Notes: generated from the letters alone by a model not told the origin. DNA of 40,296 nucleotides from a bacterium (GCA_021158465.1 JAGGUN010000025.1:1-40296); one strand, 5' to 3'. Positions 1 through 40,296 are shown, counted from the stretch's first letter. Translations and numbers: made by a program.

Positions 1-82
1 ACAGGTTCACATCGCACTGGATGTCGGCGAGGGGAGTGGACACACTGAGGAATATCCTTTTGATGGCATCGAGGAGGAGGCT

Positions 83-1261
83 CTAAGCGCTCATCATCCT
101 GCGTGCGAGCGAAACGACAAAGATGCCCATCGCAATCAGACCGAATAGTGCTTCGAGTATTACGACGAACTGTGCCCAGCCGCACGGGAACATATCACCA
201 TAGCCTAATGTGCTGAAGGTGACAACAGAGAAGTAAAAAGATTTCCACAGGCGGGGAAGAAAACCGATTTCGGCGAGGGTAAAAATATCTTTTCCTGTGT
301 GAAAGAATATATGCCCTGACAAAAGCGGGCAATTCGCGAATGCAAGAGCAAAAGCCACGATTCCAACTACTGCAGTGCGTAGAACAACGAGCGGTTTGAG
401 GGCATAAGCGAACAGATTGTCGAATAGCCAGTCTGTCGCTACCGAGATTTTTTGTCGTTTTGCCTTTCGCCTGCAGACAAGCTCTCGGTAGAGGAAGTTA
501 TCCGCCTCGGGGTAGAAGCCGTTTGCACGGTATAGCAGCTTCAGCTTGAGATATATCTCATAAGCGGCAGTATAGTCGTCTTTCTGGTTTGCTTCCCTTT
601 CTGCTTTTATCTTCTTGATACCCTTCTCCGGGTCGATGAATTTTGTGGCAGAGTTCACCGTTGCTCCATTAAACCTTGCCCATCCTAAATCAGCATTTGT
701 GAGGTTAGTTCCTGACAAATTGGAATTTTCCAGATTTGCCCAGTGGAGGGCAGCATTTTGTAGCTTTGCCATAAGGAGTTTAGCTTCTTGCAGATTTGCC
801 CCAAAGAGGTTAGCATTTTGCAGATTTGCTCCATAGAGGTCAGCTTCTTGTAGATTTGCCCTCTGGAGGTCAGCTTTTTGCAGATTTGTCCTAAAGAGGT
901 CAGCATTTTGTAGCTTTACCCAATTGAGGTTGGAAAAGGACAGATCAACTCTCCACAGATAAACTCCTTTGGCAAATTCTATCCTTGATAAATCAATACC
1001 CCGCAAGTCCACGCTGTTAGCCACTTCCTCAATGAATGGAAAATCTATCATTTTCTGATATTCCTGTATCTCACTGAGTTTTTCTTCTTCCTGTCCCCAA
1101 TTTTTTATCTCTGCTATCTCGTTGATAATTCCAATTATCTTATCTCTTATCTCCTCCGCAAATTTCTCCTCCGTCATCCCCTCCGGTATCTTCACTCCAT
1201 ACCTGGACGGGTGAACCCACCTGTCTCTCAATTCCACTATATGTTCTTTTGTGTATTCCAT
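83..1261 (-). CDS. Pentapeptide-repeat potassium channel
   Basis: The 392-residue protein joins a cytosolic helical N-terminus (about 1-80), a pentapeptide-repeat right-handed beta-helix (about 84-207, repeated A(D/N)LxxANLQxA pattern), a linker, and a two-helix channel pore. The first membrane helix is near 288-312. The selectivity-filter motif TLGYGD lies at 351-356, followed by the second helix (about 360-385). TxGYGD is the K+-selectivity signature of the Ion_trans_2 family. The likely role is a potassium-selective inner-membrane channel whose repeat domain senses or binds something in the cytosol; that gating role is inference. A possible promoter lies so close to the ATG that the message may be leaderless. 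It is not part of the neighbouring phage-like operon, which ends on the far side of the plus-strand gene. Confidence 0.85.
   Translation of the reverse strand: MEYTKEHIVELRDRWVHPSRYGVKIPEGMTEEKFAEEIRDKIIGIINEIAEIKNWGQEEEKLSEIQEYQKMIDFPFIEEVANSVDLRGIDLSRIEFAKGVYLWRVDLSFSNLNWVKLQNADLFRTNLQKADLQRANLQEADLYGANLQNANLFGANLQEAKLLMAKLQNAALHWANLENSNLSGTNLTNADLGWARFNGATVNSATKFIDPEKGIKKIKAEREANQKDDYTAAYEIYLKLKLLYRANGFYPEADNFLYRELVCRRKAKRQKISVATDWLFDNLFAYALKPLVVLRTAVVGIVAFALAFANCPLLSGHIFFHTGKDIFTLAEIGFLPRLWKSFYFSVVTFSTLGYGDMFPCGWAQFVVILEALFGLIAMGIFVVSLARRMMSA
772..930. repeat. 30-bp tandem repeat encoding pentapeptide repeats
   Basis: Near-identical 30-base units recur with the pattern cagatttgcc(c/t)..gaggt(c/t)agc. 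Each encodes two pentapeptides of the channel protein's beta-helix. The DNA-level similarity suggests recent expansion of the repeat by duplication, and it would allow unit-number variation between strains. Confidence 0.7.
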
Positions 1262-1268
1262 TATGCAA

Positions 1269-1297
1269 AATGTATCACCTGGTGTTTAAATGGTCAA
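1269..1297 (-). promoter_or_regulatory. Possible promoter of the pentapeptide channel gene
   Basis: On the minus strand TTGACC (1297-1292) is followed by a 17-base spacer and TACATT (1274-1269). A start about seven bases downstream would fall at or next to the A of the ATG at 1261, which leaves no room for a Shine-Dalgarno site. The only SD-like sequence (AGGTGA) sits inside the promoter spacer. The -10 match is moderate. Confidence 0.4.
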
Positions 1298-1339
1298 GCA
1301 AATTTTTCCCTTTTCTCGCGAGACATCAAAGAAAAATGT

Positions 1340-1367
1340 TTGCAAAATCAAAAATTATTGGTATAAT
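1340..1367 (+). promoter_or_regulatory. Sigma70-like promoter of the 162-residue unknown gene
   Basis: TTGCAA (1340-1345), a 16-base spacer and a perfect TATAAT (1362-1367) lie ahead of the plus-strand gene starting at 1404, in an AT-rich stretch. The predicted transcription start is near 1374. This leaves a short leader that contains the purine-rich AGGGGAGG ribosome binding site. Confidence 0.6.
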
Positions 1368-1403
1368 ATTTTATAGTCAAGGTCTGCGAAAGAGGGGAGG
1401 AGG

Positions 1404-1892
1404 ATGGCTGGGTTCAAGCCCTGTATCTGGCGGGGTAAAAAAGATGGGCGTATAATCTGCCGTAAGATTACCCGGCACGATGTCTATCTCAACGATACCC
1501 TGATTCCGGAGGAGCTTGCCACCGCCGATGGCTTCGATGTGCATGACAACACCGTCGACCCCGAGCTCTGCGATACCTGCCCTGTCTCCTTTTCACTCTG
1601 CCGATTCGTTATATTCAAGCTCAGAATTGTTGAGGTCTACGAGTGTGAGGACGATGTTAAGGTTGACCTCTATTTGAAGGGGAAGATAAAGGGGTTGCGT
1701 GACTTTGCTCCACTGAAGATTAGAAAGGTGGAAGCAACACACGCCACCTGTAAGATCTCCGGTTTTGAACTGACACCTTCGATGATAGATATGATATGCA
1801 CGGAAGGGACTATCTGCCACGATTTCGATTCTATCGGAGCGGCAGTTAAGCGGCTCAAAGCCCGAAGGGCAAAAAAATTTAAGAACTCCTGA
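1404..1892 (+). CDS. Cysteine-rich protein of unknown function
   Basis: I do not recognise this 162-residue protein. It has nine cysteines (7, 19, 56, 59, 66, 81, 116, 132, 138), including a CDTC pair at 56-59 followed by C66. That suggests metal or Fe-S binding, but no known arrangement is matched. There is no signal peptide or membrane segment, and the C-terminus is basic (about 149-160). The ATG follows AGGGGAGGAGG closely and has a good promoter upstream, which supports expression. It converges on the endolysin gene that ends the phage-like operon and may be host DNA just outside it. Both upstream and downstream neighbours are on the opposite strand, so it is probably monocistronic. Confidence 0.65.
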   Translation: MAGFKPCIWRGKKDGRIICRKITRHDVYLNDTLIPEELATADGFDVHDNTVDPELCDTCPVSFSLCRFVIFKLRIVEVYECEDDVKVDLYLKGKIKGLRDFAPLKIRKVEATHATCKISGFELTPSMIDMICTEGTICHDFDSIGAAVKRLKARRAKKFKNS

Positions 1893-1940
1893 CAAGAATA
1901 TTATACACCCCACTTGGTTGGGAAGCAACAGGTCAGAATG

Positions 1941-2354
1941 TCAAGGATGTTTTCTTCCCCATCTTCTTCTCGGCGGAGTGGTGCGTGCATCGATATGAAC
2001 GAAATTATCCTCTGGATAGTATCCGCAACCACCATCGCCAGCAATCCTTTCCGCCAGCTCATAGAACTTTTCATACTCCATCTTGTCGGGACATCTTATA
2101 TCGAGAGCTAACCCCTCGATGTGTGCTGAATGTTTAGAGCCACCAATCGCCCTATTGTATTTTGCACAGCGACATCCCGAGTTAATATGAAGAGGAAGTC
2201 CGACAGCCTTTCGAAGCTGTTCGAACTTCCTGATGATTGCCGGCTTCAAATCTCCTTCTTGCGTCCCGAATCCACATCCGCAACGGCACCTTATCTCGCC
2301 GACCGTCAGGTGTGGAGATAGATGGTAACCGTCAGGCAGCCTCTTTGTTCCCAT
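1941..2354 (-). CDS. M15-family peptidase, phage-type endolysin
   Basis: The 137-residue protein has the metal-binding pattern of the peptidase M15 D,D-/L,D-carboxypeptidase fold: SAHIEGLALD gives H78 and D85, and FVHID gives H120, the three expected zinc ligands. There is no signal peptide, so export would depend on a holin. It is the last gene of the structural operon, beside two small membrane proteins, which is typical of a lysis cassette. Its start overlaps the preceding 109-residue gene by 23 bases. It would cleave peptide cross-links or stem peptides of peptidoglycan to release particles. A cellular peptidase is possible but less likely here. Confidence 0.85.
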   Translation of the reverse strand: MGTKRLPDGYHLSPHLTVGEIRCRCGCGFGTQEGDLKPAIIRKFEQLRKAVGLPLHINSGCRCAKYNRAIGGSKHSAHIEGLALDIRCPDKMEYEKFYELAERIAGDGGCGYYPEDNFVHIDARTTPPRRRWGRKHP

Positions 2355-2661
2355 ACTTCCGCTGATAGCTTGCCCTTACCAACCGCTCAGCAAGTTCTCT
2401 TGTGTCATCTCTGTCAGGGAGTCCTGCTGCCTCAAGGAACTTATCGACTGCCTTGTTGAACCAATATGCTATCGGGTTGTTTGGGTAGAGACTTACGAAA
2501 GCATCGGTGATGTCATCGGCGATCAGTCCCAGTTCCTTCGCCCTGTTATAGCGCTCGGTATTCTCCGCCAGCCAGGGCTTAAGATACTTCCCCACAAGAA
2601 ACCCGATAAGGAACAGGATAAGGTTAATTATTCCACTTGTAACGATAAGCTTAAACCCCAT
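2332..2661 (-). CDS. Small membrane protein of the lysis module
   Basis: This 109-residue protein has one clear membrane segment near residues 6-30 (VTSGIINLILFLIGFLVGKY). It is followed by a charged, mostly helical cytosolic region and a basic C-terminus (SYQRKYGNKEAA). It sits between a second small membrane protein and the endolysin, overlapping the endolysin by 23 bases. Size, topology and place suggest a holin or holin partner, but no family is recognised. The call rests on context. Confidence 0.55.
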   Translation of the reverse strand: MGFKLIVTSGIINLILFLIGFLVGKYLKPWLAENTERYNRAKELGLIADDITDAFVSLYPNNPIAYWFNKAVDKFLEAAGLPDRDDTRELAERLVRASYQRKYGNKEAA

Positions 2662-2703
2662 TTTTACCCCCTTGTTTATGGTATTTGTCTTTGACTGTTT
2701 TTC

Positions 2704-2976
2704 TCACCCTGCCAACCTCCAGATAACGAATACAATCCCTGAGCCGAATAGGAGTGTTATCAGTCGTTCGATTATGCCCAGCATTCTTATCTGCCCTCGG
2801 CGTTTATCAGCCTCAATTTCCAGTCTTCTGACACGCCTCATAAGACCGTTATCTCCGTTTCCTTTGAGGCACTGCTCTATCTCATCGAGTTCATCGACCA
2901 CATACTGCATAAACCGCAATAGGAGAACATCTTTGTTGTTCTCATTCAGCTTTGTCGGTATGGTGAACCTCCGCAT
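2704..2976 (-). CDS. Holin-like protein with C-terminal anchor
   Basis: The 90-residue protein has a charged helical N-terminal two-thirds with coiled-coil character (about 22-65) and one membrane segment at about 68-88 (GIIERLITLLFGSGIVFVIW). This layout is that of XhlA-type phage lysis proteins, which are short coiled coils with a C-terminal anchor that work with a holin. It follows the BppU-like gene by 9 bases and precedes the other small membrane gene by 42. Sequence homology to XhlA is inferred from layout only. Confidence 0.55.
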   Translation of the reverse strand: MRRFTIPTKLNENNKDVLLLRFMQYVVDELDEIEQCLKGNGDNGLMRRVRRLEIEADKRRGQIRMLGIIERLITLLFGSGIVFVIWRLAG

Positions 2977-2985
2977 TTTTACTCC

Positions 2986-3642
2986 CTACCTTGTTATATC
3001 CGCTTTGACCTTGACCTCTCCTTTCCAGATAGTTCTCACCGCTCCGGTGGTTTCATCTGGACCCGGAGGGAAGACAAGTTGTATATCGCCGATATATCGA
3101 AGCGGCGGGATTTCTGTCTCCGCTGCGGTCAGGGAGATTTTCCCCTCGTTCCCGCCAAGAAGCTCAATTGGCTTTTGAAGCACATATTCCGTATCGGTGT
3201 CATCCTGTTTGATAGAGAAGGTCCCGGTTGTCTCCGATATGTCCACAGGGTCGCCGTTTGCATCGTAGACGGCAAAGGTTATCTCGACACTGTCTCCCCT
3301 GAAGAACTCAAGTGGCTTTGTAGCCTCAAGTGAGGTCAGATATTTTGTCTGCTCCATCGCCAGAACCATCCCGAGTGGTGTAGCTTTGTATCGGCTATAC
3401 GGATAGTGGACACCACCGACAAAGTCATCTACTGTCGGGTCGTTCGACAAGCCAACATATACGAACTCCTCATCATTGAGAAGCTCGTCGGGAACTTCTG
3501 CACGATACCAACCATAGCCGATGCTGGTCATATCGTAGCTGCTTTCCTCCCCCGATGACAGAGCTATTACCCGCAGCGTCGGAGACAGGGTGTTGATGGG
3601 ATTACCATCACTGTCCTCGAAGTATGCACACAAATATCCCAT
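2986..3642 (-). CDS. BppU-like baseplate/receptor-binding protein
   Basis: The second half of this 218-residue protein (about 108-215) has the look of the BppU N-terminal domain of siphophage baseplates: an FFRGDSVEITFAVYDANGDP strand-turn start, then an FSIKQDDTD strand and a terminal KGEVKVKADITR strand. The first half is a separate small beta domain of unknown type (DSDGNPINTLSPTLRV...). It follows the fibre-like gene by one base and has an AGGAGG ribosome site at its ATG. The likely role is building the adsorption tip of the particle. Confidence 0.65.
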   Translation of the reverse strand: MGYLCAYFEDSDGNPINTLSPTLRVIALSSGEESSYDMTSIGYGWYRAEVPDELLNDEEFVYVGLSNDPTVDDFVGGVHYPYSRYKATPLGMVLAMEQTKYLTSLEATKPLEFFRGDSVEITFAVYDANGDPVDISETTGTFSIKQDDTDTEYVLQKPIELLGGNEGKISLTAAETEIPPLRYIGDIQLVFPPGPDETTGAVRTIWKGEVKVKADITR

Positions 3643-3643
3643 A

Positions 3644-4891
3644 TTAGTATCCTCCTATCGGATGTAAGGTTCCGAACTCATCCATCCAGAAATGCCTGCG
3701 AATTGCTGGTCTCTCCTCATATTCGACGACCAACTTCGGATGTTTTGATGTGTCAGAATGGTCAGAGGAATAAAAGGCGTTATAAGAGGGATATATCTCC
3801 GATTTGAGAACTATAAACCCATAGTTTGCCCATGTTCCGTTGACCCAGTTTTGGACCGCAACCTTGGCGTCGAATATGGCATCTTTGTGTGTTCCTACCC
3901 ACACAGTATCGAGTAGGTCGGAGTAATCTCCGCCGGCTGTTTCCCAGCTATTCGGATAATCATAACAGTTCCAAGTTGCTCCAACAGGTGGGTCATGAGT
4001 GAATATTCCTTCTACCCAGCTGTGCGTGAGCCTGTATAGTTCGTGGTTCCCTGAACCGCTACCTGCTGGATATCCGTATAGGATGAAGGTTGCCGATATG
4101 ATATTTGCTCCCGCTGGTATCCCAGAAAGGTTGAATTGAACAAGAGCTCTCTGCATCTTTTCGGAGTCGTTCTTCACTTGCATTGCCTTAAAAGAGCCAT
4201 AGCTATAAGACGGATGTTCTTGGGCAATCATTGTGTCCTTGCCTTCATCTGCATCCGGCTGGATTGTTATCGTTGGGTCGATTGTTATCGGGAAAACGGC
4301 GGTGTCGAGAAACTCCTCAGGCAAGCTAAACGATAACCAGCGTCCATCGAATATAGTCGAGGCAAGGACGGGTGAAAGCATAACATCTTCCCTGCTATCA
4401 TAAGCAGATACACCCGAGAAGGCTATCTTCCCTGCTGCAAAACAGCCCTTCTCTCTCGCTGGTCGGTGCGGATACCCAACGATCGAAAAGCGGAAATCGG
4501 CAAGAGCAGAGCGGTTCTTGAATATTACCCGCTTCTCAACACCGGTGTTCTTGACGACAAACTCAATATCCACACCATCTTTTATCTCCCGAAATAGGAT
4601 ATGCTGGTTATCGATGAGAGCAGGTTTTGTCCTGCCCAGCCCATCGATGTATAGCCCCCAGAAGCCACATTCGACTATATCCCGGATGAGCAGGAACGGT
4701 GTATTTGTCGAGCGAGGTGAAAACCAGTAGGTATATCTGTCGCCGCCGATGACGATATTGTATCGGTTGTTTGACATTGCTTGAAACTCAACAGGATAGA
4801 AATTCCCCGATTTATCTCTCCAGAACCGCCTGCGAGGAGTGATGACGAATTTATTGCCCTCTTTGTGTGTTGTCGAATTGATGATTTTCAT
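3644..4891 (-). CDS. DNRLRE-domain fibre-like protein
   Basis: The 415-residue protein has a DNRLRE-type beta domain at roughly 215-385, recognised from RALVQFNLSGIPAGANIISA, the following beta strands and a terminal VQNWVNGTW segment. Such domains occur in exported surface proteins and some phage fibres. The same short motif, RRxFWxDxxGxxxPx, occurs near the N-terminus (PRRRFWRDKSGNFYPV) and at the very C-terminus (IRRHFWMDEFGTLHPI). This points to a duplicated attachment motif. There is no signal peptide. It overlaps the hub-like gene by 4 bases. Within a virus-derived operon a tail fibre or spike is the best reading. Confidence 0.65.
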   Translation of the reverse strand: MKIINSTTHKEGNKFVITPRRRFWRDKSGNFYPVEFQAMSNNRYNIVIGGDRYTYWFSPRSTNTPFLLIRDIVECGFWGLYIDGLGRTKPALIDNQHILFREIKDGVDIEFVVKNTGVEKRVIFKNRSALADFRFSIVGYPHRPAREKGCFAAGKIAFSGVSAYDSREDVMLSPVLASTIFDGRWLSFSLPEEFLDTAVFPITIDPTITIQPDADEGKDTMIAQEHPSYSYGSFKAMQVKNDSEKMQRALVQFNLSGIPAGANIISATFILYGYPAGSGSGNHELYRLTHSWVEGIFTHDPPVGATWNCYDYPNSWETAGGDYSDLLDTVWVGTHKDAIFDAKVAVQNWVNGTWANYGFIVLKSEIYPSYNAFYSSDHSDTSKHPKLVVEYEERPAIRRHFWMDEFGTLHPIGGY

Positions 4892-6810
4892 ATCCCCTCC
4901 TGTTTCCTTGCGCGGATTGTTACCTCTGTGAGAGAATATTTTATCTGGTCTATCTGGAAGCAGGCGTCGCCTATTGTTGGATGGACGACCTTTATGAGGT
5001 CGCCCGGATAGCAGACAACTCCCTGGAGATTGGTAGCAAATGTTATGTAGGTTTGCGGAGAGCCGTAAAGCTTTTCTGCGATTCCTGATGCAGGTTCCGG
5101 GTCGATTAGCCAGCGAAGCGATAGCTCCTTCTCGATTATCTCCTCTGCACCGGGGATGACCACGGTTTTTCTCCCTCTGAACCCTTCCGAGAAATAGTCG
5201 TAGTCGTATAGGATTACAAGCCTTGTGTATACAGCAGGCTCTATCTCAACCTTTACTGTATCCTTCAGGATGATGGAGTTATCTCCTGCAGGTGGTGTAT
5301 CGTAGAAGCTCTTGAGCTCTGTTCCTGTTTTTGGTCTGGGGAATGCAGAGATCTTCCCATCGCCTCTCATAAGCAGGCGAATGCCAGTCTCCTCGAGCAA
5401 GCTGGAGACTGTTTTGCTGATATGTTCGGGCTTGATAAGCACCCTTCTTACGCCGAAGTCGGGCAGAGGTCTATCCGAGGTGAGGTTGTTTAAGCTCTGC
5501 TGGTCGATCCTGTCGTCCGTCAGTCCAGCTGCGTGCAGGAGGTATCGGATAACCTCTCGATAGTCGGCGTAAGGTTCACCTGCCGTGTGGATGACACCGT
5601 TGCAGTTGATGAATAGTTTCCCTGTTTTTCTCATGGGGGCAGGAGAGACAGTGGGGGTTACCTCCCCTTCACCCTTCTCGAATGAGCCGAAGGAATCGTC
5701 ATACCCTTCTGTGAATACACGAGAGATAACCGCATCCGCTGGCTCATCCGATGAGATGATAAATGCGAGCTGAACCTCCCTTGCAAGCTCAACCGACGGC
5801 GGGAACTCAAGCTCATACTCGCCGGTGGATTCTATGTCCAGCTGTGAGAGGATTGTATCGTGAAATCGGAAGATATATGCGGTCAGTGTGGCACCTTCTG
5901 GGAGCGATAGCTGTTCTACCTTGAAACGGATTTGAGACGGCTTGGCATCATATTCTCTTGCAGGCGTTTCCCTGAAGCCCACTATGAGCGGATTATCCTG
6001 GTCGAGCTTGGCAGAGCCATCATACCCCTCGACGAGCTTATACCAATCTGTGCTACCGTTCTTTATATCCTCGCCTTGAATACTCACCCAATCGGGGTTT
6101 GTCGGGTGGATTCCGAATACAAGCTTCCCCTTCTTTATCCTGAAACCGCAGATATCTTCCTCGTTGAACCGCTCCACATCCTCGAATCTGAACGCTTCAC
6201 CCCTCATCTTCAGCCATAGTGAATCTGTCTCCTCGATATGCCCCTTTGCACCGTATCTGGCATTTGAGGCGTCGAGTAGCACCGCAGGGATAAGGTTTCT
6301 TGCGTAGCCACGATTACACTCGCGAGCCTCCGAAACGGTATCGTGGTATCCACCGAACACGACAGGGATAACATCTCCCTCAGAGTTCGGAAATAGGACC
6401 CCATCTGGTTTCTCGGATGGGAAAAGCGCTTCAAGCTCGGGAATGCTTGCTCTTGCAGACAGCTCAAATACATACCTGTCGTAGAAGACCACCTCCCCCT
6501 TGCCTGTGAACATTTGGACGGTTTCCTCGATGCCTTCAAATGTCAGTGAAACGGTTATATCCAGTTTATCGCTTATGTGTGGGATGAAGAAGGCATCGGT
6601 CGCCTCACACCGGGCAATCTTTGTCCCGGACAGCTCAGGCAAGATGATGGAGCTCATCCTATACTCGATTACGCCAGGCTTGACAATTCCGGAACCTGTT
6701 GTTGAAAGTTTGAGTGTATCCTCTCCCGATGAGATATTGAACCTCCAGATGGGGGTTTCCCCTTCTGGTATTCCCAGCTTTTCCTGTATTGATTCAGGTA
6801 TTTCTCTCAT
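4888..6810 (-). CDS. Large tail hub-like protein
   Basis: At 640 residues this is the largest protein of the phage-like operon. It is beta-rich, with a segment IPVVFGGYHDT (about 148-158) of a type seen in tail-tip proteins. Its C-terminal third resembles baseplate hub/tail-associated proteins: a SKTVSSLLEETGIRLLMRGD strand-helix, a repeated beta segment, and a final CYPGDLIKVVHPTIGDACFQ stretch. I cannot assign a precise family. It lies after the small tail proteins and before the fibre, as hub proteins do. A purine-rich GAGG ribosome site precedes the ATG. A nozzle of a short tail is an alternative. Confidence 0.6.
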   Translation of the reverse strand: MREIPESIQEKLGIPEGETPIWRFNISSGEDTLKLSTTGSGIVKPGVIEYRMSSIILPELSGTKIARCEATDAFFIPHISDKLDITVSLTFEGIEETVQMFTGKGEVVFYDRYVFELSARASIPELEALFPSEKPDGVLFPNSEGDVIPVVFGGYHDTVSEARECNRGYARNLIPAVLLDASNARYGAKGHIEETDSLWLKMRGEAFRFEDVERFNEEDICGFRIKKGKLVFGIHPTNPDWVSIQGEDIKNGSTDWYKLVEGYDGSAKLDQDNPLIVGFRETPAREYDAKPSQIRFKVEQLSLPEGATLTAYIFRFHDTILSQLDIESTGEYELEFPPSVELAREVQLAFIISSDEPADAVISRVFTEGYDDSFGSFEKGEGEVTPTVSPAPMRKTGKLFINCNGVIHTAGEPYADYREVIRYLLHAAGLTDDRIDQQSLNNLTSDRPLPDFGVRRVLIKPEHISKTVSSLLEETGIRLLMRGDGKISAFPRPKTGTELKSFYDTPPAGDNSIILKDTVKVEIEPAVYTRLVILYDYDYFSEGFRGRKTVVIPGAEEIIEKELSLRWLIDPEPASGIAEKLYGSPQTYITFATNLQGVVCYPGDLIKVVHPTIGDACFQIDQIKYSLTEVTIRARKQEGI

Positions 6811-6827
6811 ATTCTACCTCTTCGCTC

Positions 6828-7217
6828 TTATTCTTCCTGCTTCTCGATGAGGGTAAGTTCGATGTCGAACGACAGCGGGTTACCGTGGTGGTTCGTGATA
6901 ATCGGTTTATCCTCGAGGAAAACGGGTATTCCGAGCAGTGTTTCGTCGAGGTCGAGGTAAAAGGATACTGCTCCACCGGAGATTGTGTATGCAAGTATCT
7001 GGAGTAGAGGTGAGAACTCTTCTTCGCTCATCCCGACGAACCTGAGGTGGAATACCCTACGCGTTTTACCGAGTTTGTATGTCTGCAGAACCCCTGAGTC
7101 CGTTTTCTGCACCTTGACATTTGCGATGAAATCTATCACTGTAGGTAGCTCTGGCAGAACGGGGAAGAGATACTCGAATGCCGGTTCCTCTGTGCGGTAT
7201 ATCTTAACCTGTGCCAT
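6828..7217 (-). CDS. Small tail protein, possibly distal-tail-like
   Basis: This 129-residue, beta-rich protein lies between the tail-terminator-like gene (overlap of one base) and the hub-like gene (17-base gap). That is the slot normally filled by tail tube, tape measure and distal-tail genes. Features include a hydrophobic FEYLFPVLPELPTVIDF segment and a C-terminal LSFDIELTLIEKQEE strand. I do not recognise its family. A distal-tail (Dit-like) or tube-like role is inferred only from position and size. Confidence 0.5.
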   Translation of the reverse strand: MAQVKIYRTEEPAFEYLFPVLPELPTVIDFIANVKVQKTDSGVLQTYKLGKTRRVFHLRFVGMSEEEFSPLLQILAYTISGGAVSFYLDLDETLLGIPVFLEDKPIITNHHGNPLSFDIELTLIEKQEE

Positions 7218-7660
7218 CAGTTGCTCCTTTCGAGGGTTTCTCTTGCGACAAACTCCGCCTTGAGGGAACCTATCGCCCTTTTCTCCTGTGGGGGTGCCTC
7301 AACCGTTATCTCCTTTATGCTGCTCGACTCAAACGCCCCTTCGAGCGTCGGATGTGAGATAATGTACTCTGCAATCGTCGAGAGGACAGAGAGTATATCC
7401 CTCTCCTGAATGCTCCTGTTCCAGTGTCCGTGTCGGAAGATGATGCTGTATGTGAGCCTATGCCTGAGAACGCTCTTCTTCCCGAGAGAGGAAGAGAACT
7501 CAGGTTTGTCCCCCTCGAACCTCAGGAATATCGCACCCTTGTGAAGCACTGTCGCCTCCGACTCCGCTCGAAAGACGCGCTTGACTGTCGGTATCCCTCT
7601 CGTCGCGGTCAGTACTCCCCGGAATATATGTTCCCTTGCATTGTCATAGAATGTTCCCAT
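7217..7660 (-). CDS. Tail terminator/completion-like protein
   Basis: The 147-residue protein has the pattern of tail-terminator proteins of the gpU/Gp17 type: an N-terminal helix, a central beta sheet (RLTYSIIFRHGHWN), a helix (ILSVLSTIAEYIISHP) and a final SLKAEFVARE strand. It lies 3 bases after the gp36-type connector gene, where this gene stands in long-tailed phages. It would cap the tail or join it to the neck. Its presence without recognisable tube or tape-measure genes is unexpected. Confidence 0.6.
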   Translation of the reverse strand: MGTFYDNAREHIFRGVLTATRGIPTVKRVFRAESEATVLHKGAIFLRFEGDKPEFSSSLGKKSVLRHRLTYSIIFRHGHWNRSIQERDILSVLSTIAEYIISHPTLEGAFESSSIKEITVEAPPQEKRAIGSLKAEFVARETLERSN

Positions 7661-7663
7661 TTC

Positions 7664-8176
7664 TCACTCCTCGTGATACTCTTCGTCTCCATCCTCAGAG
7701 AGTTGTCTGGATACGCCGTCGTAGCCGGAGTATTGTGAGAACGATGACCTCCTCGTTATTACCCGTGGTCCTGTTGTCTCTATAAGCTTCTTCTGTCCGG
7801 GTAGGGTAACCCGCGAGATACTCTTCAGGAACTCATCTGCCTCCTTTTTCCAGGCAACCGCCTTTTGGGGAAGCGAGCCGGAATCGTAGAGGGAGAGAGC
7901 TATCTGGTATGCCGCCTCCCTCGATGATATCCTGCCAAGAATTATACGGGAAAGTCGTGCCTCTGGTGTATCCCGTTCGAGTGCCGAGATAGGGTTATCG
8001 AAGAAGCGTCCGAGATAGGAAAGTATATACCCCTCTGCTTCGCGTACGAAATCAGAGACCTCTTCCTTTGATATTGCGAACTCGTCCTCGTTCGGGTTGC
8101 CGAGCTTAACCCTACCATCGACTGTCCGAAGTAGTCTGAGTACATCCTCTATCTGTGTGAAGTAGAACTCACCCAT
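7664..8176 (-). CDS. Head-tail connector, Mu gp36-like
   Basis: The 170-residue, mainly helical protein resembles the Gp36/DUF1320 connector family. It has an acidic helical start, a VREAEGYILSYL helix with a proline-containing loop, then an ARLSRIILGRISSREAAYQI helix, a WKKEADEFLKSISRV helix and a disordered acidic C-terminus. The gene follows the signal-peptide protein after a 46-base gap holding a strong hairpin. Together with the Mu-type portal and protease it supports a Mu-like head origin. It would form the adaptor ring beneath the portal. Confidence 0.7.
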   Translation of the reverse strand: MGEFYFTQIEDVLRLLRTVDGRVKLGNPNEDEFAISKEEVSDFVREAEGYILSYLGRFFDNPISALERDTPEARLSRIILGRISSREAAYQIALSLYDSGSLPQKAVAWKKEADEFLKSISRVTLPGQKKLIETTGPRVITRRSSFSQYSGYDGVSRQLSEDGDEEYHEE

Positions 8177-8195
8177 TTTCTCTCCTTACGGTTAG

Positions 8196-8219
8196 AAGGG
8201 GGAGTGTAGACTCCCCCTT
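8196..8219 (-). terminator. Strong intergenic hairpin, possible partial terminator
   Basis: A perfect 10-base-pair stem, AAGGGGGAGT (8196-8205) with ACTCCCCCTT (8210-8219), encloses the four-base loop GTAG. It lies between the signal-peptide gene and the connector gene. On the minus strand, the direction of transcription, the stem is followed only by CTAAC and no real U-tract. It may therefore be a processing or attenuation site rather than a full terminator. Confidence 0.45.
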
Positions 8220-8222
8220 TGT

Positions 8223-8798
8223 TCATTTGACATAGAAGTATAGGTACTCGGAGAAGTTCGCCGTGTCCGAGACCGCTCTTATAACGACTGCGGTATCCAC
8301 GAGAAGCCTGACAACCGGCGGATACTCCACTGCCGCAGTATCACAGAGTAACTGAACAAGAAATACAGATGCCGTATCGATCCCAGATATAACGAGCGTA
8401 TCCTCCGTGCTACCGGATGAGAACTCGTCTTTCCCCCAGCCGAGGAGCTGTGTCGTGGAATAGGCGCTGTTCCAGTTTGCGGTGTCCGATTCGATGGAAT
8501 CGAGCCTCGCATCCACTGCATCGAGCGAGCAGGAGAACTCTGCGGTGTCGACAAACGCCGATAATGTGTCCGAGGAGAATCTTCCTGAAACGAAGAGCGA
8601 ATCAACAGCGACAGCTCCTGTTATGTTCCAGTATCCGGTGGAGTCGTTCGATACTCTGTTACCGCTTTTCCCCTCGAGGAAATCGTTGTTCTTTATCCGC
8701 CAGAAGTATCCGTCGAACCAGCCCTTCGTGGAGCAGAAAAGGGGTCCTCCGAGTAGCAGGACCGTGGTCAGGATAACCAGAATCCTTTTCATCTTCAC
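8223..8798 (-). CDS. Exported protein inside the capsid gene block
   Basis: The 191-residue protein begins with a signal peptide (basic MKMKR, hydrophobic core about 6-21, C22). The lipobox PLFC is not canonical. The mature part is beta-rich and serine/aspartate-rich with repeated DSLFVSG, DTLSAFVDT and DTAVVIRAVSDT strands. It also has a TANWNSAYSTTQLLGWG segment like the NWN(T/S)AY repeats of tail fibres and related surface proteins. It lies 6 bases after the major capsid gene and before the hairpin. Export would remove it from particle assembly, so it may act on the envelope of the producing cell. The function is unknown. Confidence 0.65.
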   Translation of the reverse strand: MKMKRILVILTTVLLLGGPLFCSTKGWFDGYFWRIKNNDFLEGKSGNRVSNDSTGYWNITGAVAVDSLFVSGRFSSDTLSAFVDTAEFSCSLDAVDARLDSIESDTANWNSAYSTTQLLGWGKDEFSSGSTEDTLVISGIDTASVFLVQLLCDTAAVEYPPVVRLLVDTAVVIRAVSDTANFSEYLYFYVK

Positions 8799-8804
8799 TC
8801 TCCT

Positions 8805-9746
8805 TTATGAGTTGACATCCTTGATGAGGAATCCTGCTCCGTCAAATGTTACCTTGAAGTCGTAGTAATCCTCGTTCCTGAACCAGTTTGTCGTTGTGTC
8901 CTCGTCGTACCAGCGTGTTGTTACAGGGTATCCTGCCACCTCGAAGGTGTATCCGAAAGCAGGCACACGGACAGAACGGGGGTTCTCCGGCACATAAGCG
9001 AGGACAACATTATCTTTCCAGATGTCGGAGAAGCTCTCGCCTGTCCCCGATGTATAGACGCCCATACCGACATAGATATTTGGGATGTCAAGCACCGCCT
9101 CGAGTATCTCGGTCGTCACGACACCAGCCTGCGAATACTTTATCCTATCGAGGATCTGAGGCGATTTGACGAGCGACTCATACGCCGATATGCCGAGTAT
9201 GCAGCTGTTCGGGTATCTGCCGATCAGGTTTCGGACGGCTGATTTTGCTTCTTGGATGTCGCCAATCGGGTCGTAGTCGGCTCCTGATGGGTTATCCCAC
9301 TTCTCTGTCGATGTGAGTGTGCGGTGGTTTGAGTGTGTGTATGTCGATGTGTCCTGTAGAACCGTTGCTATCTGGTATTCGAGCTTCAGTCTGATTGTCT
9401 CCTGGATCCCCCTGACGATGTCCTGCTCGAGGTCGAATACCTCCTGAGCTTCTTCCAGCTCCGCATCGTCGGCGCCGTCCTTTATCGAGTATCTCAGACA
9501 GTTGAATGTCCCTGTCGATATCTCGACCGGGTATCTCGTCTGTGTTCCTGCCCGGATGCCACGGATGATGGAGTCATCTGGAACGAAGAAGTTATCCCTA
9601 CCGAACTTGATATATTTACCGCTCTTCTTTGCCACCTTAACAATGGGCAGTATCTTTGTTCCGACGAATGCTGGGTTGGAGTATCCCTGGGATATCTCCG
9701 TCAGAACGGGGTCAACCCCTGCCCTCAATGATTCCAGTCTTGACAT
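8805..9746 (-). CDS. Major capsid protein
   Basis: The 313-residue protein fits an HK97-fold major capsid protein of the Mu/GpE-like kind. It has an N-terminal arm (ISQGYSNPAFVGTKILPIV), a DNFFVPDD segment, a long helical spine (AQEVFDLEQDIVRGIQETIR), and a peripheral domain with NLIGRYPNSCILGISAYESL. The C-terminal strands include SVRVPAFGYTFEV and TTRWYDEDTTTNWFRNEDYYDF. Order protease, decoration protein, capsid is the usual head cassette. Thrifty spacing (18 bases to the decoration gene) suggests it is still under selection. Confidence 0.85.
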   Translation of the reverse strand: MSRLESLRAGVDPVLTEISQGYSNPAFVGTKILPIVKVAKKSGKYIKFGRDNFFVPDDSIIRGIRAGTQTRYPVEISTGTFNCLRYSIKDGADDAELEEAQEVFDLEQDIVRGIQETIRLKLEYQIATVLQDTSTYTHSNHRTLTSTEKWDNPSGADYDPIGDIQEAKSAVRNLIGRYPNSCILGISAYESLVKSPQILDRIKYSQAGVVTTEILEAVLDIPNIYVGMGVYTSGTGESFSDIWKDNVVLAYVPENPRSVRVPAFGYTFEVAGYPVTTRWYDEDTTTNWFRNEDYYDFKVTFDGAGFLIKDVNS

Positions 9747-9764
9747 AGCTTTCCCTCCTTTCGA

Positions 9765-10118
9765 TTAAGCTGTTGGATGGGCGAATAGATAGACGGTTGC
9801 GACATCGCCGGTGGAGTATGCTCGCTTGACCCTGCCAAGGATGTGATCGCCTGTGGTAGCGGTTACTGCCTTTCCTGAGGCGTCGCTTGCCACATAGTCG
9901 CCAGCAGACAGACCTCCTTCTCCCACATCGACGGGAGCTGCACCAAACAGTATTACCGTTGCATCCTGACTGTTTGCCTCACTGTCGAATAGAAGGACAC
10001 CCCAGGCATCTCCACCTGCTGTCGGGTACAACCCGTCGTAGGTTACAAACCTCTTCCCAGAAAGGTCTGATCCACCAATCTTTATTGTGTCTGTCATAAG
10101 CGAACGAAAGCTTGCCAT
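9765..10118 (-). CDS. Capsid decoration protein
   Basis: This 117-residue beta protein is of the small head-decoration type (DUF2190-like). It is glycine-rich, with GGLSAGDYVASDASGKAV, an HILGRVKRAYSTGDVATVYL segment and a hydrophobic end. It starts 5 bases after the protease/scaffold gene and lies directly before the capsid gene, the standard place for stabilising proteins. It probably binds the outer capsid lattice after expansion. Confidence 0.65.
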   Translation of the reverse strand: MASFRSLMTDTIKIGGSDLSGKRFVTYDGLYPTAGGDAWGVLLFDSEANSQDATVILFGAAPVDVGEGGLSAGDYVASDASGKAVTATTGDHILGRVKRAYSTGDVATVYLFAHPTA

Positions 10119-10123
10119 CTTGC

Positions 10124-11014
10124 TTACCTCCCTTCTTTGGTTTCAAGGACCTGTTTCACAGCATCCGGGAAGGGGAGACCTTCCCTCTCGGATAAGAGTT
10201 TTGCCCTCTCCCATATCTCCTCTCGCTCCTCGTTTACCTCACGCTCAGGTGCGGGGTTGAAGAACTCGAACCTCTGGGAAGGCTTATTTTCTACAAGCCT
10301 TGTCTTCTCTGAGAGGTCGATAACACCCATCTGTCTTATCCTTTCGAGAATGTCTAAGAAAGCATCCTTGAGCGATGAGAACTCACGGTTTTCGGAGAGC
10401 TTCACCATCTCGCCTTCCGCCTCAATGACCCTTTTGATATCCTCGTTTATGACGGGTGGAAACACCCTTTTCCCCTGTTGCAATCTGCGAAGGGCTATCT
10501 TCCTGGTGATCTCGGAGAGTAGCTTTGCCTTCTTGGTCTCCTCCAGCCGTTTTCTTGTCTCTGTGTCGGAATATGTTATCGTTTCCATATTCTTCACGAC
10601 GGGGTTGTTTGTGAGCGCGACAGCGAATAGTGCCCAGCTTCCATCCTCCAGTTGAGCAATCTCTGCTGAGAGGTATTTGTATTGCTTGTCCTCGATGAGC
10701 TTCCAGCCGAGTGAATTCGGTACAAGCTTTCCAACAAGCCGCATACCATCCTCAGGAACTGACTCTGTCCAGAGCGATTTGAGCCATCCCTTGCTTGCTG
10801 GGTTCGGGTCGTCGTGTTCCTCCTTCAGATAGACCTCAAGCCCGGTCTTCCTGTTCCTGAAATTGTTCACTATCTCACGGAGCATCTCGGGTGTTATGTT
10901 CACATCACCGTATCTTTCCGAGTGATAGCTTCCTGTCCGCATTATCTCAACATTGATCCCCTGTTCGCCCTCGCTCGATAGCTCCGCCAGAACGAGGTAG
11001 CGATAGTTTTCCAT
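10124..11014 (-). CDS. Mu I-like head maturation protease with scaffold
   Basis: The 296-residue protein resembles the phage Mu I family. The N-terminal protease part (about 1-150) has RTGSYHSERYGDVNITPEML, LEVYLKEEHDD, ASKGWLKSLW and a LTNNPVVKNM segment. A charged, helical scaffold region follows (about 150-296), rich in Glu, Lys and Arg. In this family the C-terminal part is often also made separately from an internal start as scaffold; several Met codons occur there, but no choice can be made from sequence. It overlaps the portal gene by one base. It would process the prohead. Confidence 0.8.
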   Translation of the reverse strand: MENYRYLVLAELSSEGEQGINVEIMRTGSYHSERYGDVNITPEMLREIVNNFRNRKTGLEVYLKEEHDDPNPASKGWLKSLWTESVPEDGMRLVGKLVPNSLGWKLIEDKQYKYLSAEIAQLEDGSWALFAVALTNNPVVKNMETITYSDTETRKRLEETKKAKLLSEITRKIALRRLQQGKRVFPPVINEDIKRVIEAEGEMVKLSENREFSSLKDAFLDILERIRQMGVIDLSEKTRLVENKPSQRFEFFNPAPEREVNEEREEIWERAKLLSEREGLPFPDAVKQVLETKEGR

Positions 11015-12312
11015 TACTCTTCTCCTTTCTTTGAGGTTTCATTGATCGGGAGTCCGAACAGCTCCATAAGCCTGCGGCGGTTTATCTCCCAGTCTGCTCC
11101 AGTGAAGCGGTCCTTCCTCACTATCTCGAGCACAACCTCACGCAGAAGTTCCAGCTTGTCCGTTTCCACACCTGCGGTCGAGATCAAAGGTGGGGTCTGT
11201 CTCTCGCCGAAGTTGAAGCGGACAATATCCGGTATCACATACCGGTTTATATGCCTTATGAATAGCTCCTGATATTGCTCGAGCGAGAGAAGGAACAGCT
11301 GATATTTCTGCTTTGCCTCTGCGTAAGTTCCGACGCCTGTCTGGACGATCGCCTGCTCAGGGATGAGCATTCCACGGATAATCTGCACATCAAGATACTG
11401 CAAAAGCTCCTTGAACTCCTCTCCGCGCCCTCTATCTTCAAGTAGTGTAACATCCCATTTGGGTATATCTGTCATCCGCTCGAACCCGGCATCGTCCGCT
11501 TCCACATACCTTTCGGACGGTAGAGCGACCGCTCCGCCCTCGACAAAAGCCTTCCTGACGGATAGCGCTTTCCTCTGGTTGGCGAGAGTGAGCCTTTCCG
11601 CTTTGTCCTCCCTCGACTCCGTTTCCTCCTCGGAGACATCGCTCGGCTTCACCGTGGGGTATCGGATAATCGGAACACCGTTCCCGTGCCGTTCGAGGTA
11701 CCTGCACCAGTATTGTAGTATCTGGTTCTTCCTGAACCAGGCATCGTAGATTACCTTGTAGCCTGATTCACCGTAGAAGTTCCCGTACCGTTTCCCCCTT
11801 GTTACCACGAGGCAATACTCGGGTGTGATGGTTTGGGCTGGATCGGAGTTGTAGGTTATCCCCATAAAATGCCCGTTTGTGGAGTTGATCTGGGTAAGCT
11901 GTGGGTCAAGGTCCTTCATACGGGAGATGACAACCTTGCCCGTTCTCTCATCGTAGGTCCATAGCTTCTCGAACGCTGCGAAACCGAACGGTATTATCTC
12001 CTCAAACGTTCTTTCGATAAGCTCCTGCCAGAAGATGTCGAGCGATTCCATAACGAATAAGTCTATCTCGCTGTCTCCGCTCGAGCGGGCGATCTGCGGC
12101 TTTATCCTCACGAGCGGTGAGACGATAAACTGCTTGGCGAACCGGACCATATTGTCCGAATCCATCTTCTTGAGGAGAGGGATGGTCAGCCTGTGCGGGT
12201 CAGGATAAAATCTGCCAAGGAACTGCTTCTCATATCTTGTCTTTTCTGCCTCCAGTATCGCAGGGGATGATTGAAACCCTTGCCTGCTTTTCTTCTTGCC
12301 AAATAGTCTCAT
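11014..12312 (-). CDS. Portal protein, DUF935/Mu gp29-like
   Basis: The 432-residue protein matches the DUF935 portal family. Supporting segments are DNMVRFAKQFIVSPLVRIKP, EEIIPFGFAAFEKLWTYDE, a clip/wing region containing YNSDPAQTITPEYCLVVT, and a C-terminal FIRHINRYVIPDIVRFNFGE. The family forms the dodecameric DNA channel at one capsid vertex and docks the terminase. The start overlaps the large terminase by 4 bases and the end overlaps the protease by 1, which implies coupled translation. The length is somewhat shorter than Mu gp29 (about 510 residues). Confidence 0.8.
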   Translation of the reverse strand: MRLFGKKKSRQGFQSSPAILEAEKTRYEKQFLGRFYPDPHRLTIPLLKKMDSDNMVRFAKQFIVSPLVRIKPQIARSSGDSEIDLFVMESLDIFWQELIERTFEEIIPFGFAAFEKLWTYDERTGKVVISRMKDLDPQLTQINSTNGHFMGITYNSDPAQTITPEYCLVVTRGKRYGNFYGESGYKVIYDAWFRKNQILQYWCRYLERHGNGVPIIRYPTVKPSDVSEEETESREDKAERLTLANQRKALSVRKAFVEGGAVALPSERYVEADDAGFERMTDIPKWDVTLLEDRGRGEEFKELLQYLDVQIIRGMLIPEQAIVQTGVGTYAEAKQKYQLFLLSLEQYQELFIRHINRYVIPDIVRFNFGERQTPPLISTAGVETDKLELLREVVLEIVRKDRFTGADWEINRRRLMELFGLPINETSKKGEE

Positions 12313-13655
12313 ATTACCACTACCTTCCCTTTTTTCGTTTTGAAAAGATTTGCCTCCTCCTCGGGCGGTTCAGGGTGTTCTGGCACGAACCCAGGAGGAT
12401 TTCTTTTTGGTGGTCTTATCGGGAATCGGTATGACCTCTCGTATCCGAGTGCGTCTGAGATGTGTGTCAGTTCTGGATTGGTTGTCTTGTCAATTGTTCC
12501 TGTCTGCTCCTTGTAGACGACCTGGAGAAGGTCTCTTATAAGGTATCGGCACCAGGGGGCGATCTTTGTCCGGCGGAGGCTCCTATTCGTTGCGTTGACC
12601 CTCTCTGTGACATCCGGATTCCTCCTTTTGTATAGAACCGTGAACCCAAATTCACGCTTGAGTATCTCGATATTGGATAGGTTCGAGCTTGTACTTCTCG
12701 CAGCTCCAGTCGCATCCGGGTAGATAGAAAGCGTGTAACCTTTGAACCTTTTTCTTATCTCACGCCCCATCTCCCAGCTGTTCGAGTTTCGCAGGTATAT
12801 CTCATCGACGACCCAGAGCTCATCCCCTACATCCTGTGTGACCGTCGCAGTCATCGGATTCACATTGAAGTCCATCCCGATATGGAGCGGAATGTCGGGC
12901 AGGAGTCGCACCTCCGACGAAACATTCTTCTCCATCGAGAACTCGAAATACACCCTCCCTGTGGCAAGCTCGTTAAACCTGCCGTGGATGTATCTCTCTG
13001 CGTATTTCTCATCAAGGGCGGCGAGCAGATTCTCCCTGTATCCCTTTGGAAGATATGTGTTCTCGAGGGTGGAAGAGAAGACTACACCAAACCTCTCCTT
13101 CTTTGTGGTGGGGTCAATGAATAATCGGTATATCCATGAAGAGAAATCCCCGGGGTTGCTTGTGAAGAAGCCGACCCTTTTAGGGATATGCGGTAATCGA
13201 AGGCGGGACACAAGGAGATAGAATATCTGCTCGTCGACATCCACTGCCTCGTCTATGTAAAAGAAACCGAGGTTCAAACTTTTCAGGTTCTCATCCCCAA
13301 GGTGCCTGAACAGGATGACGGAGCCGTTGACGAGTTCGAGCATCGTATCTGTCTTGGAATATGCCCTGACAATTGAGTCTGGTGTCAGCTCACGGAACGT
13401 TCTCATTGTTGTGTCCCGAAGCTGAGGGAACGAATTCCTCGCCACAAGCCCAACATTCCCTGGATACATCGATGCGAGCAGGAGCGACTTCACACATCCT
13501 GCGATGGTCTTTCCTGCTCCCCAGCCACCGATATAGCCAAAGAAATCGAACCGCCTGTCCATCCTCAAGAACTCCTTCTGCTTCGGCAAAGGGAGAAACC
13601 TGTCGAGCTTCGGCGTCGAAGGCGAATCTATGGTAAAGCTATTTTTCATCATCAC
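12309..13655 (-). CDS. Terminase large subunit
   Basis: This 448-residue packaging motor has both catalytic domains. The ATPase carries Walker A GGWGAGKT (43-50) and Walker B FFYIDE with D135/E136. The RNase H-like nuclease carries HIGMDFNVNP with D262, VVDEIYL with D284, and IYPDATGAARS with D313. All key residues are present and the frame is intact, so packaging activity is plausible. It overlaps the small subunit by 17 bases. It pumps DNA through the portal and cuts it. The packaging mode (headful or site-specific) cannot be told from sequence alone, and that question decides whether host DNA is packaged. Confidence 0.93.
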   Translation of the reverse strand: MMMKNSFTIDSPSTPKLDRFLPLPKQKEFLRMDRRFDFFGYIGGWGAGKTIAGCVKSLLLASMYPGNVGLVARNSFPQLRDTTMRTFRELTPDSIVRAYSKTDTMLELVNGSVILFRHLGDENLKSLNLGFFYIDEAVDVDEQIFYLLVSRLRLPHIPKRVGFFTSNPGDFSSWIYRLFIDPTTKKERFGVVFSSTLENTYLPKGYRENLLAALDEKYAERYIHGRFNELATGRVYFEFSMEKNVSSEVRLLPDIPLHIGMDFNVNPMTATVTQDVGDELWVVDEIYLRNSNSWEMGREIRKRFKGYTLSIYPDATGAARSTSSNLSNIEILKREFGFTVLYKRRNPDVTERVNATNRSLRRTKIAPWCRYLIRDLLQVVYKEQTGTIDKTTNPELTHISDALGYERSYRFPIRPPKRNPPGFVPEHPEPPEEEANLFKTKKGKVVVI

Positions 13656-14037
13656 CTTCCAAATTAAACCGTAGCCTAATATCTACTGGACCGCTTGTCT
13701 CTTCTGCGGAGTGCAGTTCGTATAGCTTGCAGCTCCGCTCGATTATGTCTGATATGAGCTTGATTGCGGCAATTCTGGTGCGAAAATCATCCGGTGGAAC
13801 AGAATCAAGACTGTCCCAGGAGATCTTCAGAAGCCTCTCGAGTCTTTCAAGGTACCTTGCCTTGAGTGCAACCTTGTCAAGCCTCTCAACCCTTCTCCTA
13901 CCCTCTTTTTTTGCGTTCCCTACCACCTTTGATACACTCTGTAACCTGAGCCCGAGAACCTCTGATATCTCCTCAGGAGTGTATCCCTTCAGCGAGAGTT
14001 CCTTTATGATTCTGTGTTTTTCTTTCTTCTGCTTCAT
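13639..14037 (-). CDS. Terminase small subunit-like DNA-binding protein
   Basis: The 132-residue protein starts with a helix-turn-helix (about 13-38, GYTPEEISEVLGLRLQSVSK) and a basic linker. Then come amphipathic oligomerisation helices (ARYLERLERLLKISWDSL and RTRIAAIKLISDIIERSCKLYEL) and an acidic tail. This is the usual build of small terminase subunits, which recognise packaging DNA and recruit the large subunit. It is the first gene of the operon, 43 bases from the -10 box, with AAGGGA before its ATG. A regulator role is an alternative, but the overlap with the large terminase gene favours packaging. Confidence 0.75.
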   Translation of the reverse strand: MKQKKEKHRIIKELSLKGYTPEEISEVLGLRLQSVSKVVGNAKKEGRRRVERLDKVALKARYLERLERLLKISWDSLDSVPPDDFRTRIAAIKLISDIIERSCKLYELHSAEETSGPVDIRLRFNLEGDDEK

Positions 14038-14052
14038 ATTCCCTTTTCTTCA

Positions 14053-14071
14053 GATTAGGCATTACCTAATC
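14053..14071. promoter_or_regulatory. Operator-like palindrome O1 at the structural promoter
   Basis: GATTAGG CATTA CCTAATC is a perfect 7-base inverted repeat with a 5-base spacer. It sits just downstream of the minus-strand -10 box, at about +2 to +20, where a bound repressor would block transcription of the terminase-to-endolysin operon. The XRE gene across the divergent region is the obvious ligand. Confidence 0.65.
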
Positions 14072-14079
14072 CAACACCA

Positions 14080-14107
14080 ATTATATAAACTTTCTCCCGT
14101 TTGTCAA
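14080..14107 (-). promoter_or_regulatory. Consensus promoter of the phage-like structural operon
   Basis: On the minus strand a perfect TTGACA (14107-14102), a 16-base spacer and a perfect TATAAT (14085-14080) precede the small terminase gene. The predicted start near 14073 abuts palindrome O1. A promoter this strong directly on the structural genes implies that it is normally held off by the repressor. Confidence 0.75.
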
Positions 14108-14157
14108 GGAAAAAAATTAGACAAAATTGAATTTTTTTAAAAAATATCTCTAAAAGC

Positions 14158-14186
14158 TTGACAAGAGATAGGTAGTTCCTTATATT
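14158..14186 (+). promoter_or_regulatory. Promoter of the XRE repressor gene
   Basis: A perfect TTGACA (14158-14163), a 17-base spacer and TATATT (14181-14186) lie ahead of the repressor. They are followed by AGGGGA (14201-14206), eight bases before the ATG at 14215. It stands back to back with the structural promoter, with 50 bases between the two -35 boxes. Confidence 0.7.
14167..14183. promoter_or_regulatory. Operator-like imperfect palindrome O2 in the repressor promoter
   Basis: GATAGG TAGTT CCTTAT has half-sites similar to those of O1 and the same 5-base spacing. It lies in the spacer and start of the -10 box of the repressor promoter, a suitable place for autorepression. The weaker symmetry suggests lower affinity than O1. 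Confidence 0.5.
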
Positions 14187-14214
14187 TGTTGAGGTATTAA
14201 AGGGGAAATCTATT

Positions 14215-14649
14215 ATGGTAAGGCGTGTATCGGAGCTTGGGAGGCGGATTCTTCATCGGATGATAGATGTTGGGATAAAGCATCAGAAGGAGCTGGCGGA
14301 GAGGGTTGGGTTATCGCCTGCTTCGATAAACAATTTTATCACGGGTGAGGCGACACCGAGGGCGGCGACGCTTGTCAGGCTTTCTGAGGTTCTTGATTGC
14401 AGTGTGGATTATCTGCTTGGCAGGGTGGATGTTCCGAAGCCTGAGGAGGCGGTATCGCGTGATGTCGGGCGGTTCCTTCTTGGAGACGAGGATATCCGTT
14501 CCCTTTTGAGGCATAGGTTTTCTGATGAGGAGTTATCCGAGCTCGAGGTGATGTTCCGGCTCTTCAATTCTCCTGGGATTACCAGGGATGATCTCGAGAT
14601 GATTGTACGCATCGTTGAGGGTATAGTGGAGATGAGGAAGGGGAGATAG
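14215..14649 (+). CDS. XRE-family repressor of the structural operon
   Basis: The 144-residue protein has a Cro/CI-type helix-turn-helix at about 18-72, including QKELAERVGLSPASINNFIT, then TLVRLSEVLDCSVDYLLGR, the common end of this domain. A helical C-terminus (about 85-144) is probably for dimerisation. There is no S24 peptidase (LexA/CI self-cleavage) domain, so direct RecA-triggered cleavage is not expected. It is transcribed away from the structural operon. Its promoter and that of the operon each carry a similar palindrome, which supports repression and autorepression. It ends only 15 bases from the convergent stress-protein gene. Operator binding is inferred. Confidence 0.85.
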   Translation: MVRRVSELGRRILHRMIDVGIKHQKELAERVGLSPASINNFITGEATPRAATLVRLSEVLDCSVDYLLGRVDVPKPEEAVSRDVGRFLLGDEDIRSLLRHRFSDEELSELEVMFRLFNSPGITRDDLEMIVRIVEGIVEMRKGR

Positions 14650-14664
14650 GCAAGTGGCGGTTAT

Positions 14665-15108
14665 CTATTTCCCTTTGACTGCCAGCACGGGGATATTTGC
14701 TTTTCTCAGCACCCTTTCGGCGACGGAGCCTATCATAAAATGTTCCAGTCCTGTTTCGCCGTGTGTTCCCATAACGATTATATCGATATTCTCGCGCTCG
14801 GCGAATCGGATTATCTCATCGCACGGTTTGCCGTTTGATAGCACTGCTTCGTATTCGACATCTTTTGCTTCATTGCCGACGAATTTTTTCACCATCGGGA
14901 TGAAGTTTTCCTGCATATAGCTCCACATCTCGTCGATTTTGAATCCGCCTGCGACGAAGATTGGGTTGAGGGCTCTCTCCTCGCTGAATACATGCTGGAT
15001 GAAGAGTTTTGCACCGAATTTCTCTGCCAGAAGCAGAGCATACATAAATGCTGGTCGTGAGTTATCGGAGAAATCTGTCGGATACAGTATCTTCTTTATC
15101 GCTTTCAT
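14665..15108 (-). CDS. Universal stress protein, UspA family
   Basis: The 147-residue single Usp domain begins MKAIKKILYPTDFSDNSRPA and ends ANIPVLAVKGK. It contains the nucleotide-binding pattern IIVMGTHGETGLEHFMIGSVAERVL (G-2x-G-9x-G(S) type), which suggests ATP binding. I chose the start at 15108 because AAAGGAGC lies just upstream. A longer frame reaching 15195 would overlap the TPR gene and add a non-conserved tail. It is the last of fifteen closely spaced genes starting at parA, 19 bases after the TPR gene. A role in stress or energy-limitation survival is general for the family; the partner is unknown. Confidence 0.88.
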   Translation of the reverse strand: MKAIKKILYPTDFSDNSRPAFMYALLLAEKFGAKLFIQHVFSEERALNPIFVAGGFKIDEMWSYMQENFIPMVKKFVGNEAKDVEYEAVLSNGKPCDEIIRFAERENIDIIVMGTHGETGLEHFMIGSVAERVLRKANIPVLAVKGK

Positions 15109-15127
15109 CTTTGCTCCTTTTATTTTC

Positions 15128-15592
15128 TTATTCCACAATCTTTTTGAACTCCTCGTCATCCCGGAGGGGGTTGAAGGCTGGGTTTTCTTTGGCAAGTTGC
15201 TTGAGTTTTGGGTCTAATTTAATTGCCTTGGATAGGTTTTTCAAGGCTTCTTCCCTGTTACCTTTTATAGAATATATGATAGCTTTGCCAAACCAAGCCT
15301 CGGCGAAATCAGGATTTATCTCGATAGCCTTGTTGTAAGCCTCGATTGCTTCTTCATATCGTTCGAGTCCGCCAAGAGCAACTCCTTTGTTACACCAAGC
15401 CTCGGCGTAATCAGGTTTTATCTCGATAGCCTTGTTGAAAGCCTCGATTGCTTCCCCAAAGTAGCCAAGCTTGAAAAGCTCAACACCGTTGTTATACCAT
15501 TTTTCTGCTTCGGCTGGCATCTCTGTTTCCTGCGCGGAGACTGGGCAACTCAAAGCAGCAAAAACGAGAAATGCTAAAACTATCCTTGTCAT
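15128..15592 (-). CDS. Exported TPR-repeat protein
   Basis: The 154-residue protein has a signal peptide (MTRIVLAFLVFAALSCPVSA, probably cut near AQE) and three tetratricopeptide repeats, about 29-62, 63-96 and 97-130. Each carries the AEAWxxxGxxxxxxxxxxEA pattern followed by NKAIEIxPD. TPRs bind protein partners, here in the periplasm or outside. It lies 24 bases after V-ATPase subunit D and before the stress protein, so it may be co-transcribed. No enzymatic domain is present. Confidence 0.85.
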   Translation of the reverse strand: MTRIVLAFLVFAALSCPVSAQETEMPAEAEKWYNNGVELFKLGYFGEAIEAFNKAIEIKPDYAEAWCNKGVALGGLERYEEAIEAYNKAIEINPDFAEAWFGKAIIYSIKGNREEALKNLSKAIKLDPKLKQLAKENPAFNPLRDDEEFKKIVE

Positions 15593-15616
15593 TTTTCCCT
15601 TCTTGGTGAAGTGGTT

Positions 15617-16246
15617 TTACTCCTTTCTTTTTTCCTCCAGCATATCCTTGACCCGCATAAGCCGTGTGAGGTTGCCTCGCTCGACCTCCTCGAGTTTCAT
15701 CGTTATAAATTTTATTGTCTCCTCGATATCCGGAATGAGCTTATATTCGAGTGCGTTGACCCTTCTGCGTGTCTTGTCGATTTCGTCCGCGAATAGCTGC
15801 ATCTTCTTCTCAATCTCGGCGAGCTTCACAAGCTCCTCGAGTAGCTCCTTCAGTTCGAGCAGAGCAAGGTCGAACTCCGCTGTCGTCCTCAGGAAGCTGT
15901 ATGATATTATATCACCTTTCAGTGTCAGCTCGAACGACGGAATCTTCAGGTTCAGCACCTGTTTCTGCCTGACAGAGAGCGTGGTGGTAACGCCCGGTAG
16001 AGCGAACAGCTCGTAAAGTTCCTCTCGTGATAGTGTCGAGCGAGCGATTGAGAACCTTTTGAGTGCCGATATGAGCCTTTTCTCCACGCGGTTTCTCTCA
16101 CCCTTGACCGTGTCGATAAGCTCCATAAACTGGCGCATAAGCTCATCCTGCTTGTCCTTGAGGAGCTTATGTCCCCTCTTTGCAACGACTAACCTGCGTC
16201 TCAGGCGCAGATTGTTCATCCTGTTTGGGTTGACAGCGAGCTTCAT
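15617..16246 (-). CDS. atpD: V/A-type ATPase subunit D
   Basis: The 209-residue coiled-coil protein is the central rotor shaft. The N-terminus MKLAVNPNRMNNLRLRRRL and C-terminus EEVERGNLTRLMRVKDMLEE match the family, as does the paired-helix heptad pattern between. It turns within the A3B3 ring, coupled to the K ring through subunit C. It starts 6 bases after subunit B. Confidence 0.95.
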   Translation of the reverse strand: MKLAVNPNRMNNLRLRRRLVVAKRGHKLLKDKQDELMRQFMELIDTVKGERNRVEKRLISALKRFSIARSTLSREELYELFALPGVTTTLSVRQKQVLNLKIPSFELTLKGDIISYSFLRTTAEFDLALLELKELLEELVKLAEIEKKMQLFADEIDKTRRRVNALEYKLIPDIEETIKFITMKLEEVERGNLTRLMRVKDMLEEKRKE

Positions 16247-16252
16247 ATGTAT

Positions 16253-17638
16253 TTATTCTTTCTTCATATATTTCTTCAGGTATCTTTCCATAATCTCTGG
16301 CTTGACGCGCTTAAGTTCTATTGTTGGGAAGACGGAGAGCAGTTTCCATCCGAGTTCGAGTGTTTCCTCGATTGTGCGGTTGGTATATTCTCCCTGCCCG
16401 ACGAACTCTCGCTCGAATGTCTCGGCGTACTGGAAGTAGAGCTTGTCGATGTCCGATAGAGCCGCCTCGCCAAGGATAACTGCCAGCTCCTGTGCCTCCT
16501 TTCCTCTTGCGTATGCTGCGAACGACTGGCTGAACATATCGTTGTGGTCCTCTCTTGTTTTCCCGGGTCCGACGCCTTTCTGCCTCAGTCGTGATAGCGA
16601 TGGCAGGACATCGATTGGTGGCATAATACCCTTTTTGTGCAGCTGTCTTGAGAGGATGATCTGCCCTTCGGTTATGTATCCTGTGAGGTCTGGGATAGGA
16701 TGTGTCTTATCATCCTCTGGCATAGTCAGGATGGGTATCTGTGTAATAGATCCTTTTTTTCCTTTTATCCTTCCTGCTCGTTCGTATATTGTTGCCAGGT
16801 CGGTGTAGAGGTATCCTGGGTATCCTCTTCTTGCTGGTATCTCCTTTCTTGCGGCTGAGACCTCTCGGAGGGCTTCGCAGTAGTTGGTCATATCGGTTAG
16901 GATAACGAGGACATGCATATCGAGGTCGAATGCGAGGTATTCTGCTGCGGTTAGGGCGACCCTTGGTGTAGCTATCCTTTCGATTGCTGGGTCGTCGGCG
17001 AGGTTCAGAAACATCACGGAGCGTTCGAGTGCTCCGGAGCGCTGGAGTTCGGTTTTGAAGTAGTTTGCCTCCTCGAATGTTATTCCCATTGCGGCGAAGA
17101 CGACGGCGAACTGTTCGGCTTCCCCGAGGACTTTTGATTGTCTTGCGATCTGGGCTGCCAGTTGGTTATGTGGTAGCCCCGAGCCTGAGAAGATGGGCAG
17201 CTTCTGCCCGCGGACGAGAGTATTCAACCCATCTATTGCAGAGACGCCTGTCTGGATGAACTCTGATGGATACTCTCTTGCGTACGGGTTGATAGGGCTG
17301 CCGTTTATATTCAGCTTCTTCTCTGGGATGATGTTTGGTCCGCCGTCTATCGGTTTGCCGAGCCCGTTGAATATCCTTCCGACTATGTCGGGTGATACGC
17401 CGAAGGTGATGCTTTTCCCGAGGAACTTCACCCTGCTGCCTGCGACATCGACACCTGTTGCGCCCTCGAAAAGCTGGATGAGAGCCTTGTCTCTATCGAC
17501 CTCGAGCACCTTGCCTCGCCTGATTTCACCTGTGGGTAGTGTAATCTCCACCAGTTCGTCGTATCGGGCGCCCTCGACCTCCTCGACGAGGACGAGCGGA
17601 CCTGTTATCTCCCTGATTGTTGTGTATTCTTCAAGCAT
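16253..17638 (-). CDS. atpB: V/A-type ATPase subunit B
   Basis: The 461-residue regulatory (non-catalytic) nucleotide-binding subunit is recognised from [21 protein letters not shown] in place of a true P-loop, plus [34 protein letters not shown] and [20 protein letters not shown]. The missing P-loop lysine is normal for B subunits. It alternates with A in the soluble head. It overlaps subunit A by 8 bases. Confidence 0.96.
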
Positions 17639-19406
17639 ATGATTCTTCCTCCTCGGATACGAGTTGTGCTATATCGTGCACGAGCTGTGCCTCGATTTTT
17701 TCTATCTTGTCTATCTTGTCTTCTGGGATGAGCTTTGCCCTTGCGATCTCTTCTCTTATCGGGAGTGAGGCGATCTTGTCGAACAGAACCCCTTTGTTGA
17801 GGGCTTTCTTTGCCTCGTGGTAGAATGTGAGGACGAGGTGTAGGAGCAGGAGCTGTTTTCTCTCCGAGCAGTATGTATCGACCGTGTCGAATGCATCCTG
17901 TTGGAGGAAATCTTCCCTTATTGAGCGGGCTGCTTCGAGTATAAGCCTGTCTGATGGTCCGAGGGAATCTGCTCCGACGAGTCTGACTATCTCTTGGAGT
18001 TCTGCTTCTTGCTGTAGTATTCTCATTGCCTCTGCACGCATACTGATGAACTCTTCGCCGAATTTTTCTATGTAGTATTCTTTCAGGCTGTCCTGGTAGA
18101 GTGTGTATGAGTTGAGCCAGGATATAGCGGGGAAGTGTCTGCGGTATGCGAGGATATCCTCGAGGCTCCAGAATACACGAGCGACTCTCAGTGTTGCCTG
18201 AACGACTGGGTCGGATAGGTCTCCTCCTGGTGGTGAGACGGCGCCGATTGCTGTTAGTGAGCCGATCCTGTTATCCTGACCGAGGCAGATGATCTTTCCT
18301 GTTCGTTCGTAAAACTCTGCTATCCTTCTGCCGAGGTATGCTGGATACCCTTCCTCTCCTGGCATCTCCTCGAGCCTACCGGATATTTCCCTCATAGCTT
18401 CTGCCCATCTGGATGTTGAGTCAGCCATGAGGGCTACGGAGTACCCCATATCGCGGAAGTATTCGGCGATTGTCATCCCCGTGTAGACTGATGCCTCCCT
18501 TGCTGCGACGGGCATATTGGATGTGTTTGCGATGAGCACCGTGCGGTTCATAAGCGGTTGTCCTGTTCTTGGGTCGGTGAGTTGAGGGAACTCTATAAGG
18601 ACATCGGTCATCTCGTTTCCTCGTTCTCCACATCCGACATAGAGTATGATGTCGGCGTCGGCGTATTTAGCCAACTGGTGCTGGATGACTGTCTTCCCGC
18701 TACCGAACGGTCCGGGAATGCAGGCTGTTCCTCCCTTTCCAACGGGGAAGAATGTATCGATGATCCTCTGTCCCGAGATGAGCGGTGTGTCAGGTACGAT
18801 CTTTCTCTTATACGGTCTTGGCTGTCTGACAGGCCAGCGCTGGGTCATTGTCAAATCATGGATGTTTCCGTCGCTGGTTTTTATGCGGGCGATAATGTCT
18901 CTGATGGTGTGCTTTCCGCCGTTTATTTCGACTATTTCGCCTGATACATCAGGTGGGACAAGTATCCTGTGTGTCACGGCGATGGTTTCCTGAACGGTTC
19001 CGAGTATATCGCCACCGGTGACTTTATCGCCTACTTCCTTTTGTGGGATGAACTCCCAGAGCTTTTTCTCGTCTAAGGGTGGTTCCGATACGCCGCGGGT
19101 TATAAAGTCCCCGACCTTCTCTCTTATCTTGTTGAGGGGACGCTGAATTCCGTCATAGATGGATGCGATGAGCCCGGGTCCGAGTTCGACCGACAGCGGG
19201 GTACCTGTTAGATATACCGGCTCTCCAGGGCCGAGTCCGGATGTGTCCTCGTAGACCTGTATGGAGGCTGTATCTCCCCGGAGTTCGATTATCTCACCTA
19301 TGAGGCGGTGTTCGCTCACCATCACAACATCGTACATTCTCGCGCCTGTCATATTCTCTGCGACTACCAGCGGTCCTGATACCTTGACTATCCTTCCTTG
19401 TTGCAT
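17631..19406 (-). CDS. atpA: V/A-type ATPase catalytic subunit A
   Basis: At 591 residues this is the catalytic subunit. It has Walker A GPFGSGKT (232-239), the GERGNEM segment (260-266) with the catalytic glutamate, the bulge insertion typical of A subunits (about 110-200), and [20 protein letters not shown]. It hydrolyses or makes ATP at A/B interfaces. Four bases separate it from subunit F. Its length is standard for bacterial and archaeal A subunits. Confidence 0.97.
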
Positions 19407-19410
19407 AGGG

Positions 19411-19746
19411 TTACTCCTCTTTTGCTTCTCCGATTATATCCCTTCCTGCCGCCTTTTTCACAGTTGCTCTTATGTTTGCGAGCCCGAACCCGCGGCTACC
19501 TGATATGTCAGGGATAAGCACCACCGCTGGGAGAGGCTCGTATGCGATCCTGTCTATTTCTTTTTTCAATGCGGGGTAGAACCGCTCGGTCACGAATATC
19601 ACGCCGAATTCCCTGGATCTTGTAATTCTTGCGAATATCCTTTCTGCCTCCTTATCATCGGAGGCGGGGTATAGTTCGAGGCCGAGGGTGAGGAAGGGCA
19701 ATAAGGTCTCCTCGTCACCTATCATTGCCATCCTATAGGTATCCAT
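19411..19746 (-). CDS. atpF: V/A-type ATPase subunit F
   Basis: The 111-residue Rossmann-like subunit F has [34 protein letters not shown] and [14 protein letters not shown], typical of NtpG/AtpF. It binds the central stalk beside D. It overlaps subunit C by 14 bases, with the translational start inside the end of C. Confidence 0.92.
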
Positions 19747-20752
19747 ACGGTATTATTCTCCTTATTCTTTCTTCTGGCAGACCGGAGAGGCGTGCAAGTA
19801 TTATCCTGCGTATTGTGGTTATCTCGAGTGTAATCTTCTCCCAGTATGCATACACGATTTCGAGTCCGAACGGGCAGAACTTTGTATTGTCGAGGAACAG
19901 AAGCTCATATGCCTCGCACAACACATCGAAATCCAAAAACTCCTTTTCGTTGATTGCTCTTGCGAGCTCATCTCCGAGTCGTCTGCCGAGGTAGCTTACC
20001 GATAGCTTCGTTGGAATGGCTTCCTCCTGTTTATCTGAGAGTTCGTCGAAGTAGTTTAGTGCCAGCTTTCCGAACGGAACAAAGACTGTTTTGAAAAATC
20101 CGTAGGGTAGTTTAAGCAACCTTGTTCTGACGAAGTTTTTTATGTTGAGCAGGTCGCTCTTCAAGCCGATATATTCCTTTATAAACCTGTTTCCTTCCAG
20201 GCAGTTTTTGAGGAGGGAGAGGTACTCCTTATCGAGGGTGATATCGATAGTTGCTGGGTTCTTTGTTGCCTCGTACTCCTGTTTGGCTTGCTCGATGGAG
20301 TGTATAAACTCGACTGGTATCTTCTCTTTTTCTCCCGCTGTAAAGAGGCGTCTGAGCCTTGTTGCGCTGAGGTTCCCTATGTGGACGATGCCTGCATCCT
20401 TCGGCTTTTCACCGGAGATTTGGCATTTGAGGAGGTATGCTGCATTGGTAAAATCATACTTTGCCTTTAGACAGAACGGTAGTCTTGAGTTGGGCAGTAG
20501 CTCATCGATAAGGTTCAGGGTTTCCCTTTCTGCGTCGGCAAGTCCTGCTTCGTAGTCCTCGATGCTTGGGTTCTCGGAGTTTTTCAGGTAGTATCCTGCC
20601 TCCTCGAACGCCTTGCCCAGTTCATCTGTTGGTATCTCTGCGAGTTTGTAGAAGTCCGCCTTTCGCAGGAGTCTTGTTTCCTTTGCTCTTATCACTCCGG
20701 AGGCATAGGCGTATCTCGTATCGCCGGTCGTTATGATAGGTTGGAACAGCAT
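19733..20752 (-). CDS. atpC: V/A-type ATPase subunit C
   Basis: The 339-residue helical funnel protein belongs to the subunit C/d family, which joins the rotor shaft to the membrane ring. Supporting segments are YAYASGVIRAKETRLL at the N-terminus, LKAKYDFTNAAYLLKCQISG in the middle, and EIVYAYWEKITLEITTIRRI near the end. It has no membrane segments, as expected. It lies one base after subunit E. Confidence 0.93.
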   Translation of the reverse strand: MLFQPIITTGDTRYAYASGVIRAKETRLLRKADFYKLAEIPTDELGKAFEEAGYYLKNSENPSIEDYEAGLADAERETLNLIDELLPNSRLPFCLKAKYDFTNAAYLLKCQISGEKPKDAGIVHIGNLSATRLRRLFTAGEKEKIPVEFIHSIEQAKQEYEATKNPATIDITLDKEYLSLLKNCLEGNRFIKEYIGLKSDLLNIKNFVRTRLLKLPYGFFKTVFVPFGKLALNYFDELSDKQEEAIPTKLSVSYLGRRLGDELARAINEKEFLDFDVLCEAYELLFLDNTKFCPFGLEIVYAYWEKITLEITTIRRIILARLSGLPEERIRRIIPYGYL

Positions 20753-20753
20753 G

Positions 20754-21320
20754 TCAGTCTTTCGGGAAAAGAAGGTTAACGAGTTTCTCTGTCAGATTTT
20801 CTCGTCCCTCGGAGAAGATTGCGTCGACGGAGAGGTTGTACCGCACCTTTCCTTTGTCGATTATCACTCCGTAGTCTATCTCGTCGGTCTTCGAGACGGT
20901 AAAACCTTTTTCGAACTCTCTTTTGAACATTTCACCGCGGCGTTGGAAGTCCTTGGCTCCGATGAAGATGGTACCCGAGTCGGTTATCTTATCCACTGCC
21001 TTCTTGATGCGTGATACATACTTTTCGTCGGGCATATTCAGGAGGTGCTGCTTTGCCTGTGAGAATAGCTCCTCGAGTAGCTGTTGCTTGAGGGCGAGTA
21101 TCTGTTTTCTCATCTCGGAGCGAGCCGATGCTATCTTGTGTTCGAATGTTCTCTTTTTGATGAGTTCTGCTTCCTCTTGGATATTCTTGAGTTGTGATTT
21201 TCTTTCCTGCTCTATTTCCGTCTCGATGAGCTGGATTTCTTCCTCTGTTTCCTTCTGGATCTGTTGTATCTCTTCTTGTGTGTCCTGTCTTATCCGCTCG
21301 ATGATCTCTTTGTATCCCAT
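20754..21320 (-). CDS. atpE: V/A-type ATPase subunit E
   Basis: This 188-residue peripheral-stalk protein has a long N-terminal coiled coil (about 1-105, very rich in Glu, Gln, Lys) and a C-terminal globular part (VSRIKKAVDKITDSGTIFIG). This is the normal layout of subunit E, which pairs with the H/G subunit upstream in the same operon. It begins 8 bases after the K gene. Confidence 0.9.
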   Translation of the reverse strand: MGYKEIIERIRQDTQEEIQQIQKETEEEIQLIETEIEQERKSQLKNIQEEAELIKKRTFEHKIASARSEMRKQILALKQQLLEELFSQAKQHLLNMPDEKYVSRIKKAVDKITDSGTIFIGAKDFQRRGEMFKREFEKGFTVSKTDEIDYGVIIDKGKVRYNLSVDAIFSEGRENLTEKLVNLLFPKD

Positions 21321-21328
21321 AATTTCTC

Positions 21329-21889
21329 CTATGTCAGCTTGATGTTCAGTAGGATGAGGACGGAAGCGAGCAGTCCAAGGATTGCGTAGAATTCGACGAA
21401 TGCTGCGAGTGTCATTGCCTTTGCTACCTGTGTTTTGTCCTTGACGACGAGTCCGACGCCTGATGCGCAGACCTTACCTTGGTATATAGCGGAGAGGAGT
21501 CCTGCGAAGCCTATCGGTAGTCCTGCACATAGGAATCGCCATCCGGCGGATACTGTGAGGGCAGCGGTGTTCCCACCTAATATCCCGCTCCAGAGGATGA
21601 TGAGGAAGCCGACAACGAATCCGTATATTCCCTGTGTTCCGGGCAGGGCGGACAGTAGCAAAAACTGAGGGAAGAGCTCAGGGTTCTCGTGCATTGCACC
21701 GAGGCTCATATTTGCTGATATCATAATCCCCATAGCGGAGCCGATCCCTGCCATGGCGACGGCGATTGCTGCTCCGATGATGGCGAGGGCAACGCCACCT
21801 ATCCCCTCAGAAGATGTCTCGATTTCCTGTGCGGATGCAACGGAAAAAGCGGCAAGAAGCAGCAGAGCTGATAGTAGAACCCTTTTCAT
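21329..21889 (-). CDS. atpK: V/A-type ATPase proteolipid subunit K with sodium site
   Basis: The 186-residue protein has a cleavable-type leader (MKRVLLSALLLLAAFSVASA) and then two helical hairpins. Compared with E. hirae NtpK as I recall it, the sodium ligands are kept: L82, T85 and Q86 in ALPGTQGIYG, Q137 in YQGKV, and E166 in VEFYAILGL. This predicts Na+ coupling. Only the second hairpin carries the carboxylate, as in the doubled NtpK type. The extra leader is not part of the E. hirae protein. It sits between subunits I and E. Confidence 0.95.
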   Translation of the reverse strand: MKRVLLSALLLLAAFSVASAQEIETSSEGIGGVALAIIGAAIAVAMAGIGSAMGIMISANMSLGAMHENPELFPQFLLLSALPGTQGIYGFVVGFLIILWSGILGGNTAALTVSAGWRFLCAGLPIGFAGLLSAIYQGKVCASGVGLVVKDKTQVAKAMTLAAFVEFYAILGLLASVLILLNIKLT

Positions 21890-21898
21890 TTCTCCTCC

Positions 21899-23839
21899 TT
21901 AATCGGTTATTACTATGTTCCTGTATTCCTTTTTGAACGGCTTGAACACCTTTCCTCCTCCCTCATAGAACTTTGTAAAGAACTCGACGAACTGCAGTCT
22001 TGCTGGGTGGACGAAGGCTGATATTGCTGATAGCCCGATGTATGCTGTATGCCCCAGAAGCAGGATCAGAACGGCTATAAGTATCCCGATGACCGGTATC
22101 CCTGAGACCGTCTTTGCAATGATGTCTATTACATTGGCGATGACTCCTGTTGCCAGTCCGAGTGCTAATAGCCTTGAGTATGATAGTATGTCGCCGAACA
22201 GTCCTATTATGGCATACAATCCATCGAATCCGAGCGCCTCATATACCGACTTGCCGACCCCTTCCCCTGATGCAATTCCGAGGATAAGGTTGCCGAATAG
22301 CATCCCCAGAACACCGTAGAATAGCATATTGGTATAGATAGCTGCATAAGGTTTGATAACATCCGGCAGCAGGAAGCTTATCATAGCTGCTCCTGCTCCG
22401 AGGGATATTGCTACCCAGGAGAGGGAGACGACGATAGTTCTTATCTTTCTCACTATGCTTTTCAGGTGGAGTAGTTTCACATACATCCCTGCCAGGAAGC
22501 CCACGGAGAGCTGTATTGCGCCGAGTATAATTACTATGCTGAAAAACACCATAGCATCCTGCAGTGGGTCGAACAGTTTGAGTGTTTTGAGGATAGGAAT
22601 GTTTATCTCTGATGCGTTCATACCGAAGTATCCACCTGTTGCTATTCCTGCTAAGATAGCGAAGAATCCGCCGTAGGCGATGAGTTTCATAAGTCTTTTT
22701 GCTCCTGGGTCTTTACGGAAGAGGATGGCTCCGGTTATCCCTGCGAGTGATAGAACGAGCCCGTATCCTGCGTCTGTTATTGCTATGCCGAAGAACAGCG
22801 GGAAGAAGAGGGCAACAAGCGGTGTCGGGTCTATCATTCCTGGGCTTGGATATCCGTAGAGCGATGTTACCACCTCAACAGGTTTCAGTACTTCTGGGTT
22901 CTTGAGTGCGACAGGTGGTTCTTCGCCTTCTTTCGGAGCTATCTCTATTATCTCGCTGCTCGGGAAGAGTGAAGCTGTCTTTTCCTTGAACTCGGCGAAC
23001 TCGTCCTCTCGTATCCAGCCGGTGAGGATCTTTGTTTTCGCTGTCTTTCGCGCCTTGGATATAACGGTTGCCTGTTCGAGGAGGATCGTATACTGGTCGA
23101 GAGCGATAAGCAGCTCCCTTATAGCGGGTAGTTTTGCTTTTATGCCGTTAACGAGAGCCTCTTTCTCCGCTGTCAGTTTTTCTATCTTTTGGGTAAGGTG
23201 CTCCTTTATATTGTCTATTCTCCCCTCGAATTCGTCGAATTTGTGCTCGACGAGCTCTACCCTATGTAGGAGCTGTTTTACCTCTTCTTCTTGTGAGCGG
23301 TGGTAGAGGAGGAAGCAGTAGTCCCCCTCGTGATGATGAGAGATAGTTTCTGTATATAGGAGTGGGAGGTTTTTCTTTTCCGTTTCGAATATCTTAGTGG
23401 TGAATGCAGGAACGAGTCCCAGTTTCATACGGACGAACTCGGTATCTTGAATTAGCTTCAGTGGAGCGTCCATTCCTGACCATTTTTCGATGTGTGCCTT
23501 TTTTGCCTCGAGCGATTTTATATTGCCGTCGAGCCGTTCCAGCCTTCCCGATGCGGTTTCTATTTCCTCGAGTATCGAGTCGAGCTTTCTCTCATCGACA
23601 TACTTTTCCTTTTCTTTTATTGCCGGTGGTTTTGGCTTTTCGCTGAACTGTTCCAGGAAAGAGATAGCCCAGTTTATCCTTCTTATCTTCTTTTCGAGTT
23701 CGTCGATTTTTGGAAGGGGTTCTCCCTCCTCGGGGGTCTCGATCTGTATTACCCCTTGTGTGTGCAAGTAGTCGACGATCTGCTCGCTCTCATTGGAGAG
23801 GAATATAATTCCGATCTTTTTCATTTGGGCAACAGCCAT
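21899..23839 (-). CDS. atpI: V/A-type ATPase stator subunit I
   Basis: The 646-residue subunit has a cytosolic coiled-coil half (about 1-330) and a membrane half with several helices (about 335-630). The essential arginine is R556 in LSYSRLLALGLATG, which faces the ring carboxylate. It provides the ion half-channels. A single shared base joins it to subunit H, and 9 bases separate it from K. Confidence 0.95.
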   Translation of the reverse strand: MAVAQMKKIGIIFLSNESEQIVDYLHTQGVIQIETPEEGEPLPKIDELEKKIRRINWAISFLEQFSEKPKPPAIKEKEKYVDERKLDSILEEIETASGRLERLDGNIKSLEAKKAHIEKWSGMDAPLKLIQDTEFVRMKLGLVPAFTTKIFETEKKNLPLLYTETISHHHEGDYCFLLYHRSQEEEVKQLLHRVELVEHKFDEFEGRIDNIKEHLTQKIEKLTAEKEALVNGIKAKLPAIRELLIALDQYTILLEQATVISKARKTAKTKILTGWIREDEFAEFKEKTASLFPSSEIIEIAPKEGEEPPVALKNPEVLKPVEVVTSLYGYPSPGMIDPTPLVALFFPLFFGIAITDAGYGLVLSLAGITGAILFRKDPGAKRLMKLIAYGGFFAILAGIATGGYFGMNASEINIPILKTLKLFDPLQDAMVFFSIVIILGAIQLSVGFLAGMYVKLLHLKSIVRKIRTIVVSLSWVAISLGAGAAMISFLLPDVIKPYAAIYTNMLFYGVLGMLFGNLILGIASGEGVGKSVYEALGFDGLYAIIGLFGDILSYSRLLALGLATGVIANVIDIIAKTVSGIPVIGILIAVLILLLGHTAYIGLSAISAFVHPARLQFVEFFTKFYEGGGKVFKPFKKEYRNIVITD

Positions 23840-24144
23840 CAGAGGATCTCCTGGAGTATCAGTTCGATTCCGGATTGCCTTGCAGATTCTGCTTTCTTGC
23901 GGATGTTATCCAGCTGGGATTTCAGCTCTTCCTTCATCCTCTTGATTTCTTCTTCTGCCAGTTTCTCGCCTTCCTGTTTTGCCTTCGCCAGGGCTTCCTC
24001 TCGGATCTGCTTTAGTTCTTCTCTCATATGTGCAAGTTTCTCGCGGGCAGCTTCGATCTTTTTCTTCTTTATCGATTGGGCTTCTTTTATCTTCTTTTCT
24101 GCTTCTATTTCTTCATTGTGTATCTTTTTGATGATCTCTTCCAT
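23839..24144 (-). CDS. V/A-type ATPase peripheral-stalk subunit H/G
   Basis: This 101-residue protein is almost one continuous charged coiled coil with no membrane segment, the build of the H/G stalk subunit that pairs with E. It is the first ATPase gene of the cluster, 8 bases after the bactofilin gene and directly before subunit I, the usual position. Low-complexity coiled coils are weak evidence alone, so the call relies on place and length. Confidence 0.82.
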   Translation of the reverse strand: MEEIIKKIHNEEIEAEKKIKEAQSIKKKKIEAAREKLAHMREELKQIREEALAKAKQEGEKLAEEEIKRMKEELKSQLDNIRKKAESARQSGIELILQEIL

Positions 24145-24152
24145 ATTTCTCC

Positions 24153-24512
24153 TTATCTGGTTGTTGATTCCTCCTGCATAAGGCTTTGTCCATGAAATGT
24201 TGCACCCTCGTCTATTCGGAGTGAGCCTGTTCGTATCTCTCCTGTGACTGATGCTGTTGATTCGAGGTGGACGCCGTTGGGGGCGTTTATGTTTCCTATC
24301 ACATTCCCTGCGATGAACGCCCTTTTGCAGTTGATGGTATCCGACTTAACCTTTCCGTTCTTGCCGACGGTTAGTGTTCCTGTTGCGAGGATATTCCCGA
24401 CGATCTCACCGTCGATACGGATTCCACCCTCTACCTTTATCTCGCCTTTCATCTGTGACCCTGTTCCGATTATCGTGTTTAGGGGTTCGTCTTGTTCCTG
24501 TTTTTTAGCCAT
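24153..24512 (-). CDS. Bactofilin
   Basis: The 119-residue protein has the bactofilin beta-helix (about 14-112). Typical strands are GTGSQMKGEIKVEGGIRIDG, VGNILATGTLTVGKNGKVK, AFIAGNVIGNINAPNGVHLE and VTGEIRTGSLRIDEGATFHG. The short tails on both sides are also typical. Bactofilins form nucleotide-independent filaments in the cytosol, often at the membrane. It overlaps the M23 peptidase gene by 8 bases; this pair is widely conserved and often serves cell shape. Adjacent parAB also recalls the Myxococcus arrangement, in which bactofilin scaffolds position ParABS. Confidence 0.93.
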   Translation of the reverse strand: MAKKQEQDEPLNTIIGTGSQMKGEIKVEGGIRIDGEIVGNILATGTLTVGKNGKVKSDTINCKRAFIAGNVIGNINAPNGVHLESTASVTGEIRTGSLRIDEGATFHGQSLMQEESTTR

Positions 24513-25329
24513 CTTTCTTTTCCTTCTTCCTTAGGAATTTCATTGGGTCCTGTGGGATGTTATGGAACAGTATCTCGTAGTGGAGATGAGGTGATGTGCT
24601 TTTTCCTGTGTTGCCGGAGAGCCCCACAAGTTCCCCTTTCCTTACCAGTTTTCCTTGTGAGACAGCGATGCTTGACAGGTGTCCGTAGACTGTTTTGTAT
24701 CCGTTCAGGTGGTTGAGCCTAACTACCTTTCCAAGTTGTGGTTCGTCCCCGGTGTATTCGACGATGCCGGATGCGGTTGCGAAGACAGGTGTTTTCTCTG
24801 GCAGGGCGATATCCACTCCTGTGTGCGGGTTTTTGAACCTTGGCAGTGTTTCGCCGAAGGTTGCTGATATATACCCTTTTGCAGGGAGCCCTGATGGGAG
24901 CCGTGAGCGTTCTTCCTGGACCGAATATGCCAACCTTGCTATTTCTGGGTCGGTGAATGCGATGTTTGTTTTCTCTTCTGGGAGGGCGGATGCCATCTGT
25001 TTTTCCCTAAGCCTGCTGGTCGGGGAGCTTTCGTCTACCTCTAACATTTTGAATATCTGCTGGCGAAGTTTTCTCATCTCGTTAAGCTCCTGCTCCAGTT
25101 TGGCAAGCTTTTTCTGGTTCTCTTTCAATGTTCTGTTCTCTTCCTCAAGTTTGTGTAGCTTATGGAATGAGAAGAAGACAGACCCGTAGACTGCTATCAT
25201 CATAACCGAGCCTACAATAATAATCCCGATAACAGATAATGCAACATAAAAAGTTGACCTGTGTATGCGAAACCTTTTCAGTGTTCCGTCATCTGGCGCG
25301 ACGATTATTGTTATGTATCTACCTTCCAT
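24505..25329 (-). CDS. Membrane-anchored M23 (LytM) peptidase
   Basis: The 274-residue protein has a short cytosolic start, one membrane helix (about 29-52), a coiled coil (about 57-95) and a C-terminal LytM domain (about 150-265). The zinc ligands are H169 and D173 (HTGVD) and H250; H217 (YGHLSS) and H248 (HLH) are the other catalytic histidines. All are present, so it should be an active peptidoglycan endopeptidase. It overlaps parB by 11 bases and bactofilin by 8. Bactofilin-linked M23 enzymes locally remodel the wall to set curvature or shape. Confidence 0.93.
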   Translation of the reverse strand: MEGRYITIIVAPDDGTLKRFRIHRSTFYVALSVIGIIIVGSVMMIAVYGSVFFSFHKLHKLEEENRTLKENQKKLAKLEQELNEMRKLRQQIFKMLEVDESSPTSRLREKQMASALPEEKTNIAFTDPEIARLAYSVQEERSRLPSGLPAKGYISATFGETLPRFKNPHTGVDIALPEKTPVFATASGIVEYTGDEPQLGKVVRLNHLNGYKTVYGHLSSIAVSQGKLVRKGELVGLSGNTGKSTSPHLHYEILFHNIPQDPMKFLRKKEKKDG

Positions 25330-26164
25330 ACAGTATGTCCAGAATGGCGTTCAACTCCTCTTCGGAGAAGTATGAGATTGTTATTTTCCCCTTATTCTTG
25401 TTTCCGGAGATAGTGACCTTTGTTCCGAGCTGGATTGACATATCGCGTTCGAGCTCGAGTATCTCTTGGCTCTTGTGTTGTTTCTTTGCTCTTTTTTTCC
25501 CTTTTGGTTTCGAGTATTCGGCAAGGATAGAGAGCCTCTCGACGGAGAGTCCTCTTCTTGCTGTGAGGCGTGCAAGTTGTATGAGTCTCCTTTTATCCTT
25601 TATCGATGCGAGGGCTCTTGCGTGTCCGGCGGAGAGTGTTCCCTTCTCGAGCATATCCTTGACCTCATCTGGAAGCGAGAGCAATCTCAGGCTGTTGGTG
25701 ATGGCAGGTCTTGATTTCCCGACGAGTTCTGCTACCTTTTCCTGTGTTATGTTGAACCTCTCTGTAAGCGCCCTGTATCCTTCAGCCTCCTCGATTGGTG
25801 ACAGGTCTTCTCGTTGCAGGTTCTCCACGAGCGAGATAACGAGCATCTCCTCTGGTGAGATATTTTCTAACACCCTTGCAGGGATGCTTTTCAGTCCTGC
25901 CATCTTTGAGGCTCGGAGTCTGCGTTCTCCTGCGATTACCTCATATTTTTCGCCTTTCCTCCTAACCAGTATCGGCTGTAGGACTCCATCGTGCTTTATA
26001 GATTTGGACAGGGCTGCGAGCTCCTCGTCAGAAAACCTCTTTCTCGGTTGATACGGATTTGGAACCACCCTGTCCACGGGGATCTGCAGGAGTTCTCCCT
26101 CGCCCTCGATACTTGGGATTAGGGCATCAAGCCCTTTGCCTAATACTCTTCTCATTCCTTTCAA
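25319..26164 (-). CDS. parB: Chromosome-partitioning protein ParB
   Basis: The 281-residue protein has the ParB order: a CTP-binding N-domain with the GERR motif (79-82) and ENLQRED (114-120), a helix-turn-helix around 138-162 (ITQEKVAELVGKSRPAITNS), and a C-terminal dimerisation region rich in Lys. The annotated start lies 38 bases inside parA; a Met at codon 4 is an alternative, and both keep the MRRVLGKGLDALIP start. It loads on parS as a CTP-gated clamp. I saw no clear copy of the usual parS 16-mer in the window. Confidence 0.96.
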   Translation of the reverse strand: MKGMRRVLGKGLDALIPSIEGEGELLQIPVDRVVPNPYQPRKRFSDEELAALSKSIKHDGVLQPILVRRKGEKYEVIAGERRLRASKMAGLKSIPARVLENISPEEMLVISLVENLQREDLSPIEEAEGYRALTERFNITQEKVAELVGKSRPAITNSLRLLSLPDEVKDMLEKGTLSAGHARALASIKDKRRLIQLARLTARRGLSVERLSILAEYSKPKGKKRAKKQHKSQEILELERDMSIQLGTKVTISGNKNKGKITISYFSEEELNAILDILYGR

Positions 26165-26912
26165 TTATCTCCTCTGCCAATGCGATGTAGTTTTGTGCTC
26201 CTCTTGAGTGGATGTCATAGAGGATCACCGGTTTGCCGAAGCTTGGAGCCTCGGACAGCCTGACATTTCTGTATATGATAGTCTCGAAGACGGCGTCTCG
26301 GAAGTAGTCTCTGATCTCCTCTGCTACCTGCCAGGATAGGTTGAGCCGCTTGTCGAACATTGTCAGTAGTATCCCTTCTATTCTGAGCCTTGGGTTGAGC
26401 CTTTTCTGGATGCGTCGGATTGTTCCGAGCAGCTGACCGAGCCCCTCGAGTGCGTAGTATTCGCATTGGATTGGGATGATGATGCTTTCTGCTGCAACGA
26501 GTGAATTGAGCGTCAAGACACCCAGCGATGGAGGAGTGTCTACGATGACGAGCTCGTAGTCTTTGGAGGCGGTAGTAAGTAGCTCCTTCAAGCGGTGTTC
26601 CCAGTTTGGTAGAGAGGTGAGTTCCTGTTCTGCCCCTACGAGCCTTATATGCGATGGCGCAAGGGAGAAGGTGTCGAACAGCGGCTTTTTGATGATTTTC
26701 TCCATGGGTTCAATTCCGAGTAGAGCCTCATAGATGCAGGGTTCATCCCTGGTCAGCCGCACACCCAGTCCTGATGATGAGTTTGCCTGTGGGTCGAAAT
26801 CGACAAGGAGTACTCGCCTCTCTGCTGCAGCAAGTGATGCTGATAGGTTCACAGCGGTCGTTGTCTTACCGACGCCGCCTTTTTGATTTACTATGGATAT
26901 TGTCTTTCCCAT
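26127..26912 (-). CDS. parA: Chromosome-partitioning ATPase ParA
   Basis: The 261-residue ParA/Soj protein has the deviant Walker A KGGVGKTT (11-18), Walker A' VLLVDFDPQANSS, the IVDTPPSL Walker B, and the C-terminal ETIIYRNVRLSEAPSFGKP motif of chromosomal ParAs. It moves ParB-bound origins using ATP-dependent nonspecific DNA binding. It is the first of fifteen close minus-strand genes. The AT-rich sequence upstream (26913-26955) probably holds the promoter, but no clear -35/-10 pair could be fixed. Confidence 0.97.
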   Translation of the reverse strand: MGKTISIVNQKGGVGKTTTAVNLSASLAAAERRVLLVDFDPQANSSSGLGVRLTRDEPCIYEALLGIEPMEKIIKKPLFDTFSLAPSHIRLVGAEQELTSLPNWEHRLKELLTTASKDYELVIVDTPPSLGVLTLNSLVAAESIIIPIQCEYYALEGLGQLLGTIRRIQKRLNPRLRIEGILLTMFDKRLNLSWQVAEEIRDYFRDAVFETIIYRNVRLSEAPSFGKPVILYDIHSRGAQNYIALAEEIIERNEKSIRQRA

Positions 26913-26954
26913 AATCGTATTAAAATAACTAATTTATAAATTTAATTTTGAAAA

Positions 26955-27105
26955 TCAAGCACGAAGAACAGGTGCTGGAGGACCGTTTGAAGGATGATGG
27001 GCTTTGTATGAGGAGATCCAAACTGCTCTTCCTGTGTTGGTGATTGTGATGATGTCGACGCATACAGTGTGATAACCAGTTTGGTAGATGCAACTGCTTG
27101 TGGTG
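26955..27105 (-). pseudogene. Open, start-less reading segment between kinase and parA
   Basis: The 193-base gap between the kinase and parA holds no complete gene. One minus-strand frame reads about 50 codons without a stop, out of the kinase end to TGA at 26957-26955, with protein-like content such as YHTVCVDIITITNTGRAVWI. It has no credible start codon or ribosome site. It may be the tail end of a decayed gene or chance. The rest of the gap (26913-26955) is AT-rich and presumably regulatory. Confidence 0.3.
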
Positions 27106-30100
27106 CTATTTTTTCTTTAGGTCGTCCAGGATCTTTCTTACTGCTGTGGCGAGCTGGTTTATCATAAACGGCTTGGTGAGGAAGTCGAGTGCACCCTCTT
27201 CTTTTAGTGCTTCGTAGTCGATCCCCTGATTGTATCCGGTGGAGAAGACGACAGGGGCGTCTGGATTTATCTGCTTAAGCTGTTTGAATGTATCGACCCC
27301 GGATAGCCCAGGCATCACCATATCGAGGATAATCAGGTCGATTTTCTCCTTTTTCTCTCGATAGATGTCCAGGGCTTCTTCTCCGTTATCTGCTGGGATC
27401 GGAGTATATCCGAGTTTCTTCAGCAGGTCGCAGGTAACCCGCTGGACAATCTCATCATCATCCACAACGAGGATCGTTTCTTTACCTTCTGGCAGCGGTT
27501 TCTTCTTCTTTTTCTTCTTTGCAAACCCCTTCACGGATATTGTTGGCAGGAATATTGAGAAGGTAGTTCCCTTGCCGACCTCTGAATCCACTGTTATGAA
27601 CCCTCTATGGTTTTTCACTATTCTGTAGGTTGTGGAGAGTCCGAGCCCTGTTCCTTTCCCTTTTTCTTTTGTGGTGAAGAACGGTTCAAATATCCTGTTC
27701 ATAATGTCGTTTGGGATGCCAGGACCTGTGTCTTTTATATCGAGTCTCACGAACTCGCCCTCGTATGCCTCGATCAGTTTTGCTGCGAAGTTAGCATCAG
27801 CCTTGAACCTGCTGGTGGAAATAGTGAGCTTCCCTTTCCCTTCCATAGCGTCTCTGGCATTGATACAGATGTTCATAACCGCTTGTTGCAGTTGGGATGA
27901 GTCGGCGTTGGCGAGCAGTTGCTCGTGTGATAGCTCTGTTTTTATTTCCAGTGATTTTGGGAAGGTATGTCGTATGAACTCCACAAGTTCATTTACAAGG
28001 GAGTTTATGTCGGTTGGTTTGAGGGAGTAGCTTCCGCCGTATGAGATTGAGAGGAGCTGTTGTGTGACAACTGATGCCTGTTTTGCTGCCTGTTCTATCA
28101 GGTCGGCATAGGAGTAAACTTCGCTGTTCTCGTGGACGGTTGTCTTGATGAGTGAGCTGTATCCGAGGATGCCTTCGAGGACATTGTTGAAATCGTGAGA
28201 GATGCCGCCTGCCAGTGTTCCGATGCACTCCATCTTCTGGGATTGGAGTAGCTGTTGCTGGAGGCTCTCCTGAAGTGAGACATCCTCCAGTATCGCGAGG
28301 ATGTTCTCTATATTGCCTGACTGGTCGGTTATCGGTGTGAAGAAGAGCCGGATGGTTACCCTTCTGTGCTCCTCGTTCTCGAAGACGCCGTCGAATGTAA
28401 AGGAGTCTCCTTTTAGGACCTTCTTAATGGCATAGCGGACATTTGGATGCTTGAGGGAAGGGATTGCGTCAAACAGGTTCTGGTTTTCGAGCTTCTCTGG
28501 CTCTGTTCCCAAGATGGTTCTTGATGTCTGGTTCGCTAAGATGATGTTGCCTGTTCTGTCGAGTAGCAATATCCCCAGCGGTGCGTTCTGGATGATACTA
28601 TCTAATCGGTTCTTGTAGGTTAGGATTTCGTCGGAGCGCTCTTCGACCATCCTCTCGAGGTTATCGACATAGGTTGCCAGTCTGGTTTCGAGCATCCTCT
28701 GCTTTGTTATATCGATTCCTATTCCGAATATCCCTGCTACCTTCCCATCTTGGTCCTTCACCTGTGAGTGGTTCCATGAGAGGATTACCTGCACTCCGTC
28801 CCTTGTTTTGATGTGAGACTCGCCGGAGAAAAAGCTTTTACCCAGGCTGTCGGACAGCAGTGATTTTAGCCTTTCCTTTTCCTCATTACTTCCTGTTATC
28901 AGCTCCAGTAGATCTTCTTTCTCCAGTTCCTCCTTTTTGAAGCCTGTGAGAAACTCGGCGTATCTGTTCCAGAGGACGAGCCTTCCCTGTGTATCGATGG
29001 CGTATATGGCTACATTTGCATACTCCACGAGGGATTGAGCAACTCCTGCTGTTTTATGTTCCTTTAGCAGTTCTTCTGGGAGTGGGGTCAGCGATACGAT
29101 GTATCCGGTAGGTGTGTCATCTTTTGTCAGAGCGGTTATCGATACGAGCTGAGGGGTAAATTCTCCTGATTTATCGTATATGTTCTGCACGATGGTCAGC
29201 GTTCCTGTTTTTCTTACCTCGGAGCATATATCAGCGAACCCTTTCCCTATCATCTTGTCCTCTGGTGAGATAAGGCTTGAGTAAGCTTTTCCTATGAGCT
29301 TTTCCTGCTCGATCCCTGTTATCCTTGCTGTGCCTTCGTTGGCGAATTGGATCCTCCCTTGCGGGCTCAGAAGCAGGATACCGATGCCCGATAGATCTTC
29401 GAGCAGTTTGGCTTCTGAGGGATGTTTTATACGGGGTTGCGATATCTGGGTGGCAATGGAGCTGGTCAGGTTTGCAAGTTCAAAGATAACCTCCTTTATA
29501 CCTGGTCCAGGTGGTGAGGAGAAGAGAAGGAGCATTACCCCAATTGTGTCCTTGTCAGGCTTTATAGGATGCACGAGGATGGAGTTTGTGCCGGTTCTGC
29601 GCTGCAGGTAGTCTGATTCCTCTTTTCCTCTCGCTTCACCTTCGATTATGTCGAACAGTGAGTTGGTCTCAAGATCCTTCTTAAAATGCATTAGGTATTC
29701 GCCCACGGTATCTCGGCTCAAGATGCTTGTTAGCCTTGATAGTGCGAACTCTGGAATGTCGCTCCTTGATGTTCTAGCACTCACTATTTCCATCTCTTGG
29801 GGTGAGGAGAGGAAGTATATTGAGCATAGGATAGCGTCTGGCAGTTCTGCTGCTGTGTGTGCAAGTGAATCGAGGAGATTTTTTAGGGAATCCCTTGCTG
29901 TTAGTCTGTGCAGGTTCTCCGCGAGCATTGAGAAGAGCCCCAGTGAACTTAGCTCATTCTTCTCGAGGCGCTCAAAGTACTCTGCTCGGAGGATGAGCAG
30001 GATAAGCATGCTAACTATCAGGAGGATGGCGAGGAAGATTACAATCAGCCTTTGGACGGTTCCTGTTATGCTTGCGAATACCATATCTTTCTTTACGAGC

Positions 30101-30843
30101 AGAAGAATCTTCCAATGCTGTTCCTCGGTAAGGGGAATGTTTGTATGGATGGCGAGCATGTCGTCTGTTGTGCCGACGCCCGATGGGGTTGAGAGGATAT
30201 CTGAGAGCCCAGGAACCTCCGATGGGAGGTTTATTCCGACATTCTCACCGAAGATGACAGAGCCGTCCTCGGTGAGGATATATCCGTTGCCCTCGCTGTT
30301 TGTCGCTCGAAATGTCAAGAACCTCCTCGCGAGGTACTCATAGTTGAGCGAGAGTATAACTATACCCGTTACCGTTTTTTGGGAGATGACTGGTCTTGAG
30401 AGGAATATCCTTGTCAGTTGAGGCAGCTTTGCGTTTGGTGAAAGAAGGAAGAAGCTTTTATCTTTTCTGCTTGCGCTGGCAGTTTTGACTATCGCTGAGA
30501 AGAGATCCTTAGGGATGCTTATGTTCTCTTTTGCCTTGAAGAGTTTGTTTGTTGTTTTGTCGAAGTAGAATGCCCCATCGACAATATCAGGTGAATGGAT
30601 GATAGGCGACATCAGGTCGAACTTGCCGGTGGAGATATCTTTTGCGAGCAGTTCTGCTTCCTGCTTTGCTTCATCGATATTAGCGGAAAGGGATGCGCCA
30701 AACGATTTTATGGAAAATAAGGCGGTTCTGGAGTATCTGGAGACGGTTTCCTTCTGAATGCTTGTGGATACCGTGATGATATTGTAGGCGAGTATCAGAG
30801 CAACGGTAGCAAGAAGGATGTACAGCGCTGATTTTACCTTCAT
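27106..30843 (-). CDS. Hybrid sensor histidine kinase with three PAS domains
   Basis: The 1245-residue protein reads: membrane helix (6-27), extracytoplasmic Cache-like sensor (about 35-262), second membrane helix (265-287), GAF-like domain (about 315-465), PAS (480-590, 600-715 and 745-858), HisKA with H883 in AGGISHDFNN, HATPase (about 980-1105) with DTGPGIP and GKGTGLGLS, a seven-lysine linker, and a receiver domain (1121-1240) with phosphoacceptor D1174 (ILDMVMPG). All catalytic motifs are present. No output regulator lies beside it, so phosphotransfer to a distant partner is likely. Its start overlaps the lipoprotein gene by 4 bases, which suggests a linked sensing role. Confidence 0.94.
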   Translation of the reverse strand: MKVKSALYILLATVALILAYNIITVSTSIQKETVSRYSRTALFSIKSFGASLSANIDEAKQEAELLAKDISTGKFDLMSPIIHSPDIVDGAFYFDKTTNKLFKAKENISIPKDLFSAIVKTASASRKDKSFFLLSPNAKLPQLTRIFLSRPVISQKTVTGIVILSLNYEYLARRFLTFRATNSEGNGYILTEDGSVIFGENVGINLPSEVPGLSDILSTPSGVGTTDDMLAIHTNIPLTEEQHWKILLLVKKDMVFASITGTVQRLIVIFLAILLIVSMLILLILRAEYFERLEKNELSSLGLFSMLAENLHRLTARDSLKNLLDSLAHTAAELPDAILCSIYFLSSPQEMEIVSARTSRSDIPEFALSRLTSILSRDTVGEYLMHFKKDLETNSLFDIIEGEARGKEESDYLQRRTGTNSILVHPIKPDKDTIGVMLLLFSSPPGPGIKEVIFELANLTSSIATQISQPRIKHPSEAKLLEDLSGIGILLLSPQGRIQFANEGTARITGIEQEKLIGKAYSSLISPEDKMIGKGFADICSEVRKTGTLTIVQNIYDKSGEFTPQLVSITALTKDDTPTGYIVSLTPLPEELLKEHKTAGVAQSLVEYANVAIYAIDTQGRLVLWNRYAEFLTGFKKEELEKEDLLELITGSNEEKERLKSLLSDSLGKSFFSGESHIKTRDGVQVILSWNHSQVKDQDGKVAGIFGIGIDITKQRMLETRLATYVDNLERMVEERSDEILTYKNRLDSIIQNAPLGILLLDRTGNIILANQTSRTILGTEPEKLENQNLFDAIPSLKHPNVRYAIKKVLKGDSFTFDGVFENEEHRRVTIRLFFTPITDQSGNIENILAILEDVSLQESLQQQLLQSQKMECIGTLAGGISHDFNNVLEGILGYSSLIKTTVHENSEVYSYADLIEQAAKQASVVTQQLLSISYGGSYSLKPTDINSLVNELVEFIRHTFPKSLEIKTELSHEQLLANADSSQLQQAVMNICINARDAMEGKGKLTISTSRFKADANFAAKLIEAYEGEFVRLDIKDTGPGIPNDIMNRIFEPFFTTKEKGKGTGLGLSTTYRIVKNHRGFITVDSEVGKGTTFSIFLPTISVKGFAKKKKKKKPLPEGKETILVVDDDEIVQRVTCDLLKKLGYTPIPADNGEEALDIYREKKEKIDLIILDMVMPGLSGVDTFKQLKQINPDAPVVFSTGYNQGIDYEALKEEGALDFLTKPFMINQLATAVRKILDDLKKK

Positions 30844-31898
30844 TCTTCTTGGAAATTATGGTAGAAGACGGCTATTCCTCCCCTTCCGGAGGTGTATATA
30901 TATTTTTCGTTCATCGGGTCGAATGTTACCCTCACGGATGGGGAGTTTTCTCCGCTATATTCGAGGGAGGGCTCTTGTGGGTTATGGACATTATAGACAT
31001 ACAGGTTGGAGTTTGGTCCGTTGTTCCAGTCGACGAGATATACGAAGTTGTGGTTGACTGCAACTCCCTGGCAAGAGTTGGCAAGAGAGTCGACGAATAT
31101 CCCAGCTCCTGCGGTGTCTCTTATGGAGAACGCTCCTGTGTTTGTTGCTCTGAATACCCCGTCTGCAACGAATATGTATCCCAGCCTCGCTGCGACATCG
31201 AGGGCGTATCCGTTGGTTCGGAAGCCGAAGATTGCTGTGGGTGATGATGGATTCGATATATCGAAGCAGTTTCCTCCTCTTCCCTCGATCCCTGATACGG
31301 AGAAGAGTCTATCTCCCTCGATGAATATAGCAGAGGATATACATTCGATATTGGATAACAGGTTTGGGTTGGTCTCGTTGGATATGTCCACTACAGCGAT
31401 TCCGTCTGTGTAAGCTGCGATGTATGCGTAGTCCCCGCTGACAGCAACATCGAGAATTGTGCCTGTGAGGGACAGTCGGGATAGCACTTCGGGTGATGTA
31501 GGGTCGCTTACATCGAAGATATAGAACCTTGGTGTGGAGTCGACGAGATACACCCTGTTTTCCCTGTAGTCGAGAGCCATCGAATACCCCCAGAGGTTAC
31601 CTTCGGGTGGATATTGCCCGAGGAAGACAGGAGCGGTGGGCTCGGAGAAATCGATTATCTTCATCCGCTTGTAGTCAGCGACATAGGCGATGCTATTATA
31701 AACCTTTATATCCTTCCCTGTTGAGATGCTGTCTGTCAGTGTGAATATATGCTCAATCGTTCCAAACTGGTAGTTCTCGAAACCGGATGTTGTATCAGGA
31801 GGGTTATTGTCGTTATCATTCGGTGGGTTGTTTGGCTTCTTCTCACAGGCAAGAATAAGGAGAGAAACTGCGACGGTGATCGGTATTATCCCTTTCAT
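30840..31898 (-). CDS. LVIVD-repeat lipoprotein
   Basis: The 352-residue protein has a lipoprotein signal (hydrophobic core then LLILACEKK, cysteine near 18) and a Pro/Asn-rich linker. A beta-propeller of LVIVD repeats follows, for example RMKIIDFSEPTAPVFLGQYP, FYIFDVSDPTSPEVLSRL and GIAVVDISNETNPNLLSNI. It should be anchored on the cell surface or in the periplasm. The 4-base overlap with the kinase gene and the shared promoter in the end of gltX suggest that it supplies the kinase with a signal or ligand; that link is inference. Confidence 0.88.
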   Translation of the reverse strand: MKGIIPITVAVSLLILACEKKPNNPPNDNDNNPPDTTSGFENYQFGTIEHIFTLTDSISTGKDIKVYNSIAYVADYKRMKIIDFSEPTAPVFLGQYPPEGNLWGYSMALDYRENRVYLVDSTPRFYIFDVSDPTSPEVLSRLSLTGTILDVAVSGDYAYIAAYTDGIAVVDISNETNPNLLSNIECISSAIFIEGDRLFSVSGIEGRGGNCFDISNPSSPTAIFGFRTNGYALDVAARLGYIFVADGVFRATNTGAFSIRDTAGAGIFVDSLANSCQGVAVNHNFVYLVDWNNGPNSNLYVYNVHNPQEPSLEYSGENSPSVRVTFDPMNEKYIYTSGRGGIAVFYHNFQEE

Positions 31899-31915
31899 AT
31901 TCTTCCTTTCATAAT

Positions 31916-31944
31916 ATTCTATCTTAGATTTCGCTATAAGTCAA
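31916..31944 (-). promoter_or_regulatory. Promoter of the lipoprotein-kinase operon
   Basis: On the minus strand TTGACT (31944-31939), a 17-base spacer and TAGAAT (31921-31916) precede the lipoprotein gene, with GGAAG before its ATG. The -35 box overlaps the stop codon region of gltX. The operon therefore has its own promoter but may also receive read-through from gltX. Confidence 0.65.
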
Positions 31945-33389
31945 CTCATCTTGCAACCTTTCTCTATGAACTCGACTGCCCTTTTTATCCTTGATATACA
32001 CCTTTGTTTGCCGAGTGTAGCGAGTATCTCGAAGAGACCTGGTCCGAATGTCATTCCAGTGACGGCGAGCCTTAGTGGATGGATGAAGAATTTTGCTGCT
32101 GTTCCTGTTTCCTCTGCGAGGGTTCTTATTACCTTTTCTGTTGTTTCTTCATTGAAGTCGCTCAGCTTGTCAAATGCGTGTAGTATCAGATTTAGTCTCT
32201 TCTTTGCTCCTTCTTTCTTGAAATGTTTTCTTACCCCCTTTTCATCGTATTGTGTTGGTTCCTCGAAGAAATATGGTGCAAGCTCGACGAGGTCGTTTAG
32301 GAGCCTCATCCTTGTTTTCATAAGCGATACTATGCGCATCAGATACTCCTTCGAGAAGCCGCTCCAGCCTCGCTGGCGGATGATGGGAAGAAGCTTTTCG
32401 AGCAACATCTTATCGTCCATCTTATGGATGTATTCCGAGTTCATCCAGATCAGCTTATCCAGATTGAAGACCCCGGATGCAGGGTTTATGCCGTCTTTAT
32501 CGAACAGTTCTATTAGCTCTTCTATTGAGAATATTTCCTGCTCTGTTCCTGGGGACCAGCCGATGAGTGTCAGGAAGTTAAAGAGAGCCTCCGGTAGGAT
32601 GCCCATATTGCGGTATTCGAGGGCATCGACGGCGCCATGCCTCTTTGAGAGTTTCGAGCGGTCAGCTCCGAGTATCATCGGTAGGTGGCAGAACCTCGGT
32701 GGCTCCCAGCCGAACGCCCTGTACATAAGGATGTGCTTGCCTGTGCTGGGAATCCATTCCTCGGCACGCATAACATCTGTTATCTTCATTAGATGGTCGT
32801 CGATGATGTTGGCGAAATGGTATGTCGGGAATCCGTCCGATTTCAGTATGACAAAATCGTCCAAGTTTTCGTTCTCGAATGTTATGTCGCCTCTTATCTC
32901 ATCGTGGAATGTGGTTGTTCCTTCGAGAGGTATCTTGAACCGTATGACCTTGTCGGTGTCGGTTGGACTGCCCTTTATTCCCAGTTCACGGCAATGCCTA
33001 TCGTATCGAGGTGGTAGTCCTTTTGCTTCTGCCTCTTTGCGGATCCTGTCGAGCCTCTCCTTCGAGCAGGTGCAGTAGTATGCGTATCCGTTATCCACAA
33101 GTTCCTGGGCATACCTGTGATATATATCGAGCCTCTCCGACTGGAAGTATGGTCCGTATTCTCCTCCGACCTCTGGTCCTTCGTCCCAGTCGAGCTTCAG
33201 CCATCTCAGGGTTTCGAGCAGGTTCTTCAGCGCATCTGGGGAGTACCTTTCCCTGTCGGTGTCCTCGATTCTGAGGATGAATTTTCCCCCGTGGTGTCGC
33301 GCGTAGAGCCAGTTGAAGATAGCTGTTCTAATGTTGCCGACATGAGGTTTTCCTGTTGGTGATGGTGCGAATCTCACCCTAACTGTCAT
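31941..33389 (-). CDS. gltX: Glutamyl-tRNA synthetase
   Basis: The 482-residue class I synthetase has the HIGH-type motif FAPSPTGKPHVGN (7-19) and the KMSKS-type motif KLSKRHG (246-252). A cysteine cluster (C107, C109, C133) resembles the zinc site of the E. coli enzyme. It charges tRNA-Glu, and possibly tRNA-Gln in organisms that use the amidotransferase route. It overlaps the aldolase gene by 4 bases, so the two are translated together. Confidence 0.96.
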   Translation of the reverse strand: MTVRVRFAPSPTGKPHVGNIRTAIFNWLYARHHGGKFILRIEDTDRERYSPDALKNLLETLRWLKLDWDEGPEVGGEYGPYFQSERLDIYHRYAQELVDNGYAYYCTCSKERLDRIRKEAEAKGLPPRYDRHCRELGIKGSPTDTDKVIRFKIPLEGTTTFHDEIRGDITFENENLDDFVILKSDGFPTYHFANIIDDHLMKITDVMRAEEWIPSTGKHILMYRAFGWEPPRFCHLPMILGADRSKLSKRHGAVDALEYRNMGILPEALFNFLTLIGWSPGTEQEIFSIEELIELFDKDGINPASGVFNLDKLIWMNSEYIHKMDDKMLLEKLLPIIRQRGWSGFSKEYLMRIVSLMKTRMRLLNDLVELAPYFFEEPTQYDEKGVRKHFKKEGAKKRLNLILHAFDKLSDFNEETTEKVIRTLAEETGTAAKFFIHPLRLAVTGMTFGPGLFEILATLGKQRCISRIKRAVEFIEKGCKMS

Positions 33390-34453
33390 CGTAGTTTCTC
33401 TCTTATGAGCGTTGCTGTTCCTTCTGCTCGGAATGCTTTTATAAACTGCTTTGCACTCTCGTATGCCTCCTCGGCTATGGCGTCCCTATTCTTCTGGGGG
33501 ATGGAGTCTATCTCCGCTTTGAACACCTTTGTTGCCCTTTTGATATTCTCGTTGTGTTCTTTTGTCCATTTTTGCATCTCTTCGAAGAGGTCTTTTGGTA
33601 GGTGTTTGTGGGCGATATTCTGCCAGTTTGTCCCGACATTGCCTTTTCTGATGCCGTGCTCAGTGAATTTCCACATAAGATGGAGTGGAGTTCCTGTTAT
33701 GCCGTGCTGGGCGATGGAGACGCCGTATGGTCTGATTGCGTCGAACACCTCTTTGGTCCTTTTGAGGTCAATATGCACCTCCTCGCCTGGGGCATAGTTC
33801 CCGTGTTTGCTGCCGTTTGATATTGCGAGCAGGTTCGGATTTATTCCGTCGTTTTTCAAGGCTGTAATAAATTCGAGAGCCTCTTCGACAGTTGTAAGTT
33901 CGCCCTTCATTCCGGCGATCTCCCCGACCTCAACCTCGAGTCCAAGCCCTGCATCCTCGACGATATGGGAAAGTTGCTTTGTTATGCGGATGTTGTCTGG
34001 TAGTTCGTTATGGCTTGCATCGATTGCTATTGATGTGTATCCAGCCTCGATCTCAGCAAGGATAAGCTCGCGTGCAGCGTTGAACTCCTCGTCGCTTGTA
34101 TCCTTGACGGTCGTGTGGTCGCCATGGATGAAGAACGGCTTGTCGAAGTTCATCATCTCAGCATATTCCATTATAGTCTCGAAGTATATCTTCGGTGTTT
34201 GTCCGGTATATCCGCCCTTTGTATCTCCCTCGCTTCTTGCCAGCTCGAACCCTACGACGGCATCTGTCTCCATCGCAGCCTTCATAATCCCCGGTATGAC
34301 ATGCCGTATCCTTGCATTGCATGCCATAAGCATAACATTCTCATCGATGATAGCGGAGAATATCGGGCGTGAGTTCAGCAGTAGATATGGACTGCCACCA
34401 AGTAGTTTATTCACATTCTCAGGGCGATACCTTAGAAGTTCTTTTCCGTTCAT
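33386..34453 (-). CDS. Class II aldolase, fructose-bisphosphate type
   Basis: The 355-residue protein has the class II aldolase metal site: HGDHTT (D112, H113), a LEVEVGEIAG glutamate segment, ISNGSKHGNYAPG (H217) and IAQHGITGTP (H250). These are the positions of the zinc ligands and phosphate-loop glycines in fructose-bisphosphate and tagatose-bisphosphate aldolases. The exact substrate is uncertain because parts of the sequence differ from the E. coli type. An AGGAGG ribosome site lies just before the ATG. It is the first gene of a two-gene operon with gltX. Confidence 0.82.
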   Translation of the reverse strand: MNGKELLRYRPENVNKLLGGSPYLLLNSRPIFSAIIDENVMLMACNARIRHVIPGIMKAAMETDAVVGFELARSEGDTKGGYTGQTPKIYFETIMEYAEMMNFDKPFFIHGDHTTVKDTSDEEFNAARELILAEIEAGYTSIAIDASHNELPDNIRITKQLSHIVEDAGLGLEVEVGEIAGMKGELTTVEEALEFITALKNDGINPNLLAISNGSKHGNYAPGEEVHIDLKRTKEVFDAIRPYGVSIAQHGITGTPLHLMWKFTEHGIRKGNVGTNWQNIAHKHLPKDLFEEMQKWTKEHNENIKRATKVFKAEIDSIPQKNRDAIAEEAYESAKQFIKAFRAEGTATLIREKLR

Positions 34454-34515
34454 TTTTCCTCCTGCTGTTTATTGCTTTTTTATTATAAATCCTTAAATAA
34501 AAATAAAATAACAAA

Positions 34516-34555
34516 AAGTCAAGCTGTTTAGGTTGATTTATCCTTATTGACTTTC
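34516..34555. promoter_or_regulatory. Inverted repeat between divergent genes
   Basis: AAAGTCAA (34516-34523) and TTGACTTT (34548-34555) are perfect 8-base inverted copies in the 130-base AT-rich gap between the aldolase and the propeller gene. Each arm gives a TTGACT -35-like box firing outward toward its gene. The -10 partners are poor, so only the symmetry is certain. It could hold both promoters or a regulator site. Confidence 0.45.
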
Positions 34556-34583
34556 TTGAAAATGTAGATAAATTTTGAGGGTA

Positions 34584-36350
34584 ATGAAATATCTACTTAT
34601 TCTATTGTTCCTTTTTATTCCGACCCTTCTCCATGGTGTCTGCCCGGCGCTCGATACAGTCTGGTTCTATCAGGAAACGCTCCGTGATGGGCAGGATATA
34701 ATTCTTGTCTGCTACCGTGTTGACGACCCTGATGGTGACAGTATTCTCGTTACGGTTACCTCCGCTATTTGCAGGACGGATACGATACCCGTCTATCCGA
34801 GGGGGATAATCGATACCGTTTCGGGATATCCTCCGCCGAATGTCAACGGTTGGCTTGCCTCCGGTGAGCATTGCTTCGCCTGGAATATCGGCTGGGATGC
34901 TCCGAATATCGAGTCCTGCGAGCTTATGATAAGACTATCTGCTTATAATCAGAGTACGGATACGCTTATCGTTGCCGACTCGTTCGAGCTTCACGATGCC
35001 GAGGGGATAACCTTCGATGGTAGCTATATCTGGGTCTCCCGCTCGACCAACATTGCAGGTGAGAATGATTCCCTCTCGATATACCGGATTGACCCGACAG
35101 CTTTTGCGATAGTTGACTCCTGCAACTTCGATGGGATACTCTCCGGTCTCTATGCCGATATGTGCTGGCACAACGACACGATCTATATGATGAAGGGAGG
35201 CAATCCTCCGGTTGGTGACCCGAGGCTGTTTGTCATCGACCCGACAAGCTGCACGATTATCGATTCTTCCGGTCCGTTGTGGGCAGGAACGCGCTGGGGG
35301 CAGGGTATATGCTGGCATGATGGCTATCTCTGGGTAAACGATTCCCACGGCGATATTTATCGTGTTCTGCCGTATCCACCTTACACATCGACGCTCTGGC
35401 TTGCTGTTGATGACACATTCAGGACATATCATTCTGGGGATTCGCTCTTCTGGGGTGCTGTATCCGCCGATGGTATGACATTCGCTATGGGCGGTTTCTG
35501 GATTCTGCGGAACGCCACAGGAGCTATCTCCTACATCCTTTTTCAGGTCGATACGACGGGTCAGGTGGTCGATTCATTTGCTCTCCCCGGTGCCGGAACG
35601 GGACCTGAGGGATTGACATTCGATGGTGAATGCTTCTGGTATGCCGACCATACACTCGACAGGGTCTATCGTGTCTGCACCTGGAGCTGCTACGACACGA
35701 TAGCGTCCACCGGTTGCTTCGATACATATCCTCCGAGGGTATCTGTTGATTTTCCCGATTGTCCCGACCTGTCAGATACATTCTTTGTCGGTGATGAGGA
35801 GACGCTCACAGTTTCCCTTATCGACTCCTTCGAGACAGAGGAGCAATGCTCTGTCTTTTGGTTTTTGCCGGGTGAGGAGGAACAGTTTCTGGGAGTAGTT
35901 TATCCCGATTCAGAATTTGTTCTTGTTATGCCCGATATTTCGCGTCCCGATACGATAACATTCTTCGTTGCCGGATACGACTCCTTCGGCAACCGCGGGA
36001 CAAACCTTTCCTGCTCAGGATATCTTATTCCCTGCAGGGATGTTTTGGCTTCAGTTGATTGTCCCGGGGGGTTCAGCTATACGAGTTGTTATGACCAGAA
36101 CTGCTATTTCACGATAGTCGATACCACAGGTTTTCAGGGGATAGATACGACGCAGGTTTTTGCCAGAAGGATTATCCACCATATATCGAGTCCGCCTGAG
36201 ACAACCGCAATTTCAACATCTGATATGATGTTTATATTATCAGGTGATACCCTGTTTTTGACCGTTCCAGGCAGATATAACGATAGCGACACGGTTTATA
36301 TCCTCCTTGATTCTCTGCGAACCGAGACCGGCTGCCCGATACGGTTTTAG
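34584..36350 (+). CDS. Secreted beta-propeller surface protein
   Basis: I chose the ATG at 34584, with GAGGG upstream, over a TTG at 34575 that would lie on the ribosome site. The 588-residue protein has a signal peptide (MKYLLILLFLFIPTLLHG), an Ig-like start (VDDPDGDSILVTV) and a propeller with repeated (G)ITFDGSYIWV, ICWHDGYLWV and LTFDGECFWYADHTLDRVYR blades like those of glutamine cyclotransferase-type propellers. C-terminal beta domains follow, with several paired cysteines. No sorting tail is recognised. It is likely a cell-surface or extracellular binding protein; function unknown. Confidence 0.85.
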   Translation: MKYLLILLFLFIPTLLHGVCPALDTVWFYQETLRDGQDIILVCYRVDDPDGDSILVTVTSAICRTDTIPVYPRGIIDTVSGYPPPNVNGWLASGEHCFAWNIGWDAPNIESCELMIRLSAYNQSTDTLIVADSFELHDAEGITFDGSYIWVSRSTNIAGENDSLSIYRIDPTAFAIVDSCNFDGILSGLYADMCWHNDTIYMMKGGNPPVGDPRLFVIDPTSCTIIDSSGPLWAGTRWGQGICWHDGYLWVNDSHGDIYRVLPYPPYTSTLWLAVDDTFRTYHSGDSLFWGAVSADGMTFAMGGFWILRNATGAISYILFQVDTTGQVVDSFALPGAGTGPEGLTFDGECFWYADHTLDRVYRVCTWSCYDTIASTGCFDTYPPRVSVDFPDCPDLSDTFFVGDEETLTVSLIDSFETEEQCSVFWFLPGEEEQFLGVVYPDSEFVLVMPDISRPDTITFFVAGYDSFGNRGTNLSCSGYLIPCRDVLASVDCPGGFSYTSCYDQNCYFTIVDTTGFQGIDTTQVFARRIIHHISSPPETTAISTSDMMFILSGDTLFLTVPGRYNDSDTVYILLDSLRTETGCPIRF

Positions 36351-36393
36351 TCCAATCGAGAAGCCCCTTGGTGTCAATCTTCCAGATTGATAA

Positions 36394-36504
36394 AGGCTTA
36401 TTGAATCGAATTCAAGAGATTATGGGAACACAACATTTAGAGATTTCATAAGGCACATTAGAAACAAATTGACGGTTCACGGAGATTTGTCCTTTACCTT
36501 TTGA
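36394..36504 (+). pseudogene. Remnant of a HEPN-domain protein
   Basis: The 188-base gap between the propeller and dinG holds a 36-codon open segment with no start codon. Its end reads FRDFIRHIRNKLTVHGDLSF before TGA. RNKLTVH matches the Rx4-6H motif, with a polar residue after Arg, of HEPN domains, which are often RNases in toxin-antitoxin and defence systems. Only the last helix survives. A 7-base inverted repeat (TCAATCT/AGATTGA, 36374-36390) lies upstream; it has no U-tract. Confidence 0.45.
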
Positions 36505-36538
36505 GGTGTGTATACCGTGTGCAGGATGCATCATACCT

Positions 36539-39340
36539 CTACCTGAACTGTCTCTCCATACGGATGATGAGCTCCTTCTGTGAGTATATCGGGATGACCA
36601 TCGTTGGGAGTGAATTGAGTATGGCTGGGCTATAGCTCTTGTCGATTACTCGTCTGTCGAACAGTATTGCTACACCGACATCGTTTTCGTGGCGGATAAG
36701 TCGTCCCAGTCCCTGGCGGAATTTGAGGATACACTCGGGGAGTATGTATGCGAGGAACGAGTTTTTCCCTTCGTTCTCGAGCTTCTCACAGATTGCCTGA
36801 TGGTATGGCTCGGTCGGGACAGCAAACGGGAGCTTGGAGATATACAGCACCTCGAGCGTTTCTCCTTTGAAGTCGGCACCTTCCCAGAAGGAGTCTGTTC
36901 CGAGGAGGATTGATTCCCTGTTCTCCTTGAACCGGCTTGAGATAGCGTATCTTGAGCCGGATACCCCTTGAGCAAGGACCGCTATCCCTTCTTTGGATAG
37001 CTCCTTCTCGAGTATTGAATACACCCTCGAGAGGGAGTTGTATGCTGTGAACAGGAAGAGCGAGCCCCTGCGGAACTGTTTGCTAACATCAAGTGCGACC
37101 TGTGCCATCCAATCGTCGGTCTCCTCATCATCCCTTTTATAGACGGGGAGTAGGATGAGAAGGTTCTCCTTGAAATTGTATGGTGAGCCGAGAAGCTCCT
37201 CCGATATCCTTTCATGTGGGATGCGGTCTATTCCGAGCCTCTCCTTGATGTAGGTGAATTTTCTTTCGACGGTCAATGTGGCGGATGTAAAGACTCCGGT
37301 TTCCAGCTCCTTGTAGAGCATCTTATCGAGCAGTTCGCCGACATTTGTCGGTGCAGCGTGGAGTGTCACATCCTCGAACGAGCGTCCTGTCTCCACCCAG
37401 AAAACATATTCCGGCTCGCTGCATTTGCGGAAGAAGAGGAAATCGACGATTGTATCCTTTAATTTTCCTGCCGCGGAGACAAGCTCCGGGTACTCCTCTG
37501 ACAATATATCATCCTCGAGGTATTTTGCCTCCGATACAAGTTCAGCGAGCTTATCGGACAGGATGAGAAGCTCACTTTTCAGGTTTTCTGTTCGCTCGAT
37601 GATAAAGCGGTGCAGTTTATCGGACTCCAGCATCCGCAGTCGGACGGGGTACTGCCTCTTCTGCCAGTTGACCTCATCCTGCAGGAATAACCCGAGCGTT
37701 ATAAAGAACTGCCTTAGCTGCCGTCTGATCTTGAGTATTTTCTTTGAGCTCTCGGCGAGCAACTGGATAGATTTCTCTGCCTTCTCAGGATAATCCTTTC
37801 GGAGCTTGCTTGATATGTTGTGTATAATCCCTCTTGGCAACGGTTCTTCCTTGTACAGTTCGCCGAGCAGGATGTTGAAATTTCTCAGACCGATATGGAC
37901 ACCGAGGAAGTTTGCAGCCACCTTTTCGAGGTTGTGTGCCTCGTCGACTATGAGGTAGCTGTATCCACCGAGTATTCCGAACTCTTCGGCGACATCTGCG
38001 AGCAGGAGTGAGTGGTTCACAACGACAATCTGCGATTCCCTTTGTTCGTTGCGAACCTTCACGAGGAAGCAGTCGTCGTAAAACGGGCATTTATGCCCGA
38101 GGCAGCCTAAGGTATCTGCGTTTATATGCATCCAAAGAGGAGAAATTCTCTCCGTGGACATGCTTGTATTCTCTGCGATGTCCCCCGAGCGTGTCTCGTA
38201 TGCCCAGACGAGTGCGTAGGCAAGTTCCTCTGCCTCGCGTGAGGTCAGTTGGTCGAGTCTCTCGACTGTTCTTTTGAGCCGCTCGAGGCAGATGTAGTTT
38301 CCTCTTCCCTTGACGAGCGTCGATTTGAACGGAATTATCTGCTGGAGTGTCGGGATGTCCTTGAAGAAGAGCTGCTCCTGAAGGTTTTTCGTGTTGGTTG
38401 AGACGACCACGCGCTCGCTCTTGCTCAGTGCGAACAGCACGGCAGGAGCAAGGTATGCAAGCGATTTTCCCGTTCCCGTTCCTGCCTCGATGAGCAGGAA
38501 TTCGCCCTGTTTGAAGGCGTGATACACATCTTTTGCCATCTTGAGCTGGACATCCCGCTTCTTGAAATCGGGCAGGATAGAAGCAATTGGTCCGTCGTTG
38601 TCGAAAAGCTTCACCACATCGTGAAGATCGAATTTGTGCTTGGCATTATCCTTTTCCCCGCGGATACCCTCGAGATTGATGAGCATCTCCTCACGGAATT
38701 TTACATCGGGCAGAGATGCACTGCTCCGTTTTATCTCGAGTAGATTGTAGACAGCCTCTGACAGCATAGCATCGAACTTGCCGGTGATGGATACGAGTTT
38801 ATCGAGTAGCTCCTCGGGGAAACGGGCTGCATAGATTTTCAACTTTGGGATGATCTTTGCAAGGGTGACGGCATCGTCCAGTGCCCGATGTGCTCTTTTT
38901 TGCTCGACAAGGAAGAACTTAGCGATATTTCCAAGGGATAGTCCGTTCAATCTCGGTATGAATATCTTGGACAATCTGTAGCTGTCGAATATCTGATTTG
39001 TTGTGGCGAATTTCCCGCACTCGATAAATGCGGTATCCAGAAACCCTGCGTCAAACGATGCGTTGTGTGCCCAAAGGGGAGAGTCGCCGATGAAGTTGGC
39101 AAAATCGTCGATTGCATCCTTCAGACCTTTGGCGTCCTTGACATCCTCGTTCGTTATCCCTGTCAGGGTTGTGATGAATGTTGGGATAGGGCGTGTCGGC
39201 TTGACGAGCGTCGAGAAAACATCCTTTATCTCTCCGTTCTCCACGCGGACAGCGCCTATCTCGATTATCTCGTCGGTTGTCCTGTCGAGTCCGGTCGTCT
39301 CGAGGTCAAAGGCGACGAAGTTGTCAAAAATCGTTTGCAT
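36539..39340 (-). CDS. dinG: DinG-type helicase with N-terminal exonuclease
   Basis: The 933-residue protein joins a DEDDh 3'-5' exonuclease of the DNA polymerase III epsilon type (D12, E14, D97, H151, D156) to an XPD/DinG superfamily 2 helicase. The helicase has Walker A EAGTGTGKS (285-293), four cysteines for a 4Fe-4S cluster (351, 413, 418, 424), a DEAH box (466-469) and the GTDSFWEGADFKG motif near the C-terminus. Such fusions are typical of Firmicutes DinG and other phyla. It would unwind 5'-3', for example R-loops or forked DNA, and trim ends. The exonuclease residues look complete. Confidence 0.95.
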   Translation of the reverse strand: MQTIFDNFVAFDLETTGLDRTTDEIIEIGAVRVENGEIKDVFSTLVKPTRPIPTFITTLTGITNEDVKDAKGLKDAIDDFANFIGDSPLWAHNASFDAGFLDTAFIECGKFATTNQIFDSYRLSKIFIPRLNGLSLGNIAKFFLVEQKRAHRALDDAVTLAKIIPKLKIYAARFPEELLDKLVSITGKFDAMLSEAVYNLLEIKRSSASLPDVKFREEMLINLEGIRGEKDNAKHKFDLHDVVKLFDNDGPIASILPDFKKRDVQLKMAKDVYHAFKQGEFLLIEAGTGTGKSLAYLAPAVLFALSKSERVVVSTNTKNLQEQLFFKDIPTLQQIIPFKSTLVKGRGNYICLERLKRTVERLDQLTSREAEELAYALVWAYETRSGDIAENTSMSTERISPLWMHINADTLGCLGHKCPFYDDCFLVKVRNEQRESQIVVVNHSLLLADVAEEFGILGGYSYLIVDEAHNLEKVAANFLGVHIGLRNFNILLGELYKEEPLPRGIIHNISSKLRKDYPEKAEKSIQLLAESSKKILKIRRQLRQFFITLGLFLQDEVNWQKRQYPVRLRMLESDKLHRFIIERTENLKSELLILSDKLAELVSEAKYLEDDILSEEYPELVSAAGKLKDTIVDFLFFRKCSEPEYVFWVETGRSFEDVTLHAAPTNVGELLDKMLYKELETGVFTSATLTVERKFTYIKERLGIDRIPHERISEELLGSPYNFKENLLILLPVYKRDDEETDDWMAQVALDVSKQFRRGSLFLFTAYNSLSRVYSILEKELSKEGIAVLAQGVSGSRYAISSRFKENRESILLGTDSFWEGADFKGETLEVLYISKLPFAVPTEPYHQAICEKLENEGKNSFLAYILPECILKFRQGLGRLIRHENDVGVAILFDRRVIDKSYSPAILNSLPTMVIPIYSQKELIIRMERQFR

Positions 39341-39358
39341 TTCCTCTCCGATATGATT

Positions 39359-39386
39359 AAGATACCAGAAAAGGGGTATAAGTCAA
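39359..39386 (-). promoter_or_regulatory. Possible promoter of the dinG-type gene
   Basis: On the minus strand TTGACT (39386-39381), a 16-base spacer and TATCTT (39364-39359) lie ahead of the helicase gene, followed by a GAGAGGAA ribosome site. The site abuts the start codon of the divergent small gene. Confidence 0.5.
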
Positions 39387-39569
39387 GTGGAGATACGATG
39401 CAGTTGCGGTGAGCTTCTCTTCGATGGCAGGAGGGTGAACTTTCATTATGTGAGGCTCGAGGGGGACAGGATAAGCATCAGGTGTGATGCTTGCGGCAGG
39501 TGGCTTCTGCTTTCCAGTAAGGCATCGTTCGAGTTCATCCGAGCATTTGAGAAAACGAGGAGAAGATAA
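39387..39569 (+). CDS. Small zinc-ribbon protein
   Basis: The 60-residue protein has two cysteine pairs, CSC near 5-7 and CDAC near 33-36. They are separated by a beta hairpin and followed by a helix and a basic tail (EKTRRR), the pattern of a rubredoxin/zinc-ribbon knuckle protein. The start is GTG, with AAGGGG (39371-39376) ten bases upstream. It is divergent from the helicase gene. Small zinc ribbons often bind nucleic acid or partner proteins; no specific function can be given. Confidence 0.55.
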   Translation: MEIRCSCGELLFDGRRVNFHYVRLEGDRISIRCDACGRWLLLSSKASFEFIRAFEKTRRR

Positions 39570-39595
39570 CTGAATATTAAGCCAGTTGTTTTCCC

Positions 39596-39624
39596 TTGCA
39601 ATATGAAGAAGAAAGCGTTATAAT
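39596..39624 (+). promoter_or_regulatory. Promoter of the winged-helix/CDF gene
   Basis: TTGCAA (39596-39601), a 17-base spacer and a perfect TATAAT (39619-39624) predict a start near 39631. The coding start is at 39764, so the transcript has a leader of about 130 bases, long enough for a regulatory RNA. Confidence 0.65.
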
Positions 39625-39654
39625 TGATGAAACTAAAGCAAACTGGAAGGATGA

Positions 39655-39763
39655 ACGAAACTTTGTTCGTAAATATTATAGTTGTGCGAAATTGCCTTTA
39701 AAGAGAAGAATGATGGGAATTCCCGTTTAAAATATGCTCCCGTAGGAAAACGGGGCGACTGCT
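39655..39763 (+). promoter_or_regulatory. Leader with mutually exclusive hairpins over the ribosome site
   Basis: A small hairpin (ACGAA 39655-39659 with TTCGT 39666-39670) is followed by the palindrome GGGAATTCCC (39715-39724). Then AAACGGG (39748-39754) can pair either with CCCGTTT (39722-39728), or over its last five bases (39750-39754) with the nearer CCCGT (39739-39743). The GGGG at 39752-39755 is the likely Shine-Dalgarno site, eight bases before ATG. No known riboswitch class is recognised. Confidence 0.45.
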
Positions 39764-40296
39764 ATGCCCCAAAAACGATTGCAAATCAAGGACTCACAGG
39801 TAAAAAAGAATCTCAAGTGGCACATCTTACGCTTGCTTCGGTTAAACAGTAGAACGAGACAAGAACTCATAGATAAAATTAGGGACATGTATGTGGGTTA
39901 CTGGCAAGTAAATAATGAACTCATAGATATTAGCTTGAACTATCTTGAAAGTGAAGGTTTGATAAAATATTCGGATAAATACGAGATAACCAAAAAAGGC
40001 TCAGATGCTTTAGGTAAAAAGGGAAGAAATATTGAACAGTACCATGTGAGGCGTCTTTCAAAGGAGGCATGCGCCAAATACTCCTTATTGGGAAATGTAG
40101 GGCTGTCAGCCTTGGAATTTATTATCGGTTTCCTCTCAGGAAGCATTGGTCTCATTGCGGATGCGGTGCATACTGCTATCGATATAGTCGCCTCAGCGAT
40201 AACATGGATTGGCATAAGGATCAATAGAGAGGCACAAGCTGCCCTTCTTGGTGGGATAATTCTCTGCGGCATTGGTGCCTTTATTGCCTTTGAATC
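39764..40296 (+). CDS. Winged-helix/cation-diffusion-facilitator fusion (partial)
   Basis: The gene runs off the window; 177 residues are visible. Residues about 15-90 form a winged-helix domain (LKWHILRLLRLNSRTRQELI, ISLNYLESEGLIKYSDKYEI, then KKGSDAL), as in PadR/MarR-type regulators. From about 108 the CDF transporter begins: LGNVGLSALEFIIGFLSGSI and GLIADAVHTAIDIVASAITW, which is the DxxxD-type metal site in helix 2 (here D-x3-H/D). A third helix starts at ALLGGIILCGIGAFIAF. It would export divalent metals with a cytosolic DNA- or metal-sensing N-domain. The base composition is AT-richer than its neighbours. Confidence 0.8.
   Translation, partial: MPQKRLQIKDSQVKKNLKWHILRLLRLNSRTRQELIDKIRDMYVGYWQVNNELIDISLNYLESEGLIKYSDKYEITKKGSDALGKKGRNIEQYHVRRLSKEACAKYSLLGNVGLSALEFIIGFLSGSIGLIADAVHTAIDIVASAITWIGIRINREAQAALLGGIILCGIGAFIAFE

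Follow-up and report, generated by a model that had tools for sequence, protein, structure and literature searches.

A compact phage-particle operon held at one site in two species of Zixibacteria, with features of a domesticated, gene transfer agent-like locus

Gene content of the locus

The window analyzed here, a stretch of 40296 bp from a Zixibacteria genome (GCA_021158465.1), is a complete contig of an assembly of 2.04 Mb in 54 contigs that is 97.6% complete. Positions 1941-14649 of the window are occupied by a phage-particle locus of 17 intact genes, which extends from the endolysin gene at the left to the end of the divergent repressor gene at the right (Table 1). Sixteen genes are located on the minus strand, and the repressor alone is encoded on the plus strand. 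The span is 97.8% coding, with intergenic gaps mostly shorter than 20 bp and several overlaps. The encoded proteins comprise the repressor, both terminase subunits, Mu-type portal, protease, cement protein, capsid protein, connector- and terminator-like proteins, fiber, holin-like protein and endolysin.

Table 1. Genes and control elements of the phage-particle locus
Feature	Coordinates	Strand	Evidence
cI/XRE-type repressor, 144 aa	14215..14649	+	PF01381 E 7e-12, phrog_8 E 9e-16
Repressor promoter, TTGACA-17-TATATT	14158..14186	+	11/12 consensus; kept in sister species
Second operator-like site, ATAGG-N5-CCTTA	14168..14182	.	inside repressor promoter; putative role
Structural-operon promoter, TTGACA-16-TATAAT	14080..14107	-	12/12 consensus; top site in 1200-15700; kept in sister species
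Operator-like perfect palindrome, TTAGG-N5-CCTAA	14055..14069	.	downstream of structural promoter; sole exact match in window
Terminase small subunit (TerS), N-terminal HTH	13639..14037	-	PF06056 (Terminase_5) E 0.007, HTH_23 E 0.008; upstream of TerL
Terminase large subunit (TerL)	12309..13655	-	PF04466 E 3.6e-14, phrog_2 E 1.4e-39
Mu-type portal	11014..12312	-	PF06074 Portal_Mu E 4.3e-29
Mu I-like head protease/scaffold	10124..11014	-	PF10123 Mu-like_Pro E 7.9e-12, phrog_328 E 1e-11
Cement/decoration protein	9765..10118	-	phrog_673 E 6e-15; PF09956 E 0.003
Major capsid protein	8805..9746	-	phrog_1005 E 1.8e-79; solved relative 3bjq E 1.4e-36
Protein without family match, perhaps head or tail appendage	8223..8798	-	signal-peptide-like start
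Probable head-tail connector	7664..8176	-	position alone; no match
Probable tail terminator/stopper	7217..7660	-	sister copy vs phrog_4204 tail terminator, E 0.02, full length
Possible distal tail component	6828..7217	-	position; no match
Possible tail hub/tip, largest protein, 640 aa	4888..6810	-	position
Fiber-like protein, disaggregatase-repeat/CBM96 domain	3644..4891	-	PF06848 E 6e-12, PF24517 E 2e-8
Phage protein without assigned function	2986..3642	-	phrog_1084 E 4e-12
Small protein, one likely membrane helix	2704..2976	-	sequence; no family match
Holin-like small membrane protein	2332..2661	-	N-terminal membrane helix; phrog_6918 holin E 0.33 only
Endolysin, peptidase M15	1941..2354	-	PF08291 (Peptidase_M15_3) E 8.6e-23, phrog_894 E 1.8e-28

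The first-pass annotation of this DNA had listed all essentials of a DNA-filled particle as present and open. Family matches bear this out for TerL, portal, protease, cement protein, capsid and endolysin, which are open, tightly packed and located where that annotation had placed them; the translation of TerL contains the Walker A motif (GGWGAGKT) and the nuclease aspartates. Chance similarity for the core genes is ruled out by E-values down to 1e-79. The assignment of TerS is more tentative and relies on the weak HTH_23/Terminase_5 match, which covers residues 4-62 and is kept in the sister species described below; the connector and terminator are assigned by position and a single match. The repressor consists of the HTH only and lacks an S24 peptidase domain.

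The product of 4888-6810, labeled "tail tip" earlier, is a possible tail hub or tip by position; searches of Pfam, PHROGs, NCBIfam, PDB sequences and 50,697 phage records yielded no significant homolog of this protein. Four proteins of the tail region yielded no match in a tblastn search against the same number of phages, and the AlphaFold models of the products of 4888-6810 and 6828-7217, built from two-sequence alignments, were unusable (mean pLDDT 30 and 39, respectively). Given that no tape-measure, tube or sheath gene was recognized in the locus using Pfam and PHROGs, we infer a short-tailed particle. The protein encoded at 8223-8798 opens with a signal-peptide-like segment, which is unusual in virion proteins and, here, lies inside the head gene block.

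Flanks and mobility genes

At the right edge, 15 bp past the repressor stop, lies usp, with which a V-ATPase operon ends. This operon is conserved in the class, and the adjacency of V-ATPase D and Usp recurs in several other genera, which identifies the right flank as host DNA. At the left, only 1.9 kb of sequence, with two genes, separates the endolysin gene from the contig end. For one of these, a hypothetical gene at 1404-1892, the class contains no relative; the other, a pentapeptide/ion-channel gene at 83-1261, which ends 83 bp from the contig end, has distant relatives only. Nor did synteny locate the left junction, as the genera of the class that carry Usp show no conserved gene after it. 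Thus, the earlier statement that ordinary host genes abut the locus on both sides stands for the right side (Usp and V-ATPase) but not for the left; because the window is the whole contig, host flanking on the left is unproven, which is the chief limitation on every inference made here.

In the product of 83-1261, pentapeptide repeats are joined to a two-helix ion-channel domain. Several proteins of the class are distantly related to it, and contig C42 of genome G003 encodes more than one of them. On the other side of the locus, the TPR gene between V-ATPase D and usp (15128-15592) consists of similar repeat units and shows 77% amino acid identity, with a dN/dS of 0.40, between the two species compared below.

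No integrase, serine recombinase, transposase, early gene or replication gene was found within the 40296-bp window. The assembly encodes two tyrosine recombinases, host enzymes of the XerC/XerD type, both on contig C48 beside hslVU and deoC. No resolvase-type (PF00239) or rve-type (PF00665) recombinase was detected in the assembled genome, in searches that produced control matches in 10 and 6 of 14 genomes, respectively. Likewise, the left 2 kb and the right junction share no direct repeat of at least 10 bp, and no att-like repeat was found. The lack of integration genes noted in the first-pass annotation is accordingly confirmed within the locus and, as regards three recombinase families, in the whole assembly, XerC/XerD excepted.

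These observations bear on the principal alternative, namely, that the locus belongs to an ordinary temperate prophage, with the integration and early genes located left of the contig end or unassembled, and that it was inherited as such or represents related phages at the same attachment site. The early genes could indeed lie beyond the point where the contig stops, and the repressor is phage-like. Conversely, the assembly lacks a phage-type tyrosine, serine or rve recombinase, and no flanking repeat of at least 10 bp was found.

Conservation and selection in a sister species

The genome of candidate division Zixibacteria 4484_93, which is 80% complete and represents the one further species of the genus that has been sampled, contains the same operon, collinear and at the same Usp junction. 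One contig (C108) matches the window from 10974 to about 2500 with 89-90% DNA identity, and another (C78) carries TerL, TerS, the repressor, a short spacer and then usp, that is, the same insertion point. Fifteen genes were recovered, none with a stop codon; the only two unrecovered genes, those for portal and endolysin, both fall in contig gaps. In both species, the repressor gene adjoins terS, with no early genes between them. Relatives of the portal and capsid proteins are absent from 15 other genomes of the class, so that the operon was probably gained before the split of the genus.

Around the shared junction, the spacer between the repressor gene and usp is 15 bp long in the window (14650-14664) and about 90 bp long in the sister species (L163:1941-2031), an A-rich stretch having been lost or gained. 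In the window, usp and the TPR gene are adjacent; in the sister contig C78, the interval between them (L163:2492-4633) contains a DNA methyltransferase gene (N6_N4_Mtase) split over two frames and, beside it, a gene whose product belongs to no recognized family and may be a restriction enzyme.

Divergence in this species pair was estimated by the Nei-Gojobori method with Jukes-Cantor correction for 15 genes of the locus and 21 of the host. The pooled dS was 0.402 for the phage genes and 0.406 for the host genes (gene-wise Mann-Whitney p 0.85), and the pooled dN/dS was 0.166 and 0.121, respectively. The capsid gene is the most constrained of the phage genes (dN/dS 0.031), and both terminase genes are under strong constraint (TerS 0.084, TerL 0.076). 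The repressor is 93% identical to the sister copy at the amino acid level (dN/dS 0.135), the 8223..8798 protein is 96% identical and the 640-aa protein 91%, whereas the fiber is the fastest evolving (dN/dS 0.37, 69% identity). GC and GC3 of the locus equal the host values; codon usage is distinguishable from that of the host (RSCU correlation 0.83 versus 0.94 in host-host splits). A decaying prophage, already doubted in the earlier annotation given the intact frames, is ruled out by the 15 stop-free sister genes and the low dN/dS.

Two host genes adjacent to the locus, usp (14665-15195) and the gene for V-ATPase subunit D (15617-16246), show a dS of 0.06, compared to about 0.4-0.5 elsewhere, as if this stretch had recently been exchanged by homologous recombination.

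The simplest reading of the comparison is that the operon was located beside usp in the common ancestor of the two species and has been under selection since. Both signs of domestication proposed in the earlier annotation, location at the same place and low dN/dS, were found, and the sequences support a domesticated, vertically inherited locus. The case for vertical inheritance rests on one species pair, since the genus is represented by just two genomes, too few for a tree. Independent arrival of two related phages would require a coincidental match to host divergence and the absence of gene swaps, and a locus-wide dS equal to that of the host with no such swaps is unlike mosaic, independently acquired prophages. 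A prophage would, in turn, account for the rapid divergence of the fiber, as in active phages, and for the incompletely host-like codon usage. All things considered, we regard the prophage as the main rival, plausible but less likely than domestication.

Long-term purifying selection on capsid, lysis and fiber genes would fit any useful particle, including a domesticated one with a different job, for instance in killing or as a DNA-filled, PBSX-type decoy; PBSX packages DNA without delivering it (PMC12946183). However, the strong constraint on both terminase subunits speaks against this possibility, and, with tail sheath and tube unrecognized in Pfam and PHROGs, there is no known contractile killing machine; we consider such a particle unlikely.

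Capsid-forming PICI satellites carry integrase and capsid genes and are not known to carry lysis genes. The present locus shows the opposite pattern for two of these features, with no integrase and an endolysin. A capsid-encoding satellite that relies on a helper for tails or mobility would be compatible with the small size, the possession of its own capsid and terminase, and the unrecognized long tail; but the fiber and lysis genes are retained, neither an integrase nor a satellite regulator was found, no candidate helper was noticed, and the locus occupies a single fixed site and co-diverges with the host, all of which makes a satellite very improbable. Both the killing or decoy particle and the satellite are less likely than either the gene transfer agent (GTA)-like or the prophage reading.

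Control region

The 177-bp interval between the repressor gene and terS contains two divergent sigma-70-type promoters, each with an operator-like site nearby. The half-sites of the palindrome at 14055-14069 are invariant between the two species, whereas its 5-bp spacer differs. The site at 14168-14182 is invariant as well; it has two mismatches to the palindrome, a level at which chance matches are common. This arrangement suggests that the repressor directly controls its own gene and the particle genes. Temperate phages usually have early genes opposite the repressor, whereas here terS occupies that place in both species, which counts against an ordinary prophage.

Proposed function and significance

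We assign a probability of roughly one half to the explanation that the locus derives from a domesticated phage, is inherited vertically and works like a GTA. That the locus resembles a GTA was also the proposal of the first-pass annotation; domestication and vertical inheritance are borne out by the shared site, equal dS and low dN/dS, and GTA function is plausible. Being known from its genes alone, the locus is properly called GTA-like rather than a GTA. More tentatively, it might be an independently domesticated GTA of Zixibacteria, short-tailed, with a Mu-type head and a single operon under one phage-type repressor, kept throughout the life of the genus.

Under the GTA-like scenario, a domesticated phage remnant would have been fixed beside usp before the two sampled species split, retaining the full set of functions for assembling, filling and releasing a small capsid, with no recognized means of excision or self-replication. 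The cI-type repressor would hold down the consensus sigma-70 promoter that directly drives the genes from terS through endolysin. Upon relief of repression in some cells, capsids would assemble on the Mu-type portal, be filled by the terminase and receive the fiber together with a short tail or adsorption apparatus, after which holin and endolysin would lyse the cell. Because there is no replicating phage genome, the packaged DNA would be mainly host chromosome, as in a GTA. Repressor action on the operators, particle production, and packaging and delivery of host DNA are predictions of this scenario. The HTH of TerS, conserved between the species, argues for specific packaging and, hence, against GTA function.

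Very few lineages have GTAs whose genes are known: Alphaproteobacteria, Brachyspira and, as a podovirus-like candidate, Faecalibacterium (PMC9662315, PMC12946183). The present findings suggest that the two species have retained a tamed virus, perhaps for transferring their own DNA. If so, this would be another independently tamed phage, from an uncultured candidate phylum, making capsid domestication a recurrent outcome, and a very simple version of a GTA, with one repressor, one promoter and one operon. The combination of the same site with a dS equal to that of the host would then provide a genomic test usable on MAGs. If the locus is a prophage instead, its intact retention over a dS of 0.4 also calls for explanation.

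Comparison with known systems

GTAs have been defined by structural proteins derived from Caudoviricetes, encapsidation of mostly random host DNA, full endogenization in the host genome, a locus that is not fully packaged due to limited head size, mostly vertical inheritance with host co-diversification, and DNA delivery (PMC9662315). In the present locus, terminase, portal, protease and capsid belong to Caudoviricete families; co-diversification with the host is seen on one species pair, with the same site and equal dS; and, as to endogenization, the right edge is fixed at Usp in two species and the left edge is the contig end. In the literature searched, which gave partial coverage, Zixibacteria are not reported to have a GTA or a prophage that has been studied.

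The locus resembles Mu-like (transposable) phages in its Portal_Mu, Mu I-type protease and capsid families, and the tblastn matches of the capsid include RcapMu and other small prophage-type phages. Unlike in Mu-like phages, transposase, sheath, tube and tape measure are unrecognized here, and TerL belongs to a non-Mu group (phrog_2), with Oceanospirillum phage GJ44 as the best phage match. The genome contains no rve domain (PF00665, the transposase family covered), and the edges show no repeats of at least 10 bp. A prophage of Candidatus Kapaibacterium sp. Ch6 (CP058732) encodes a capsid protein 40% and a cement protein 36% identical to those of the locus; no other locus protein was matched, and this prophage has many extra phage genes, with the packaging genes on the opposite strand. 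Within it (L131:3579-11442), the terminase and portal-like genes are opposite in strand to those for protease and capsid, and a DNA methyltransferase-like gene with a ParB-like N-terminus lies beside these genes. A close-pattern scan of 2.9 million viral contigs in IMG/VR identified no free relatives of the capsid, portal or 640-aa protein; TerL has many relatives there, 30-38% identical, that share no other gene of the locus.

RcGTA is long-tailed in morphology. Portal and protease of the present locus are of Mu-like families, unlike those of RcGTA and CcGTA, with which it shares the organization of a vertically inherited structural cluster (PMC6854486, PMC9632790, PMC9662315). Absence of the N-terminal DNA-binding domain has been proposed as a feature of GTA-type TerS, and RcGTA TerS lacks it (PMC6854486), as does that of FpGTA (PMC12946183), whereas the TerS described here retains an HTH, a difference that favors a prophage.

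In layout, the nearest parallel is FpGTA of Faecalibacterium (PMC12946183), with which the locus shares about 10-16 kb of structural genes, namely TerS, TerL, portal, scaffold and capsid together with fiber and lysis genes, as well as, within the window, the absence of replication genes, together with short-tail-type proteins and genus-wide presence. FpGTA is arranged in two operons and the present locus in one; for FpGTA, particles and packaging of about 9 kb of host DNA have been observed (PMC12946183), whereas the present locus is known from genes. In control, the nearest parallel is CcGTA, which is under the cI/LexA-like repressor RogA (PMC9632790); RogA works via the activators GafYZ, in contrast to the present locus, where the gene for the repressor directly adjoins the operon of structural genes.
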